The position numbers and the translations under genes were made by a program. A DNA stretch of 64,000 bases. Origin: Thiomargarita sp. Lineage in GTDB: Bacteria > Pseudomonadota > Gammaproteobacteria > Beggiatoales > Beggiatoaceae. The DNA is taken from NCBI GenBank assembly GCA_020721005.1, contig DYNP01000008.1:1-64000 (forward strand), written 5' to 3'. Numbering within the stretch: position 1 is the first letter of the stretch; the number at the start of each line of letters is the position of its first letter. Below the pieces are notes generated by a model. It was not told the origin of the DNA. It saw only the letters and a list, made by a program, of their open reading frames with translations, and ran no database searches. Of the stretch, positions 1-64,000 are shown in pieces.

Positions 1-500
1 CCGGCTAAAGCCTCCACTCCAATCTTCCGGCTAAAGCCTCCACTCCAATCTTCCGGCTTAAAGCCTCCACTCCAACTTACCGGCTAAAGCCTCCACTCCA
101 ATCTTCCGGCTAAAGCCTCCACTCCAATCTACCGGCTAAAGCCTCCACTCCAATCTTCCGGCTAAAGCCTCCACTCCAATCTTCCGGCTAAAGCCTCCAC
201 TCCAATCTTCCGGCTAAAACCTCCACTCCAATCTACCGGCTAAAGCCTCCACTCCAATCTTCCGGCTTAAAGCCTCCACTCCAACTTACCGGCTAAAGCC
301 TCCACTCCAATCTTCCGGCTAAAACCTCCACTCCAATCTACCGGCTAAAGCCTCCACTCCAATCTACCGGCTAAAGCCTCCACTCCAATCTTCCGGCTAA
401 AGCCTCCACTCCAATCTTCCGGCTAAAGCCTCCACTCCAACGTATCTTAACTGAGGCGCAACTCTCTTTTTTTCATGATTGCATACTTTTGCAAGAGGTC
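1..500. mobile_element. Family-1 MITE-like element, right part (tandem array plus terminus)
   Basis: Bases 1 to about 440 are a head-to-tail array of roughly 26-bp units with the core GGCTAAAGCCTCCACTCCAA, separated by short linkers (TCTTCC, TCTACC, CTTACC); a few units are 28 bp. The array runs off the left edge. Bases 441-500 form a unique end segment with CTTAACTGAGG, a T-rich stretch and the terminus TACTTTTGCAAGAGGTC, followed by TA at 501-502. The same end, inverted, is the left end of the element at 48559. There are no spacers between units and no coding sequence. Confidence 0.8.
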
Positions 501-549
501 TATTTGAGTTGAGATGGGCAATTCTCATTGCCCATCTGTCACTGTAGCT

Positions 550-1713
550 CTATAAAGATCGCACCGCCAATACTCCCCCTATGGATCCAATTTCAATCAT
601 CACGCTGTCAGGAATGGGCTTGTCCACATCCACTAAGGTACACGCAATTTCTCCTTTAGAACGATTCAACATGTCCATAATATTTAAATCGGCCTTGGCA
701 ATTACTGCTGAAATTTGCTCAATCATGCGCGGCACATTGGCATTGACCACCAACAAACGATAGTCAGTATTGCGTGACATCTCAATTTCCGGAAAGTTCA
801 CAGAATTACGAACAGTCCCATTCTCCAAATAGTCCCGCACTTGCTCTGCCACCATGATCGCACAATTCTCTTCAGCTTCTTGAGTGGAGGCACCTAAGTG
901 AGGTAACACGACCACATTGGCTTGTCCAATCAGTAAGTTGCTTGGAAAATCACTGACATATCCTTTAATTTTGCCAGCCTGCAAGGCTTCACAAACTGCC
1001 ACATCGTCGATAATGCCTTGACGAGAAAAATTCAGCAGGATCAGACCTTTGCGGGCATTTTGCAGGCGTTCTGCATTGATAAGAGAACGAGTGGCATCTA
1101 CCAGGGGAATATGAAAAGTCACAAATTCCGATTGTGCCAACACATCTTCCACACTGATCGCCTGTTTCACTTCTGAGGAAAGTTGCCAAGCATTTCTTAC
1201 TGTGATATGCGGATCATATCCAACCACTTGCATACCCAATGCTCGGGCAGCATTGGCCACTTTGACTCCAATTGCCCCCAACCCGATCACGCCCAACGTG
1301 CGATTCACCAGCTCAAAACCCACAAATTGTTTTTTACCTGCCTCAACTTGTTTGGAAATTTCTGCGTCACTGCCTCGTAAATTTTTGGCATATTCCCAAG
1401 CTGAGAATAAATTGCGGGCTGAAGCCAACATGCTGGCAAATACCAATTCCTTAACGGCATTGGCATTGGCACCAGGGGCATTGAAGACCGCAATGCCTCG
1501 GGCACTCATTTTATCCACGGGAATATTGTTAACCCCTGCCCCAGCTCTGCCTACCGCTCTTAACGTACTTGGGATTGCCCAATCATGCAATTGATAGGAA
1601 CGCAACAGGACTGCATCTGGATGTTGAATTTCCGAGGCTATTTCATACTTGTCCCGAGGCAATTTATCCAGTCCCAAAACAGAAATATTATTTAAAGTCA
1701 ATATCTTATACAT
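550..1713 (-). CDS. serA: D-3-phosphoglycerate dehydrogenase (short form with ACT domain)
   Basis: This enzyme catalyses the first step of serine synthesis, oxidising 3-phosphoglycerate to 3-phosphohydroxypyruvate with NAD+. The 387-residue protein has the dinucleotide motif GVIGLGAIG at 141-149, the catalytic Arg near 231 (NFSRQG) and the catalytic His at 272 (PHLGAST). The segment GYVSDFP replaces the usual DVFExEP, as in the compact PGDH subfamily. Residues 310-387 form one C-terminal ACT domain, normally the serine feedback site. The ATG directly follows the serC TAA with no gap, so the pair is almost certainly co-transcribed and coupled. Confidence 0.95.
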   Translation of the reverse strand: MYKILTLNNISVLGLDKLPRDKYEIASEIQHPDAVLLRSYQLHDWAIPSTLRAVGRAGAGVNNIPVDKMSARGIAVFNAPGANANAVKELVFASMLASARNLFSAWEYAKNLRGSDAEISKQVEAGKKQFVGFELVNRTLGVIGLGAIGVKVANAARALGMQVVGYDPHITVRNAWQLSSEVKQAISVEDVLAQSEFVTFHIPLVDATRSLINAERLQNARKGLILLNFSRQGIIDDVAVCEALQAGKIKGYVSDFPSNLLIGQANVVVLPHLGASTQEAEENCAIMVAEQVRDYLENGTVRNSVNFPEIEMSRNTDYRLLVVNANVPRMIEQISAVIAKADLNIMDMLNRSKGEIACTLVDVDKPIPDSVMIEIGSIGGVLAVRSL

Positions 1714-2793
1714 TTAACCATTCCGATTTGCAAAGTCATTCATAAAATTCACCAAGGTTTGTACTCCTGCTTCTGGCATAGCATTGTAGATGCTGGCCCG
1801 AAAGCCGCCCACCGATCGATGACCGGCCAAAGTGACCAGTCCTGCGGCTTTGGCTTCTTGCAAAAACACCTTTTCCAACTCCGGCTTGGCGATGGTAAAG
1901 GGCACATTCATCCAAGAGCGATAATTGGGATCAACTGGATTGCCGTAAAATTCCGAGTTATCAATGGTAGAATACAACAATTCGGCCTTGCGTCGATTAC
2001 GTTCTCCCATCACTGCCAATCCTCCTTGATTTTTCAGCCACTTGAAAACCAGACCGGCCAAATACCAAGCATAAGTGGGAGGAGTGTTGTACATAGATTG
2101 TTGTTCAACATGGGTTTTATAAACCAGCATGGTGGGCGTGCCGGGAATGCTAATGTCCAACAAATCATCCCGAATAATCACCAAAGTCAGTCCGGCAGGA
2201 CCGATATTTTTCTGCGCACCCGCATAAATGGCCGCAAATTTAGACACTTCCAACGGGCGAGACAATAGAGTCGATGACATGTCAGCAACAATGGGAATAT
2301 CTACTTCGGGAACAGTTTGGAACTCCAACCCATTGATAGTCTCATTGGGGGTATAATGCAAATAAGCTGCCTCCCCATTACATCTCCAAGACTTTCTGGG
2401 AGGGACAGTGGTATACTTATTGGGTTTGGCATCTGCAGCGACATTGACTTGACAATACTTTTTAGCCTCTGCAACTGCTTTTTCCGACCATAAGCCTGTA
2501 TTTAGGTAATCTGCTTGAGTTCGACCTCGCAATAAATTCAGCGGCACCATTGCAAACTGCATACTGGCGCCCCCTTGTAAAAACAACACTTTGTAATTCT
2601 CTGGAATGCTCAGCAATTCTCGCAAATCCGCTTCGGCCTGCTCAGCGATACTCATGAATTCCTTACCTCGGTGACTCATTTCCATCACCGACATACCCGT
2701 ACCTTGCCAATCCAACATCTCCAGTTGAGCTTGGACCAGTACTTCTTCGGGTAACATCGCAGGGCCAGCACTGAAATTAAATACGCGTGCCAT
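1714..2793 (-). CDS. serC: Phosphoserine aminotransferase
   Basis: A PLP-dependent class V aminotransferase that converts 3-phosphohydroxypyruvate and glutamate to phosphoserine; it also serves pyridoxal phosphate synthesis. I chose the ATG at 2793, giving 359 residues and starting MARVFNFSAGPA, because GGAG lies at good spacing just before it. A longer frame to 2853 adds 20 unconserved residues. The PLP lysine is K195 in AGAQKNIGPAG, and the phosphate-binding segment GGASMQF is present. It is the first gene of a serC-serA operon, divergent from the YqaA-like gene. Confidence 0.95.
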   Translation of the reverse strand: MARVFNFSAGPAMLPEEVLVQAQLEMLDWQGTGMSVMEMSHRGKEFMSIAEQAEADLRELLSIPENYKVLFLQGGASMQFAMVPLNLLRGRTQADYLNTGLWSEKAVAEAKKYCQVNVAADAKPNKYTTVPPRKSWRCNGEAAYLHYTPNETINGLEFQTVPEVDIPIVADMSSTLLSRPLEVSKFAAIYAGAQKNIGPAGLTLVIIRDDLLDISIPGTPTMLVYKTHVEQQSMYNTPPTYAWYLAGLVFKWLKNQGGLAVMGERNRRKAELLYSTIDNSEFYGNPVDPNYRSWMNVPFTIAKPELEKVFLQEAKAAGLVTLAGHRSVGGFRASIYNAMPEAGVQTLVNFMNDFANRNG

Positions 2794-2886
2794 AAATCTC
2801 CTTTTTTGATTTGATATTTGACATAATGCCGATTCAGTATAACATAAACCCAATAAAAATTATAACCCCATTTTAACGCCGCACTT

Positions 2887-3309
2887 ATGTACTTAGCCTT
2901 ACTTATTACTGCACTGCTGGCCGCCACCGTGCTCCCCCTATCCTCAGAAGCCTTACTGATTGCCGCCTTAACCACTGGAAACTATCATCCTCTCGGTTTA
3001 TGGAGCGCGGCAACGCTGGGTAACGTTGCTGGTGCCACGATCAACTGGACTCTGGGACGCTACTTATTGCATTTTAAAACCCACCCCTACTTTCCCATCT
3101 CCTTATCCCGCATTCATCAAGCCCAACACCAATTTAATCGCTATGGTCACTGGTCCCTGCTGTTCAGCTGGCTACCCATTATTGGAGATCCCTTAACCCT
3201 GGTTGCCGGGCTCATGAAAATGCCCCTGCCCTCATTTCTCCTCTGGGTTACTCTTGGCAAAGGCGGACGATATGCTTTACTCATCCTTATTTCCTCACTC
3301 ACCCTTTAA
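2887..3309 (+). CDS. yqaA: YqaA-like membrane protein (DedA/SNARE-associated superfamily)
   Basis: A 140-residue, very hydrophobic protein with about four membrane segments (residues 1-30, 38-60, 95-112, 118-138). The pattern of an N-terminal PLSSEALL segment, a central GNxxGATxNWxLGR and a later WLPIIGDPLTLVAGL matches YqaA-type small DedA-related inner-membrane proteins. DedA relatives are linked to lipid carrier transport and membrane homeostasis; the exact substrate is not evident. It ends 6 bp before rimO and probably shares its transcript. Confidence 0.8.
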   Translation: MYLALLITALLAATVLPLSSEALLIAALTTGNYHPLGLWSAATLGNVAGATINWTLGRYLLHFKTHPYFPISLSRIHQAQHQFNRYGHWSLLFSWLPIIGDPLTLVAGLMKMPLPSFLLWVTLGKGGRYALLILISSLTL

Positions 3310-3315
3310 CACACT

Positions 3316-4626
3316 ATGAACACAACACCCACTATTGCCTTTGCTTCTCTAGGCTGTCCCAAAGCCACCGTCGATTCTGAACAACTGCTCACTCATCTGC
3401 GCTCTGAAGGCTATGATTTAACTGACGATTTTGCTCAAGCCGATCTGGTCGTGATCAACACTTGTGGCTTCATCGAAGCTGCCATCGACGAATCTCAAAG
3501 CACCATCGAAGAAGCCCTCGAACACAACGGACAAGTCATTGTCACCGGCTGTTTGGGAAATCGTCAAACCTGGCTGAAAGAACAATTTCCAGACCTGTTA
3601 GCCATCACCGGTCCTGCCACTCTCCTGGCAACTCTCACTGCCATTCACACCCATCTCCCTCCTCCCACCCATTCCCTCCAACTGCCCAAAACAAGGGTTA
3701 AACTTACCCCAAATCACTATGCCTACCTCAAAATTGCCGAAGGCTGTCATCAACGCTGCAGTTTCTGCGTTATTCCCAATTTGCGCGGACCACTGACCAG
3801 TCGTCCCATTGACGCGATTTTAGACGAAGCCCAAGCCCTGGTTGAGACCGGAGTTAAAGAACTGCTGATCATCGCCCAGGACAGCTTGGCTTACGGTCTC
3901 GATCGACACTATCAAACTAACTTTTGGCAGGGGCGTCCCCTCAAAACCAATTTATTGACTCTCGCTGAGCAATTGGGACAACTGGGCATTTGGATACGTT
4001 TACATTACATTTATCCCTACCCTCAAGTTGACAGACTGATTGAACTGATGGCTGCCGGACATATTCTTCCCTACTTAGATATTCCTCTACAACACAGCAG
4101 TCCTCCCATTCTAAAAGCCATGGGGCGCCCCGCCAATACTGAACATATGCTACAGCGTATTCAACAATGGCGCACTGTCTGTTCAGATCTAACTATAAGA
4201 AGTACTTTTATTGTTGGATTCCCGGGAGAAACAGAAGCAGATTTTCAACACCTGTTGGACTTTTTAGAAACTGCTCAACTGGATCGAGTCGGTGCCTTCA
4301 CCTATTCAGCGATTGAAGGGGCTGCTGCCAATCAGTTACCCAATGCGGTTGCAGAAGAATTGAAAGAGGAACGTTTGGAAGCATTAATGCAATTACAAAT
4401 GGAAATCAGCACCAATAAACTACAAAAAAGAATTGGAGAACAAGTCACCGTTTTGGTCGACGAAGTGACAGAAGAAGCGATTTACAGTCGCAGTAAAGCC
4501 GAAGCTCCGGAAATTGACGGCGAAATTATTCTTGTCCCCACGGAGATGAATATTGATGTCGGAGACTTGATCACAGTCAACATTATCAATGCTGACGAAC
4601 ATGATTTATATGCGGAATTAGCCTGA
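3316..4626 (+). CDS. rimO: Ribosomal protein uS12 methylthiotransferase
   Basis: A radical-SAM enzyme that adds a methylthio group to the conserved Asp of ribosomal protein S12. The 436 residues hold an N-terminal UPF0004 domain with the second [4Fe-4S] ligands C14, C50 and C79, the radical-SAM motif C144-x3-C148-x2-C151 in GCHQRCSFCVIP, and a C-terminal TRAM domain (about 370-436). Length and motif order match RimO rather than MiaB: the start is MNTTPTIAFASLGCPKA and no long N-terminal extension is present. Confidence 0.95.
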   Translation: MNTTPTIAFASLGCPKATVDSEQLLTHLRSEGYDLTDDFAQADLVVINTCGFIEAAIDESQSTIEEALEHNGQVIVTGCLGNRQTWLKEQFPDLLAITGPATLLATLTAIHTHLPPPTHSLQLPKTRVKLTPNHYAYLKIAEGCHQRCSFCVIPNLRGPLTSRPIDAILDEAQALVETGVKELLIIAQDSLAYGLDRHYQTNFWQGRPLKTNLLTLAEQLGQLGIWIRLHYIYPYPQVDRLIELMAAGHILPYLDIPLQHSSPPILKAMGRPANTEHMLQRIQQWRTVCSDLTIRSTFIVGFPGETEADFQHLLDFLETAQLDRVGAFTYSAIEGAAANQLPNAVAEELKEERLEALMQLQMEISTNKLQKRIGEQVTVLVDEVTEEAIYSRSKAEAPEIDGEIILVPTEMNIDVGDLITVNIINADEHDLYAELA

Positions 4627-4701
4627 AAAAACAATCGGTCTCTTAGGGACCATCATCTTTAATGGTGAATTATGTATGGTGAATGATTAGCACAAGGATG
4701 A

Positions 4702-4727
4702 TAGAGACGCGATTAATCGCGTCTCTA
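4702..4727. repeat. Palindromic hairpin repeat, copy 1
   Basis: A perfect 26-nt palindrome centred on GATTAATC, with arms reading TAGAGACGC/GCGTCTCTA. It lies about 75 bp after rimO, and a 28-nt version occurs at 6182-6209. It could act as an RNA hairpin at the 3' end of the rimO transcript, but no T-run follows. Confidence 0.7.
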
Positions 4728-4735
4728 CTGTTTCT

Positions 4736-5009
4736 CTCGTTCCCAAGTGTCACTTGGGAATGCAGTCTTGACCGCGCTGCGATCTGTATAAGTAAGGTAA
4801 TGGAATGCTATTACAGAAACTGGAATATCTCCATCAAAGCCTGGTGAAATGAGGAGTTATGTGGGGTTGAGTGAACATTGGCACTATTCCAGTGGGCGTG
4901 ATCATGTGGGACAACTGGGGCGGATCCTGTTTATACGAGAGGGTAGATTGATGAGTGATTGACCGCGACGCGGTCAAGACTGCATTCCCAAGTGGCACTT
5001 GGGAACGAG
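4736..5009. mobile_element. Family-2 MITE-like element, copy 1 (49-bp inverted ends)
   Basis: A 274-bp element. The left arm (4736-4784) and the reverse complement of the right arm (4961-5009) match over about 49 bp with four mismatches; both begin CTCGTTCCCAAGTG and each contains a smaller inverted repeat (CCCAAGTG/CACTTGGG). The interior holds one 37-codon ORF at 4849-4962 without a clear ribosome site. A second, nearly identical element of exactly the same length lies at 5777-6050. No transposase is present, so it would have to be mobilised in trans. The match between copies continues about 100 bp to the right (to about 5115) with a family-1 type unit. Confidence 0.75.
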
Positions 5010-5115
5010 GCAAGCACCTGGAGTCGAGGCTTTAGCCGGAAACGTAGCAGACCGCTGTGCGGTCAATTTATGTGAAGTAATGCCTACGGCTGACTGGCTA
5101 AAGCCTCGACTCCAC

Positions 5116-5337
5116 CTAACCGGCTGAATCACAAAGTAGTTTATCTCTGGCTTGTTGAACTGCACTCACCAGTTCTTCACATTTCAGTTGGCGGAAACCG
5201 TGAATAGAACTGGGATAGATTTCCAGTATCAATTCACCTGTGTCCTGAGAAATTTCTCCCCATAATTCCTGCTCATACCAAAGTTCTGCAACCAGTTTTT
5301 CACGATCAGGAACGCTGGCAATCGTGACAGTCATCAT
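5116..5337 (-). CDS. Small acidic protein, putative immunity partner
   Basis: A 73-residue protein starting MMTVTIASVPDREKLVAEL, with a conserved-looking WYEQELWGEIS...LEIYP core. I do not assign a firm family. Small acidic proteins of this kind are commonly encoded directly after polymorphic-toxin C-terminal domains; here the gene starts 2 bp after the toxin-like gene on the same strand. The immunity role is inferred from position, size and acidity. Its last codons run into family-1 type repeat sequence (CDSAG then stop), so the C-terminus may have been replaced. Confidence 0.55.
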   Translation of the reverse strand: MMTVTIASVPDREKLVAELWYEQELWGEISQDTGELILEIYPSSIHGFRQLKCEELVSAVQQARDKLLCDSAG

Positions 5338-5339
5338 GA

Positions 5340-5660
5340 TTAATTTCCTTTTTCAATAAACCCAATGAAGTTATTTTGTGAATCGTAGCGTATCCCACGT
5401 CCATCTGGAGCGTAAATATCGATGATCTTACCAAAACGGGCATGATGCCGTTGAATGAAAGTGCTGTGCGGATTTTCTAATATTTCCACAACAACAATGG
5501 CAGCTTGTTGGTTAATGGCTTGGGGATTTCCTTGAGGTTTGGGAAATAGGCTACCCAATCTCTCACCATGTTTTTGCAAGGCGCGGCCGGCTTTGGTAAG
5601 CTCACCTTTGTCAAGGATGTTAGCTGCATTAAAGTAGGAAAAATATATTGTGCATATCAT
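5340..5660 (-). CDS. Polymorphic-toxin C-terminal domain, probably an orphan cassette
   Basis: A 106-residue protein. From residue 17 it reads KGELTKAGRALQKHG, then GNPQAINQQ, RHHARFGKIIDIYAPDGRG and IRYDSQNNFIGFIEKGN. This pattern resembles the toxic tips of Rhs/CdiA-type proteins; the exact nuclease family is not certain. There is no signal peptide, no Rhs repeats and no delivery domain upstream, and the ATG has only a poor ribosome site, so it looks like a detached toxin tip. The two genes sit between direct copies of the family-2 element, which suggests acquisition or amplification as a cassette. It could be expressed as a solitary toxin or be a remnant. Confidence 0.6.
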   Translation of the reverse strand: MICTIYFSYFNAANILDKGELTKAGRALQKHGERLGSLFPKPQGNPQAINQQAAIVVVEILENPHSTFIQRHHARFGKIIDIYAPDGRGIRYDSQNNFIGFIEKGN

Positions 5661-5776
5661 AAGAGATTAATTAAGTTTTGGGAATCTTGTTATTTTCACT
5701 GTCGTAATATCTTTATGAATAATATTTCATCCCAATTCAAACAGATCGAACACTATTGCCTCGTTTCTCTCGTTGC
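5661..5776. other. AT-rich spacer upstream of the toxin-like gene
   Basis: About 115 bp separate the toxin-like ATG from the second family-2 element. No upstream coding continuation of the toxin frame is visible and no promoter is convincing. Confidence 0.4.
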
Positions 5777-6050
5777 CTCGTTCCCAAGTGTCACTTGGGA
5801 ATGCAGTCTTGACCGCGCTGCGGTCTGTACAAGTAAGGTAATGGAATGCTATTACAGAAACTGGAATATCTCCATCAAAGCCTGGTGAAATGAGGAGTTA
5901 TGTGGGGTTGAGTGAACATTGGCACTATTCCAGTGGGCGTGATCATGTGGGACAACTGGGGCGGATCCTGTTTATACGAGAGGGTAGATTGATGAGTGAT
6001 TGACCGCGACGCGGTCAAGACTGCATTCCCAAGTGGCACTTGGGAACGAG
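5777..6050. mobile_element. Family-2 MITE-like element, copy 2
   Basis: Same 274-bp length, same inverted ends and same interior as the copy at 4736-5009, in direct orientation. The duplicated block continues to about 6152 through a family-1 type unit (GGAGTCGAGGCTTTAGCCGG ... GGCTAAAGCCTCCACTCCAA). The near identity of the copies points to recent duplication. Confidence 0.75.
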
Positions 6051-6181
6051 GCAAGCACCTGGAGTCGAGGCTTTAGCCGGAAACGTAGCAGACCGCTGTG
6101 CGGTCAATTTATGTGGGGTGATGCCTACGGCTGACCGGCTAAAGCCTCCACTCCAACAGCTGACTTGGGAACGAGAGAACG

Positions 6182-6209
6182 GTAGAGACGCGATTAATCG
6201 CGTCTCTAC
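6182..6209. repeat. Palindromic hairpin repeat, copy 2
   Basis: A perfect 28-nt palindrome, a one-base-per-arm longer version of the 4702-4727 hairpin. It lies about 130 bp beyond the 3' end of the minus-strand vWA/FGE gene and could form a strong hairpin in that transcript. The rest of 6210-6335 shows no feature. Confidence 0.7.
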
Positions 6210-6335
6210 TTATTTAAGGTAGTATAAAAATCCGCGCCGGCCAGACCCCAACTTCCTACTAGATTTTAAGTCTGTAAAGGCAAAGATTCAAAAAAACAAA
6301 AGATATAAAAGGTTAAAAGCACACAGTGCCGAGAT

Positions 6336-8669
6336 TTACATCCTGGAAAGACGCAAACCCCTGTCGAAGTCCCTGAAAGTTGTACTGCTCCAATTACGGT
6401 AGGCACAACGCAACCCATTGTCATAGAGGCTCCAAGAACCCCCACGAAGGGGATGCGCATCAGAAGTACCTCCACTCATCCACGCACTTCCATCGGTGGG
6501 CGCTCCTTGATAATTCGAATGCCACAGGTCCTCACACCATTCCCAAACATTTCCATGCATGTCATACAAACCCCACGCATTGGGCTTCTTTTCTCCTACC
6601 GGGTGAGTTTCTCCCCCAGAATTTTCTGTGTACCACGCATAGTTTCCCAATTGGCTTGCCTCATCCCCAAATGAGTAAGCCGTCGTTGTTCCGGCCCGAC
6701 ATGCATATTCCCATTGCGCTTCACTCGGCAGCTTAAATTCCACTCCCAAACGCTTCGACAAGCGCTTGCGAAATTCATTGCAGTCGTCCCAACTTACATT
6801 CTCAACTGGACGCTGGGCACCCTTAAAATGAGAAGGATTCTTTCCCATAATCGCCTCATATTGTGCCTGAGTGATGGGATATTTGCCCATCCAAAAAGGG
6901 CTGGCTATCTTCACCTTGTGTTGTGGTCCTTCATCATCGTAATGCCCCTTCTCAGTTTCTGGAGACCCCATCATAAATTCCCCGGCTGGAATGTACATTA
7001 ACTCCAGTTGAACTCCTTTACCCAGTTCAAAACTCAACTGCCGATTGGTTCGACGTTCGCTGATTGTTCGACCTCGCTGATCCACCGTCACCACTTCAAA
7101 TTCAATGATTTCTGCCTGTGCAATGCAGTCAATAGACTTGGCCCAATCGGGATAAATTCCTCCAAAATACCGCAATGTTTCTCCAGCCAGTTTGGCAAAG
7201 GCCCCTTGTTTATCGTCCGGAGCTGCCAGCCAGGCCTTAAAATCCCAGGGCTGTCCGAAACGTTGGGAAACAAAGTCAGACACTCGCTTTTCCACCTCTT
7301 CTGCCCCAAGCTTAACGTCCAATCGCTGAGCCAACTTTTCCTTAAATTCATATTCCCTAAATTCAGGATAGAAATCATATTCTCCTGCTTTCCCCACCGG
7401 TTGTAACACGCCTCCCAAAAACACCTCAGCCAGATGCACTTGCTCAGACTCGGGCGCCATCACTTCTTGAATCAAACGCATCACTTCCAAAGTCACCGGT
7501 TGTGGCGCCACTTCAACCAAATACAGCGCCAATTGTTGGGCCTTAGGAGAAGCCAGGGACAGGAAACGAGCCACCCGTCCACCAGTAACTTCCGTAGATT
7601 CTGAGGGGTGTGCAACCGTGCTTTTCTGGAAATTCGGCTGGAATAACACCCCCGGAATCCACCATTGACCTTGTCCGGCCATCAATTTGGCCCAATACCC
7701 CAACATACGCGGCTCTAAGGTGGCAACTGGCAATTTCAAACCCTTGGGAATATCTTCCTCCAACCAAAATTCGGCGGCGTCATCTTCCAACTGTGCATTT
7801 AGTTGATAAGGCAGTTTGGAACGTAAATTCACTCGCAATCCCTGACGCAAACCGGTTCCCGACCACATGGTTTGGGGCAACAGGTGCAGCAAAGCCACTG
7901 GATGATAACGACTCCAATGATGCAAATTTTTCAATACACTGCCAGAATACCAACCGTCTGAAACTGCATCGCTGATCACCAGAATCAATCGTGGCCGCGT
8001 CAGATCAATCACTGCATTTAAGGGCTGAGGATTGCCCACACTGGCATAAGTACGCATGCTCAATTGTCCGCCCACTTCCTGGAACTTCCAAACCTGCAAA
8101 CGCCGAAAAGCACCGTGATGTTCCAACAGATGTCGCAATTCCTCCAAAACTGGCTGCCATACCCGCATGGACTCACTGTCTTCGATCAACAATAGGCCAT
8201 CAAATAGCCGCTCTGGAACACCTCGCAACACTGGCAACCACACCTGCGTTTCGGCCACCTGCTTTACTGTGGCGATCTCATCCAATTGCCAAACCGTGCG
8301 GGAAGGAATTTTTTTCAACAGCGGACGCAAGGATTTGGCCAGTTGACGAGCATGCGGCAACAAACGAGCGCTTGAAATGCGAATGGGCAGCCTATTTTTG
8401 TGTCTATCCGACCGTGAAAAAACAGGATATTCCCTAATGGGTATTTTTTCAGAGACCGGACTTGTTGAAGAAATTGGACTTGTTAAAGAGTCTGATGAAC
8501 TGTTGAGTGGGGAAGACTCAGGCTGCATTGACTTTGACTTTTGGGAACTTGACTTTTGGGAAACGAGGGAAGAAACTTGCAAGGCCAACCACAAAGCATC
8601 CTTAATTTCCTCCACAGTGACTTCAGGACAACAGTCATGCAGGGCAGTGATAAATTTTTCAAATGACAT
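6336..8669 (-). CDS. vWA-like/FGE-domain protein of a MoxR-nucleosidase conflict operon; DGR target 2
   Basis: A 777-residue protein in three parts. Residues 1-40 form a small acidic helical domain that may be an effector-associated or adaptor module, followed by a Ser-rich linker to about 80. Residues 95 to about 540 resemble SAV_2336-type proteins with a vWA-like fold; the MIDAS-like segment is LIEDSESM (161-168), reading E-x-S-x-S instead of D-x-S-x-S. Residues about 555-777 form an FGE/SUMF1-like C-type-lectin fold (MYIPAGEFMMGS, LPSEAQWEYACRAGTTT, GLYDMHGNVWEW, LRGGSW, GLRLSRM). Residues 738-776 are encoded by a DGR variable repeat. The two FGE catalytic cysteines are absent, so the domain should bind rather than modify. 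It is the last gene of a minus-strand operon after MoxR and the nucleosidase. The role in defence or self/non-self signalling is inferred. Confidence 0.85.
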   Translation of the reverse strand: MSFEKFITALHDCCPEVTVEEIKDALWLALQVSSLVSQKSSSQKSKSMQPESSPLNSSSDSLTSPISSTSPVSEKIPIREYPVFSRSDRHKNRLPIRISSARLLPHARQLAKSLRPLLKKIPSRTVWQLDEIATVKQVAETQVWLPVLRGVPERLFDGLLLIEDSESMRVWQPVLEELRHLLEHHGAFRRLQVWKFQEVGGQLSMRTYASVGNPQPLNAVIDLTRPRLILVISDAVSDGWYSGSVLKNLHHWSRYHPVALLHLLPQTMWSGTGLRQGLRVNLRSKLPYQLNAQLEDDAAEFWLEEDIPKGLKLPVATLEPRMLGYWAKLMAGQGQWWIPGVLFQPNFQKSTVAHPSESTEVTGGRVARFLSLASPKAQQLALYLVEVAPQPVTLEVMRLIQEVMAPESEQVHLAEVFLGGVLQPVGKAGEYDFYPEFREYEFKEKLAQRLDVKLGAEEVEKRVSDFVSQRFGQPWDFKAWLAAPDDKQGAFAKLAGETLRYFGGIYPDWAKSIDCIAQAEIIEFEVVTVDQRGRTISERRTNRQLSFELGKGVQLELMYIPAGEFMMGSPETEKGHYDDEGPQHKVKIASPFWMGKYPITQAQYEAIMGKNPSHFKGAQRPVENVSWDDCNEFRKRLSKRLGVEFKLPSEAQWEYACRAGTTTAYSFGDEASQLGNYAWYTENSGGETHPVGEKKPNAWGLYDMHGNVWEWCEDLWHSNYQGAPTDGSAWMSGGTSDAHPLRGGSWSLYDNGLRCAYRNWSSTTFRDFDRGLRLSRM
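6343..6458 (-). repeat. DGR variable repeat 2 (VR2), remote target
   Basis: Read on the minus strand from 6458 to 6343, this 116-bp block aligns without gaps to the template repeat at 52413-52528. There are 15 mismatches and every one is an A in the template (to G, T or C). The first 28 bp and the last 20 bp are unchanged. It encodes the end of the FGE-like domain, with the frame fixed by RGGSW and RGLRL. It lies about 44 kb from the RT, in opposite orientation. Confidence 0.95.
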
Positions 8670-8733
8670 CTCTTAAGCAACCTGGATTGTTCAGTGAACA
8701 GTGAATAGTTCCAAAATGTGAAGGAAAATTAAA

Positions 8734-9744
8734 TCAGTCTCTTTTTAAATTGGCCCACACGGCTGTCTTTAAGTTTTTCAAATCGGCCGCTTTGAGGTTA
8801 AGGGCCAAATGTATCATGTTGAGCAGTTGATCGTTGGCCAATTCTGTTTCCTTTCGTTTGTTTAAAAAGTCATCCACCCACTGTTCCACTTCTTTAGACA
8901 ATTGATGTTGCTTAAAATGAGCCTTGAGAATCTCAATCAATTGGGTTTTATCGGGAGGCTCTATTTCCAACTGCAGGCATCGACGCAAAAATGGGGGAGG
9001 AAAGTCTTTTTCCCCGTTGCTGGTCATGATCACCACCGGAAAGATCTGACAACGCACCTTTCCGTTTTCAATGTCCACGTGTCCCCCATCATGTAAGGGA
9101 ACTTCAATTTGCGCTTGCTTATCCGAACGCAGTAATTCTGGAATCTCAAACTCACCTTCCTCAAAGATATGGAGCAGATCATTGGGCAAATCAATGTCAC
9201 TTTTGTCAATTTCATCGATCAGCAATAACCGAGGTCGGTCCCGGGCAGCAAAAGCGGTTCCCAAAGGACCCAATTTTAAATAATTGCCAATACTTGGTGC
9301 CGTGTGATTTTCCTTATGAAGAGCGGCATCTTGCAAACGAGCCACCGCATCGTAATGATACAAACCCTCCTGTAAAGTAGAGCGAGTGGTGATTGACCAC
9401 CGCAACACCTTACCCAACCCCAATTCATAGGCCACAGCATAGGCCAAGGTGGTCTTGCCCGTACCTGGCTTACCGGTCACCAATAAGGGACGACGCAGGT
9501 ACAAAGCCGCGTTGACTCGTTCTATTTCATTGAAATTAGTGCGATTTGGCCGAAACTCAGCCCCTCGGTTCCTGCAAGAATCATCATTTGGAATACTATT
9601 CTTAGGAAGATCTTTGTACTCAGCAGGGTTCTCAATAAAGTTACGCCAGGGAGGAGGTTTGGGCAATCTTTTAATGGCATCTGGATTGGGGTGAGCCGTG
9701 CCTTGATAAATCCACCAATCCGGTGGCGAAGTTGGTTTTGACAT
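8734..9744 (-). CDS. MoxR-type AAA+ ATPase of the conflict operon
   Basis: A 336-residue AAA+ protein of the MoxR group. Walker A is GKPGTGKT at 91-98, Walker B is LLLIDEID at 173-180, and a sensor-like MTSNGEKDFPPPFLRRC lies further on; a lid domain follows at about 270-336. MoxR ATPases typically act with vWA proteins to remodel or activate partners using ATP. Here the vWA-like gene follows at 64 bp and the nucleosidase precedes at 21 bp on the same strand, so the three proteins probably form one complex. The N-terminal 70 residues (WWIYQGTAHPNPD...PPPWR) are an extension seen in conflict-system MoxR proteins. Confidence 0.9.
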   Translation of the reverse strand: MSKPTSPPDWWIYQGTAHPNPDAIKRLPKPPPWRNFIENPAEYKDLPKNSIPNDDSCRNRGAEFRPNRTNFNEIERVNAALYLRRPLLVTGKPGTGKTTLAYAVAYELGLGKVLRWSITTRSTLQEGLYHYDAVARLQDAALHKENHTAPSIGNYLKLGPLGTAFAARDRPRLLLIDEIDKSDIDLPNDLLHIFEEGEFEIPELLRSDKQAQIEVPLHDGGHVDIENGKVRCQIFPVVIMTSNGEKDFPPPFLRRCLQLEIEPPDKTQLIEILKAHFKQHQLSKEVEQWVDDFLNKRKETELANDQLLNMIHLALNLKAADLKNLKTAVWANLKRD

Positions 9745-9765
9745 AAAACAATCCTTAGAGAATGA

Positions 9766-11397
9766 TTATTTGGGAGCAGTATAAGGGGAAAATTTTGAAA
9801 AGGGAGGCTGCCTGTCCGGATTGTCCCATAACAGAGACAGTCCCTGCAGTCCTTGTGCACGCAATTGCTTGAGTTGCTTGGGCAACTGGGCAAAGGTGAG
9901 CGACTGGACAGCAGCCAATTGCTCATAAACTGGTTGGCAGTTTTGAGTGTCATCCGTTGGCCACAACAGGAATGGAGGACCCCATTGAACACATTTGAAA
10001 ATGACGGCAGGCATTTCAGATGGAAAATCAAGCACAAACAAAGCAATGGGCTCATCGCTCAAGTTCGGCCCAAAAACAGATTTACATTCTTCCCCGTTGG
10101 AACAACACCGATGTTGATAGCCGGTCTTTAATGGGTCATCTAAACGCTTCTTATATTTACTCCAACAATTTGAAAGACGACGAAACATATCGTCATTCTC
10201 AAATCTTTCTGTAGACCGTATGACTAACTGATAAGCTGCACCCAATTTTTCTTCCAACTCAACATCAATAATCCAATCCCCAATTGGCTCTTTCAACAAT
10301 TCTTTGGGTAAAAAGACTTCAATCACAAAATCCTCGTCACAATGACATTTTTTATCAGCAAGTATTTTATTTATCGACTTATTGATTTCAATGGGTAACT
10401 CTGACTTCTTATGGCGTTGAGGTCCGTGAACTTGATAGAGTGACGTTTTATGATCAGTTAACCAGACTTGAAGGTCATATGAATCCTGATTGCGATCCTC
10501 CTGCGACAACTTGACAATCAAGGATGAAACCAGCTTCTGTTCCCCTGAGTCTGCGCCAGGTTGTTCCTCCTTATCATGGGCAATGCTAGATAGAGGCTCC
10601 AACTCATCCAACATATCCAACATGGCAAAAGCAAAAGCCGCTGCATTTTGGGCAGCGATGGGTTGCCATGTTTTGTCATGACTGGCAGTTTTAGACAACA
10701 GGTCAGAAATGCCTCGAATAACAATACCATCAACCGCTTTATTGACATCAACCGCGTTTAGAAAGCCCAATCCCTCCATTTCCACTGCCAACACATCATT
10801 CATATGCTTCCGCAAGAAGTCATGAAGTTGGGTGCGTTCAGTAACCACTTGCTCACCACCCGCAATTGGGGCTATAAAACTTTGTAGATTATCAATTGGC
10901 CGCTCCGATGCTCGTTTGATTTTGGACACCCAATTCTCCTTTTTCACACGAGGAGCACATTGCACCAATTCATGGCTGGAACGATAAACATCTCCTCGAG
11001 GATAAAAAACCTCTTTGGAAAATAATTTGGGAAAGTATTCAGAAAGTACCCCCTGATTTACGGACTTTCCTTTTTCATAGCCTCTCACAAAGCTGGCAGC
11101 CACTACATCTCCCAATGACACGTCTTTTACTCCACCGGCAATCCCCACAAAAAAGGCATAGTTGGGTTTAAAATGCTCAAAAGCCCGCTCTGCTTCAATA
11201 CCAGATTTGTTATTGCCATCACCTGTTTGCGTCACTATAATGCGCCATTTCTGCTTGCTCGATGAATAATTACCCACATCATAAACAGTTCCTTTATACT
11301 TTTTATGGGTAACCTCTGCCAAATGCTCAACCACAGCCTCACGCTCAAGTGGAAGCGCCGTCAAAAACACCACTGTAGGAAGTGATTTTTCCGTCAT
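9766..11397 (-). CDS. Nucleoside phosphorylase/nucleosidase fused to a VMAP-C-like domain
   Basis: A 543-residue protein from the ATG at 11397, chosen because AGGAGGGTTTA stands directly before it; an in-frame ATG at 11421 lacks such a site. Residues 1 to about 260 are a PNP/UDP-phosphorylase-like fold related to MTA/SAH nucleosidases (VVFLTALPLEREAV, FVGIAGGVKDVSLGDVVAA, AVEMEGLGFLNA, VIRGISDLL). Residues about 290-543 contain WLTDHKTSLYQVHG, IEVFLPKELL, YQLVIRSTERF and a C-terminal GPPFLLWP, resembling the C-terminal domain of vWA-MoxR-associated proteins (VMAP-C). In such ternary systems the N-terminal domain is the variable effector; here it would cleave a nucleoside or nucleotide signal or deplete a metabolite. 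It is the first gene of the operon. The effector role is inferred from family context. Confidence 0.8.
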   Translation of the reverse strand: MTEKSLPTVVFLTALPLEREAVVEHLAEVTHKKYKGTVYDVGNYSSSKQKWRIIVTQTGDGNNKSGIEAERAFEHFKPNYAFFVGIAGGVKDVSLGDVVAASFVRGYEKGKSVNQGVLSEYFPKLFSKEVFYPRGDVYRSSHELVQCAPRVKKENWVSKIKRASERPIDNLQSFIAPIAGGEQVVTERTQLHDFLRKHMNDVLAVEMEGLGFLNAVDVNKAVDGIVIRGISDLLSKTASHDKTWQPIAAQNAAAFAFAMLDMLDELEPLSSIAHDKEEQPGADSGEQKLVSSLIVKLSQEDRNQDSYDLQVWLTDHKTSLYQVHGPQRHKKSELPIEINKSINKILADKKCHCDEDFVIEVFLPKELLKEPIGDWIIDVELEEKLGAAYQLVIRSTERFENDDMFRRLSNCWSKYKKRLDDPLKTGYQHRCCSNGEECKSVFGPNLSDEPIALFVLDFPSEMPAVIFKCVQWGPPFLLWPTDDTQNCQPVYEQLAAVQSLTFAQLPKQLKQLRAQGLQGLSLLWDNPDRQPPFSKFSPYTAPK

Positions 11398-11458
11398 TAA
11401 ACCCTCCTGAAAAAAAACCATGATACTCGTCTACTTAATTACCAGAAAAATAATCCTC

Positions 11459-11464
11459 TGTCAA
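11459..11464 (-). promoter_or_regulatory. Possible -35 element for the conflict operon
   Basis: TTGACA on the minus strand, about 60 bp before the nucleosidase ATG, matches the sigma-70 -35 consensus exactly. The -10 region is poor (GGTAAT or TAATTA at 15-17 bp), so this may be a weak or regulated promoter. Confidence 0.35.
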
Positions 11465-11499
11465 CTTACAACTTCTCAGTCTCTCTGCCTTTTAACCTA

Positions 11500-11528
11500 T
11501 TGATGGATGACCTAAGCTTTGCTATAAT
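11500..11528 (+). promoter_or_regulatory. Sigma-70-type promoter of zapE
   Basis: TTGATG (11500-11505), a 17-bp spacer and a perfect TATAAT (11523-11528), about 32 bp before the zapE ATG. It is one of the clearest promoters in the window. Confidence 0.7.
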
Positions 11529-11560
11529 TATAATGCACTGCAACATAATAGGTGATTATC

Positions 11561-12661
11561 ATGACAATCTCTCCTCTTGAACGTTATCAACATGATTTAC
11601 AACGCTCTGATTTTATTCCAGACACTGCTCAACTGAATGTGGTCGAACGCACTCAACACTTGTATCAAGCCCTGCTGGAAAGCACTCAATCCCATCATGG
11701 ACGACTGGCTGCCCTGCGCAATAGGTTTATGTCATTCAAAAAAACTCCTGTGCGAGGACTCTATCTTTGGGGCGGGGTGGGACGCGGCAAAACTTACCTG
11801 GTGGACAATTTTTACCACAGCCTGCCGTTTAAACACAAAATGCGCCTGCACTTTCACCATTTTATGCAACAAGTCCACGGCGATCTCAAACACTTACCCA
11901 ATCAAATCAATCCCTTAATCATCGTCGCCACCCACCTGGCAGAACAAGCGGGCGTCATCTGCCTGGACGAATTTTTCGTCGCCGACATCGCCGATGCCAT
12001 GATTCTCAGCGGCCTGCTCAAAGCCCTATTTGAACTGCAAGTCACCTTGGTCGCCACTTCCAACACTGCCCCCGATGACCTCTATAAAACCGGTCTCCAA
12101 CGAGAACGATTCCTCCCAGCCATCGCCTTAATCAAGCAACATATGGACATCATCAATGTTGAAACTGGCACCGACTATCGTCTGCGCAGCCTGGAACGGG
12201 CCGAAACTTACTATTATCCTCTGGGACCGAACTCCGCTGCCCAACTGGAAAAACAGTTCCAAACCCTAGCCCCCGATCGAGGCAAACCTCATATTCTCGA
12301 AATCAATGGCCGCAAACTCCCTACCTTGCGCCTATCTGATGGCATTGTCTGGTTCGATTTCCAAACCTTATGCAACATTCCCCGCGCTGTGGCCGATTAC
12401 ATTGAATTGGCGCGCTGCTTTAACACCGTCCTGATCAGCAATATTCCCCAAATGGATGACAGTGCCGAAGACCATGTATTGCGCCTGATCAACTTGGTTG
12501 ATGAATTTTATGATCGCAATGTCAAACTGATTCTCTCTGCCCAAACCGCGCCGGAATATCTCTATCAAGGTGAACGTCAACTATTACCCTTTCAACGCAC
12601 ATTGAGTCGTCTGCGAGAAATGGGCTCTCAGCGTTACTTGGAACGCGGCCATTTACCTTAA
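11561..12661 (+). CDS. zapE: Cell division protein ZapE (AFG1-like ATPase)
   Basis: A 366-residue P-loop ATPase that in gammaproteobacteria associates with the Z-ring during constriction under stress. Walker A is GGVGRGKT at 71-78 and Walker B is ICLDEFFVADIADAMIL near residues 128-144. I chose the ATG at 11561 (MTISPLERYQHDL), preceded by AGGTG; the frame also offers a GTG at 11552. Length and the C-terminal FQRTLSRLREMGS fit the family. It has its own promoter directly upstream. Confidence 0.93.
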   Translation: MTISPLERYQHDLQRSDFIPDTAQLNVVERTQHLYQALLESTQSHHGRLAALRNRFMSFKKTPVRGLYLWGGVGRGKTYLVDNFYHSLPFKHKMRLHFHHFMQQVHGDLKHLPNQINPLIIVATHLAEQAGVICLDEFFVADIADAMILSGLLKALFELQVTLVATSNTAPDDLYKTGLQRERFLPAIALIKQHMDIINVETGTDYRLRSLERAETYYYPLGPNSAAQLEKQFQTLAPDRGKPHILEINGRKLPTLRLSDGIVWFDFQTLCNIPRAVADYIELARCFNTVLISNIPQMDDSAEDHVLRLINLVDEFYDRNVKLILSAQTAPEYLYQGERQLLPFQRTLSRLREMGSQRYLERGHLP

Positions 12662-12720
12662 ACTCAAATTATTTTATACTCGAATGATCTTAAACTGTAA
12701 TCATTTGAGCAACTCATACT

Positions 12721-13125
12721 TTGACAACTCATCCTTTCATCTTACTGGCCGATCTCACGGTCCTATTTCACGCCAGCTTTGTACTGTTTATCGTGGTTGG
12801 ACAACTCCTAATTACCTTGGGCTGGTGGCAAAGTTGGCGATGGTCCCAAAACCTCCTATTTCGCATCTTACACCTATCGGCCATCAGCTATGTGGTTATA
12901 GAAACCTGGCTGGGCATTCCCTGCCCCCTGACTCTGTTGGAATCCAAACTGCGTATTTTGGGCGGACAAACTGCCACTGACCTTGGTTTTATTGCCTATT
13001 GGATGCACCGCATACTCTTTTACACCGCCCCAGATTGGGTATTTACACTGCTCTATTCCCTATTTGGTGGCTGGGTCGTCTTAACCTTTTGGTATTACCC
13101 TCCCCAAAGAAAATCGCCCTTATGA
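12721..13125 (+). CDS. DUF2784 family membrane protein
   Basis: A 134-residue protein with four predicted membrane segments (about 5-32, 44-62, 84-100, 108-126). HASFVLFIVVGQLL near the N-terminus, ETWLGIPCPLT in the middle and a C-terminal FGGWVVLTFWYYPP fit the DUF2784 family. The function is unknown. The best start is a TTG at 12721. Its stop overlaps the next start as ATGA, so the next gene is translationally coupled. Confidence 0.75.
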   Translation: MTTHPFILLADLTVLFHASFVLFIVVGQLLITLGWWQSWRWSQNLLFRILHLSAISYVVIETWLGIPCPLTLLESKLRILGGQTATDLGFIAYWMHRILFYTAPDWVFTLLYSLFGGWVVLTFWYYPPQRKSPL

Positions 13126-14873
13126 ACTTTGCGTTGACCTTTGTCTGCCAAGCTGGGGAATTGGAAATCAAATCGCTGTTACTGGCACTGTCCCTAAAAC
13201 GTCACTTGGTTGGCGATTATGAATGCATAGCAGCCATTCCCCAGCCCCCCAGCCAATGGGGAACAGTCTCTCCAACCACGCTCCAACTGTTCCAAACACT
13301 GGGAATCCGGACAGTTCCCATCACCAACCCCATTCACAACAACTATCCCATTGGCCACAAAATTGCCTGTTTGGGCATCACCACCACCGCCAAAAAACTT
13401 ATCTTTTTAGACAGCGACCTGCTCTGCTTACGATCATTCCCTTTGTCTTTCCCCGCTCCATTCAGTGCCAAACCGGCCGATCTCGCCACGTTTACCTATG
13501 ATTTGATTGCCTGGCAACGCATGTACCAATTGTTTAAGCTGGAATTTCCCCGTTGGCGAACCTTAAGCAGTGTCACTGGGGAATTGATGATTCCCTATTT
13601 CAATGCTGGCATGATTGTAATCGATAACCACTTGAATTTTGCTGAAATTTGGGCAGATTCCTGTCGCCAAATTGACGCTGATCCCAACATTCCCAACAAG
13701 CGTCCCTGGTTGGATCAATTTGGATTGTCCATGACCTTACTGAGACTGAATATAAATCATTTTGCCTTGGATGAACGCTTCAACTTTCCAGCCCATTTAA
13801 AACCCCTGCCTTCCCAACTGCCATTTTTGGTGCACTATCACTGTCCCACAGTCATCAGAAGAGAATTCCCGTTGCTGCAATTGGTCAGGGAACTGATCCA
13901 AAATTATCCACAATTGACAGAATTATTGGCTTCTGAGGCTCGTTATGCTCCCCTGCTGCAACCTTGGCAATTAAAACCCCGCAAATCTTGGCGGTCCCGA
14001 TGGATGCCTAGACATTCTCGCCCCACTGTAACTGCCAAATTGCCCCTGCCCGAAGTGCTGATCACGGGCATTCCCCGCAGTGGCACCAGTTACCTCTGTC
14101 GCTTATTGCACAGTCTCCAAGACTGTGTGGTGATCAACGAGCCCGTGCCTGTCCATGCTCCCTTGATCAAGGACTATTATCCTTGGGAAGTGGCAATTTA
14201 TTATCGGAATATGCGACGAGATATTTTGGAAGGTTTGCCAATTGAGAATAAGATCGAGGCAGGACAAGTGATTGAAGATACGAAGATAATTGATCAACGT
14301 TCCCATTATCATCCCCAAGTCACTTGTCCCGATTTTTTATTGGCGACTAAAAACACTTTGGCTTATTTGGCGAGAATTCCCCATTTACGTAGGGTGATGC
14401 CGACAGCGCTGCAGGTGGCTTGTGTGCGCCATCCTCTGGACACTGTGGCATCTTGGAAAAGCAGTTTTCCACATTTACAACGGGCTCAAGTGCAGCAATT
14501 CCCAGTGGGTCACCCCACCGATCCCTTATTGTCTCGTTGGCAGCAGCAACGCTTGGCAGAAATTGAGACCAATACTTGTGAGGCTGTGAAACGGGCGCTG
14601 TTGTGGCGTTATTTGGCAGAATATGTGTTGATGAATGAATCTGGGATGCTGCTGATTCGATATGAGGATTTGGTGACAGAGCCGGCTCAATTACTTAAAC
14701 GGATTTTGGCTAAATTGCCTCATGCACCGGCTTATTGTCCTCTGTTACCCATATTGCCTTCAACGGTCAGGCAACAACGAATGGTATTGAATATCGAGGA
14801 TTATCAAGCAGTTACTGATATTTGTGGGGAAAGTGCTTTGGCTTTGGGTTATGATTTGACCCAATTTGTTTGA
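13122..14873 (+). CDS. Glycosyltransferase-like/sulfotransferase fusion protein
   Basis: A 583-residue protein. The ATG at 13122 overlaps the upstream TGA, and MNFALTFVCQAGELEIKS is the natural start; an open extension to 12999 only reads through DUF2784 in another frame. Residues 1-260 look like a GT-A nucleotide-sugar transferase with the metal motif DSD at 97-99 (LIFLDSDLLCL) and FNAGMIVID at 160-168. Residues 311-583 are a PAPS-dependent sulfotransferase with the 5'-phosphosulfate loop VLITGIPRSGTSYL and the 3'-phosphate motif RHPLDTVAS at 436-444. It may build and then sulfate a glycan. No signal peptide is seen. The acceptor is unknown. Confidence 0.8.
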   Translation: MNFALTFVCQAGELEIKSLLLALSLKRHLVGDYECIAAIPQPPSQWGTVSPTTLQLFQTLGIRTVPITNPIHNNYPIGHKIACLGITTTAKKLIFLDSDLLCLRSFPLSFPAPFSAKPADLATFTYDLIAWQRMYQLFKLEFPRWRTLSSVTGELMIPYFNAGMIVIDNHLNFAEIWADSCRQIDADPNIPNKRPWLDQFGLSMTLLRLNINHFALDERFNFPAHLKPLPSQLPFLVHYHCPTVIRREFPLLQLVRELIQNYPQLTELLASEARYAPLLQPWQLKPRKSWRSRWMPRHSRPTVTAKLPLPEVLITGIPRSGTSYLCRLLHSLQDCVVINEPVPVHAPLIKDYYPWEVAIYYRNMRRDILEGLPIENKIEAGQVIEDTKIIDQRSHYHPQVTCPDFLLATKNTLAYLARIPHLRRVMPTALQVACVRHPLDTVASWKSSFPHLQRAQVQQFPVGHPTDPLLSRWQQQRLAEIETNTCEAVKRALLWRYLAEYVLMNESGMLLIRYEDLVTEPAQLLKRILAKLPHAPAYCPLLPILPSTVRQQRMVLNIEDYQAVTDICGESALALGYDLTQFV

Positions 14874-14929
14874 GGAGACCGGCTGAATGGTGGGCAACAT
14901 TTTGATTCAGACAAAACAGTTAGTCCGGG

Positions 14930-16369
14930 TTAAAAACGTTCTAAATGAGGAAAGGGCAGTTGGCCTTGGTGCACGTGCATGGCGCCGAATTCAGCGCAAC
15001 GATGTAAAGTGGGAATGGCTTTGCCGGGGTTAAGCAGTCCAGTGGGATCAAAAGCGTGTTTGAGGGCATGAAATTGGGCCAATTCTGCAGCATTGAATTG
15101 TATGCACATGGGATCCAGTTTTTCTACTCCGACTCCATGTTCTCCGGTGACTGTGCCGCCAACTTCGACACACAGTTTTAAAATTTGACTGCCCAGAGCT
15201 TCGGCTTTTTCCAATTCCCCAAGTTGGTTGGCATCGAAGAGAATGAGTGGGTGTAAGTTCCCATCGCCGGCATGAAAAACGTTGGCGACTCGTAATCCGT
15301 AGTGTTGAGCCAGGGTTTGAATTTGGGTTAATACAGGGGCTAATTGGTGACGAGGAATGGTCCCATCCATGCAGTAATAGTCGGGAGAAATGCGCCCAAT
15401 CGCGGGAAAAGCGGCTTTGCGACCGGCCCAAAATCGTTGGCGTTGGGCTGAGTCAGTGGCCAGTTGCAGGTGGGTGGCACCGGCAGCAGTAAAAATGGCA
15501 GTGACTTGTTCGACTTGATAGGCCACAGCTTCGGCATGCCCATCGAGTTCACAGAGTAATAAAGCTGCAGCATGAGTTGGGTAACCGGCTTGAATAAATT
15601 GTTCCACGGCTTGCAAAATGGCTTGATCCATCATTTCAAGACCAGCGGGAATGATGCCGACGGCGATGAGATTGGCCACTGCAGTGCTGGCATGACTGAT
15701 TTCATCAAAGGCAGCCAGGAGCACTTGCACAGTTTCAGGTTGTGGCAGCAGTTTAACTGTGATGTCGAGAATGATGCCCAACAATCCTTCAGAACCGGTC
15801 ATCAAGGCCAATAGGTCATAGCCAGGAATGTCGAGAGTCTCATTGCCCAAAGTGAGCAATTCTCCTTCCATGGTCAGGACTTGTAGGGCGAGAATGTTGT
15901 GTATGGTAAGCCCATATTTTAAACAGTGCACGCCTCCAGAATTCTCTGCCACGTTGCCGCCAATGGTGCAGGCGATTTGGGAAGAGGGGTCGGGAGCATA
16001 GTATAAACCGTAGGGGGCAGCGGCTTGAGAGATGGCGAGATTGCGCACTCCGGGTTCGACTCGGGCCAGACGACGTTTGGGATCGAGGTGTAGAATGCGG
16101 TTGAAACGGGCCATGCTGAGCAGAATGCCGTTTTCATGGGGCAAAGCGCCTCCAGAGAGACCGGTGCCGGCGCCACGAACGACGAGGGGAATGTGATGCT
16201 GGCGGCAGAATGTGAGCAGGGTTTGGATTTCGTCTATGGATGAGGGAATAACTACTGCTTTAGGTTGTGCAGTGTGGGCTGAAAGTCCATCGCATTCGTA
16301 GGGTCGCAGTTCTTCCGGAGAGGTGAGGACGGTCCCTGGAGGGAACAGGGATTTGAGGTGCTGAAACAT
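14930..16369 (-). CDS. glcD: FAD-linked oxidase, glycolate oxidase subunit GlcD type
   Basis: A 479-residue flavoprotein that oxidises glycolate or a related 2-hydroxy acid. The start at 16369 (MFQHLKSLFPPGTVLTSPEELRPYECDG) fits the family; the open frame to 16552 adds 61 unconserved residues overlapping the thioredoxin-like gene. The PCMH-type FAD domain has PLVVRGAGTGLSGGALP at 61-77 and DPSSQIACTIGGNVAENSGG further on; the C-terminal part has NVFHAGDGNLHP and GEHGVGVEK. No glcE or glcF lies beside it in this window. Confidence 0.88.
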   Translation of the reverse strand: MFQHLKSLFPPGTVLTSPEELRPYECDGLSAHTAQPKAVVIPSSIDEIQTLLTFCRQHHIPLVVRGAGTGLSGGALPHENGILLSMARFNRILHLDPKRRLARVEPGVRNLAISQAAAPYGLYYAPDPSSQIACTIGGNVAENSGGVHCLKYGLTIHNILALQVLTMEGELLTLGNETLDIPGYDLLALMTGSEGLLGIILDITVKLLPQPETVQVLLAAFDEISHASTAVANLIAVGIIPAGLEMMDQAILQAVEQFIQAGYPTHAAALLLCELDGHAEAVAYQVEQVTAIFTAAGATHLQLATDSAQRQRFWAGRKAAFPAIGRISPDYYCMDGTIPRHQLAPVLTQIQTLAQHYGLRVANVFHAGDGNLHPLILFDANQLGELEKAEALGSQILKLCVEVGGTVTGEHGVGVEKLDPMCIQFNAAELAQFHALKHAFDPTGLLNPGKAIPTLHRCAEFGAMHVHQGQLPFPHLERF

Positions 16370-16421
16370 GGTTTTTTCTCGGCGTGAAAATAGGGGAATG
16401 GTGAGTTCCCCATAGGTTAGG

Positions 16422-16688
16422 TTAGCAGCATTGACCGCCGGCACAACAGTTGGAGGTTTGGAACCAAGATAGGATGGTTTTTTTGTCTGGGACTCCACCG
16501 GCATGGGCAATTTTGCCGTCAACAATGACTGCCGGAGTGGACATGACGCCAAAGGACATGATTTGGGCTATGTCTTCAATTTTTTCTAAATTGATAGCAA
16601 TATCATGTTGTTGAGTGACTTCCTCAATGAGTTTTTGAGTGGTTTTGCAGTTATTGCAGCCGGAGCCTAAGACTTTAACGTCGATCAT
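16422..16688 (-). CDS. Small thioredoxin-fold redox protein (TM0996/MTH895 type)
   Basis: An 88-residue protein from the ATG at 16688, preceded by AGGAAC. The active site is C11-x2-C14 in GSGCNNCKTTQ, followed by STPAVIVDGKIAHAGGVP as in thioredoxins. The C-terminus carries extra cysteines (NCCAGGQCC), which may bind metal. It lies 11 bp after the permease gene and is third in an arsR-permease-thioredoxin operon, an arrangement common for metalloid or redox-stress operons. Confidence 0.88.
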   Translation of the reverse strand: MIDVKVLGSGCNNCKTTQKLIEEVTQQHDIAINLEKIEDIAQIMSFGVMSTPAVIVDGKIAHAGGVPDKKTILSWFQTSNCCAGGQCC

Positions 16689-16699
16689 GGGATGTTCCT

Positions 16700-17653
16700 T
16701 TATAGGATGAGGTTGAAAAACCAGCCAACGAGAATGATGGCAATGGTTAGGATGGCAACGAATAGGGCAAGTCCTTGCCAACGCATGACTTTCCTTAAAA
16801 TCAGCAGTTCAGGTAGGGAGATGGCGGCCACGCTCATCATAAAGGCGAGGGTGGTGCCGATGGCGACGCCTTTTAGGAGCATGGCTTCGGCCAAGGGAAT
16901 GACGCCAACAGCATTGGAATAGAGGGGAACGCCAATGATTACTGCCATGGGAACTGCTAAGAAGTTTTGGTGGTCAGAGAGACCTTGGATCAGTTCGGTG
17001 GGAAAATAGCCGTGAAAGGTGGCGCCAACCCCAATTCCCAATAGGACCCATTTCCAAATGCGGCCCACGATGGTTTTGACTTCGAAAAGGGCGTAGCGAT
17101 GGCGGGCTGGGAATGAATTATCCCGTTTAAGAGTTTGAGTTTGGCCAAGTTGGATTTTCCAAACGTAGTCTTCAACCCATTGTTCGGGTTTGAATTTTTC
17201 CATGATGATGCCTCCAAAATAGGCAACGGTCAGTCCAGCCAATACATATAGGAGGGTGATTTTCCAGCCGACAATGCCAACTAACAGTAGGACTGCAATT
17301 TCGTTGATCATGGGGCTTGCGATCAGGAAGGAGAAGGTAATTCCCAAGGGAATGCCGGCTTCGACAAAGCCGATGAATAGGGGCACTGAGGAGCAAGAGC
17401 AAAAGGGGGTGATGGCGCCCAAGGTGATGGCCAGGAGTCGGGCGATGAATTGGGAACGACCTCGGATATAGTTTTTGACTTGTTCCGGGGAGATGAATGA
17501 GCGAAATAGTCCCATGAGGTAGATGATGATGACCAGCATGAGGAAAATTTTGGCGGTGTCGAGGATGAAAAAGTGGAGACTGGCGGCCAATGGGGTGTTG
17601 GCTTCGAGTTCTAGGATTTGGTAGACTAGGAAGTCAGTGAGGGAGGTTAGCAT
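16700..17653 (-). CDS. arsP: ArsP/DUF318-type permease
   Basis: A 317-residue membrane protein with about eight membrane segments. The hallmark TPFCSCSSVPLFIGFVEAGIP places C85 and C87 in a motif shared with ArsP organoarsenical permeases and the wider two-TM-domain permease family. It lies 3 bp after the ArsR-type regulator and 11 bp before the thioredoxin-like protein. The substrate may be a metalloid, an organoarsenical or a heavy metal; sequence alone does not decide. Confidence 0.8.
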   Translation of the reverse strand: MLTSLTDFLVYQILELEANTPLAASLHFFILDTAKIFLMLVIIIYLMGLFRSFISPEQVKNYIRGRSQFIARLLAITLGAITPFCSCSSVPLFIGFVEAGIPLGITFSFLIASPMINEIAVLLLVGIVGWKITLLYVLAGLTVAYFGGIIMEKFKPEQWVEDYVWKIQLGQTQTLKRDNSFPARHRYALFEVKTIVGRIWKWVLLGIGVGATFHGYFPTELIQGLSDHQNFLAVPMAVIIGVPLYSNAVGVIPLAEAMLLKGVAIGTTLAFMMSVAAISLPELLILRKVMRWQGLALFVAILTIAIILVGWFFNLIL

Positions 17654-17656
17654 GGG

Positions 17657-17995
17657 TTATAGTTGGCACAGGGGGCGATGAGGCATGGTGTGTAGGCGTT
17701 GTTGGTCGCGTTGGAGTTGGGAGTTGGCTTGGGAAAGGCAGAGTTGGAGAATGTTGTGTTGCCAGTGGGTTAGATGGGGGTTGAGGCGATAGAAGGTCCA
17801 TTGATCAATGCGTTTTTGGGAGACGAGTTTGTGGAGTTTTAGGATGGCCAGGTGGCGTGAGATTTTGGATTGGGGGAGTTGTAGGGCATAGCAGAGTTCA
17901 CAGACGCACAGTTCAGGGTGGCTGGCAAGGAGCATGAGGCATCTGAGCCGGGTGGGGTCAGTGAGTATTTTGAAGAATTCGGTGAGGGCGGTCAT
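17657..17995 (-). CDS. arsR: ArsR/SmtB family metalloregulator
   Basis: A 112-residue winged-helix repressor from the ATG at 17995 (MTALTEFFKILTDPTRLRCL). The ELCVCELC segment places C30, C32 and C35 at the start of the DNA-binding region, the classical As(III)/Sb(III) site of ArsR. SKISRHLAILK is the recognition helix. The open frame to 18025 would place the start inside the 20-bp palindrome at 18008-18027, so the shorter start is preferred. It probably represses its own operon and is released by metalloid binding. Confidence 0.9.
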   Translation of the reverse strand: MTALTEFFKILTDPTRLRCLMLLASHPELCVCELCYALQLPQSKISRHLAILKLHKLVSQKRIDQWTFYRLNPHLTHWQHNILQLCLSQANSQLQRDQQRLHTMPHRPLCQL

Positions 17996-18007
17996 GTGGG
18001 TAGGTGA

Positions 18008-18027
18008 ATATGTGGATATCCACATAT
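18008..18027. promoter_or_regulatory. Probable ArsR operator (perfect 20-bp palindrome)
   Basis: ATATGTGGATATCCACATAT is a perfect inverted repeat 12 bp upstream of the chosen arsR start. Position and symmetry suit binding of an ArsR-type dimer for autoregulation; the assignment is inferred. Confidence 0.65.
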
Positions 18028-18079
18028 GTTAATAGGTCCATATGGGGTTGTCAAGGGGGAATGGGTGTTGTTTGGGGTT

Positions 18080-18757
18080 TTATTTTTCGGGTTTAGGGGT
18101 GTTGAGAAAGGTGTGGATGAGTTCTCGCAGTTGAATTAGGTGGCCGTGGAAAAAGTGTCCTACTCCAGGAAGAGGGTAAAATTGGGCAGGGTGGGGTTGT
18201 TGGGCCAGCCAATCAATGACTGCATTTGGGGAAACAACATCATCCGCCAGTCCTTGAATAATGAGGGTGGGAAGGTTGGGGAGTTGGAGGGTTTGAAAGT
18301 TGAAGCGGTCCACTGGGGGGGCAATGAGTATGAGACGAGTGAGTTTGGGTGAGGAGTTTTGTAGGAGGTTAGGAGGAAGTGGGGTGTGGTGAGTTTTTAG
18401 GGCGATGTAGCTGCCAAAGGAGAATCCTCCCAGCCACAGTTCGGTGGGGTGTTGTTCGGTAATCGCCCATTGCATGACCGCCAAAAGGTCTTGGACTTCG
18501 CCAATGCCGTGGTCAAAGTGGCCAAGGCTGTGACCGACACCGCGAAAGTTGAAGCGGATGACGGTGGCTTGGTGATGGGCAATGGCAGTGGCTAGGGTGT
18601 GTACTACTTTGTTGTGGAGGCTGCCGCCATATAAGGGGTGTGGATGGCAGAGAATGGCTGTGGGCCGCCGGTCATCAGTGCTCGGGGAACTGGGGGATGT
18701 GATCAGGATTTCTAAGGGTCCCACAGGTCCAGGGATCAGGAGGGGGGGGGTGGACAT
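18080..18757 (-). CDS. Alpha/beta hydrolase
   Basis: A 225-residue alpha/beta-hydrolase with the nucleophile elbow GGFSFGSY (Ser113), an oxyanion-region HPHPLYGGS near 38-46, FRGVGHSLG at 71-79 and the catalytic His in GVGHFFHG near the C-terminus. It resembles the small hydrolases annotated as dienelactone-hydrolase-like or KANL3/Tex30-type. No signal peptide is seen. Its ATG overlaps the stop of the upstream ferredoxin gene by one base. Confidence 0.85.
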   Translation of the reverse strand: MSTPPLLIPGPVGPLEILITSPSSPSTDDRRPTAILCHPHPLYGGSLHNKVVHTLATAIAHHQATVIRFNFRGVGHSLGHFDHGIGEVQDLLAVMQWAITEQHPTELWLGGFSFGSYIALKTHHTPLPPNLLQNSSPKLTRLILIAPPVDRFNFQTLQLPNLPTLIIQGLADDVVSPNAVIDWLAQQPHPAQFYPLPGVGHFFHGHLIQLRELIHTFLNTPKPEK

Positions 18758-19074
18758 TACAGGATTTGTAGGCGGGTGACGATTTGTTGTCCCAGCAGAT
18801 GGGTGTTTAGGATTTCGTCAATGTCTGCTTTGGTTTTCCAGGTGTACCAGATGGCTTCCGGGTAAATAACTAAGACGGGGCCTTGTTTGCAGCGGTCCAT
18901 ACAGCCGGCAATGTTGACGCGCACTTTGCCGGGACCGATGATGTCGAGTTGTTTGGTACGTTTTTTTAAATAGTCCCGCATTTCTTCGGCTTGGTATTGT
19001 TGGCAGCAAGATCCACCGCCACTGCGTTTGTTGGTGCAGAAGAAGATATGGTAGCGATAGTAACTGGGGTGCAT
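18757..19074 (-). CDS. (2Fe-2S) ferredoxin, thioredoxin-like type
   Basis: A 105-residue protein starting MHPSYYRYHIFFCTNKRSGGGSCC. Ligand candidates are the early Cys13, the CC pair at 23-24 and C58/C62 in AGCMDRCKQGP; this spacing and the later VYPEAIWY-like segment (VIYPEAIWYTW) are typical of small (2Fe-2S) ferredoxin-domain proteins. It is probably a cytoplasmic electron carrier. It is coupled to the hydrolase by a TAATG junction. Confidence 0.88.
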   Translation of the reverse strand: MHPSYYRYHIFFCTNKRSGGGSCCQQYQAEEMRDYLKKRTKQLDIIGPGKVRVNIAGCMDRCKQGPVLVIYPEAIWYTWKTKADIDEILNTHLLGQQIVTRLQIL

Positions 19075-19333
19075 GGAGGGCTTTTCCTGAGTTAAGGGGT
19101 AAAATGAGAAGGGGTTGTGTCTACGCGGTATTAATTCTTAAGAAAATTTGTTTTATTGGGCCAGTCCGTTTAAAATGGGGATATGTACTTTGACCAACTG
19201 GGGAAGTTGGCAACCAATCTTTCTTAAGGATTTAAGTGTGGGAATGGTTGCCCATGGTTACGGTGGTTTTTTAGAACCTAAGGTTGTTGTTTATTTTACC
19301 GATCAATTTTTTTAAAGTAAATGGTTCATTATT

Positions 19334-20575
19334 ATGTTGACAAGTAATCCATCATGTGCGGATGATTATGATCCCAATTCGTTGACTTTGGGGCAGGCTT
19401 TAGAGCGTATCGCTCAACAATTATATCCAATTGACGGAATAGAACAGGTGCCAATTCGCAGTGCTTTGCAGCGAGTCACGGCAGTTCCCTTATTATCTCC
19501 GCGGAATGTCCCACCTCATGATTACTCAATGATGGATGGTTATGCGTTAAATGGGGATGATCTTCCCAGAACGGCGCCTGCTGTACTTAAGATCGTAGGC
19601 ACTTCTTTGGCCGGACGCCCTTGTTTGACTGTGTTAGGTAAGGGCGAGTGTGTTCGTATTTTTACCGGAGCTGTATTACCGACGGGTACCGATACAGTGG
19701 TCATGCAGGAGCATGTGGAGGTGCAGGGGGAAAACATTCGCATCGCTCCTGGTCATCAAGTTGGGCAGCATGTGTGTTTGGTGGGCACGGATTTCCAAAC
19801 TGGTCAACTGGTATTGCCAGCTGGCAAGTATTTACAAGCAGCTGATTTGGGACTGTTGGCTTCCTTGGGAATTGCCGAGGTGCAGGTAAAGCCAAAATTG
19901 CAGGTCAGTTTTTTAACCACGGGGGATGAGTTGTGCTCCTTGGGGCAGTTGCCTAAGCCGGGTCAAATTTATGACAGCAATCGTTATATTTTATATGGTT
20001 TGTTAAGTCAGCCCAGTCTCAATTTACAAGATAGAGGTGTGGTGGCAGATGATCCTCAGGCGATTGAAAATGCTTTGTTGCAAGCGGCGGCTCACAGTGA
20101 TGTGATCATCAGTTCTGGAGGAGTTTCAGTGGGAGATGCCGATTATGTGATTGAGGTGCTTCAACGGTTGGGAAAGGTGAATTTTTGGAAGATTGCGATT
20201 AAGCCAGGGCGTCCTTTGACATTTGGGACTTTGGGTAAGGCGGTGTTTTTTGGGTTGCCCGGCAATCCTGTGGCGATTATCAATACTTTTTATCAATTGG
20301 TGCAACCGGCTCTGTCTTGTTTATTGGGAGTGCCTTTGACTGAGCCAGTGCGATTTAAAGTGACTTGTGTGTCTGATTTGCGAAAACGACCGGGGCGTTT
20401 GGAGTTTCAGCGAGGCATTTTGCGACAGGAACAGGGTCAGTGGGTTGTCAGTTCTGCGGGACTGCAAAGTTCGGGTGTGCTCAGTTCTATGAGTCGCGCC
20501 AATTGTTTTATTGTGTTGGATCAAGACTGGGGCAATGTGCCAGCTGGCAGTGAAGTGTGGGTGCAATTGTTGTGA
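19334..20575 (+). CDS. moeA: Molybdopterin molybdenumtransferase
   Basis: A 413-residue MoeA that inserts molybdate into adenylated molybdopterin in molybdenum-cofactor synthesis. Seen are PPHDYSMMDGYAL (about 62-74), FTGAVLPTGTDTVVMQEHV (113-131), the MoCF-like TTGDEL plus SSGGVSVGDADYV (substrate site) and GLPGNPVA. Domain IV closes the protein. The flanking 19075-19333 holds no gene; 20576 onwards is a repeat element. No other moa/mob genes are in the window. Confidence 0.95.
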   Translation: MLTSNPSCADDYDPNSLTLGQALERIAQQLYPIDGIEQVPIRSALQRVTAVPLLSPRNVPPHDYSMMDGYALNGDDLPRTAPAVLKIVGTSLAGRPCLTVLGKGECVRIFTGAVLPTGTDTVVMQEHVEVQGENIRIAPGHQVGQHVCLVGTDFQTGQLVLPAGKYLQAADLGLLASLGIAEVQVKPKLQVSFLTTGDELCSLGQLPKPGQIYDSNRYILYGLLSQPSLNLQDRGVVADDPQAIENALLQAAAHSDVIISSGGVSVGDADYVIEVLQRLGKVNFWKIAIKPGRPLTFGTLGKAVFFGLPGNPVAIINTFYQLVQPALSCLLGVPLTEPVRFKVTCVSDLRKRPGRLEFQRGILRQEQGQWVVSSAGLQSSGVLSSMSRANCFIVLDQDWGNVPAGSEVWVQLL

Positions 20576-20635
20576 AGGTAACAGGTGGGCAGCATAAAAA
20601 ACGTTTTGCCCACTCTACCATTATCTGCCATTCGG

Positions 20636-20966
20636 TTAAGATACTTTGGAGTGGAGGCTTTAGCCGGCCGGCGGTAGGCGCTTTGCAATTCGGTTAAGGT
20701 AAGTTGGAGTGGAGGCTTTAGCCGGCCGGCAGTAGGCGCTTTGCAATTCGGTTAAGGTAGGTTGGAGTGGAGGCTTTAGCCGGCTGGCAGTAGGCATTAC
20801 CCCACACACACAAATTACAAGGCGCCTACCGCCGGCCGGCTAAAGCCTCCACTCCAACGGGAATTTCCCTCACCAAATGGCATGGCAGGAATTGTACCAT
20901 TAGATTTTTAGCAATTTTATTTTTTCGTATCTCATCTTTATCGTACTATTTACTTTTGCAAGAGGC
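20636..20966. mobile_element. Family-1 MITE-like element directly upstream of rlmN
   Basis: Three long inverted units (GGTTAAG... TTGGAGTGGAGGCTTTAGCC, then GGC[AG]GTAGGC...) are followed by one forward unit and an end segment with ATCTCATCTTTATCG and the terminus TACTTTTGCAAGAGGC (20951-20966), then TA. The left terminus is not recognisable, so this copy is truncated or decayed on that side. Confidence 0.7.
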
Positions 20967-20971
20967 TAATG
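20960..20971 (+). promoter_or_regulatory. rlmN ribosome binding site formed by the repeat-element terminus
   Basis: AAGAGG at 20960-20965 belongs to the element terminus, followed by CTA and the ATG at 20969-20971. The spacing is short (3 bp), but no other purine-rich site precedes this start. The next in-frame ATG at 21008 has no clear site. Confidence 0.5.
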
Positions 20972-22150
20972 GCTGAAGCAGTAGACTTAACTGAGAACTT
21001 TAATTGTATGCTTGATTTGCTGAATATGGGACCGCAAGAATTGGGTGAATTTTTTGAGCAATGGGGGGAAAAACCTTACCGGGCGCTGCAGGTTTTAAAA
21101 TGGGTCCATCAACGTGGTTTGACTGAATTTGGGGAAATGACCAATTTGAGTAAGTCATTGCGACAACGTTTACAGGAAACTTGTTATTTGGGATTCCCCA
21201 AAGTGTTAACACATCGTTTTGCTCAAGACGGTTGTCAAAAATGGTTATTACAAGTTGCCCCATTTGATGAGCCCCTCACTACTGATTTGGGAATTGCTCC
21301 AACTTCCCTCAATGCCATTGAAATGGTATTTATTCCAGAAGATGATCGCAATACTTTATGTATTTCTTCCCAAGTGGGTTGTCCGCTGAACTGCGCCTTC
21401 TGTGCCACGGCAAAACAGGGTTTTAGTCGCAATTTGACGGTAGCAGAATTGATTTCCCAAGTGTGGTTGGCGGAACACCAGTTGAGAATGCAACGGGGTA
21501 ATTTGTCGGAACGGGTCATCAGCAATGTGGTCTTTATGGGGATGGGAGAACCCCTCCTTAATTTGAAACGTGTGATTCCTGTCATTCAAATGGTTATGGA
21601 TGATAATTTATATGGTTTATCTAAGAGACGTGTTACCGTCAGTACAGCAGGTGTAGTTCCGGCGATTTCCCAACTCAAACGCCAAGTTTCAGTCAACTTA
21701 GCTGTCTCTTTACACGCAGCGACTGATAAATTGCGGAGTGAACTGGTCCCTATCAATCGCAAATATCCTTTATCAGAGTTAATCAGTGCCTGTCGTGATT
21801 ATGCCGGACCAGACAAACAGCATTCTAAAATCACCTTTGAATATGTTATGCTAAAAGACATTAATGACCGACCGGAACAAGCCGTCGCTTTGTCCAAATT
21901 ATTAGCCCACTGCCCAGCCAAGGTCAATTTAATTCCGTTTAACTCTCACCCTAACAGTGCTTTTCAATGCGCCTCTTCGGCAACTATTGAACAATTTCGA
22001 GATATTTTGATCGCATCAGGAATATTGACGGTTATCCGTAAAACCCGAGGCAGTGATATTGAGGCAGCTTGCGGACAGTTGGCAGGTCAAGTACAAAAAC
22101 GACGTCACTCCCCGACTTTGTCCCTAAAAGAGCCTATCGCATCGTCGTAA
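20969..22150 (+). CDS. rlmN: Dual-specificity 23S rRNA A2503 / tRNA A37 methyltransferase
   Basis: A 393-residue radical-SAM enzyme that methylates C2 of A2503 in 23S rRNA and of A37 in some tRNAs. The cluster motif is C138-x3-C142-x2-C145 (GCPLNCAFC). VVFMGMGEPLLN, the S-adenosylmethionine-site SLHAATDKLRSELVPIN and the C-terminal RGSDIEAACGQLAGQ, which carries the methyl-carrier Cys, are all present. The first 13 residues are poorly conserved, so M14 (21008) is an alternative start. It heads the rlmN-pilW-rodZ-ispG-hisS block. Confidence 0.95.
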   Translation: MAEAVDLTENFNCMLDLLNMGPQELGEFFEQWGEKPYRALQVLKWVHQRGLTEFGEMTNLSKSLRQRLQETCYLGFPKVLTHRFAQDGCQKWLLQVAPFDEPLTTDLGIAPTSLNAIEMVFIPEDDRNTLCISSQVGCPLNCAFCATAKQGFSRNLTVAELISQVWLAEHQLRMQRGNLSERVISNVVFMGMGEPLLNLKRVIPVIQMVMDDNLYGLSKRRVTVSTAGVVPAISQLKRQVSVNLAVSLHAATDKLRSELVPINRKYPLSELISACRDYAGPDKQHSKITFEYVMLKDINDRPEQAVALSKLLAHCPAKVNLIPFNSHPNSAFQCASSATIEQFRDILIASGILTVIRKTRGSDIEAACGQLAGQVQKRRHSPTLSLKEPIASS

Positions 22151-22273
22151 TTTACTTGAGTTAAGGAAGTTGCTGAAAAGAGTGACGCTTCACTGACCCC
22201 TCGGTGGCTATTTAGGCTAAAATAGATCCTTCACTTTCCTAATCATCATGATGAACACTAGGTTTTTATTCAA

Positions 22274-23035
22274 ATGCGCCACTTTATCCTTTTAATTCTA
22301 CTGATAAGCAGCACCAGTCATTGTGGAACCCTCAAACCTTCTGGAGATGACTACGTACCTAACAACAAAATGGTAGAAAATAATATGTTGCGTGGTATTG
22401 AGTATATGAAGCTAGAAAAGTATGATATTGCCCTAGAAAGGTTAAAGGAAGCCTTACGGACAGATCCTAATTACGGAGAAGCTCACAATGCGATAGCTGT
22501 ATTGTATGAACAAATTGGACGGACCGAACTGGCCCAAGAGCATTATGAAAATGCCCTTCAACTCAAACCCAAAAATTCAGATATCCACAACAACTATGGT
22601 CAATTCCTATGCAAACTGGGTCGTTGGCAAGCCGCGGATGAACACTTCCTCAAAGCCATTGAAAATCCTTTATACCGTACACCGCATATTCCGTATGCCA
22701 ATGCTGCACTTTGCGCCCTCCGTAATCAGGACAAAAATAAGGCAGAAGTGTATTTACGCAAATCTCTCCAATTGGAGCCCCGTTTTGAAAGCGCCTTATA
22801 TTGGATAAGCCAACTCAGTTATGAACAGCAGCGTTATCAAGAAAGTCGAGACTACCTGAAACGCTACACTCAAGTTGCTGAACACACTGCTGCCAGCCTA
22901 TGGCTAGGCTACCAAATCGAAACTGCCCTCAATAATCCAGAGGAAGCAGCCAAATACGCCGAACAACTGCGTAGTCTTTACCCAGATTCTGAACAAAATC
23001 GACAGCTCATCATGAGATCAAGAGAAAAACCATGA
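22274..23035 (+). CDS. pilW: Type IV pilus biogenesis TPR lipoprotein PilW/PilF
   Basis: A 253-residue protein with a short signal peptide ending at a Cys (LLISSTSHC17), so likely a lipoprotein, although the lipobox is weak. It is followed by about five TPR repeats (GIEYMKLEKYDIALERLKEAL, AIAVLYEQIGRTELAQEHYENAL, NNYGQFLCKLGRWQAADEHF and two more). PilW/PilF assists outer-membrane assembly of the PilQ secretin. Position between rlmN and rodZ is the usual gammaproteobacterial one. Its end overlaps rodZ by 4 bp. Confidence 0.9.
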   Translation: MRHFILLILLISSTSHCGTLKPSGDDYVPNNKMVENNMLRGIEYMKLEKYDIALERLKEALRTDPNYGEAHNAIAVLYEQIGRTELAQEHYENALQLKPKNSDIHNNYGQFLCKLGRWQAADEHFLKAIENPLYRTPHIPYANAALCALRNQDKNKAEVYLRKSLQLEPRFESALYWISQLSYEQQRYQESRDYLKRYTQVAEHTAASLWLGYQIETALNNPEEAAKYAEQLRSLYPDSEQNRQLIMRSREKP

Positions 23036-24471
23036 ATACTCCCGTTTTTAACCGTGATTCTCAACCATTAGAATCCACTTCAGACACTCGAGAATTTACC
23101 CCTATTCAAGACACATTCAGTCCTTCTCAATCCCCACTGCCAGAAAAAAAATCGCTTCTGATTGATGAGGAAATTAATGAAGAAACACCCTCCTATGCTT
23201 CCGGAACTCTGAAAACTGAATTCCCAAATGATCCAAGCTCTCCTTTTTACGTTCCCAATCATCAACCTATGAGCACAGATGAAGGAGAAACCCCCTCTGG
23301 CTTTACAATGGAACCCTCTGAAAATACCTTCAAACTTGAAGAATCTGATCCTATTCCCAAGTTTGAAGAAGTGCCTCAAGCAACCTTCAAAATAACCAAA
23401 AACACACCCAATTTTACCCTGTCTGGAGGAGATTCTCCCCCCATTTCCCAAAACTTAGCCCCCACCGTGGTCGCCACTCCCATTATCGTCCAACCCACCG
23501 AAGATTCTCCCAGTGACAACAACATGCGGCCAGGGGCCTATTTGCGCCATGCTCGGGAACAAAAAAGACTTTCCATACAACATGTGGCAGACCGACTTTA
23601 CCTAGACACAGGGGTCATTCAAGCCCTAGAAAATGACGACTATGACAAATTACCCTCCGCGATATTTGTACGTGGTTACTTACGCAACTATGCAAAACTA
23701 TTGGATATTCCCAAAGATTCCATCATAGAAGCCTATGAACTGCTTACAGGTCAGCACACCCTGCCCAGCATCACTCCCCAAAACAAACCCAAAGCGCAAG
23801 CTTCTGGCAGCGATTCTTGGGTGAGAATGATGACCTATGCCATCATCATCACTGCCATTGTTTTCCTCACTCTGTGGTATTACACCACTCGCACCACCCT
23901 TTCCCTCAATCCCAATGAGGACCCCAATTTTGATCATGAGACCACTAAACCTCTGGCCCTCTTGCCCTTGCCTGAAACCGACGATGATCCACTATTGCAA
24001 GGAGAAAATACCGATTACCCAGCTTCCCTCATCGGGTTACCGACCAACACCCCTCCTCCAGCCATTGACCTGCCCACCACCCCTAACTTAACTGGTAACA
24101 CTCCAGAAGTCACCCCGGGCAATACTGCTGCAACTCCGCCTAACCCTTCAGGAACCCCCACCGTTCCCAATGCCACTGACACTTCACCAGCAGCCACGCC
24201 TACCCAAGGAGACACTCGCAACGTGAAGATCAACTTGAAAAATCGCACTTGGCTGAAGGTTACTGACAACACCGGTAAAACCCTCTACAATGGCATCAGT
24301 CAAGGCAGTGAGACTCTCAACCTTTCTGGCGAACCTCCGTTCAAAATTAATTCCGGACACACCGAAGGCATCAGTGTTGATTACCTAGGAAAAACATTAG
24401 AAATGAAGGACTTAGCCAATCGAAAAGGCAACAATGCCCCCATAGACCCTGCTCAATTCACCCAACTATAA
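23032..24471 (+). CDS. rodZ: RodZ-like cytoskeletal protein with long N-terminal extension
   Basis: A 479-residue protein. Residues 1 to about 165 are an acidic, Pro/Ser/Thr-rich extension that ordinary RodZ lacks. Residues 167-235 carry the helix-turn-helix ([24 protein letters not shown]...[16 protein letters not shown]) that in RodZ contacts MreB. A single membrane helix lies at about 265-283 ([18 protein letters not shown]), then a Pro/Thr linker and a C-terminal DUF4115-like beta domain ([16 protein letters not shown]). It helps maintain cell shape. ATGA overlap with pilW; ispG follows 4 bp later. Confidence 0.88.
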
Positions 24472-24475
24472 GCCC

Positions 24476-25579
24476 ATGCAAGTCCCTTCGATTCAACGGC
24501 GATCCACCCACCCCATACAGGTCGGCAAAGTTACTGTAGGAGGTGATGCTCCTATCACTGTCCAAAGCATGACCAATACCAATACCTGTGAAGTTGCCGC
24601 TACCCTGGCCCAAATTCACTCCCTACAACAAGCTGGGGCTGATATCGTGCGGGTCTCAGTTCCCAATTTGGAAGCGGCAGAAGCCTTTGGACAACTCAAA
24701 CAAAGCATCGACCTGCCCCTGATCGCTGACATTCATTTTGACCACCGAATTGCTCTCCGAGTTGCGGAATTGGGCGCAGACTGTCTACGCATTAACCCCG
24801 GTAACATTGGGCACCCGGACCGTATCAAAGCAGTGGTTGACAGTGCTCGAGATAAAGGCATTTCCATCCGAATCGGAGTTAATGCAGGATCGCTGGAAAA
24901 AGACTTACAACACAAATACAAAGAGCCCACTGCAGCAGCCCTGGTCGAATCGGCCCTGCGACACATTGACATTCTCGACAAACTCAATTTCGACCAATTT
25001 AAAATCAGTCTCAAAGCCTCGGATGTCCTCATGACCGTAGCTGCCTATCGCCAACTGGCCGCCACAGGCATCACTCAACCCTTTCATTTGGGAATTACTG
25101 AAGCTGGCAGCTTACGATCTGGTACAGTTAAATCTGCGATCGGTTTGGGCATGCTGTTGGCAGAAGGCATTGGCGACACCTTGCGCGTCTCCTTAGCTGC
25201 TGATCCAGTACAAGAAATCAAAGTCGGATTTGACATTCTCAAAAGCCTACATTTGCGTCACCGTGGCATTAATCTGATCGCCTGCCCCACCTGTTCTCGA
25301 CAAAATTTTGACGTCATCAGAGTTGTCAATGAACTGGAAAATCGGTTAGAAGACTATTTACACCCTTTAACCGTAGCCATTATTGGCTGTGTAGTCAACG
25401 GTCCCGGAGAAGCCAAAGAAGCTGACATTGGGCTGACCGGAGGTGACCCCCAACACCTGTTATATCTCAATGGCAAACCCCAGCACAAACTCAAATCTGA
25501 ACACTTGGTCGACGAATTGGAACGCTTGATCCGTTCCCATCAATCCACGATCTCCTCCTTGAATCAAGAACATGGCTAG
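24476..25579 (+). CDS. ispG: 4-hydroxy-3-methylbut-2-en-1-yl diphosphate synthase (flavodoxin)
   Basis: A 367-residue [4Fe-4S] enzyme of the MEP isoprenoid pathway. Seen are [15 protein letters not shown] near the N-terminus, [19 protein letters not shown], and the cluster ligands in ACPTCSRQ and [16 protein letters not shown] (two Cys in the first, one in the second). Length and motifs match the bacterial short type. Overlap-scale spacing to rodZ implies co-transcription. Confidence 0.96.
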
Positions 25580-25684
25580 GGAATTGGCAATCCCAAGGGA
25601 ACTCTGAATCCCAACCGATCCCAATATGACCATCTAACACCAGTCAGCACCCTTTTTAAGAGAAACCAAGAGAAACGATTCACC

Positions 25685-26971
25685 TTGTCAAAGTACAAAT
25701 TACAATCTGTCCGGGGCATGAATGATCTCCTTCCCCCTCATACCCACCACTGGCAATATTTAGAAACCAAACTCCAAACCATTTTGGAAAGCTATGCTTA
25801 CCAAGAAATTCGGACTCCTCTGTTAGAAGCCACAGAACTGTTCAGTCGCTCTATTGGGGAAGTCACTGATATTGTTGAAAAAGAAATGTTCACCTTTATC
25901 GATCGCAATGGAGACAACTTAACCTTGCGCCCGGAAGGTACGGCCAGCTGTGTCCGAGCGGCCATTGAACAGGGACTGTTGCACACCCCTGGACAACGTC
26001 TTTGGTACAAAGGTCCCATGTTCCGACACGAACGACCACAACAAGGACGCTATCGCCAATTTCACCAATTGGGTGCAGAAGTTTATGGACTCAAGGGACC
26101 CGATATTGATGCAGAAATCATTGCTCTCACCGCTCGTTTTTGGAAAACCTTGGGACTTGACAACCTCACTCTACAACTCAATTCCTTGGGCAGCAAAGTT
26201 ACCAGAGACCATTATCGGCAACAACTGATCACCTATTTTACCCAACACCTTTCCCAACTGGATGAAGACAGTCAACGTCGTTTAAAGCACAATCCTTTGC
26301 GCATTTTAGACAGCAAAAATCCCCACTTGCAAACCCTAATTGCCCAAGCCCCCCAATTCTCCGATTACTTGGACGATTCCTCCCACACCCATTTTACTGA
26401 ACTTACCCAACTGCTCACCCATCTTAACATTCCCTACCAAGTCAATCCGCGTCTAGTGCGTGGTCTGGATTACTACAATAATACCGTTTTTGAGTGGATC
26501 ACCCCCGATCTGGGCGCTCAAAGTACAGTATGTGCCGGGGGACGTTATGATGGTCTCATTGAACAACTGGGTGGAAAACCGGTCCCGGCAATTGGCTTTG
26601 CTTTGGGCATGGAACGTTTATTGTTGCTGCTCACTCAACAAAATAAATTGCCAGAATTCAACAAATTACCTCATATTTACCTCATTCTCACTGAACTCAC
26701 TTTGTCTTCGGGAATGCACTTGGCAGAAACCCTGCGAGAAATTTTACCTACTTTGCGAATCTTGACCCACTGTGGAGGTGGAAATTTCAAAACCCAATTT
26801 AAAAAGGCAGATAAAAGTGGGGCCCGTTTTGCTCTGATTTTAGGAGAAGATGAAATTGCTCAACAACAAGTGACTTTGAAAGATTTACGTTCCTCGCAAC
26901 CTCAAATCACCCTGAACCAAACTGAACTGGTTGCTTATCTTAATCCCATTCTTAACCAATTGACAACCTAG
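25685..26971 (+). CDS. hisS: Histidyl-tRNA synthetase
   Basis: A 428-residue class II synthetase. Motif 1 begins at [18 protein letters not shown], motif 2 at [21 protein letters not shown], and motif 3 at [14 protein letters not shown]; the histidine signatures [15 protein letters not shown] and [15 protein letters not shown] are present. The start is a TTG at 25685 ([18 protein letters not shown]), which fits family N-termini. 105 bp separate it from ispG. Confidence 0.96.
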
Positions 26972-26983
26972 AAAGGAAGTACT

Positions 26984-28831
26984 GTGGCCGCTTACGAATC
27001 TGATCAAGAGCAAATTGAAACCCTTAAAAAGTGGTGGAAAGAAAATGGTGTTCCCATATTGACTGGAGCTGCTTTGGGACTGGCTTTATTATTTGGTTGG
27101 CGCACTTGGGACAATTATACCACGGTTCAAGCCGAAAATGCGTCGACTTTTTACCAACAAATTCTGATGAATTTAGAGAAGGGGGAAATTGGCAAGGCTC
27201 GTGAAGTTGCCAATTCTCTACTCTCCCAACACAGTAACAGCAGTTATGCCTCTTTGGGCCAACTGAATCTCGCTATGCAGGATCTAAAAGAAGGTCATCA
27301 AGATGCTGCACATGCTCGTTTACAGTGGGTTATTGACAAAAATCAATTCCCAGAAATTGTACACATTGCCCGACTACGCAAAGCCAAACTTTATTTGTCC
27401 GAGAAAAAATTTCCAGAAGCTAAGTCCTTGTTAAATGTGCCCACTCAAGGCAATTTTAGTCCCAACTATGCAGAATTGAAAGGGGATACTGCTGTGGCTG
27501 AAGGGCAATTGGAGACTGCTCGTTCAGCCTACCAATTGGCTTTGGAAACTGGGAAAGACAGTTTTTCTCCTGATCAAAAAGGGTGGGTACAAATGAAACT
27601 GGACAATTTAGGTCCTGTCCAAACTCAACGGGTAGAGGGGCAAGCCCCGGTGGCTTTGGAAGCGTCCACTTCCAAAGTCCCAGTTTCTGAAAGCACAACC
27701 AGTTCCCCGACCACTCCACCTTCCACAACTGCAGCTCCTCCAACCGCTGCAGCCACTTCCGAGCCTCCTATTTCTGAAACTTCAGTAGACAATTCTCCGG
27801 TGGAAACGCTGCCAGTTTCTCCCGGTGCAAGCAATGCTTCTGAATCGGTTAATTCTTCTGCTAATAAGCCTGTTGACTCTGCTAAACCTCTTGATTCTAC
27901 AACGATTCAAGTTCCAATTCCCAGTGAGATTTCTGATTCCACAGCAATAGTTCCAGTCGAAACTGCTCCCACGGGAACAGTCAGTCCCAATCCAGAACCC
28001 AATGCTGCTTCTGCGGAAACAGCCGCCAATTCCGAACCATCTCAGGTTACTTCACCACCAACAATACCTGAACAACAATCTGTTACTCCAAGTTATCCAG
28101 AAAATCAAACAGTTGGTCCCAATCAAGTTGCTAGTCCCAATAACCAACCTGTTCCCATGGGAGCTCAAACTATTCCCGTAGAGACTCAACCCCCTGTATC
28201 ATCTGTACCGGAAAGTTATCCCACTCAAGCAATTCCCATGGAAGCTCAACCTATGCCGCAGGGTTATCCCACTCAACCAGTTCCCATGGAAGCTCAACCT
28301 ATGCCACAGGGTTATCCCACTCAACCAGTTCCCATGGAAGCTCAACCTATGCCACAGGGTTATCCCACTCAACCAGTTCCCATGGAAGCTCAACCTATGC
28401 CGCAGGGTTATCCCACTCAACCAATTCCCATGGAAGCTCAACCTATGCCGCAGGGTTATCCCACTCAACCAGTGCCCATGGAAGCTCAACCTATGCCGCA
28501 GGGTTATCCCACTCAACCAGTTCCCATGGAAGCTCAACCTATGCCACAGGGTTATCCCACTCAACCAGTTCCCATGGAAGCTCAACCTATGCCGCAGGGT
28601 TATCCCACTCAACCAATTCCCATGGATTACCAATCCGTGCCACAAGGCTATCTGAATCAGCAGCCAGTCCCATCCACTGCTTCTCAGCCTGATCCAAATT
28701 ATTCCAATGGACAACCTTATCCACAAGAGCCAGTTTATCCCAATGCTCAACCTCAAAGTTATCCTCCTGATCAGGGGAATCAAGGAACTTGGCCTGCCAA
28801 TTCCCCACCTCCTTCTGGCTATCAGCAATAG
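26984..28831 (+). CDS. yfgM: YfgM-like SecYEG-ancillary TPR protein with long repeat tail
   Basis: A 615-residue protein starting at GTG 26984. The first ~210 residues match YfgM: a cytoplasmic N-terminus, one membrane helix (about 24-43, VPILTGAALGLALLFGW), then a periplasmic TPR-like domain. YfgM sits at the SecYEG translocon with PpiD. The remaining ~400 residues are low complexity, rich in Pro, Thr, Ser and Gln, and include nine 16-residue repeats (YPTQPVPMEAQPMPQG type) at 28217-28648. Ordinary YfgM ends near residue 206, so the tail is a lineage-specific addition. It lies between hisS and bamB as usual. Confidence 0.85.
   Translation: MAAYESDQEQIETLKKWWKENGVPILTGAALGLALLFGWRTWDNYTTVQAENASTFYQQILMNLEKGEIGKAREVANSLLSQHSNSSYASLGQLNLAMQDLKEGHQDAAHARLQWVIDKNQFPEIVHIARLRKAKLYLSEKKFPEAKSLLNVPTQGNFSPNYAELKGDTAVAEGQLETARSAYQLALETGKDSFSPDQKGWVQMKLDNLGPVQTQRVEGQAPVALEASTSKVPVSESTTSSPTTPPSTTAAPPTAAATSEPPISETSVDNSPVETLPVSPGASNASESVNSSANKPVDSAKPLDSTTIQVPIPSEISDSTAIVPVETAPTGTVSPNPEPNAASAETAANSEPSQVTSPPTIPEQQSVTPSYPENQTVGPNQVASPNNQPVPMGAQTIPVETQPPVSSVPESYPTQAIPMEAQPMPQGYPTQPVPMEAQPMPQGYPTQPVPMEAQPMPQGYPTQPVPMEAQPMPQGYPTQPIPMEAQPMPQGYPTQPVPMEAQPMPQGYPTQPVPMEAQPMPQGYPTQPVPMEAQPMPQGYPTQPIPMDYQSVPQGYLNQQPVPSTASQPDPNYSNGQPYPQEPVYPNAQPQSYPPDQGNQGTWPANSPPPSGYQQ
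28217..28648 (+). repeat. Nine tandem 48-bp coding repeats inside yfgM
   Basis: Nine head-to-tail units of exactly 48 bp (432 bp in total) encode a 16-residue Pro/Gln/Met repeat. Units differ at few positions (PVPM or PIPM; MPQG), and the last unit is diverged (PIPMDYQSVPQG). The near identity suggests slippage or recombination and predicts copy-number variation between strains. Confidence 0.95.
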
Positions 28832-28841
28832 AGAATATTCA

Positions 28842-30053
28842 ATGAGTGAAGCAATTTATGAACAGGGAACTGGCTTGAAACAATCAGGTAACTTATTGAA
28901 TTTCTGGTACTTTGCCCTGTTTTGCTCATTATTGGTCTTGGGGGGATGCACTCGCAGCAAAGACAATACCATGCCCCCGTCCCCATTGATGGACTTTGCG
29001 CCTCAACAAACTGTTAAGTCCGTATGGAACACTTATCTGAAAAGGGGAAATAAGCAGGCTATGTTTAAGCTCGTTCCCCTGTTACATGAGGAGCGTGTCT
29101 ATGTTGCTTCTTCAGCCGGAGAAGTGGCTGCTTTGCAAATGCAGGATGGACAAATTATTTGGAAAAAGTTCTTGGAGGTGGTGTTATCAAGCGGTCCCAG
29201 TCAAGGAGAGGGAATTATTTTCCTCGGGGGGAATAAAGGGGAAGTGATTGCTTTATCAGCAGAAAATGGCACTGTCAAATGGCAGGTTACTTTGTCCAGC
29301 GAAGTGCTTGCTGCTCCTCAAGTTCAAGCGGGAAAATTGATTGTTCGCACCGGAGATGGCAAATTATTCGCCTTGAACAGCCAAACTGGGGAACGGGTAT
29401 GGGTACATGAACGCAGTGTACCAGTATTAAGTTTACGAGGTACCAGCAGTCCAGTATTGACTGGTGATTTGGTGATTGCTGGTCTCGACAATGGCCAATT
29501 AATTTGTCTGAATGTGCATACCGGCAATTTGCTATGGGAATTGAATGTGGCTCAAGCCAAGGGCCGCACGGAATTGGAACGGATGGTGGATATTGATGCC
29601 GACCCGGTCTTATTAAACAATGAGTTGTATGTGACCAGCTATCAGGGACGCACGGTGGCTTTGGACATTCAGAAAGGAAAACTGATCTGGGAACAAGAAG
29701 TCAGTTCCCATATTGGATTGGCGGTCGATGAACAAGCGGTGTACATCAGTGACAGTCAAAGTCAGTTGTGGGCCTTGAGTCGAAATTCTGGCAGTTCGTT
29801 GTGGAAGCAGTCTCAGTTGCAAGGACGTCAGCTCACTGCCCCAACCTTAGTTGACAATTATTTGGTAGTTGGAGACTATGCCGGTTATTTGCATTGGTTG
29901 AGCCGAGAGACTGGCCAATTTGCAGGTCGTTTTTTTGTAGGGAACGGTGCTATTCAAATTGTGGCAGCGGGTTCAGGAAGACAACTGCTGGTGTATGATG
30001 AGTCTGGCGAGATCTCCTTGTTGCAACCTTCCCAAGTTGGAATAGAAGAATAA
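28842..30053 (+). CDS. bamB: Outer membrane assembly lipoprotein BamB
   Basis: A 403-residue lipoprotein of the BAM complex. The ATG at 28842 is 10 bp after the yfgM stop; the longer open frame overlaps yfgM. The signal peptide ends in LLVLGGC36. Eight PQQ-like beta-propeller repeats follow (YVASSAGEVAALQMQDGQIIW, IFLGGNKGEVIALSAENGTVKW, LIVRTGDGKLFALNSQTGERVW and others). Its stop overlaps the next ATG by one base (TAATG). No der/engA follows here, unlike in many relatives. Confidence 0.92.
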   Translation: MSEAIYEQGTGLKQSGNLLNFWYFALFCSLLVLGGCTRSKDNTMPPSPLMDFAPQQTVKSVWNTYLKRGNKQAMFKLVPLLHEERVYVASSAGEVAALQMQDGQIIWKKFLEVVLSSGPSQGEGIIFLGGNKGEVIALSAENGTVKWQVTLSSEVLAAPQVQAGKLIVRTGDGKLFALNSQTGERVWVHERSVPVLSLRGTSSPVLTGDLVIAGLDNGQLICLNVHTGNLLWELNVAQAKGRTELERMVDIDADPVLLNNELYVTSYQGRTVALDIQKGKLIWEQEVSSHIGLAVDEQAVYISDSQSQLWALSRNSGSSLWKQSQLQGRQLTAPTLVDNYLVVGDYAGYLHWLSRETGQFAGRFFVGNGAIQIVAAGSGRQLLVYDESGEISLLQPSQVGIEE

Positions 30054-31069
30054 TGGGGGAATCCCAACGCAACACGGGCTATGAAATGTTGATCAATGCT
30101 CATTGGGAACGGTTAAAGCAATTGGGATTGATGGTTATACGTACTGAATTGCAGGCTATATCGGCTTTGATGCAACGAGTGGATGATAATTTTGCTCAAG
30201 CCTGCCAATTTCTGCTCAATTGTGAGGGTCGCATTGTGGTAATTGGCATGGGTAAATCCGGGCATATTGGCAGCAAAATAGCAGCAACTTTAGCCAGTAC
30301 CGGCAGTCCAGCCTTTTTTGTACATCCCGGGGAAGCCAGTCATGGAGACATGGGCATGATTACTGGCAAGGATGTGGTATTGGCCCTGTCCAATTCCGGA
30401 GAAACTGATGAGATTCTAATCATTTTGCCCCTGATCAAACGCTTGGGAATTCCCTTGATCAGCTTGACTGGGAATACTAATTCCACCTTGGCTCAAGCAG
30501 CCACTATCAATTTGGATGTCAGTGTGGAAAAGGAGGCTTGTCCCTTGGGACTGGCACCCACTTCGAGCACCACAGCCGCCTTAGTCATGGGGGATGCTTT
30601 GGCGATTGCCTTGTTGGAAGTAAGAGGATTTGATGCCAATGATTTTGCTCGTTCCCATCCAGGAGGTCGTTTGGGACGTCGGCTATTGCTTAGGGTCAGT
30701 GATGTGATGCACACGGGGGATGCCATTCCCAAAGTGACTGTGGGCACGGTGTTGTCCGAAGCTTTGATGGAGATCACTTTAAAAAAGTTGGGTATGACCG
30801 CGGTGGTTGATCAGAAGCAGCATATTGTGGGCATTTTCACCGATGGGGATCTAAGGCGAGCTCTTGACAAACAGATTAATTTGCACCAGACCATAATTGA
30901 GGAAGTGATGACAACCGCTTGTAAAACGATTAAAAATAATTGTTTGGCAGTAGAGGCCCTTGAAAAAATGCAGCATCATAAGATCACCGCTTTACTGGTA
31001 ATTGATGAGAATTCAGCCTTGATTGGCGCTCTACACTTACATGATTTGTTACGAGCCGGGGTGGTGTGA
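30053..31069 (+). CDS. kdsD: D-arabinose-5-phosphate isomerase
   Basis: A 338-residue KdsD/KpsF protein that makes arabinose 5-phosphate for Kdo synthesis. A SIS domain spans about 45-185 (VVIGMGKSGHIGSKIAATLASTGSP, ALSNSGETDEI), followed by two CBS domains (about 215-335). The first ~15 residues are poorly conserved, so the true start may be slightly internal. It begins the kdsD-kdsC-lptCAB block. Confidence 0.94.
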   Translation: MGESQRNTGYEMLINAHWERLKQLGLMVIRTELQAISALMQRVDDNFAQACQFLLNCEGRIVVIGMGKSGHIGSKIAATLASTGSPAFFVHPGEASHGDMGMITGKDVVLALSNSGETDEILIILPLIKRLGIPLISLTGNTNSTLAQAATINLDVSVEKEACPLGLAPTSSTTAALVMGDALAIALLEVRGFDANDFARSHPGGRLGRRLLLRVSDVMHTGDAIPKVTVGTVLSEALMEITLKKLGMTAVVDQKQHIVGIFTDGDLRRALDKQINLHQTIIEEVMTTACKTIKNNCLAVEALEKMQHHKITALLVIDENSALIGALHLHDLLRAGVV

Positions 31070-31650
31070 TGGCAACCCAACTAGAAGTGCAAAATTGGTT
31101 GGATTGGCTTATCCGGGAACCGTGGCTGGATTGTCCAAATGATCGGGTGCAGCAGAAGGCTCAAGACATTCGGTTGGCAATTTTTGATGTCGATGGGGTG
31201 TTGACTCAGGGCCACTTGTATTTGGGAGATGATGGGCAAGAATATAAGGCTTTTTATGCCCGAGATGGTTTGGGAATCAATTTGTTACAGACTTGGGGAA
31301 TTCCTGTGGGTATTATTACGGGACGCTCTTCTCCCACTGTGACTTTGCGCATGCGATCATTGGGTATTACTCATGTATTTCAGGGGCAACTTGATAAATA
31401 TCAGGCGTTTAAACAATTGTGTCAACAATTCCCAATTATTCCCCAACAGGTGGCTTACATGGGAGACGATTTGAATGATTTGTCGGTGATGGCTGAAGTG
31501 GGACTGTCGGCAGCCGTGGGAGATGCTCATCCTTTGGTCATATCTAGGGCAGATTGGCAAAGTCGTTTTCCCGGAGGATGTGGTGCAGTTAGGGAATTTT
31601 GTGAATTGTTGATTCGGACGCAACATCAGTTGAGATTGGGAAAAATATGA
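31069..31650 (+). CDS. kdsC: Kdo-8-phosphate phosphatase
   Basis: A 193-residue HAD phosphatase without cap domain that removes phosphate from Kdo-8-P. The nucleophile motif is IFDVDGVLTQG; GIITGRSSPTV (motif II) and YMGDDLNDLSVM (motif IV) follow. The ATG at 31069 overlaps the kdsD TGA. The first ~35 residues before the HAD core are longer than in E. coli KdsC. Confidence 0.93.
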   Translation: MATQLEVQNWLDWLIREPWLDCPNDRVQQKAQDIRLAIFDVDGVLTQGHLYLGDDGQEYKAFYARDGLGINLLQTWGIPVGIITGRSSPTVTLRMRSLGITHVFQGQLDKYQAFKQLCQQFPIIPQQVAYMGDDLNDLSVMAEVGLSAAVGDAHPLVISRADWQSRFPGGCGAVREFCELLIRTQHQLRLGKI

Positions 31651-32228
31651 TTTTTTCAAATTGGGACTTAAGGTTACCTTCATTTTTGGTGGCCATCAGT
31701 TTATTCACCACTGGATTGGTCTATTACCTGGAAGAGACCGATCTGGTCCCGATGGATATTTCGTTAAAAGTGCCTGATTATACTTTGCAAAAATTTACAA
31801 CTTGGCATTGGAATGCTCAGGGACAATTGTATTCGATGATTGCAGCTCCCATGATGCAACATTATCTTGGACAGGCTACAGAATTGACCAGTCCCGTCAT
31901 GACTTTTTATCAGCAAGGGTTGGCCACTTGGGAAGTGAAAGCAGAGCGGGCTCAAGTATCGGCTACAGGTGAGGAAATTCATCTACAGGGGGAAACGATT
32001 TTTCAGCAACAAGTGGCGCCCAACTTTAAAATAGTTTCTCAAGAAGTCTTGGTCTATATGCCTAAAGTCTCGACGGGACAAGTGTCCGAGAATTATGCGG
32101 AGACAGCGGCTTTGGCAACTGTCACAGGTCCTCAGGGATTGATGCAGAGTGTCGGCATGCGAGTTTTAATGGATACCCAACGCATCTACCTACTTTCTCA
32201 AGTAGTTGGATGTTATGAAGTACCCTAA
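31647..32228 (+). CDS. lptC: LPS export ABC transporter periplasmic protein LptC
   Basis: A 193-residue bitopic protein with one N-terminal membrane helix (about 11-28, SFLVAISLFTTGLVYYL) and a periplasmic LptC-like beta-jellyroll (VPDYTLQKFTTWHWNAQGQLYSMIAAPMMQHY). It links LptBFG in the inner membrane to LptA. It overlaps kdsC by 4 bp (ATGA). Confidence 0.9.
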   Translation: MIFSNWDLRLPSFLVAISLFTTGLVYYLEETDLVPMDISLKVPDYTLQKFTTWHWNAQGQLYSMIAAPMMQHYLGQATELTSPVMTFYQQGLATWEVKAERAQVSATGEEIHLQGETIFQQQVAPNFKIVSQEVLVYMPKVSTGQVSENYAETAALATVTGPQGLMQSVGMRVLMDTQRIYLLSQVVGCYEVP

Positions 32229-32296
32229 GCTTCGATGGATTGTCAACAACATTTCTCCATTTTTAAGACTAGCCTTTTATTTCATAAGAGTGTATT

Positions 32297-32842
32297 ATGC
32301 AGAATCTATTCGCTCATTTTATCCGATTTTGTTATTTAATCATAATCATTAACTTAGGGCATTTTTCAACCGCTATTGCATTGTCCACGGATCGGGAGCA
32401 GCCTATTCAGATTACTGCTGATCAGGGAATGATCGATGATGCTAAGGGCCTGGCAGTCTATGAAGGCAATGTGGTGATTAAGCAGGGGACAATCGAAATT
32501 TTGGCAGCCAAAGTCACTCTGTCGTATACGCAAACTCAATCCATCGATCGAGTGGTGGCCGAAGGTCAACCGGCTCATTTTAAACAGACTCCAGATGGGA
32601 ATAAACCGGATATTAAAGCCAAATCTACCAAAATGGAATATAATTCTTCTGAGAGTACTTTGGTCCTCACTGGCGAGGCAGAATTGAGTCAAGGACAGGA
32701 TATTTCCACTGCGCCTCGAATTTCTTACAATACCCGAGAAGGGGTGATCCGAGCGGACCGCGGTCAAGATCAAAAGGGGGAACGGATTACTGTAACCATT
32801 CAACCCACTGATCGAGAGAGTAAAAATCCGCCTCGCAATTGA
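32297..32842 (+). CDS. lptA: LPS transport periplasmic protein LptA
   Basis: A 181-residue protein with a signal peptide (about 1-29, ending near IALS) and an OstA/LptA beta-jellyroll: [34 protein letters not shown] and [21 protein letters not shown]. It bridges the periplasm in LPS export. It lies 68 bp after lptC and 13 bp before lptB. Confidence 0.92.
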
Positions 32843-32855
32843 AGGAGTAATTGTC

Positions 32856-33584
32856 ATGGGAATTCTTGCAGCTCACCATTTGGCTAAACATTACCATGCT
32901 CGTTCCGTGGTCAAAGAAGTCAGTTTGCAACTGACCAGTGGAGAAGTGGTCGGTCTGTTGGGACCGAATGGAGCTGGCAAGACCACCAGTTTTTATATGA
33001 TCGTTGGTCTCATTCCCTGCGACCAAGGCACGATTACTTTAAATGGCCAAGATATTACCCGTTATCCTATGCACCGTCGTGCCCAACTGGGACTGGGTTA
33101 TTTGCCCCAAGAGCCTTCTATTTTCCGCCGATTGAGTGTGGCTGACAACGTCATGGCTATCATTGAGGTGCAAAAACAATTTACCACAGCTCAACAACGG
33201 GAATGTCGTTTACAGGAATTGTTAGAAAATTTGCAGTTGCAACATTTACGAAACAGTCAAGGCATGAGTTTATCCGGTGGGGAAAGAAGGCGAGTGGAAA
33301 TTGCACGAGCTTTGGCTTCGGAGCCTCAATTTATGTTGTTGGATGAACCTTTTGCTGGCATTGATCCCTTGTCAATTTTAGACATTCAACGCATCATTGC
33401 GCAGTTGGTTAAAATGGATATTGGAGTATTGGTTACCGACCATCGAGTGCGAGAAACCTTGGGCATTTGTGATCGAGCTTATGTTGTAAATGAAGGAGTT
33501 TTAATTGCTGAGGGAACTCCAGAATGTATTTTACGCAATGAACAAGTGAGAGAGGTCTATTTAGGTTGGGACTTTAAACTGTAG
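32856..33584 (+). CDS. lptB: LPS export ABC transporter ATPase LptB
   Basis: A 242-residue ABC ATPase powering LPS extraction from the inner membrane. Walker A is GPNGAGKTT near 38-46, the Q-loop lies in [14 protein letters not shown], the signature is [16 protein letters not shown], Walker B is [13 protein letters not shown], and the H-loop is VTDH. Length and the C-terminal [10 protein letters not shown] fit LptB. Confidence 0.96.
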
Positions 33585-33664
33585 TTTAGGATAAAAAAAC
33601 CATTGGATATTCCCAAAGTCTAATTACTGCACATTCTTAAAAATTATTTTTCCAGATTACCATT

Positions 33665-35149
33665 ATGAAACAAACTCTCCAATTGCGTCTGGGTCAACAG
33701 ATCACAATGACGCCACAGTTGCAACAGGCCATTCGTTTGTTACAATTGTCAACCCTTGAATTACAAGTGGAAGTTCAACAAGCGCTAGAAACTAACATCA
33801 TGTTAGAAGCGATTGATCATGAATTTGAAGAGGAGGAAACTCCTTCTGAAAATAAAGAAAATTCGCCAGAAATAACTCCCTCGGATGAGGAAGAAAATTT
33901 CAATTATAATGAGGAGGAGCCTGCTTTAGAACCTTTAGCAAATATTCCCGATGAGTTGGCGGTAGACAGTAACTGGGAAGAGGTATATGAGACTGCTCCT
34001 GGACAATCCAATTATAATGAGGAATTTGAAGGTAAAGAATTGATGGGGCAAAACGATCTAGCCCCTTCTTTGCAGGAGCATTTAAGATGGCAGTTAGAAC
34101 TCACTCCTTTTTCTGAAGTGGATAAAATCATTGCTTTGACCATTATAGATTCGTTAGATGAGAATGGTTATTTGTACGCTTCCTTAGAGGATATTTTGGA
34201 AAGTTTGGGAGAAGGGCATACCATTGAACTTGATGAAGTGGAAATGGTTTTACATCGCCTACAAAATTTTGATCCCATTGGGGTGGCGGCACGTAATTTA
34301 AGTGAATGTTTATTAATACAATTGAAACAGTTAGATCCCGAAACACCTTATCTAAGAGAAACTAGACGTTTGGTCAGTCAATATTTAGATTTGTTAGGAG
34401 ATCATGATTATGCTCAACTTAGCAAACGTTTAAAACTGGATAAGGACCAGTTGCGAGAAGTGATCAAGTTAGTTCAATCTTTAAATCCACGGCCGGCTGC
34501 TCATTTGGACAATGCTCAAGTTCCTTATGTGACTCCAGATGTATTTGTGAGGAAGGAAAAAGGACAATGGCGAGTGGATTTGAATCCAGATAATTTGCCC
34601 AAATTGCGCATCAATTCCAACTATGCCAACTTAGTCCCGTTGGCTAAAACGGAACAAGATAACAGTATGCTCAAGCACCATTTGCAAGAAGCCCGCTGGT
34701 TCCTAAAAAGTTTAAAAAGTCGTCATGATACTCTTTTAAAGGTAGCTCGATGTATTGTCAAGCGCCAAATTGCCTTTCTTGAATATGGGGAAGAGGCAAT
34801 GAGACCTTTGGTATTACATGATATTGCGGAAGAACTTGAAATGCATGAATCCACCATTTCCAGAGTCACCACTCAAAAATATATTCATACGCCCAGAGGT
34901 ATTTTTGAACTGAAATTTTTCTTCTCCAGCTGTGTGGGCACTCAATCTGGTGGAGAATGCTCAGCCATTGCCATTCGAGCCTTGATTAGAAAATTAATTG
35001 CTGCAGAAAATGTATCCAAACCGTTAAGTGACAGTAAAATTGCCAAAATTTTATCGGAAAGAGGAATTAATGTCGCCAGAAGGACCGTAGCCAAATATCG
35101 AGAAGCCATGGTCATTCCTCCTTCTAATGAACGAAAGCGACTGGGATAA
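33665..35149 (+). CDS. rpoN: RNA polymerase sigma-54 factor
   Basis: A 494-residue sigma-54. Region I is the Gln/Leu-rich N-terminus (LQLRLGQQITMTPQLQQAIRLLQLS), region II is an acidic linker (about 55-125), and region III has the core-binding part and the helix-turn-helix. The RpoN box ARRTVAKYRE is at 471-480. Position between lptB and hpf is conserved in proteobacteria. Confidence 0.96.
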   Translation: MKQTLQLRLGQQITMTPQLQQAIRLLQLSTLELQVEVQQALETNIMLEAIDHEFEEEETPSENKENSPEITPSDEEENFNYNEEEPALEPLANIPDELAVDSNWEEVYETAPGQSNYNEEFEGKELMGQNDLAPSLQEHLRWQLELTPFSEVDKIIALTIIDSLDENGYLYASLEDILESLGEGHTIELDEVEMVLHRLQNFDPIGVAARNLSECLLIQLKQLDPETPYLRETRRLVSQYLDLLGDHDYAQLSKRLKLDKDQLREVIKLVQSLNPRPAAHLDNAQVPYVTPDVFVRKEKGQWRVDLNPDNLPKLRINSNYANLVPLAKTEQDNSMLKHHLQEARWFLKSLKSRHDTLLKVARCIVKRQIAFLEYGEEAMRPLVLHDIAEELEMHESTISRVTTQKYIHTPRGIFELKFFFSSCVGTQSGGECSAIAIRALIRKLIAAENVSKPLSDSKIAKILSERGINVARRTVAKYREAMVIPPSNERKRLG

Positions 35150-35279
35150 ATTAAAGTGAGATAACTATATTGGGAAATTATGATGTTCCCATCATTTGTA
35201 TCATGGGTAATTTAACACCGAAAATATTCACCCTCTGATTTTTCAAAACAGCCTAAATTAACACAACAAGGAGTTCACA

Positions 35280-35606
35280 ATGCAACTTAATCTAAGTGGC
35301 CATCACATTGAAATTACCCCAGCTTTGCGCAGCTATGTTGCCAGCAAGATGGAACGTTTGGAGCGTCACTTTGATCAAGTGACTAATATGCACGTGGTGC
35401 TAAGTGTCGAAAAACTTCGCCAAAAAGCCGAAGCTTCTCTACATGTCAGTGGTGCCAATTTATTCGCAGATGCAGAAAATGAGGATATGTATGCGGCCAT
35501 TGATGCCTTGGTGGACAAATTGGACCGCCAAATCAAAAAGCATAAAGAGAAACTCAAGGACCACCATCAATCGGAAGGGGGAATTAAATCCCAGTTAGGA
35601 GAATAG
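35280..35606 (+). CDS. hpf: Ribosome hibernation promoting factor, short form
   Basis: A 108-residue HPF/YfiA protein (LSGHHIEITPALRSYVASKMERLERHF...DAENEDMYAAIDALVDKLDRQIKKHKEKLKDH). It binds the 30S A and P sites in starvation and leads to 100S or inactive ribosomes. It lacks the long-HPF C-terminal domain. A good GGAG site precedes the ATG. Confidence 0.95.
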   Translation: MQLNLSGHHIEITPALRSYVASKMERLERHFDQVTNMHVVLSVEKLRQKAEASLHVSGANLFADAENEDMYAAIDALVDKLDRQIKKHKEKLKDHHQSEGGIKSQLGE

Positions 35607-35652
35607 TGATTTTATTCCAGATAAACTGGTTTCATGAACTCACCCATCAATT

Positions 35653-36117
35653 ATGCAAATCACAGATATCTTATCGCCGGAACGGATGTTATGTCATGTA
35701 CAAGCTTCCAGTAAAAAGCGAGTATTGGAATACTTTAGTAAACTGTTAGCCACCGAAGCTGGGCTTTCCAGTCACGAAATCTTTAACAGTTTATTGAGCA
35801 GAGAACGTTTAGGAAGCACGGCTATGGGCAGGGGAGTTGCCATTCCCCATGCCCGAGTGGCGGACTGTCAGTTGACCTTAGGGGCCTTTGTACAACTGGA
35901 AAAAGGGATCGATTTTGACGCCATGGACAAACAACCCGTAGACATGTTGTTTGCTTTAATGGTCCCAGAGCAATCCACGGAAGTGCATTTGCAGATTTTA
36001 GCCCAATTGGCGGAAATGCTCAGTGATGACCTGTTTCGGGAACGTCTTCGGCAAACTGAAGACTGTCAAGAAAAATTCAACCTGCTTGCTCAATGGAGAA
36101 GCAGTCAAGTAGGATAG
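35653..36117 (+). CDS. ptsN: PTS IIA-like nitrogen regulatory protein
   Basis: A 154-residue EIIA-Ntr. The phospho-accepting His is H66 in GVAIPHARV. It normally receives phosphate from NPr/EI-Ntr and controls potassium and nitrogen or carbon responses. It lies 46 bp after hpf and 6 bp before hprK; no rapZ or npr follows within the window. Confidence 0.94.
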   Translation: MQITDILSPERMLCHVQASSKKRVLEYFSKLLATEAGLSSHEIFNSLLSRERLGSTAMGRGVAIPHARVADCQLTLGAFVQLEKGIDFDAMDKQPVDMLFALMVPEQSTEVHLQILAQLAEMLSDDLFRERLRQTEDCQEKFNLLAQWRSSQVG

Positions 36118-36123
36118 TTTCTA

Positions 36124-37095
36124 ATGCACCTGCCGGTGAATGACTTATTCACGTCCCATTCGGAAAGTTTATCTTTAAACTGGACGGGAGGAAAATGTGG
36201 GAGCGACCGAATAATTGCCTTAGAGCCCCATCAAAAACTGGGCAATGTGGGTTACTTTAATCTCATTCATCCTCATCAAATTCAGATCATTGGCACCTAT
36301 GAATTGGCCTATTTCCAAAATTTAACTCGAGAAGCCTATCAGGACACTTTGCAGCAACTTTTTAACAGTGGCAACTTGGGCTGTATTATCATGGTGGACA
36401 ATGCTCAAGTCCCAAGTGAATTACAAGAATTTGCTGACAATTGTTGTATTCCCTTATTTGTCTCTCAACTGTCCGGGGAACAAGTCATTAACTTCTTACA
36501 CACCACCTTTGCCCGCTTGTTAACCCAGAAAATCACCCTGCATGGAGTATTTATGGATGTGTTGGGGATGGGAGTACTGATTATGGGAGACAGTGGGACT
36601 GGTAAAAGTGAACTGGCCCTAGAATTAGTCAGTCGGGGGCACCGGTTGGTTGCAGATGATGCTCCGGAATTTTATCGAATCAATCCTAATACCATCAATG
36701 GCAACTGTCCATTGGGAATGTCAGCCTTTTTAGAAGTCCGGGGTTTGGGAATTTTAAATGTACAAGCCCTATTTGGGGACAGTGCAGTCAAAAAAGACAA
36801 ACATCTGCGTTTGATTGTCCGTCTGGAACAAATGGGACCAGACCGTATTCAAAGTATTGACCGTTTACAAGGTGAAAATGGAATGCGTCGAATTTTAGGC
36901 GTTTCGGTGCCAGAAATTTTCCTGCCAGTAGCTCCTGGACGCAATTTAGCAGTATTATTAGAGTGTGCAGTACGTAATCACAGTCTGAAAATGCAAGGCT
37001 ACAATGCTGCCGACGACTTTTGTGAGCGACAACAACAAGCCATGCGTTGCACTGCAGAATCCATTTTGAATCAGATCGAACTGGAAGAAGATTAA
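36124..37095 (+). CDS. hprK: HPr kinase/phosphorylase
   Basis: A 323-residue bifunctional enzyme that phosphorylates and dephosphorylates the regulatory Ser of HPr/NPr-like proteins. The N-terminal domain covers 1-130, the P-loop is GDSGTGKS at 155-162, and the HprK signature is MSAFLEVRGLGILNVQALFG. Together with ptsN it suggests a regulatory, non-sugar PTS. Length fits the family. Confidence 0.94.
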   Translation: MHLPVNDLFTSHSESLSLNWTGGKCGSDRIIALEPHQKLGNVGYFNLIHPHQIQIIGTYELAYFQNLTREAYQDTLQQLFNSGNLGCIIMVDNAQVPSELQEFADNCCIPLFVSQLSGEQVINFLHTTFARLLTQKITLHGVFMDVLGMGVLIMGDSGTGKSELALELVSRGHRLVADDAPEFYRINPNTINGNCPLGMSAFLEVRGLGILNVQALFGDSAVKKDKHLRLIVRLEQMGPDRIQSIDRLQGENGMRRILGVSVPEIFLPVAPGRNLAVLLECAVRNHSLKMQGYNAADDFCERQQQAMRCTAESILNQIELEED

Positions 37096-37114
37096 TTCAA
37101 TCAATCCCCGCCTA

Positions 37115-37139
37115 GGAAAGGGAGAACGATTCCCTTTCC
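37115..37139. terminator. Hairpin downstream of hprK
   Basis: A perfect 9-bp stem (GGAAAGGGA/TCCCTTTCC) with a 7-nt loop, 20 bp after the hprK stop. No T-run follows on the plus strand, so termination is not assured. The rest of 37140-37390 is pyrimidine-rich low complexity with no gene. Confidence 0.45.
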
Positions 37140-37427
37140 CCTTCTCACCAGAAAGAAAGCAACTTTCCTCTCTTTTCCTCATCAACAGAAAAATCAACCC
37201 CTTTTCCTCCTCCTATGAACAGGAAAATCACTTTCCCCCTTCTTTCTTAATGAATGGAGAGAACTTTGCCGGTTGACTGATGGGATTTTACGAGGGGAGG
37301 TTGAAATGCCTATTTAAACTAAAAAATATGAATCCAAAGAAGCAATTACGATTGGCCAAAGAAAAATTTCAAGCAGGAATGATACTATGAATGGTATTGA
37401 CGCTCCACTCCGCGAATTACGTTTGTT

Positions 37428-37905
37428 TCAATAATTCACTTCTTTCTCTTTTTGCTCAAGGAGTTTGTCTTTTTGTTCAAGTAATAAGTGGGCTTTTTCT
37501 AATTCATGTTCAAGATCGGAGGGAGAGGTACAGGAGGAGTTTACTAACTGTTGATTATAATTGGATGTATAGGAATGGTGAAAGGAAAGTTTAAAAATAC
37601 TTGCTCTATCAAAGTCAAATAATTTTGCTATATCTACTTCTAATGCTTTAGCAATTTGTTCTAATCGTGATAATTGAATATCGGTTTTGCCTTGTTCAAG
37701 TCTCGCATAATTTACAAGAATCCCAATTAATTGAAGTGCTTGAATAATTACTTTGATTGCCTTGAATATGCTTTAATAACGGAAAGTGCTCGACAATCTC
37801 AGTTCGTCGACGAGTAGGGTGAGGATTTATTCCACGGATTGGAGAATGAGTTTGAAATTCAGACAGTAAAACAATGGATGTGCTCTGTGTGTTGGCACAT
37901 CCTAC
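37428..37905 (-). pseudogene. Degraded XRE-type helix-turn-helix gene remnant
   Basis: Read on the minus strand, the frame ending at 37428 gives NYARLEQGKTDIQLSRLEQI then AKALEVDIAKLFDF, a typical Cro/CI-type HTH C-terminal half, followed by a coiled-coil-like tail (HELEKAHLLLEQKDKLLEQKEK). No start codon opens it: a stop lies upstream in this frame. A second frame (SPIRGINPHPTRRRTEIVEH...) is open further upstream, so at least one frameshift or fusion is likely. The 37878-37904 part contains a hairpin (GGATGTGC/GCACATCC). Confidence 0.5.
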
Positions 37906-37994
37906 GCATTTTACTAAATTATTGAGGGAGGTAAGGGCTGGTTTTCCCTCTTTGCCTTTTATTTGGGGCGCGAGGGGAACGAAGGTGAAGAGGG

Positions 37995-38744
37995 TTATTT
38001 GACGATTTTGGCCTGATTGGCAACGTTTTCCATGGCTTTCTGGACACGTTCTTCATCACCCAAATAATAATGAGTGATTGGTTTAAGTTGGGCATCGAGT
38101 TCGTAAATCAGAGGCATGCCTGTGGGGATGTTCAAACCAATAACCTCTTCATCAGTGAGTTTGTCTAGGTATTTGACCAGAGCTCGTAAGCTGTTGCCAT
38201 GAGCCACTATAATAACTTGTTTGCCTTGTAAAACAGTGGGAGCAATGACGTCATTCCAGGCGGGTAAAAAACGGTCCACCGTGTCTTTTAAACTTTCAGT
38301 GGTGGGTGTTTCGTCTGGCGCCAGGTCTTGGTAACGGGGATCATTACCGGGGTAGCGGGGATCAGTTTTATCTAAAGCAGGAGGAGGTATATCATAACTG
38401 CGTCTCCACAATTTGACTTGTTGTTCGCCATGTTTTTGCGCAGTTTCTGCTTTATTAAGTCCTTGTAATGCTCCATAATGGCGTTCATTCAGTCGCCACA
38501 GACGGTGAGTGGGTATCCATACGAGATCCATTTCATCAAGGACGATCCATAGGGTACGGATGGCTCTTTTAAGTACCGATGTGAAGGCTATGTTAAAGGT
38601 ATAGCCTTGTCGTTTGAGGGTTTGACCGGCATAAATAGCTTCTTGCCGCCCTTTTTCTGTAATGTCGATGTCAGTCCAACCGGTAAATCGATTTTCTTGG
38701 TTCCACAGACTTTCACCGTGTCTGAGTAGTACTATTTTATACAT
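37995..38744 (-). CDS. gpmA: 2,3-bisphosphoglycerate-dependent phosphoglycerate mutase
   Basis: A 249-residue histidine-phosphatase-fold enzyme that interconverts 3- and 2-phosphoglycerate. [20 protein letters not shown] holds the phospho-His (H9); [14 protein letters not shown] and [18 protein letters not shown] supply the other catalytic residues. Length matches bacterial GpmA. It is encoded alone on the minus strand, with no promoter that I can define. Confidence 0.95.
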
Positions 38745-38820
38745 TCAATTCCTTGTTTGCTGAATAAAATGACTGATCAAGTTTCTGAGTGGGAACGAGA
38801 GAACCACCCTCCAACCCCTC

Positions 38821-38984
38821 CTTAGTAAGGAGGGGAACCCTAGACAAATTCCTTTTCTTAGTAAGGAGGGGAACCCTAGACAAATTCCTTTTCTTAGTAA
38901 GGAGGGGAACCCTAGATAAATTCCTTTCCTTAGTAAGGAGGGGAACTATAGACGAATTCCCTTTCTTAGCAAGGAGGAAACTTA
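38821..38984. repeat. 36-bp tandem repeat, about 4.5 units
   Basis: Units start at 38821, 38857, 38893, 38929 and 38965, exactly 36 bp apart, with the pattern CTTAGTAAGGAGGGGAACC then AGACAAATTCC. The first unit is preceded by CCCCTCC, so a CCCCTCCTTA/TAAGGAGGGG hairpin can form there. There are no spacers, so it is not a CRISPR. The unit is divisible by three and leaves an open frame, which I regard as accidental. A related hairpin lies inside the atp operon. Confidence 0.85.
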
Positions 38985-39007
38985 TTGAAACTTGACCGAT
39001 TTTTTAT

Positions 39008-39430
39008 TTAACGTTTTATTTTACGTAATTTTTCAATGGCTCTTAATTGGGCAATGGCTTCGGCCAATTCGGCTTGGGCTTTTGCGTAATCGAAGGCCGC
39101 TTGTCGATTTTGTAAAAGTTGCTCTGCGCGTTGTTTGGCTTCTAAGGCGGCTTCTTCATCTAAATCATGGGCTCGTAACGCAGTGTCTGACAGGACTGTG
39201 ACTTTGTGGGGTTGCACTTCGAGCATGCCGCCAGATACATAGAAAATTTCTTCCTCTTGAGCATTGATTTTGACGCGGATATCTCCCGCTCTTAACGTGG
39301 TCAACAGAGGAGCGTGACGAGGTAATATACCCACTTCTCCTTTTTCCGCAGGCGCAATGACCATTTCGGCAAGTCCCGAAAAAATCTGTGCTTCTGCGCT
39401 GACTATATCAACATGGATGGTCATGGCCAT
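39008..39430 (-). CDS. atpC: F1Fo ATP synthase epsilon subunit
   Basis: A 140-residue central-stalk subunit with an N-terminal beta-sandwich ([41 protein letters not shown]) and a C-terminal helical hairpin rich in Ala and Glu. It couples rotation and inhibits ATP hydrolysis. It is the last gene of the atp operon, 12 bp after atpD. Confidence 0.96.
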
Positions 39431-39442
39431 CAGTGTTCCCTC

Positions 39443-40828
<1,386 letters not shown>

Positions 40829-40868
40829 TCAATTCCTTAATAAGGTCGAGGGGGGGCTGATCGGGGGA

Positions 40869-41732
40869 CTAAACTGCGGCGGCGCCGCCAACTATTTCGG
40901 AAAGCTCTTGGGTAATTGCGGCCTGTCTGGCCTTGTTGTATGCCAATTGTAGTTCCTGAATTAGGTCGCCGGCATTTTCCGAGGCGTTTTTCATGGCGAC
41001 CATGCGCGAGGCTTGTTCACAGGCTAGATTTTCTACTACAGATTGGTAGACGAGTGATTCAATGTAGCGCATCAGTAAGGCATCAAGGACTTCTTGGGAG
41101 TTGGGTTCATAAAGGTAGTCCCAATGATGTGCCAATCTTTCATCAGGTTGATCTGCCACGATGGGTAAGAGTTGTTGAATGATAGGTTGTTGAGTCATGG
41201 TATTGACGAATCGATTGAATACTACATAGAGTTGATCGATCTTTTTTTCGTCATAGTTGTCGAGCATTACGCGCACAATGCCAATAAGATTTTCTAAGGA
41301 GGGACTGTCTCCCAAATGGGATTTTTGGGCAACAATATTTCCCCCAAAGCGTCGAAAAAACAGGCTGGCTTTGTTGCCAATGGTGCATAAGTCCATGTCT
41401 ATATTGGATTGTTGCCATTTTCGCATGCTTTGAAGGGCGACTTTAAAGAGATTAGTATTGAGTCCTCCACACAGTCCCCGGTCAGTGGAAACGATAATAA
41501 CTCCAACACGACTGACTTCGCGGCCCATCATATAAGGGTGTTTATATTCGGGGTGCGCATGGGCCAAGTGTCCGATGACTGCGCGAATTTTGTCTGCATA
41601 GGGTCGGGATTTCGCCATGCGTTCCTGAGCTTTGCGCATTTTACTGGCTGCAACCATTTCCATGGCTTTGGTGATTTTCTGGGTACTTTTTATACTGGTG
41701 ATTTTGGTACGGATTTCTTTGCCGGTGGCCAT
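40869..41732 (-). CDS. atpG: F1Fo ATP synthase gamma subunit
   Basis: The 287-residue central rotor subunit. N-terminal [32 protein letters not shown] and C-terminal [46 protein letters not shown] are the diagnostic coiled-coil ends. It is separated from atpA by 129 bp holding a hairpin, an unusually wide gap for this operon. Confidence 0.96.
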
Positions 41733-41820
41733 TTTTTTATAAGTAGGGGGTAGATGGTTTAATAAAAGTACGTGCTGAGTTTAAAGTCTTGAATGTGGGG
41801 AGGTTTTTAGAGTTTACCGG

Positions 41821-41855
41821 GGTTCCCCTCCTTACAATGGAAAGGAGGGTGAACC
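41821..41855. repeat. Hairpin repeat between atpA and atpG
   Basis: Inverted repeat GGTTCCCCTCCTT ... AAGGAGGGTGAACC with a short loop, in the atpA-atpG gap of the minus-strand operon. It resembles the hairpin of the 36-bp repeats at 38821 (CCTCCTTA/TAAGGAGG). It could reduce read-through or protect transcript ends and so lower downstream atpG-D-C expression. Confidence 0.65.
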
Positions 41856-41861
41856 GTGAAG

Positions 41862-43403
41862 TTACCAAGTATAGTTGGCTTTAAAATCACTCAAAGCAGC
41901 TTTAAAAGCAGTGGCAATGTCATCATTGTAGTCACCAGTTTCATTGATTTTGGCCATCAGCGATTGTTGATGGGAGCGCATATAGCTGTGTAAAGCATGT
42001 TCAAAATCAACGACTTTTTTAACTTCAACATTATCCAAGTAGCCTTCATTCACTGCAAATAAGGATATTGCCATTTCGGCTACACTGAGCGGAGTGTATT
42101 GTTTTTGCTTCATCAACTCGGTGACGCGTTGTCCACGTTCCAATTGTTTACGGGTACTTTCGTCCAAATCCGAAGCAAATTGTGCAAAGGCAGCCAATTC
42201 CCGATATTGGGCAAGGTCTAAACGTACCCCACCTCCCAATTTTTTGATGATCTTGGTTTGGGCTGCGCCCCCGACCCGAGATACGGAAATACCAGCGTTG
42301 ATGGCGGGCCGAATACCGGCATTAAATAAATCGGTCTCCAAGAAAATTTGACCGTCGGTAATGGAAATGACATTGGTGGGCACGAAGGCAGAGACGTCTC
42401 CAGCTTGAGTCTCAATGATAGGCAAAGCAGTCAATGATCCCGTTTTGCCTTTGACTGCCCCGTTAGTGGCTTTTTCTACGTAACTGGCATTGACCCGCGC
42501 GGCTCTTTCCAGCAGTCGAGAATGGAGATAAAACACATCGCCCGGATAGGCTTCCCGTCCAGGTGGTCTGCGCAACAGCAAGGAGACTTGTCGATAAGCC
42601 CAGGCTTGTTTGGTTAAATCATCGTAGACGATCAGGGCATCTTCTCCCTTGTCACGAAAATATTCTCCCATGGCACAGCCAGAATAAGGGGCAATGAATT
42701 GTAGAGAAGCGGATTCTGAAGCGGAAGCAGCCACGATGATGGTGTGTTCCATGGCGCCATATTCTTCCAGTTTCCGCACAACGTTGGCAATGGAGGAGGC
42801 TTTTTGTCCAATGGCTACGTAGATACATTTGATTCCGGTGCCTTTTTGATTGATGATGGCATCAATGGCTAAGGCGGTTTTACCAGTTTGGCGGTCACCA
42901 ATGATCAATTCCCGTTGTCCACGACCGATGGGAACCATGGAGTCAATGGCTTTGAGACCGGTTTGTACTGGCTGACCTACGGATTGGCGTGTGATAACTC
43001 CTGGGGCAATGCGTTCCAGAGGTAAAGTTTGCGCAGTATTGATGGGACCTTTTCCGTCAATGGGTAGACCTAGAGGATTGATGACGCGTCCCAACAAGGC
43101 TTCCCCTACCGGGACTTCTAAGATTCTGCCGGTACATTTGACACTGTCGCCCTCAGTAATGTGTTCATAAGGGCCAAGCACAACTCCACCTACGGAATCA
43201 CGTTCCAAGTTCATGACCATTCCAAATGTGGAACCTGGAAACTCTAACATTTCTCCCTGCACTGCATCGGCTAATCCATGGATTCGCACGATACCGTCAG
43301 TTACACTGACGACAGTTCCCTCACTACGTGATTCCGCAGCCAAGTCATATTGCTGAATTTTCTTTTTAATCAGTTCACTAATTTCAGAAGGATTAAGCTG
43401 CAT
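41862..43403 (-). CDS. atpA: F1Fo ATP synthase alpha subunit
   Basis: The 513-residue non-catalytic nucleotide-binding subunit. The P-loop is GDRQTGKT at 169-176, the arginine finger lies in [16 protein letters not shown], and the C-terminal helical domain is intact. It lies 19 bp after atpH. Confidence 0.97.
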
Positions 43404-43422
43404 TGATCTGTTCTCATTAAAT

Positions 43423-43962
43423 TTAGTGGCGCATAGCCATAGCTAATTGGTGTAACCGCCCTTTGATAGAAAGGTCAATTACTTCATCACCCGCCCGAAT
43501 TATCCATCCTCCCAATAAAGAAGAGTCCAAGGTATGGGTCAACTCGATGCGTTTGTGCAGACGTTTTTGCAAAGCTTCGAGAATGGCCTGTTGTTGGGCG
43601 GAAGTGATAGGATAGGGGGTGCTGATGTTAACCTTAACATAGCCTTGGTGTTGGGCTTTGAGTTGTTCATACTGTAAAACGATTTGGGGAACTGCACCCA
43701 GACGCCGATTTTCAACCAACAATTTAACAAAATTTTTGGCGGCTTGACTGGTTCGTTCATCACAACAGACTTCCCACATCAGTTTTACCAAGGTAGGTTT
43801 GTCCACTTTGGGATTGGCGATGACTTGTTGGATGGTGGGATCTTCGACAATAGCCAAGAGTAACGCTAAATTACCTGACCACGCTTCAAAGTTGTCCTGC
43901 TCTTTAGCCAAATTAAAGAGTGCGGTTGCATATGGACGCGCTAAAGTAGCCCATTCTGCCAT
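43423..43962 (-). CDS. atpH: F1Fo ATP synthase delta subunit
   Basis: A 179-residue peripheral-stalk subunit ([18 protein letters not shown] at the N-terminus; [28 protein letters not shown] at the C-terminus). It joins the b dimer to the top of F1. It lies 2 bp after atpF. Confidence 0.95.
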
Positions 43963-43964
43963 GA

Positions 43965-44435
43965 TTAAAGTTCCCTCACCATTTTCTCAAGAAATTCATG
44001 GTGGGTTTGGGCATCGATCTCTTTAGCCAAAATTTTCTCGGCACAGGCCAAGGCCAAACCGATGGTCTGTTCCCGCAAATGTTCCCGAGCCCGATTGGCC
44101 TCTTGAGTAATTTCGGCTTTGGCTGCTTCCAATTGCCTTTGACCTTCAAGGCGAGCCCGTTCCTTAGCTTCTTCCACAATCTCATCTGCCCGTTTATTGG
44201 CGGAAGAAATGATGTCAGCTGCATCTTGTTTGGCCTCTCGTAACCGATCCAAAGCCCGTTGTTCGGCCAAGTGCAACTCATGTTTACCCCGTTCCGCAGC
44301 CGCCAAGCCATCAGCAATCCGCTGAGTACGGTTGGCCATCATGGTCGTGACGGGGCCCCATAGGAACTTTTGGACAAAGAAAACCAAGACCATAAAGGTC
44401 AAAATCTGTCCGAATAAGGTTATTGTGATACTCAC
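43965..44435 (-). CDS. atpF: F1Fo ATP synthase b subunit
   Basis: A 156-residue peripheral-stalk subunit with one N-terminal membrane helix (SITITLFGQILTFMVLVFFVQKFLW) and a long charged coiled coil (Ala/Glu/Arg-rich) to the C-terminus. Only one b-type gene is present, as expected outside phototrophs. Confidence 0.95.
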   Translation of the reverse strand: MSITITLFGQILTFMVLVFFVQKFLWGPVTTMMANRTQRIADGLAAAERGKHELHLAEQRALDRLREAKQDAADIISSANKRADEIVEEAKERARLEGQRQLEAAKAEITQEANRAREHLREQTIGLALACAEKILAKEIDAQTHHEFLEKMVREL

Positions 44436-44463
44436 TGTTTACCCCTGTTGGCTGTAGTTGAGT

Positions 44464-44760
44464 TTAACCACCGGCTAAGGCTTTTACCGCGGATTGCGCA
44501 GCTCCGACGAATGGATTGGCAAAAATGAACCACATAGAAATACCCAATACGATCATGGGAAATGCTTCCATTAACCCGCCAGTGAACAGCATTTGAGTCA
44601 TCAACTGGGGACGCATTTCGGGTTGTCGGGCAATACCTTCCAAATACTTGGAACATATGAGCGCCCATCCTAAGGCGGAAGCAAATCCTGCAGCTGCGAG
44701 AATGATGCCGACAATCAGCGCAGTTGAGGAATAAATTTCGGTGATCATTTCTGGGGTCAT
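44464..44760 (-). CDS. atpE: F1Fo ATP synthase c subunit
   Basis: A 98-residue rotor-ring subunit with two membrane helices joined by the polar loop KYLEGIARQPEMRP. The ion-binding carboxylate is Glu in GLMEAFPMIVLG, where E. coli has Asp61; Ala follows it, so the Na+-type ES pair is absent and proton coupling is expected. Helix 1 reads AAAGFASALGWALICSK, less Gly-rich than E. coli and like some sulfur-oxidising gammaproteobacteria. Confidence 0.95.
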   Translation of the reverse strand: MTPEMITEIYSSTALIVGIILAAAGFASALGWALICSKYLEGIARQPEMRPQLMTQMLFTGGLMEAFPMIVLGISMWFIFANPFVGAAQSAVKALAGG

Positions 44761-44883
44761 TGACTTTTCTCCTTGAGATTTTATAGACAGGGTTTTGAAA
44801 AAGACTATTTTAACCTATTTTGAGGGTATTGCAATGCACAATAAACAATTAGTTTTTGGCGGGTTTTACGCCCTTACTTACCT

Positions 44884-45735
<852 letters not shown>

Positions 45736-45801
45736 TTATCCTGACAGGTAAATTGAGTATTTTAGCTGGATTTTATTAAAATAGTAACCCCGTTTGCCAA
45801 A

Positions 45802-46170
45802 TTATTTACGATCCCATAACAAACTGAAAAAATAAGTTATTTGCGTGACTGCAAAGCCAATTAGCAACGGAATGGGCGGCAGTTTAAACACTCCCATCCC
45901 AAGTATAAACAGTCCTAACGTCAATATAAAACGTTGAGCTGCCGCCACATACAGGACCAATACTTCTTGATTAGAGGAAGTATTCTGGTTATCTAACACT
46001 CTTATCAAGCGTCGACTGCTCAACCACAAATTCAGTATCACTATCCCTCCTCCATAAAAAGCTGCTTGGGCAGCCAATTCTCCCTGATAAACGTAAAACA
46101 GCCCAGCCATGGCGCTTACCAGCACCGCCTGAAAACTGAAAATTTTTTGTACTGAAAATTGCAATATCAT
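45802..46170 (-). CDS. atpI: ATP synthase assembly protein AtpI
   Basis: A 122-residue membrane protein with four hydrophobic segments, first gene of the atp operon. AtpI assists c-ring assembly or Mg2+ uptake and is poorly conserved; the call rests on size, topology (KIFSFQAVLVSAMAGLFYVYQGELAAQAAFYGGGIVILNLWLSSRR) and position. Confidence 0.85.
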   Translation of the reverse strand: MILQFSVQKIFSFQAVLVSAMAGLFYVYQGELAAQAAFYGGGIVILNLWLSSRRLIRVLDNQNTSSNQEVLVLYVAAAQRFILTLGLFILGMGVFKLPPIPLLIGFAVTQITYFFSLLWDRK

Positions 46171-46208
46171 CGATAAAGTACACTTTAAATTGTTATAAAT
46201 AGATATTA

Positions 46209-46873
46209 GAACTCTAGCAAAAGTAAATGATGCGATAAAGATGAGATAGGAAAAAACAAAAGGAAAATCCCCTTTAGAGTGGAGGCTCTAGAAGATATAT
46301 TGGAGTGGAGGCTTCAGCCGGAAGATTGGAGTAGAGGCTTCAACCGGAAGATTGGAGTGGAAGCTTTAGCCGGAAGATTGGAGTAGAGGCTTTAGCCGGC
46401 AGCTTGGAGTAGAGGTTTTAGCCGGAAGATTGGAGTAGAGGCTTTACCGTAGCTTGGAGTGGAGGCTTTAGCCGGTAGGTTGGAGTGTGGAGGCTTTAGC
46501 CGGCAGCTTGGAGTGGAGGCTTTAGCCGGTAGATTGGAGTCAAGGCTTCAGCCGGAGTGGAGGCTCATGTTGGAGTCGAGACTTTAAGCCGGCTAGCAGT
46601 CGGCCCTTACCATTTGTGTATGTGGAGTGATGCCTACGGCTGGCCGGCTAAAGCCTCCACTCCAATCTACCGGCTAAAGCCTCCACTCCAAACTACGGTT
46701 AAAGCCTTCACTCCAATCTTCCGGCTAAAGCCTCCATTCCAACCTACCGGCTAAAGCCTCCACTCCAACATGAGCCTCCCCTCCAACATGAGCCTCCCCT
46801 CCAGCTAAAGCCTCGACTCCAACGTATCTTAACTGAAGCACACCTCTCACCTTTTCATGATCGCAAAAAATCC
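46209..46873. mobile_element. Family-1 MITE-like element with two-way array
   Basis: It begins GAACTCTAGCAAAAGTA after TA (46207-46208), then ATGATGCGATAAAGATGAGAT, about ten units in reverse orientation (TTGGAGTGGAGGCTTTAGCC), a central segment with CTACGGCTGGCCGG, and forward units. The right end has the CTTAACTGAAG, CTTTTCATGATCGC signature but a decayed terminus that merges with the stop of the OmpA-like gene. No coding sequence is credible inside. Confidence 0.75.
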
Positions 46874-47431
46874 CTAATCCGTACGCACAAACTCTACCCG
46901 TCGATTTGCCTGCTGTTCCTCTTTCGTCTGATCAGTCAAAGTTCCACGCAGGGGCTGAATTTTCCCAAACCCGACACAGCGCAATCGGTTGCCTGTAACC
47001 CCCTGCTGCACCAAAAATTGCCTAACAGCTTTTGCTCGCTCTAGGGAAAGACGCTGATTGTATTCCTCATTTCCCTCATTGTCCGTGTGTCCGCTAATAA
47101 GCAAAACGGCATCCTGTAAATCCGTGTTTAGAGCTTTAACATATTCTCCCAATAAGGCGTGAGAATCTTGGGAAATTTGTGCAGAACCGGAAGCAAAATG
47201 AATGATCGCCCCCACTTTAGGAGCATCTTCCGCAATCTCAGCAATGCCTTTGCTCTCAAGTCCCTTGATTTCACAATCAGGCAACGCAGGGGGACAAGCC
47301 GGCAGCCAAGTTTGTGCCGGTTTGGGCAAAGCCTGCACAATTTCATCCGTTGTGGTTGGAAAATTCAGCTCAGCCCCTGCAAATGAAGCGTACAAAAAAC
47401 TGAGCACTGACAAAACTATGAATTTCTGCAC
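46874..47431 (-). CDS. OmpA-family peptidoglycan-binding protein
   Basis: A 185-residue protein with a signal peptide (1 to about 19, FIVLSVLSFLYASFAGA) and an OmpA C-terminal-like domain from about 70: IHFASGSAQISQDSHALLGEYVKAL, LISGHTDNEGNEEYNQRLSLERAKAVRQFLVQQGV and NRRVEFV. There is no lipobox. It lies 10 bp after the DUF4384 gene and is probably co-expressed, anchoring a complex to the cell wall. Confidence 0.9.
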   Translation of the reverse strand: MQKFIVLSVLSFLYASFAGAELNFPTTTDEIVQALPKPAQTWLPACPPALPDCEIKGLESKGIAEIAEDAPKVGAIIHFASGSAQISQDSHALLGEYVKALNTDLQDAVLLISGHTDNEGNEEYNQRLSLERAKAVRQFLVQQGVTGNRLRCVGFGKIQPLRGTLTDQTKEEQQANRRVEFVRTD

Positions 47432-47441
47432 AATTCACCTC

Positions 47442-48479
47442 CTAGCGATGTTCAAATGTCAATATATTAAGGCAAGAATTACAAAACTTCGTAAGCTGTT
47501 GCTGAGAAGCCTGAACAGTTTCTTTACTTTCATTCTCACCTTCTTCCCAAACAAGAGGGGGATCGGGAAGGTCAGTTTGAATGCCCGCAATTCCTTTGAT
47601 CTCCAACATCTGAGCCAACTTGGGTTTTGAAGAAGAATTTACTTTGTCGTAAAGTTTTTCCAAAATCGTATCTGGCTTACGCGAAACAGTAAAATATAAC
47701 TTTTCTGTTCCAACTGTCTCGTCCAACACAAAAGATTTATTTTCCGCTGGCAAATAATACGATGTACCGGCAGTCACTGGATTGCGATGATTAATTCCTT
47801 CGAGTTTCTGATTGCGAAACATCTTGTTAAGTTGCTCAGGTGACAATGGAAACAACTGATAAAATTGATTGACCGAATCCAACTGGAACAAGTAAACATA
47901 ACCACTTTTGCGGGGTCGAAAAATGATTTTATAATGATCACCTGATTTCAGTACAGCACCATCAGTCAATGGTTTAAATTTCCCTTTTCCCTGACTTCGA
48001 TACACATAAGTTATTGCGAAATTGTCGAATGTAGGCGCATTTGGATCCTTGCTTGTCAACGCATCGGTTCGTTGCCAAATTTCGGCTATTATCTTCTCCT
48101 GTGCAGTGAAGCGTTCCTCAACTGGGATCTTATTTTTATCCACTCCATTCAAGGAGCGAAGCTGCGCCATCAATTCAGTCAATTCTCTCAATTCTTCCTT
48201 TAACTTGGGATCGTTATTCTGCTTTTGAACCTCAAGTTCAGTAGTCAGTCGCTTAACATCTTGTTCTAACTGGTCTATTTGCCGCTTCAACTTCTCAGTT
48301 TTGTCAGCAGAACTGTCTTCGCTAAAGTAATCCGCAATCACCCCAGTTGCCACCTCGGCCGCTACGGTCTTAACGGTTTCCCAGACGATGAGGGGCCACG
48401 CAGCCTCACTGGGCTGAGAAATACACACTACACTGACCAGTAACCACGCATGCAACAAAAAAACTCTTGTCCTCTTCAC
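47442..48479 (-). CDS. Secreted coiled-coil DUF4384-domain protein
   Basis: A 345-residue protein with a signal peptide (1-26, ending SEA), a coiled coil at about 58-110 (EKLKRQIDQLEQDVKRLTTELEVQKQ) and a DUF4384-like domain at about 150-290 (VLKSGDHYKIIFRPRKSGYVYLFQLDS...LFPLSPEQLN). DUF4384 domains are often encoded with caspase-like and FGE-like proteins in filamentous sulfur bacteria and cyanobacteria; here the DGR caspase target lies next to it, divergent and separated by a MITE. Function unknown. Confidence 0.8.
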   Translation of the reverse strand: MKRTRVFLLHAWLLVSVVCISQPSEAAWPLIVWETVKTVAAEVATGVIADYFSEDSSADKTEKLKRQIDQLEQDVKRLTTELEVQKQNNDPKLKEELRELTELMAQLRSLNGVDKNKIPVEERFTAQEKIIAEIWQRTDALTSKDPNAPTFDNFAITYVYRSQGKGKFKPLTDGAVLKSGDHYKIIFRPRKSGYVYLFQLDSVNQFYQLFPLSPEQLNKMFRNQKLEGINHRNPVTAGTSYYLPAENKSFVLDETVGTEKLYFTVSRKPDTILEKLYDKVNSSSKPKLAQMLEIKGIAGIQTDLPDPPLVWEEGENESKETVQASQQQLTKFCNSCLNILTFEHR

Positions 48480-48558
48480 AATTTATGACTCCCAATGTTA
48501 AAGAAAAGGGGGTAACTCTCCCCTATTGCCTATGTTATTACGCCTTGGATTTCCAATA

Positions 48559-49131
48559 GACCTCTTGCAAAAGTATGCGATCATGAAAAAATGAGAGTTG
48601 CACCTCAGTTAAGATACTCCGAAGTCGAGGCTTACTTTGGAGTAGAGGCTTTAGCCGGAAGATTGGAGTAGAGGCTTTAGCCGGAAGATTGGAGTGGAGG
48701 CTTTAGCCGGCTAACAATAGGCCCTTGCCATTTGTGTATGTGGGGTGATGCCTACGGCTAACCGGCTAAAGCCTCTATTCCAACCCACCGGCTAAAGCCT
48801 CTATTCCAACCCACCGGCTAAAGCCTCCATTCCAACCCATCGGCTAAAGCCTCCATTCCAACCCATCGGCTAAAAAGCCTCCATTCCAACCCATCGGCTA
48901 AAGCCTCCATTCCAACCCACCGGCTATAAAGCCTCCATTCCAACCCACCGGCTAAAGCCTCCATTCCAACCTACCGGCTAAAGCCTCCACTCCAACTTAC
49001 CGGCTAAAGCCTCCACTCCAAACTTCCGGCTAAAGCCTCTACTCCAATATGAACATCTACTCTAACGGGGACTTTCCTTTTATTTTTTCCTATCTCATCT
49101 TTATCGCATCATTATACTTTTGCAAGAGGCC
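48559..49131. mobile_element. Family-1 MITE-like element, complete copy (573 bp)
   Basis: The left terminus GACCTCTTGCAAAAGTAT (48559) and the reverse complement of the right terminus, GGCCTCTTGCAAAAGTAT (ending 49131), form 18-bp inverted repeats with one mismatch. TA flanks both sides (48557-48558 and 49132-49133), as after insertion at a TA target by IS630/Tc1-mariner-type transposases. The inside holds three reverse units, a CTACGGCTAACCGG centre and about eleven forward units whose linkers vary. No ORF is credible. Confidence 0.85.
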
Positions 49132-49153
49132 TAATGATCCGTGGGCTTCCTAT

Positions 49154-49181
49154 TTTACAAATGTTCCAAACCAATTATACT
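49154..49181 (+). promoter_or_regulatory. Probable sigma-70 promoter of the DGR target gene
   Basis: TTTACA (49154-49159), a 16-bp spacer and TATACT (49176-49181), just outside the MITE and about 73 bp before the ATG. AGAGGA precedes the ATG by about 8 bp. Confidence 0.5.
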
Positions 49182-49253
49182 GTAAAACTCTTGATCACTG
49201 CAATATTTTAAAACCTGTATCGATCGATCACTCTACTTTAGAGGAAACATATC

Positions 49254-50855
49254 ATGAGATTGATTTTAGCCTGCTGGCTGTTAGGATTAAGCATAGGGGT
49301 TATAGCCGAACCTCGTTTTGCCTTGGTAATTGGAAATAAAGACTATCCTAAAGGAGGTCTATTTTTACCTTTAACCAATCCACTACACGATGCGCAGGAT
49401 ATGGCAGAACTGCTGCGAACATACCAATTTAAAGTGCTTCCACCGGTGTTAGATGGGGATCAGCAAACCATGGAGGAGGCCATTCAGAACTTTGTAGACC
49501 AATTACCCCAAGAGGCAACCGCCTTACTGTACTATTCCGGACATGGAGTGCAAGTACAAGGGGTAAACTACTTGATTCCAGTAAAATATGTTTTTCGAGA
49601 CGCTGCAGATGTGCAATATAAAGCCGTCAATGTTCATCAAACCTTAGAAAAACTGAAAAATTCAGATCCAAAAGATCGTCGTTCAAAACGGGTAAATATC
49701 CTGATTTTAGACGCCTGTTTAGAAAATCTTGAACAGCGTAAAGGCTTTGAACGCAAGGGTTTAGCAGATATGAGTGTCACCGGAGTAATTGTGGGTTATG
49801 CCACCAGTCCGGGAGACTTTTCTTATGGCAATCGAATGGGACGTAACAGCGTGTACACCAGCAAATTGTTGGAAGTATTGAGAACAGGAGGACACCTGCC
49901 TATTGAACGAGTATTCAAACAAGCCCGTATAAAAGTTGCTGAGATCACTGACCAGATTCAAATACCGGCAACTCAAGACGCACTGATGGGAGATTTTTGT
50001 TTTGACGGCTGCGTAGAAATTCCACAGCCACCGCTGACTCCACAAGCACCAGTAGTTCCACGAGAGAAAGTATTCCAAGACCCCTTGAAAGATGGAGGCT
50101 TGGGTCCTAAAATGGTGTGGATTCCCAAAGGCTCATTTAATATGGGCAGTGACAAGGGGGATGATGATGAAAAACCGGTGCACAAAGTGACTATAAATTA
50201 CGACTATGCCATAGGTCAGTATGAGGTCACCCGTGGACAATTTAGACAATTTGTGAATGCGACTCAGTATCAAACTGAAGCTGAGCGCGGAGATGGGTGT
50301 TGGGGTTGGATAGGGACTGACTGGAAACAGCGTCCAGATTTTAATTGGAGAAATGCAGGATTTGTGCAAACTGATCAACATCCGGTATTGTGTGTCAGTT
50401 GGAACGATGCCAAAGCTTATGCTCAATGGTTGGCAGAGCAAACCGGCAAACCCTATCGATTGCCGAGTGAAGCAGAATGGGAATATGCATGTCGGGCCGG
50501 AACAACGACCGCTTATTCATTTGGGGATGATGCAAACCAATTGGGAAACTATGCGTGGTACGGAGAAAATTCGGGAAGTCAAACTCACCCGGTAGGAGAA
50601 AAGAAGTCGAATGCCTTTGGATTGTATGATATGCACGGAAATGTTTGGGAATGGTTGGAAGATGTGTGGCATGAGAACTATCAAGGAGCGCCAGTTGATG
50701 GAAGTGCGTGGATGAGTGGGAGAACTTCTGATGCGCATCCCCTTCGTGGGGGTTCTTGGTACAACGATGACAATTGGTTGCGTTGTGCCTACCGTGATTG
50801 GTACCTTACAACTGGCGGGGACATCAACGGGGGTTTGCGTCTTTCCAGGATGTAA
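49254..50855 (+). CDS. Secreted caspase-like protease with FGE/C-type-lectin tail; DGR target 1
   Basis: A 533-residue protein. A signal peptide (1 to about 18, LILACWLLGLSIGVIA) sends it to the periplasm or beyond. Residues 20-250 are a peptidase C14 (caspase-like) domain: RFALVIGNKDY, catalytic His97 in YYSGHG and catalytic Cys155 in ILDACLEN. A Pro-rich linker covers 255-272. Residues 283-533 are an FGE/SUMF1-like domain (MVWIPKGSFNMGS, YEVTRGQFRQF, LPSEAEWEYACRAGTTT, GLYDMHGNVWEW). Residues 494-532 are encoded by the DGR variable repeat. The FGE catalytic Cys pair is missing, so the tail is probably a ligand-binding surface that could control the protease; this role is inferred. avd, RT and TR follow on the same strand. 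Confidence 0.92.
   Translation: MRLILACWLLGLSIGVIAEPRFALVIGNKDYPKGGLFLPLTNPLHDAQDMAELLRTYQFKVLPPVLDGDQQTMEEAIQNFVDQLPQEATALLYYSGHGVQVQGVNYLIPVKYVFRDAADVQYKAVNVHQTLEKLKNSDPKDRRSKRVNILILDACLENLEQRKGFERKGLADMSVTGVIVGYATSPGDFSYGNRMGRNSVYTSKLLEVLRTGGHLPIERVFKQARIKVAEITDQIQIPATQDALMGDFCFDGCVEIPQPPLTPQAPVVPREKVFQDPLKDGGLGPKMVWIPKGSFNMGSDKGDDDEKPVHKVTINYDYAIGQYEVTRGQFRQFVNATQYQTEAERGDGCWGWIGTDWKQRPDFNWRNAGFVQTDQHPVLCVSWNDAKAYAQWLAEQTGKPYRLPSEAEWEYACRAGTTTAYSFGDDANQLGNYAWYGENSGSQTHPVGEKKSNAFGLYDMHGNVWEWLEDVWHENYQGAPVDGSAWMSGRTSDAHPLRGGSWYNDDNWLRCAYRDWYLTTGGDINGGLRLSRM
50733..50848 (+). repeat. DGR variable repeat 1 (VR1)
   Basis: A 116-bp block aligned without gaps to the TR at 52413-52528. All 15 differences fall on A in the TR (seven to T, seven to G, one to C). 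Two conserved ends flank it: GCGCATCCCCTTCGTGGGGG at the 5' side and GGGTTTGCGTCTTTCCAG at the 3' side. It codes for the last residues before the stop, leaving RGGSW, LRCA and GLRLS constant. Confidence 0.97.
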
Positions 50856-50932
50856 ATCTCAGCACTGTGTCCCTGTAACCCTTTATTCTTTTACTCTTTT
50901 TTCTCTTTTCCTTTTACTCTTTTCTTTTATAT

Positions 50933-50948
50933 CCCCCGCTTGCGGGGG
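50933..50948 (+). terminator. GC hairpin downstream of VR1
   Basis: CCCCCGC/GCGGGGG, a perfect 7-bp stem with a TT loop (or a 6-bp stem with a CTTG loop), 85 bp after VR1 and 47 bp before avd. Stem-loops near VR 3' ends help retrohoming in the Bordetella phage DGR, but there they are only a few bases away. It may instead be a processing or termination hairpin. Confidence 0.5.
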
Positions 50949-50994
50949 TCGCGACATTTTTTGAAAATTTACCCCTACATTTTATATGTAAATA

Positions 50995-51333
50995 ATGCAA
51001 CAAACCCCTCAAGCAGTACAACACTGTCATGAAATACTTCTGTGGATGATTCCACACCTGGACAAATTTCCACGTGTACGTCGATTTACCTTAGGTGAAC
51101 GCCTAGAAACACGATTACTTGAAGTATTAGAAAATTTAGTCGAAGCCGCTTATACTAAAAACAAAAAGGCACAACTCACTGAAGCCAATCGTCAATTAGA
51201 AGTTATCAGACACCTGTGGCGATTGAGTTTTGAACTGCAAGTTATCTCTAACCAAACCTACGAACATGGAGCTAAATTGGTCAACGAACTGGGAAAACAA
51301 ATTGGTGGCTGGTTAAAAATAATCGAACCATAA
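50995..51333 (+). CDS. avd: DGR accessory variability determinant (Avd-like) protein
   Basis: A 112-residue, mostly helical, basic protein (MQQTPQAVQHCHEILLWMIPHLDKFPRVRRFTLGERLETRLLEVLENLVEAAYT). It matches the four-helix-bundle Avd family that forms a pentameric ring, binds the RT and template RNA, and is needed for mutagenic cDNA synthesis. It lies between VR1 and the RT, 11 bp before the RT start. Confidence 0.93.
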   Translation: MQQTPQAVQHCHEILLWMIPHLDKFPRVRRFTLGERLETRLLEVLENLVEAAYTKNKKAQLTEANRQLEVIRHLWRLSFELQVISNQTYEHGAKLVNELGKQIGGWLKIIEP

Positions 51334-51344
51334 GGTAATATACA

Positions 51345-52409
51345 ATGAATTTGATTGACAATGTGTGGTCTGACATCATCTCTTTTGACAACTTGCTACT
51401 GGCTTACCGAAAGGCGCGACGCGGCAAACAACACAAGATGAATGTCGCAACGTTTAGCCTGAACTTAGAATCTGAATTATTCACCCTACAACAAGAATTA
51501 CAAACAGGAAACTATCAACCCTCTAATTATCACCTATTCACCATTTATGAGCGCAAACCACGGGTTATTGCAGCGGCCAAATTTCGAGACCGAGTAGTGC
51601 ACCATGCCTTACTCAACATCATTGAGCCGCTGATAGATAAAGAATTTATTGCTGATTCCTATGCCAATCGCAAAGGTAAAGGCGTACACCGTGCAGTTGA
51701 TCGCTATCAAAATTGGGCGAAACGTTACCGTTACGTGCTAAAAATGGACATATTGCAATATTTTCCATCCATCGACCATATTCTGCTCAAAGACAAGCTG
51801 AAAAACTATATTCAAGAAGTTAAGGTACTGAATTTATTTAATAAAATAATAGATACTTCCCCTGTGGTTGCTATCCAACCTCAGTGGTACGAAGGAGATG
51901 ATTTACTGACTCCTGTAGAACGTCGTAAAGGTATTCCTATTGGCAACCTCACCAGCCAATTTCTCGCAAATTTATACCTAGATGACTTCGATGATTACGT
52001 TACTGAGATACTAAAAATCCCTGCTTATATTCGCTACGTTGATGATTTTGTAATACTCACTGATGATAAAAAACAACTTCATTGGATGCGAGAACAAATT
52101 CGCAACTGTCTTGCAATTCAACGTTTATGCTTACACCCCCGTAAGGCACATATCACACCGACCAGTCAAGGTTTAGATTTTCTTGGCTACCGAGTCTTCC
52201 CTACCTTTCGTCGACTACGTAATGACAATGGACACCGTTTTGCCCGCCGATTGCGTCATCTTTCTCAAGCTTATCAACAAAACAAAGTAACTTGGAAAAC
52301 TGTGAATTCAAGTATTCAAAGTTGGATAGGTCACGCGAAACATGCAGATACTGAAGGTTTGCGTAAAAAAATCTTTTCTGATACTATTTTAAACGTGGAA
52401 TTCACCTAA
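51345..52409 (+). CDS. DGR-type reverse transcriptase
   Basis: A 354-residue RT. Motif A is MDILQYFPSID (first catalytic Asp at 135). The DGR-diagnostic motif 4 is IGNLTSQ at 199-205, where retrons and group II introns have QGxxxSP. The catalytic YVDD is at 231-234. There is no maturase, endonuclease or integrase domain. It copies the TR RNA with adenine-specific errors into cDNA that replaces the VRs. The TR starts three bases after its stop. Confidence 0.97.
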   Translation: MNLIDNVWSDIISFDNLLLAYRKARRGKQHKMNVATFSLNLESELFTLQQELQTGNYQPSNYHLFTIYERKPRVIAAAKFRDRVVHHALLNIIEPLIDKEFIADSYANRKGKGVHRAVDRYQNWAKRYRYVLKMDILQYFPSIDHILLKDKLKNYIQEVKVLNLFNKIIDTSPVVAIQPQWYEGDDLLTPVERRKGIPIGNLTSQFLANLYLDDFDDYVTEILKIPAYIRYVDDFVILTDDKKQLHWMREQIRNCLAIQRLCLHPRKAHITPTSQGLDFLGYRVFPTFRRLRNDNGHRFARRLRHLSQAYQQNKVTWKTVNSSIQSWIGHAKHADTEGLRKKIFSDTILNVEFT

Positions 52410-52412
52410 AAA

Positions 52413-52528
52413 GCGCATCCCCTTCGTGGGGGTTCTTGGAACAACAATGACAATAGGTTGCGTTGTGCCAACCGTAATAGGAACAATACAACTAACAGGA
52501 ACAACAACAGGGGTTTGCGTCTTTCCAG
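52413..52528 (+). repeat. DGR template repeat (TR)
   Basis: A 116-bp donor sequence with 34 adenines, many in AAC or AAT codons when read in the VR frame. Such codons can become any of many residues when A is randomised. In that frame it would read RGGSWNNNDNRLRCANRNRN and so on. After the last shared base TR continues TCTGG whereas both VRs continue GATGT. No start codon or stop of its own: it is a template, not a gene. Confidence 0.97.
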
Positions 52529-52740
52529 TCTGGCTGTGTGTCTCAGAGTTGTAACGTTTAAGGACGTAACGAGTGTAGCATGCAGTTATCCATGAGTGAA
52601 TTTCCGTGCCTTTTAAGGAATAAATAGCAAAATAGCTTGTCATGGATGACACCCTACAACTTCGATTTTTTTCCCTGATTTTTCCTCGTCCCCACCAACA
52701 GCGTTACCAATTTCATAATCATCATCGACCGTAACTATAG

Positions 52741-52869
52741 AAATTTCCACTCGGAGATGTAAATGATTTTTGTAAAGTTTTTATTCCTGCTTGGTTGAAT
52801 TCGTTACTGTCTGAAGAAAAGCCAAAACGCAGTCGTCAATTCAGGATGTCACTTGCAGAAGTGATGAAG
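52741..52869 (+). pseudogene. N-terminal remnant of an IS982-type transposase
   Basis: One frame reads PLGDVNDFCKVFIPAWLNSL followed by LSEEKPKRSRQFRMSLAEVM, resembling the start of IS982-family transposases (FC.xFxPxW...LSLSEVMTI). A stop precedes it and the match ends near 52869, so only about 43 codons survive. It lies 210 bp after the TR. Confidence 0.55.
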
Positions 52870-53609
52870 AAAAAAACCTTCCCCATTTAATCAGCCCCTT
52901 CTATCTTCCCCTCTCCTCCCTATTCAAATCATACAATTGATCAACCCTCCATTCCAACTCCCGACAGTCTGTGCCTTATCTAACCGGAACCTTACCCAAC
53001 CCTGAATTTAACACGCCCAAAATGTATTTAAGAGAACTCGACTTTTGGTACAATTCAACAATATTTACATTCAAAGTTGGCAATGACAGCTTACATAAAA
53101 TATTTATCTGAACATGATGAAAGGGGACAATGTGCATACCATTGACCAGAATAATTTTTTCTAAAATATTCCCCGTTTTGTCGCATTTAGGTAACTGGCG
53201 ATGAATTAGTAATAAAGTTAAGCGTTCCCCTTGTTTAAATAACAAAATGATTGGTATTGTAAATATCCTAAAGGTTTTTAGGGTAAATACTACAAATATT
53301 ACAAGTTAATACATTTTATCTAATGCCAATAAGAGTCACTAACTTGCTGATTTATTCCCTTAACTCCGTCTGAACAGTGAGTATTTTTGGCTAAAACATT
53401 AACTTGTGATAATATTAGAATGTTTAAACACACTGTAGGTTAATCATCCCTTTTTTTACAGACCTATAACATGATCTTACAATGTAGCCCCAAATAAGAT
53501 ACTCTTTTTTCCCTATCGGATCAGCGAGTAAAGTATCCCTCTGCTCTTGAATAAGCCTATAAATGGTTTACTTTTCAACCTCCTGAATACCTATAACCGA
53601 GGAACTTCC
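52870..53609. other. AT-rich intergenic region before the hydrogenase operon
   Basis: The region holds one 89-codon minus-strand ORF (52976-53245) without recognisable family or ribosome site; I do not call it a gene. The rest is AT-rich and probably carries the hydrogenase promoter, but I see no convincing sigma-70 or sigma-54 site. GAGGA lies just before the hynS ATG. Confidence 0.4.
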
Positions 53610-54698
53610 ATGTTAAAAACACCTACTATTGGAGAAAGTTTACGTAACGAAGGGATCAGTCGACGGGAATTCATCAAATTTTGCGCTACAGCCGCATCTT
53701 TGATGGCCCTACCTGCCACGATGATCCCTAAAATTGCGGAGGCCCTGTCCAATACTCCACGTCAATCAGTTATCTGGCTCTCCTTTCAAGAGTGCACTGG
53801 ATGTACAGAAGCCCTCACTCGAGCCCATGCTCCCAGTTTAGAAAACTTGATTTTCAACACCATTTCCCTGGATTACCATCATACTTTACAGGCTGCTTCT
53901 GGTACTGCTGCAGAAGAAGCCAGAGAACAGGCGATGCACAAGCATCCGGGAGAATACCTACTGGTAGTTGACGGCTCTATACCCATAGGTAATCCAGGCT
54001 ATTCCACCATTGCCGGTATCAGCAATCAGGACATGTTCCTAGAAGTTGCCAAACAAGCGAAGGCAGTTATCGCAGTGGGCACTTGTGCTGCCTTTGGAGG
54101 ATTGCCTAAAGCAGCACCAAATCCTACAGGTGCGGTAGCTGTGCAAGATCTTTTACGGGATAAACCTCTGGTCAACGTACCTGGATGTCCTCCTATTCCA
54201 GTAGTCATCTCCAGCATTGTTGCACATTATATCACCTTTGGAGGTCTACCCGATTTAGACAATCTCAAACGTCCACTGCCCTTTTTTGGACAAAATATTC
54301 ACGACCGTTGCTATCGGCGCCCCTTTTATGAGCGAGGCCAATTTGCCGAAACTTTTGACGACGAAGGCGCCAAACAAGGCTGGTGTCTCTACAAACTGGG
54401 CTGCAAGGGACCAGTCACTTACAACGCTTGTGCCCTCTTCAAATGGAATGATGCCGTCAGCTTTCCCATCGAAGCCGGACATGGCTGCCTAGGCTGCTCC
54501 GAACCCAACTTTTGGGATGCAGGCAGCTTCTATGATGCCCTGTCCATTCCCCTGCCTGGAGCTGCTAAAGCCGCTGCCTATGCGGGAATTGCTGGAACTG
54601 CCGTGGGAATTGCTGCCGGGGCCTTAAACATGTACAAAAAATCCACAGCCATTCAACAACGTGAAGTGGTCACTGTCGACGACTTGGAGAGAAAATAA
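53610..54698 (+). CDS. hynS: [NiFe] hydrogenase small subunit (Isp-type, group 1e-like)
   Basis: A 362-residue Fe-S subunit. The ATG at 53610 follows GAGGA; an in-frame TTG at 53547 is less likely. A Tat signal SRREFIKF lies at 17-24. Cluster ligands are seen in FQECTGCTEAL and VPGCPP (proximal), DRCYRR and WCLYKLGCKG (distal) and YNACALF, GHGCLGCSEP (medial). A C-terminal hydrophobic segment (AAYAGIAGTAVGIAAGALNMY) anchors it in the membrane on the periplasmic side. isp1, isp2 and hynL follow, the order known from Thiocapsa. Confidence 0.93.
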   Translation: MLKTPTIGESLRNEGISRREFIKFCATAASLMALPATMIPKIAEALSNTPRQSVIWLSFQECTGCTEALTRAHAPSLENLIFNTISLDYHHTLQAASGTAAEEAREQAMHKHPGEYLLVVDGSIPIGNPGYSTIAGISNQDMFLEVAKQAKAVIAVGTCAAFGGLPKAAPNPTGAVAVQDLLRDKPLVNVPGCPPIPVVISSIVAHYITFGGLPDLDNLKRPLPFFGQNIHDRCYRRPFYERGQFAETFDDEGAKQGWCLYKLGCKGPVTYNACALFKWNDAVSFPIEAGHGCLGCSEPNFWDAGSFYDALSIPLPGAAKAAAYAGIAGTAVGIAAGALNMYKKSTAIQQREVVTVDDLERK

Positions 54699-54700
54699 CC

Positions 54701-55363
54701 ATGGACAACTATGCAGACTTTCTACTGTGGGTCAGAGGACCCGCCTTTCACATCGCCTTAGCCATCTTCCTATTTGGCATTCTCCTACGATTCTTCGAAA
54801 TCTTCAGTCTGGGTCGCCGAACTGAATATGCCGAAGTTCGTGGCAATGCCTTTTTGGGAGGTATGCGCACCCTCTTCACCCGTTTTCTCCCTGAAAAAAC
54901 CACCCTAAAACGCATCCTGTTCCTCGTCATTGCGGGCTACCTATTTCACCTGGGCTTCTTCATCACCTTCCTATTCTTTGACCCCCATATTGTTCTCTTC
55001 AAATCTGCCCTTGGTTTCTCCTGGCCTGGACTTCCTGCTCCCATCATCAACATTGTCACCCTGATCAGCCTATTGGTCATGATTGCACTGCTCATTTACC
55101 GCCTCAACCACCCGGTATTGCGCCTCCTCTCGGGCTTTCAAGACTATTTGGCCTGGACCATCACCTTTTTACCTCTGCTCACTGGCTATCTAGCCTTTCA
55201 CCACATGATTCACCCCTATCCCTTAATTCTCGCCCTTCACATTCTCAGCGTCGAACTGCTCATGATCCTCTTCCCTTTCACCAAACTCATGCACACCTTC
55301 ACCTTCATCATCGCTCGCTGGACCACCGGTGCCAGAGCCGCTCAAAAAGGAGTTAGCCTATGA
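54701..55363 (+). CDS. isp1: Isp1, membrane cytochrome b-like subunit
   Basis: A 220-residue protein with about five membrane helices (about 15-33, 66-88, 105-126, 140-160, 170-195), related to NarI/DsrM-type cytochrome b. Histidines inside helices (for example HIALAIFLFG, HLGFFITF, HHMIHPY, LHILSVELL) may bind heme b. It would carry electrons between the hydrogenase and the quinone pool or Isp2. It lies 2 bp after hynS and overlaps isp2 by 4 bp. Confidence 0.88.
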   Translation: MDNYADFLLWVRGPAFHIALAIFLFGILLRFFEIFSLGRRTEYAEVRGNAFLGGMRTLFTRFLPEKTTLKRILFLVIAGYLFHLGFFITFLFFDPHIVLFKSALGFSWPGLPAPIINIVTLISLLVMIALLIYRLNHPVLRLLSGFQDYLAWTITFLPLLTGYLAFHHMIHPYPLILALHILSVELLMILFPFTKLMHTFTFIIARWTTGARAAQKGVSL

Positions 55364-56628
55364 CTGCCGCCACTTTTGAACGCGGCTACAATGCCCTAAA
55401 ACAACAAATCACAGCCTCCACCGCTGCCTTCTTTCAAAGTTGTGTCAGTTGTGGCATCTGCGCCGAAGCCTGCCTATTTTACACTGAAACTGGAGACCCT
55501 CATTACACTCCCATCTACAAACTAGAACCCATGCGTAAAGTTTGGGAACGGGAATACACCGTATTGGGCAAACTCAAAGCCCTCCTAGGTCTCAGCTCCA
55601 AACTCACCGATGAGGAACTGGCCAAATGGCAAGATTACATCTACAGCGGTTGCACCCTGTGTGGTCGCTGTTCCCTAGTATGTCCGGTAGGCAACGATCT
55701 GGTCAGTCTCATCCGTAACATCCGCGAAGGCATGGCTGCTGCCGGTCATGCTCCCAAGGGACTCATTGGCGCTTCCCAACGCGCAGTAAAAATAGGCAGT
55801 CCCATGGGCGTCAAACTCCCTGCCCTAAAAACCCAGATCAAACACATTGAAGAAGACACCGACCTTAAAATACCCCTCGATCAAGTCGGAGCAGAATACC
55901 TGGTCCTTCTCTCTTCCATGGAAATCGTCAACTTTCCTGAATACCTAGAAGCCATTGCCAAAATCATGAGACAAGCCGGCAAAACCTGGACCCTCTGCTC
56001 AGAAGCCTTTGAAGCCACCAATAGCGGCATTCAAATCGGATCCAGCGACATTGCCAAAGAATTAGTCAGCCGAATAGTCACTGCTGCCGAAAAATTACAA
56101 GTCAAAACCGTCATCAGTCCCGAATGCGGCCATGCTTACACCGCCATTCGTTGGGAAGGTCCCAATCTGATCGGACGTCCATTTACCTTCAAAGTCCAAC
56201 ACATCCTTGAAGTCCTAGACGAACTTCGTCAACAAGGCAAACTCAAAACCCAAGGCATGGAAGAAGCTCGTTTAACCTTCCATGACCCCTGCCAACTGGT
56301 CAGACGCGGCGGAGTCATTCAACAACCTCGTAACCTGCTCAACATGGTTGCCAAAAACTTCGTAGAAATGGAAGACCACGGTCAAGTCAACTGGTGTTGT
56401 GGAGGAGGCGGCGGACACAGTGCCATTGAAGAAGCCCATTCCCTACGAGTCAAAATTTTCCAACGCAAAAAATCCCAACTCGATGCCCTTAAAGTTGACA
56501 CCCTAGTCACCGCCTGCGCCAACTGCCGAATTGTCATCGAAGAAAACCTCGAAGAATATGAAATGGAACTGCCGGTAGTGGGACTCACGGAAATGATTGC
56601 GGAACACCTCAGCGAAGAAAAATCATAA
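55360..56628 (+). CDS. isp2: Isp2, HdrD/DsrK-like iron-sulfur protein
   Basis: A 422-residue cytoplasmic Fe-S protein. Two [4Fe-4S] motifs lie at the N-terminus: C28, C31, C34, C38 (CVSCGICAEAC) and C98, C101, C104, C108 (CTLCGRCSLVC). Two CCG-like domains follow (ECGHAYTAIRWEG...FHDPCQLVRRGG...WCCGGGGGH and TACANCRI), as in HdrD and DsrK, suggesting disulfide or special 4Fe-4S chemistry. With Isp1 it links periplasmic H2 turnover to cytoplasmic electron or sulfur metabolism. Confidence 0.9.
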   Translation: MTAATFERGYNALKQQITASTAAFFQSCVSCGICAEACLFYTETGDPHYTPIYKLEPMRKVWEREYTVLGKLKALLGLSSKLTDEELAKWQDYIYSGCTLCGRCSLVCPVGNDLVSLIRNIREGMAAAGHAPKGLIGASQRAVKIGSPMGVKLPALKTQIKHIEEDTDLKIPLDQVGAEYLVLLSSMEIVNFPEYLEAIAKIMRQAGKTWTLCSEAFEATNSGIQIGSSDIAKELVSRIVTAAEKLQVKTVISPECGHAYTAIRWEGPNLIGRPFTFKVQHILEVLDELRQQGKLKTQGMEEARLTFHDPCQLVRRGGVIQQPRNLLNMVAKNFVEMEDHGQVNWCCGGGGGHSAIEEAHSLRVKIFQRKKSQLDALKVDTLVTACANCRIVIEENLEEYEMELPVVGLTEMIAEHLSEEKS

Positions 56629-56723
56629 TTTTTCTTCACATTGCCCCTTTTACATCTGCATCTAATCTAAATCCCTCTCAATACTTTGGGAACTCAGTGT
56701 AAACCTTGGATTTTACCCTCACT

Positions 56724-57125
56724 ATGTCAAACTGTGCACGATTACCTGACAACTTCTCACTAGGGACTGTATTGCCAATTCTCCATGAAATTCGGCATGC
56801 CCTACATAACCTTTTGACAAAACGACAGGAAACCACCCTGGACTTGCGTAATTTACCCCTGTCCAAAACCGATCGAGAACAACTCCTTTTATTCCTTGGC
56901 AAAGGAGAAGTAACCGCTGAACTTAAAACCCTGGGACACAGTTTGATTTGGGAAACCTCTTTTTCAGGAATATGGGTTGTTGAACACTATGATGCAGATG
57001 AACACCTGTTAGGTCAATACCTGGAAATCACATGGATGCCCATGATTCTCAACTCCCAATCTCAGGACATTGAAACCAGTTTAGCAACATTGCAAACCCA
57101 CTTAACTCAGTTTGGGAACGAATAA
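56724..57125 (+). CDS. HupH/HyaF C-terminal-like hydrogenase maturation protein
   Basis: A 133-residue protein from the ATG at 56724; a TTG at 56706 is the longer option. The part DREQLLLFLGKGEVTAELKT...IWETSFSGIWVVEHYDADEHLLGQYLEITWMPMIL matches the C-terminal domain of HupH/HyaF hydrogenase expression/formation proteins, here as a single compact domain. It probably assists maturation of the small subunit. It sits between isp2 and hynL, an insertion into the usual isp2-hynL junction. Confidence 0.8.
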   Translation: MSNCARLPDNFSLGTVLPILHEIRHALHNLLTKRQETTLDLRNLPLSKTDREQLLLFLGKGEVTAELKTLGHSLIWETSFSGIWVVEHYDADEHLLGQYLEITWMPMILNSQSQDIETSLATLQTHLTQFGNE

Positions 57126-57268
57126 CTTTGGGACCGCTACAAACCATCCCTAATTTCCAAAAAATTCCCCATTTAAAACCTCTTGAAATCAACAATTTAT
57201 AACCAAAAGTTTAAAGTTTAACTTTCCTGAGTTTTCCCACTCACATCCGATTAACAGGAGAACCACTT

Positions 57269-59008
57269 ATGACCCAACGCATTGTTGTCGATCCCATCAC
57301 CAGGATCGAAGGCCACCTACGCATAGAAGCCCAAATGGCTGCCGACAACAAAACCATTGAAGCTGCCTACTCTGCTGGTACCATGGTTCGCGGCATCGAA
57401 ATTATCCTGCGCAACCGAGACCCACGGGACGCCTGGGCCTTTGCCCAACGCATTTGTGGAGTATGTACCCTTGTACACGGCATGGCTTCCATTCGGGCTG
57501 TTGAGAACGCCCTCAACTACCCCATTCCACCCAATGCCCAACTCATTCGCAACCTCATGATCGGCGCCCAATACATACACGATCATGTCATGCACTTCTA
57601 CCATTTACACGCTCTTGACTGGGTAGATGTAGTCTCAGCCCTCAGTGCTGACCCCAAAGCCACCACTGACCTTGCCCAATCCCTCAGCAACTATCCCAAA
57701 TCCTCCCCCGGCTATTTTTCAGACGTCCAGAAAAAACTCAAAAACTTTGTCGACAGCGGCCAACTGGGCATTTTTGCCAATGGCTATTGGGGACACCCTG
57801 CTTACAAACTTCCTCCCGAAGCCAATCTCATGGCCGTTGCCCATTACCTAGACGCCTTAGTGTGGCAAAGAGACGTCGCCAAACTACATGCCATCTTTGG
57901 CGGCAAAAATCCCCATCCCAACTTTGTAGTGGGAGGCATGCCCTGCGCCATTGACCTCAACTCTGATTCTGCCCTCAACGCCAAAAAACTCTCGCAAGTT
58001 CAAGATATTATCAACAATATGCGGGAATTTGTGGAACAAGTTTATCTTCCAGACACCCTGGCCATTGCCAGTTTCTACAAAGACTGGGGCAGCCAAGGAG
58101 AAGGACTAGGGAACTTCCTCAGCTATGGCGACTTTCCAGAAAATGGCAGTGCTGACCCTGCCACCTTTCTCATTCCCTCTGGAGTCATTTTAAATCGCGA
58201 CCTTAGCACCATCCACCCGGTTGACCTCCATGATCCCGAACAAATTCAAGAATTTATTGCCCACGCCTGGTATGATTACACTATTGGAAAAGACAAGGGA
58301 CTTCATCCTTATCAAGGGGAAACCACCTTCAACTACACCGGTCCCCAACCTCCCTATCAACAATTGGATGTTGAAAAAGACTATTCTTGGCTCAAATCAC
58401 CACGTTGGAAGGGACCAGATGGGCGTTTTCATGCCGTTGAAGTCGGCCCACTGGCTCGGGTCCTATTACTCTATGCCAAAGGTCATGCAGGCACCAAAGA
58501 ATTAGTTGACCGGGCTCTGGCTCAACTCCAAATTCCCATCACCGCCCTCTATTCCACATTGGGACGCACTGCAGCCCGCACCCTAGAAACCAAAATCATC
58601 GGCGACGCCATGCAAGGCTGGTATGACCAACTCATCGCCAACATCAAATCAGGAGACACCCAAACTTTCAATGAAACCCTTTGGGATCCAAGCACTTGGC
58701 CCCAACAAGCCAAAGGTGTCGGTTATATGGAAGCCCCTCGCGGTGCACTGGCCCACTGGATTGTCATTGAAAATGGAAAAATTGCCAACTATCAAGCCGT
58801 AGTTCCCAGCACTTGGAATGCCGGTCCCCGGGACCCCGAAGGGCAGGCCGGCGCCTATGAAGCAGCTTTACAAGGCCATGTTTTGCACGATCCCCAACAA
58901 CCCATTGAAATTTTACGCACTATTCACAGTTTCGATCCTTGTATCGCCTGCGCAGTTCATCTTAGCAATCACCAAGGAGAAGATCTGTTACAAGTCAAAG
59001 TGCGATAA
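57269..59008 (+). CDS. hynL: [NiFe] hydrogenase large subunit
   Basis: A 579-residue catalytic subunit. Ni-Fe ligands are C63 and C66 in RICGVCTLVHG and C558 and C561 in DPCIACAVH. After H564 there is a 15-residue C-terminal peptide that a specific endopeptidase should remove after metal insertion; no such protease gene is in the window. MTQRIVVDPITRIEGHLRIEA is the typical N-terminus. AGGAG precedes the ATG by 7 bp. The enzyme can oxidise H2 or reduce sulfur or protons; direction is not decided by sequence. Confidence 0.95.
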   Translation: MTQRIVVDPITRIEGHLRIEAQMAADNKTIEAAYSAGTMVRGIEIILRNRDPRDAWAFAQRICGVCTLVHGMASIRAVENALNYPIPPNAQLIRNLMIGAQYIHDHVMHFYHLHALDWVDVVSALSADPKATTDLAQSLSNYPKSSPGYFSDVQKKLKNFVDSGQLGIFANGYWGHPAYKLPPEANLMAVAHYLDALVWQRDVAKLHAIFGGKNPHPNFVVGGMPCAIDLNSDSALNAKKLSQVQDIINNMREFVEQVYLPDTLAIASFYKDWGSQGEGLGNFLSYGDFPENGSADPATFLIPSGVILNRDLSTIHPVDLHDPEQIQEFIAHAWYDYTIGKDKGLHPYQGETTFNYTGPQPPYQQLDVEKDYSWLKSPRWKGPDGRFHAVEVGPLARVLLLYAKGHAGTKELVDRALAQLQIPITALYSTLGRTAARTLETKIIGDAMQGWYDQLIANIKSGDTQTFNETLWDPSTWPQQAKGVGYMEAPRGALAHWIVIENGKIANYQAVVPSTWNAGPRDPEGQAGAYEAALQGHVLHDPQQPIEILRTIHSFDPCIACAVHLSNHQGEDLLQVKVR

Positions 59009-59226
59009 TCATTCCCTCCCCATTCGTAACTGCTGCAAACCATAGAGTCGACTGCAAACTCTCCCGAAAAATTGCCTAAACTCTTAATTTTATACAGAAA
59101 ATTATTGAGACAACTGTCTATTATCTCGTTCCCAATTGGTGGAGAAAACTGAAAAATCCTATTCAGAGATGCATCCAGGGATGAGCAGTTTTTTCCACCC
59201 CAACTTTTGCTACTTATCACCCATAT

Positions 59227-62200
59227 ATGATTGCACTTCCCAATTATAAAATGCTCAATAAAATTTACGAAAGTACTCGTTCCCTAGTCTATCGTGCTCA
59301 ACGAGTCGGAGATCAACCTTGCCCGGTTATTCTCAAAGTCTTAAAAGAAGACTATCCAAGCCCAGATAACATTACCAGATATTATCAAGAATATGAAATT
59401 GTTCGCAAACTGGATATTCCCGAAGTAGTTAAAGTGTATGCCTTAGAAAAATTCCAAAACACTTTAGTGATTGTTTTAGAAGATTTCAACGGAAAATCCT
59501 TGAAACAATACCTACAAAGAAAAAGGCTAACCTTGGAAGAATTTCTCACCTTGGCAATTGAAATTACCAAAGCTTTGGGAAAAATCCATGCTGCCAACAT
59601 TATTCATAAAGACATTAATCCCACCAATATCCTCATCGATCCTGCCAATCGACACATCAAACTGAATGATTTTGGCATTGCTTCCCTATTGCCCAAAGAA
59701 AATCCCACTTTTAAGAATCCTGAGAAATTACAAGGCACTTTACCCTACATGTCTCCGGAACAAACTGGACGCATGAATCGATTCATCGATTACCGGACTG
59801 ATTTTTATGCCCTTGGGATCACCTTTTATGAAATGCTCACTCAACATTTGCCATTTTCCACCACTGAGCCCATTGAGCTGGTCCACTGCCATTTGGCTAA
59901 ACAACCCCTAGCTCCTCATTTGCTCAATCCTGCTATTCCAGAAATTATTTCCAATGTTATCATGAAATTAATGGAGAAAACGGCAGAATCTCGTTACCAA
60001 AGTGCTTGGGGAATCAAGACAGATTTAGAAAATATTCTCAATCAGATACGTTACCAAAATAGTTTTACCAATTTTCCGCTGGGTCTTCAAGATGCTTCCG
60101 ACAAATTGCACCTGCCCCAAAAATTATATGGAAGGGAACAGGAAATCCAAACTTTACTGAGCAGTTTTGAATTGGCCAGTTTGGGAAATACCGAATTATT
60201 ATTGATTGCAGGAAGAGGGGGAATAGGAAAATCTTCACTGGTCCATGAAATTTACAAGCCTATTACCCAAAAAAGAGGTTATTTTATTTCCGGGCAATTC
60301 GATCAATTGAAACGAGATATACCTTATTCTGCACTTATTCAGGCATTTAGAGACCTCGTTCAACAAATTCTAACGGAAAGTAACATTTCCCTCATCAACT
60401 GGCAAAGTAAATTATTGGAAGAATTGGGTGAGCAAGCACAATTGGTCGTGGAACTGATTCCAGAATTAACCCGAATTATTGGCAGTCAGCTCGCTCTGGT
60501 TCCTTTGGACAGTGCCAGCGAGAATGAAAATCGTTTTAACTCAGCATGGAAACATTTCATTCAATTATTTTGTCAACCTCAACATCCTTTAGTTATTTTT
60601 CTGGATGATTTACAATGGGCGGATACCGCCAGTCTCAAGTTAATCAGTGTGCTTATGAAAGACATGCCCTACCTATTTCTAATTGGGGCTTATCGAGAAA
60701 ATCGAGTCAATGCCACGCATCCTTTGCAACTGACCATAGAGAATATGAAAAAAACAGGTATTGGGGTAAAAACTCTGTGTTTACGCCCGTTAACCCTGGC
60801 ACATATCAGTGAATTTTTAGCCGACACCTTCAGCACTTCAATAGAAAAAACTTATGAGTTAGCAGAATTAGTCTTGGAAAAAACCCAAGGGAATCCTTTT
60901 TTCATCAATGAATTTCTAAAATCACTCTATGAAGAAAAATTAATCGAATTTGTTCCACCATTTTGTCAATTGCCCGGACAATGGTTAGATAAATCAGAAA
61001 ACCCAAACCTTTGGCGATGGGACCTAGCCAAGATCAAAGCCTGTAACCTGGCTGACAATGTAGTTGAATTATTATCCAACAAATTACAAAAATTGAATCA
61101 TCAAACCCAACAGGTATTGAAACTGGCCGCCTGTATTGGCAACAGTTTTGATCTGAAATTGTTGTCCACAGTTTACCAAAAATCCTGTGAAGAAACAATT
61201 CATGATCTGTGGGAATCTGTTGTAGAAGGCTTAATTTTACCCACCCAAGAAATGTATCATGCGGTGGCTTTCGATGAACAACATCCTGTTGCCTGTGTGG
61301 AATATAAATTTGCACATGATCGAATTAGAGAAGCTGTTTATTCTCTCATTCCCACTATACAGAAACAAATTGTCCATCGACGAATCGGACGAGCTTTGTT
61401 GGAAAAAATGCCTTCTGAGCAATCTGAGCAAAATATCTTTACCGTGGTTGAACAACTTAATTTTGCGATTCCTCTGATTAAGCACCCAGAAGAAGCAGAT
61501 GAAGTGGCAGTGTTGAATCTCTTGGCCGGCAGAAAGGCTAAAGATTCAGCAGCTTATGGACCAGCTTTTAAACATTTAAAAATCGGTACTGAATTGTTGG
61601 GCCAAGACAGTTGGCAACGACAATATCAACTTTCCCTTGCCTTATTTGTAGAAACTGCCGAACTTGCCTATTTAAGCGCTCAATTTGCTGATTTGGAACG
61701 TTTAGTGACCACGGTATTGCAAAATACAGAAAGTTTATTGGATCAAGTCAAAGTGTATGAAGCCAAGATTCGAGCTTTAATTCTGCAAAATAAATTGCCA
61801 GAAGCTATTGAAACTGCACTGATGGTTTTAAAATTGTTCAATGTCCAGTTCCCAATTCTTCCCAATCCTTGGCATACAAAATGGGGGCTGTTAAAAATTA
61901 AATTTCAACTGTATCGTTTACGCTACCAATTTACAGTCACTCAAGCCAAAACTATTAAACTTATTTTGCAAGCTCTGCTCAATTTGCCCAAAATGACCAA
62001 TCCTTATACCTTGGCTACCATGCGCATTTTATCCTTGTTGCATATTGCTGCTTACAAGGCCAAACCGGAATTGTTCCCACTGGTGGTATTCAAACAAGTT
62101 TCATTGTCCATTCGACAAGGGAATGCTAATGAATCTGCATTTGCTTATTCTGCATTGGGTATGATTTTAGGTGCTCTTGAAAATGATGTTGCCACAGCTT

Positions 62201-64000
62201 CCCAATTTGCAGAAATTGCCTTGGAATTGGTGGAAAAGTTAGAAGCCAAGGAAGTTAAAGCAAGGACCCTCGTGATAGTCAATTCTCATATCAAACATTG
62301 GCAAGCTCATCTTCAAGACAGTTTACCCATTTTACAAGAAGCTCATCATATTGGTTTAGAAACGGGTGAAATTGAATTTGCCGCTTTGTCCATAAATGCC
62401 TATTGTTATGCCAGTTATCTGGTTGGTAATTCATTGAATATATGTGAAAAAGAGGCAGAGGCTTATACCCAAACCTTGTTGCAATTAAAACATATCAGTG
62501 GCATTACTGTAAATGAAATGTTACAGCAAATGTTATTTAATTTGTCCAGTTTGACTGGAGATACTTCCGAGGTGACTCCCTGTTGTTTGGTGGGCAAATA
62601 TTTTGATGAGGATTACAGTGTGCCCCTATTGAGGCAAGCCAATGATCAGAGCAGTTTATTTTTATTTCACAGCAGTAAATTAAATTTATGTTATTTGTTT
62701 CAATATTATGAGCAGGCTTTAGAGCATGCCAGACTGGCTGAATCCTGTCTGAATGGAGTGATGGGATTTTTTGGGGTGCCTTGGTTTTATTTTTATGATT
62801 CACTAACCTGTTTGGCGCTGTATGAGCGAGAACTAAATCAAGCATCTCCCTCTGATCCCTCCAACCATTCCCAAGTTAATATACGATCCCAGGATCAACC
62901 ACGGTCTCAAGATCAACAATTACTGAAAAAAGTCCTTGTTAACCAAAAGAAAATGAAAGAATGGGCAGATTGGGCACCAATGAATTATTTGCACAAGTAC
63001 TATTTAATCGAAGCAGAGCGGACCAGAATTTTAGGACAGCATTCTTTAGCCAGAGAATATTATCACAAAGCCATTGCTTTGGCCCAACGCAGCGAATATT
63101 TAAATGAGGAAGCTTTGGCTTATGAGTTAACTGCCCATTTTTATCAGTTGATTCAAGAGGAACAATTGGCTCATTACTATTATCGTAATGCCCATCATGC
63201 TTATCAGCGCTGGGGAGCCACTTCCAAAGTTATTGACTTGGAGCAACGGTGCGCAGGAATTTTCTTTCAGCCAGAAGGGCCATTGAATTTTAACCAAACT
63301 ATTCAACCTACTTTGACTGCTTCAGTCAGTTATTCAACTGAACAGAATTTGGTGGATATTTTTGATCTAAAAGGAGTATTTAAAGCTTCGCAAGCCATCT
63401 CTGAAGAATTGGTGTTGGAAAAGTTATTGAGCAAACTGATGAAAATTGTGCTGGAGAATGCAGGTGCTCAGCATTGTACATTGCTACTGATGGAAAAGGG
63501 AGAATTGAGAATAGAAGCCCAAGGTTCCGTTGATCAAAAGCAAATCACAGTGTTGCAATCTTTACCCTTGTCTCGAGATTCTGCTTTGCCTGTCAGTTTG
63601 ATCAACTATGTGGCTCGTTCTCAAGAATTGGTTATTTTATCAGAAGCAGCTCACAGCGGTAAATTTACCCGGGATCCTTATATTATTCAACATCAAATAA
63701 AATCCATATTATGCGTTCCCTTATTAAATCAGGGAGGGTTAATCGGCCTATTTTATTTGGAAAATAATCTGATGAAAGGGGCATTTACAGCAAACCGTTT
63801 GGAAATTGTGAATTTATTGTCTTCCCAAATTGCAGTGTCTATTAAAAACGCACGCTTGTATGCGGATACTAAGGCTTTGAATTATAAGCTGAAAGAGAGC
63901 GAGGAACGTTTTCGGATCATTGCGGAGACCACTCCTATTCCTTTGGTGATTACTCGGATTTCCGACCATATTATTTTATATGCCAATGCCCAGATGGTAA
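59227..64000 (+). CDS. Ser/Thr kinase-AAA ATPase-GAF-PAS signalling protein (partial, runs off the right edge)
   Basis: Open for 1591 codons with no stop before the edge. Residues 8-270 are a protein kinase (VILKVLK Lys, IIHKDINPTN with Asp129, DFG at 148-150, YMSPEQTG); the Gly loop is degenerate. Residues 295 to about 560 form an AAA/STAND-like ATPase with P-loop GRGGIGKS at 329-336 and Walker B-like LVIFLDDLQWAD. A long helical TPR-like region follows, then a GAF domain (about 1375-1545) and the start of a PAS domain (ERFRIIAETTPIPLVITRI). This matches the trifunctional kinase/ATPase/sensor histidine kinase family, so a histidine kinase probably follows outside the window. The ATG at 59227 has no clear ribosome site, so the start is uncertain. 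Confidence 0.85.
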   Translation, partial: MIALPNYKMLNKIYESTRSLVYRAQRVGDQPCPVILKVLKEDYPSPDNITRYYQEYEIVRKLDIPEVVKVYALEKFQNTLVIVLEDFNGKSLKQYLQRKRLTLEEFLTLAIEITKALGKIHAANIIHKDINPTNILIDPANRHIKLNDFGIASLLPKENPTFKNPEKLQGTLPYMSPEQTGRMNRFIDYRTDFYALGITFYEMLTQHLPFSTTEPIELVHCHLAKQPLAPHLLNPAIPEIISNVIMKLMEKTAESRYQSAWGIKTDLENILNQIRYQNSFTNFPLGLQDASDKLHLPQKLYGREQEIQTLLSSFELASLGNTELLLIAGRGGIGKSSLVHEIYKPITQKRGYFISGQFDQLKRDIPYSALIQAFRDLVQQILTESNISLINWQSKLLEELGEQAQLVVELIPELTRIIGSQLALVPLDSASENENRFNSAWKHFIQLFCQPQHPLVIFLDDLQWADTASLKLISVLMKDMPYLFLIGAYRENRVNATHPLQLTIENMKKTGIGVKTLCLRPLTLAHISEFLADTFSTSIEKTYELAELVLEKTQGNPFFINEFLKSLYEEKLIEFVPPFCQLPGQWLDKSENPNLWRWDLAKIKACNLADNVVELLSNKLQKLNHQTQQVLKLAACIGNSFDLKLLSTVYQKSCEETIHDLWESVVEGLILPTQEMYHAVAFDEQHPVACVEYKFAHDRIREAVYSLIPTIQKQIVHRRIGRALLEKMPSEQSEQNIFTVVEQLNFAIPLIKHPEEADEVAVLNLLAGRKAKDSAAYGPAFKHLKIGTELLGQDSWQRQYQLSLALFVETAELAYLSAQFADLERLVTTVLQNTESLLDQVKVYEAKIRALILQNKLPEAIETALMVLKLFNVQFPILPNPWHTKWGLLKIKFQLYRLRYQFTVTQAKTIKLILQALLNLPKMTNPYTLATMRILSLLHIAAYKAKPELFPLVVFKQVSLSIRQGNANESAFAYSALGMILGALENDVATASQFAEIALELVEKLEAKEVKARTLVIVNSHIKHWQAHLQDSLPILQEAHHIGLETGEIEFAALSINAYCYASYLVGNSLNICEKEAEAYTQTLLQLKHISGITVNEMLQQMLFNLSSLTGDTSEVTPCCLVGKYFDEDYSVPLLRQANDQSSLFLFHSSKLNLCYLFQYYEQALEHARLAESCLNGVMGFFGVPWFYFYDSLTCLALYERELNQASPSDPSNHSQVNIRSQDQPRSQDQQLLKKVLVNQKKMKEWADWAPMNYLHKYYLIEAERTRILGQHSLAREYYHKAIALAQRSEYLNEEALAYELTAHFYQLIQEEQLAHYYYRNAHHAYQRWGATSKVIDLEQRCAGIFFQPEGPLNFNQTIQPTLTASVSYSTEQNLVDIFDLKGVFKASQAISEELVLEKLLSKLMKIVLENAGAQHCTLLLMEKGELRIEAQGSVDQKQITVLQSLPLSRDSALPVSLINYVARSQELVILSEAAHSGKFTRDPYIIQHQIKSILCVPLLNQGGLIGLFYLENNLMKGAFTANRLEIVNLLSSQIAVSIKNARLYADTKALNYKLKESEERFRIIAETTPIPLVITRISDHIILYANAQMV

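Follow-up and report, generated by a model that had tools for sequence, protein, structure and literature searches.

A diversity-generating retroelement with seven variable repeats in a Thiomargarita-family genome, and the conserved RNA structure adjoining its template repeat

The window, a stretch of 64,000 nucleotides of a Thiomargarita sp. genome (GCA_020721005.1, contig DYNP01000008.1), carries what, judged from its sequence, is an intact chromosomal diversity-generating retroelement (DGR), whose template repeat (TR) is matched by seven variable repeats (VRs) across the 4.05-Mb genome, two of them in the window, and is followed by a structured RNA domain. That the element is intact, that its RNA consists of the TR and the structured 3′ domain, and that one template diversifies seven targets is, taken as a whole, very probable. 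It would be a well-resolved example of seven unlinked, sensor-like genes being varied from a single template, in an organism akin to the giant sulfur bacteria. The DGR itself is of a known kind, already in print in the searched parts of the literature (PMC7159879; PMC10907252). The RNA matters more: cDNA initiation has been worked out, as far as seen, in one phage element.

The core of the element lies on the forward strand in the order target, avd, reverse transcriptase (RT) and TR. VR1, identified by repeat search and VR/TR alignment, occupies the 3′ end of target gene 1 (50733-50848), and the TR, placed by its alignment with VR1 and by the seven VRs of its own genome, spans 52413-52528. The first-pass annotation had described the two as 116 bp each, gapless, with all 15 mismatches at TR adenines, which realignment reproduced, and the pair was also recovered independently as repeat D3 in a blind repeat search. 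The changes comprise seven A>T, seven A>G and one A>C, and their confinement to the 34 adenines of the TR has a hypergeometric P of 7e-10. An Avd-like gene had been placed between VR1 and RT, and this avd (accessory variability determinant; 50995-51333, +; PF22296, 2e-18) scores 104.4 bits, passing the curated NCBIfam cut-off of 80 (DivGenRetAVD, NF033474, 3.5e-30). DGR reverse transcriptases are marked by the motif IGxxxSQ. The RT reading frame (51345-52409, +; PF00078, RVT_1, 2.2e-21) is fully open and holds the IGNLTSQ and YVDD motifs assigned to it earlier, with GNLTSQ and YVDD retained in all nine aligned RTs (that of the window and eight others). As had likewise been stated, and as the coordinates confirm, the TR starts three bases past the RT stop codon. 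Promoter and terminator scans returned 8 promoter-like sites (6.3 in shuffles) and 3 terminator-like sites (2.1 in shuffles), hardly above the shuffled level.

All seven VRs sit at the C-terminal end of an FGE/C-type-lectin domain (PF03781 in 7/7 targets), which is joined to differing modules such as caspase, kinase and TPR. Genome-wide, 10 FGE genes were detected, 7 of which bear a VR. The FGE domains of the targets resemble each other, as if they had been copied from gene to gene or shuffled among them. Target gene 1 (49254-50855, +) combines an N-terminal caspase domain (C14; PF00656, 1.2e-30) with a C-terminal FGE-sulfatase/C-type-lectin domain (PF03781, 7.2e-62), and its start, judged by eye, resembles a signal peptide. 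Target gene 2 (6336-8669, −), with a C-terminal FGE-sulfatase domain and an N-terminal region devoid of Pfam matches, including one to vWA, is adjoined by an AAA ATPase that is MoxR-like by context (8734-9744, −; AAA_2, AAA, AAA_5) and by a gene in which a phosphorylase-superfamily domain is fused to VMAP-C (9766-11421, −; PF01048, 7.3e-18; PF20028, 1.1e-26), a MoxR/VMAP gene pair presumed to be a conflict system. The VR-bearing C-type lectin domain is predicted to bind ligands, and the targets may be antigen sensors.

Pooled over the seven VRs, 125 of 129 substitutions fall on adenines of the TR, the other four lying in TR bases 1-2, past which all seven VRs are free of non-A substitutions; one VR also holds a 3-nt insertion. 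In TR positions 4-116, 125/125 substitutions are at A, even though A accounts for 34/116 TR bases, which gives a P of about 6e-66 if substitutions are taken as base-blind and independent. In VR2, the second VR of the window (6343-6458, −), all 15 mismatches are at TR adenines. In a Thiomargarita MAG, which belongs to the same family, the TR has its own VR in a different gene, and here the count of substitutions by TR base, which the first-pass annotation had put forward as a check in related genomes, came out in favour of adenine-directed change (9/10 at A); together with the seven VRs, this supports its claim of a complete adenine-directed DGR. Chance or composition bias as the source of the A-confined mismatches is ruled out by the hypergeometric and base-blind P values. 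The seven FGE genes could still be read as plain diverged paralogues whose A bias stems from base composition, a reading to which the similarity and apparent copying or shuffling of their FGE domains lend some colour; it is, however, wholly improbable in view of the 125 substitutions at A and of the TR-to-TR differences between the window genome and the Thiomargarita MAG, which show no A bias (1/7 at A).

A different question is whether homing continues. The element might be a recent relic in which TR, RT and Avd still look intact, although homing has ceased and the VR differences date from an earlier time. In relatives, four RT matches contain stop codons (L037, L039, L040 and L042) and some loci are decayed, and a second DGR of the same genome, on contig C40, has a TR, which overlaps the end of its RT, while no VR was found for it in that genome (40 of 130 candidates scored in one search). 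However, the RT and avd of the window are open and conserved, and neutral decay would soon erase a pattern in which seven VRs lack non-A substitutions past TR base 2, and such a relic is therefore unlikely. The element is probably active at present.

In the mechanism proposed for this element, an RNA made up of the TR and the structured 3′ domain would be bound by RT and Avd, and the RT would copy the TR, erring at A. Synthesis of the cDNA would begin near the junction of the 3′ domain and the TR, and the 3′ domain would probably be the part of the DGR RNA that loads RT and Avd and primes synthesis. Since the cDNA could replace any of the seven VRs scattered over the genome, one template would thereby diversify seven FGE/C-type-lectin proteins at the end that faces the ligand, at least one of these proteins being encoded next to a presumed conflict system.

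Conservation continues beyond the end of the TR to about 52654, and the 3′ domain, of about 130 nt (52525-52654, +), was delimited by alignment A3, RNAalifold, covariation with controls and covariance model R1. The domain, which shares the last four TR bases (CCAG), is composed of P1, a short helix, P2, a GTCCA motif, P3 and an A-rich motif, in this order and all on the forward strand. P1, P2 and P3 are drawn from RNAalifold and covariation. P1 pairs 52531-52537 with 52582-52588, and the P2 hairpin pairs 52549-52558 with 52563-52572; of these pairs, 7/7 in P1 and 9/10 in P2 are standard in the window. A conserved motif that is unpaired in the model follows at 52588-52595, reading ATCCATGA in the window and GTCCATGA in most of A3. 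The P3 hairpin (52607-52629) is formed by 52607-52612 with 52623-52629 (5/6 standard pairs in the window), and 3′ of it lies the conserved A-rich motif of alignment A3, AAATAG in the window (52630-52635). TR/VR identity stops where the RNA domain opens, at CCAG both in the window and in locus L057 and at CTAG in L048, and one base past CCAG in L047. Folded alone, the window RNA does only slightly better than shuffled sequences (z -1.88; equalled by 8/200 of them), and in the minimum-energy fold the second half is paired differently from the covariation model.

The comparative evidence comes from A3, which contains 21 sequences, the window RNA among them, and was scored over 25 pairs. In this alignment, 92.6% of cells are paired, compared to 72.1% when shuffled, compensatory double changes occur in 117 cells (31.6 shuffled), and the covariation score is 0.672, with slid controls reaching at most 0.144. 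Rfam at its gathering score gave no matches in the window, and in eight relatives it left the RNA domain unmatched, its sole match being a cobalamin riboswitch elsewhere. Applied to DGR loci outside its training set, R1 placed 15 of 16 examined matches directly behind a TR-like sequence, four of these 15 being partial matches. Among eight whole-genome matches outside training, five lie behind a TR, one behind a VR-like end, and two, assessed by eye, beside target or avd remnants. A second RNA class (alignment A5), mostly cyanobacterial, folds to the same layout and differs in sequence; model R2, built from it, fails to detect the window RNA, and a joint alignment of 58 RNAs of both classes recovered P2 and the short helix and did not recover P1 and P3. 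Behind the TRs of 23 more divergent loci outside both alignments, 12 gave no match to R1 or R2 at E up to 1. At the level of sequence, a conserved DGR RNA structure, present in many other bacteria too, was shown to remain associated with the TR.

In the window and in most TR-bearing loci, the conserved RNA lies close behind the RT gene, as would be expected if it were merely the 3′ UTR of the RT mRNA together with its terminator, separate from the TR RNA; among the 68 loci in which a TR was found, 58 have a TR core that starts between -287 and +132 relative to the RT stop. Against this, it accompanies the TR in L051, L054, L056 and L057, where TR and RT are on opposite strands, and in L127, where the TR lies upstream of the RT. 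The loci with the RT on the opposite strand or downstream rule out a plain RT 3′ UTR, and the reading as a whole is very improbable. Because of the same five arrangements, derivation of the TR RNA from the RT transcript appears to be no general requirement in DGRs like that of the window. For the window itself, the TR RNA may come from the RT transcript, as the first-pass annotation had suggested.

It is somewhat more plausible than its opposite that the 3′ domain belongs to a widespread RNA superfamily, a common scaffold of cellular DGR RNAs onto which RT-Avd is loaded and which fixes where mutagenic cDNA begins; because the domain would do both, the TR and the domain together would be the true portable DGR unit. 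The proposed superfamily would cover Proteobacteria, Nitrospirota and Cyanobacteria, with other phyla entering through weaker matches, and perhaps phages. The covariance model of a cellular DGR RNA suggests a functional RNA end and bases worth testing, can locate TRs from the RNA alone, and indicates what may need to be moved to rebuild such a DGR elsewhere. Searched titles and abstract openings describe no conserved cross-species DGR RNA structure, and no such structure is described in the searched parts of PMC12875486, PMC8867640, PMC7517822, PMC10907252 and PMC10053308. In Nodularia, a start site reported to be strong lies 199 nt downstream of an RT gene with a multi-copy ncRNA (PMC3610870).

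Among the DiGReF cassette groups, whose arrangement was judged irrelevant to mechanism (PMC3521204), the window fits group 2 (TR downstream of RT), the C40 element group 3 (TR overlapping the RT end) and the four loci with inverted TR group 4 (TR on the other strand); the searched parts of that work do not mention an RNA 3′ of the TR. The Bordetella phage BPP-1 DGR shares with the present element a structured RNA directly 3′ of the TR, Avd and A-directed homing (PMC12875486), but its order is avd-TR-spacer-RT, unlike the target-avd-RT-TR of the window. With filters off, the best R1 match to the BPP-1 spacer on the RNA strand had an E of 4.3 and R2 had no match there, which leaves homology unsupported by either model; a functional analogy with this spacer would be one of position. 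In six other phage DGRs, four of nine weak matches (E up to 2, a threshold chosen by the analyst) fall in the pre-RT interval, which makes up 2.4% of the letters searched, two of the four being one locus hit by both models; in phage DGR L180, the searched pre-RT interval lies within the annotated RT gene. As kin of the RNA domain, these matches are suggestive only.

Cyanobacterial DGRs also have CLec domains and remote targets, with variable proteins encoded at a distance from the RT (PMC7517822); their RNA class (A5) has the layout of the window RNA but another sequence. VMAP ternary conflict systems whose FGS domains are diversified by DGRs, and among whose carriers Beggiatoa is named, possess an AAA ATPase and a VMAP-C partner, like target 2 (PMC7159879). 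A ternary system of this type joins a MoxR ATPase and a VMAP protein to a vWA-type third component in one neighbourhood, whereas target 2 lacks a Pfam vWA match and its VMAP-C partner carries a phosphorylase-superfamily domain. Among the best-scoring RT relatives are MAGs of Nitrospira, Methylococcaceae and Contendobacter; cyanobacteria rank lower. The Clade-5 DGRs of multicellular bacteria, such as that of Thiohalocapsa PB-PSB1, combine RT, accessory protein, TR and several CLec/FGE-ended targets, as here, and share caspase-like and kinase domains, MoxR/VMAP ternary partners, domain shuffling and sulfur-bacterial hosts (PMC10907252). In the searched text of that report, ‘Thiotrich’ and ‘Thioploca’ are absent, Thiomargarita appears in the reference list only, and searches for secondary structure, stem loop, hairpin and noncoding RNA lead to MITE-like repeats only. 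Compared to the Clade-5 elements described in those parts, the present DGR stands out by a single TR that serves seven unlinked targets and by its Thiomargarita-family genome.

The diversity-generating retroelement (DGR) read from this DNA in the first-pass annotation was confirmed in its parts. The accessory gene avd and the reverse transcriptase (RT) gene were both found with open reading frames, and the variable repeat VR1 (50733-50848, +) and the template repeat (TR, 52413-52528), both of 116 bp, differ by 15 mismatches, 15/15 of which fall on the 34 TR adenines (P 7e-10). The pair was also recovered by a blind repeat search; the changes are A>T or A>G in 14 of 15 cases, and 33 of the 34 adenines occupy codon position 1 or 2.

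When the window's own genome (4.05 Mb, 133 contigs, window included) was searched with the TR, the TR itself and seven VRs were recovered, two of them in the window (at 50733 on the plus and 6343 on the minus strand) and the other five on contigs C96, C111, C77, C104, and C81. Summed over the seven VRs, 125 of 129 substitutions lie at TR adenines (68 A>G, 49 A>T, 8 A>C), and the four non-A substitutions are all within TR bases 1-2. A>C is under-represented (8/125), a skew attributable to the RT, to repair, or to selection. The C104 VR (L007:296-412) carries a 3-nt in-frame insertion on top of its adenine changes. In all seven targets, an FGE-sulfatase domain ends in the VR, while the N-terminal parts comprise one caspase, one Ser/Thr kinase, one TPR protein, and four without a Pfam match, one of which, target 2 (VR2, 6343-6458, -), adjoins an AAA/VMAP-C gene pair. 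The 12 FGE matches in this genome represent ten genes (one in two pieces) plus the TR of a second DGR on contig C40, and therefore seven of the ten FGE genes are targets.

Target 2, the AAA ATPase, and the phosphorylase/VMAP-C protein (6336-11421, -) together resemble a VMAP ternary conflict system; the only RTs of the DGR's type found in the genome are elsewhere. Upstream of target 1, which ends in VR1, arrays of a 26-bp repeat of the GGCTAAAGCCTC type in both orientations (46274-46807 and 48611-49060), possibly MITE-like, flank OmpA and DUF4384 genes. After the DGR comes a NiFe-hydrogenase gene cluster (53601-59008), in which the small subunit is assigned by Pfam and the remaining genes from ORFs only.

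The RT is matched at 1e-60 or better in 13 of 95 genomes, the window's own counted. Genome G023, from the same family, apparently carries the matching DGR, divided between two contig ends. Seven bases, one of them an A, distinguish its TR from the window TR; between the G023 TR and the local VR there are ten differences, nine of them at A, and this VR lies in another protein than in the window. The comparison therefore indicates that the TR drifts without A bias, that VRs change at A, and that targets are swapped. The second DGR of the window's genome (L016:6560-6735 and 6677-7801, both -) comprises an RT with 50% identity to the first, an avd also on C40, and a TR overlapping the 3' end of the RT; a search of this genome found no VR for it.

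The TR was sought from -300 to +700 of the RT stop with a pattern of our own at 97 RT loci (L079 repeats L048) and found at 68, with a core start at -287 to +132 in 58 of them; the pattern left 29 loci unresolved, in some of which the TR is known by other means. Directly 3' of the TR, about 130 nt (52525-52654, +, in the window; hereafter the RNA) are conserved across phyla. In a class-1 alignment of 21 sequences (22 before the divergent L046 was dropped), RNAalifold predicts helices P1, P2, and P3, and 17 of its 22 pairs show double changes. A hand-written 25-pair structure was compared with 500 shuffles and slid controls: paired cells reach 92.6% (shuffled 72.1), double-change cells 117 (shuffled 31.6), and covariation 0.672 (shuffled 0.257; slid ≤0.144), three scores reached by 0/500 shuffles. 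The structure derives from the same sequences, which gives it an advantage over slid controls, and the compensatory changes bear the weight. Folded alone, the window RNA outdoes shuffles only weakly (z -1.88); its minimum-energy structure is another fold, in which, within 52588-52651, the motif ATCCATGA pairs with the last hairpin region; the L049 RNA folds in the same alternative way.

The class-1 covariance model, R1, gave 22 matches (E up to 1) over 81 loci, five of which come from the training set (L079, a duplicate of a member, is counted here). Of the 17 outside training, 16 were examined, and in 15 a TR-like sequence immediately precedes the match, in Cyanobacteria, Phycisphaerae, and Chloroflexi among others; the exception has E 0.022. 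Matches to L089, L099, L103, and L123 are partial. Because these loci were selected by their RT, a DGR nearby was expected, but a position right behind the TR was not. R1 hits the window's genome once, at the training site itself. In scans of the 95 genomes and of 369 genomes of the class, run with stricter filters at which weak matches are lost, it hits the 95 at nine sites in seven genomes. Five of these are outside training: G006 and G027 behind a TR, G015:C9 behind a VR-like FGE end and, by eye, G025 behind a decayed FGE remnant and G034 next to an avd-like reading frame without a TR. Among the 369 genomes, five match, and the three new ones all do so behind a TR.

A second class, to which the C40 TR region aligns, was built from 20 sequences (fifteen cyanobacterial loci, one Blastocatellia, and four of the window genome's family; L134 left out). 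RNAalifold gives it the class-1 layout, and over 24 pairs it scores 97.5% paired cells (shuffled 85.3), 63 double changes (shuffled 16.5), and a covariation of 0.530 (shuffled 0.265; slid ≤0.135). Its model, R2, does not find the window RNA; its 16 matches (E up to 1) in 82 loci beyond training are all behind a TR (four read by eye). Both models match the same places in L106, L123, L099, L089, L178, and L179 (R2 E 3e-6 to 0.4), and R1 also matches the class-2 loci L115 and L121. R2, run on 19 whole genomes of class-2 loci, hits 18 of them, with 32 sites in all. Among the 30 sites that have a locus, 15 belong to the training set and invariably follow a TR, and the other 15 lie behind a TR (nine), a VR-like FGE end (three), or neither (three, one with a truncated TR by eye). 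Targets with the RNA directly behind their VR-like FGE end (L172:7939-8066, -, equal to G015:C9; L208; L209; L212) may carry the DGR RNA in cis or be captured TRs.

Among the 68 TR loci, 23 divergent ones were used in neither alignment; in 11 of these at least one of R1 and R2 matches the RNA downstream of the TR (E up to 1), and in 12 neither does, though by eye some of the 12 seem to show the same order of parts. A joint alignment of both classes supports only part of the layout. That the RNA is a widespread superfamily, the common scaffold of cellular DGR RNAs, is a reading we hold somewhat more likely than not, its odds slightly lowered by the 12 unmatched among the 23 divergent loci.

In L051, L054, L056, and L057 the RNA accompanies the TR on the opposite strand from the RT, and in L127 both lie upstream of the RT. 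TR/VR identity stops where the RNA begins, at CCAG in the window and L057 and at CTAG in L048; in L047 it stops one base past CCAG. At the gathering score, Rfam 15 has no match to the RNA in the window or eight relatives, and a literature search, with subscription journals outside its scope, returned no paper evidently about it. The literature already describes, for conflict systems in multicellular bacteria, DGRs whose targets carry FGE/CLec domains (PMC10907252, PMC7159879), as well as remote DGR targets and a TR behind the RT (PMC7517822, PMC3521204).

Neither model finds the RNA in Bordetella phage BPP-1; weak R1 or R2 matches precede the RT in phage DGR loci L180, L183, and L184, and BalMu-1 has the same order of helices by eye. 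A distant relationship between phage spacers and the RNA is possible. In the Bordetella phage, as described in PMC12875486, the spacer 3' of the TR folds and recruits RT-Avd, and an internal adenine primes cDNA at the TR end. Judging from its position and conservation, the RNA would, like that spacer, recruit RT-Avd and prime cDNA at the TR end.
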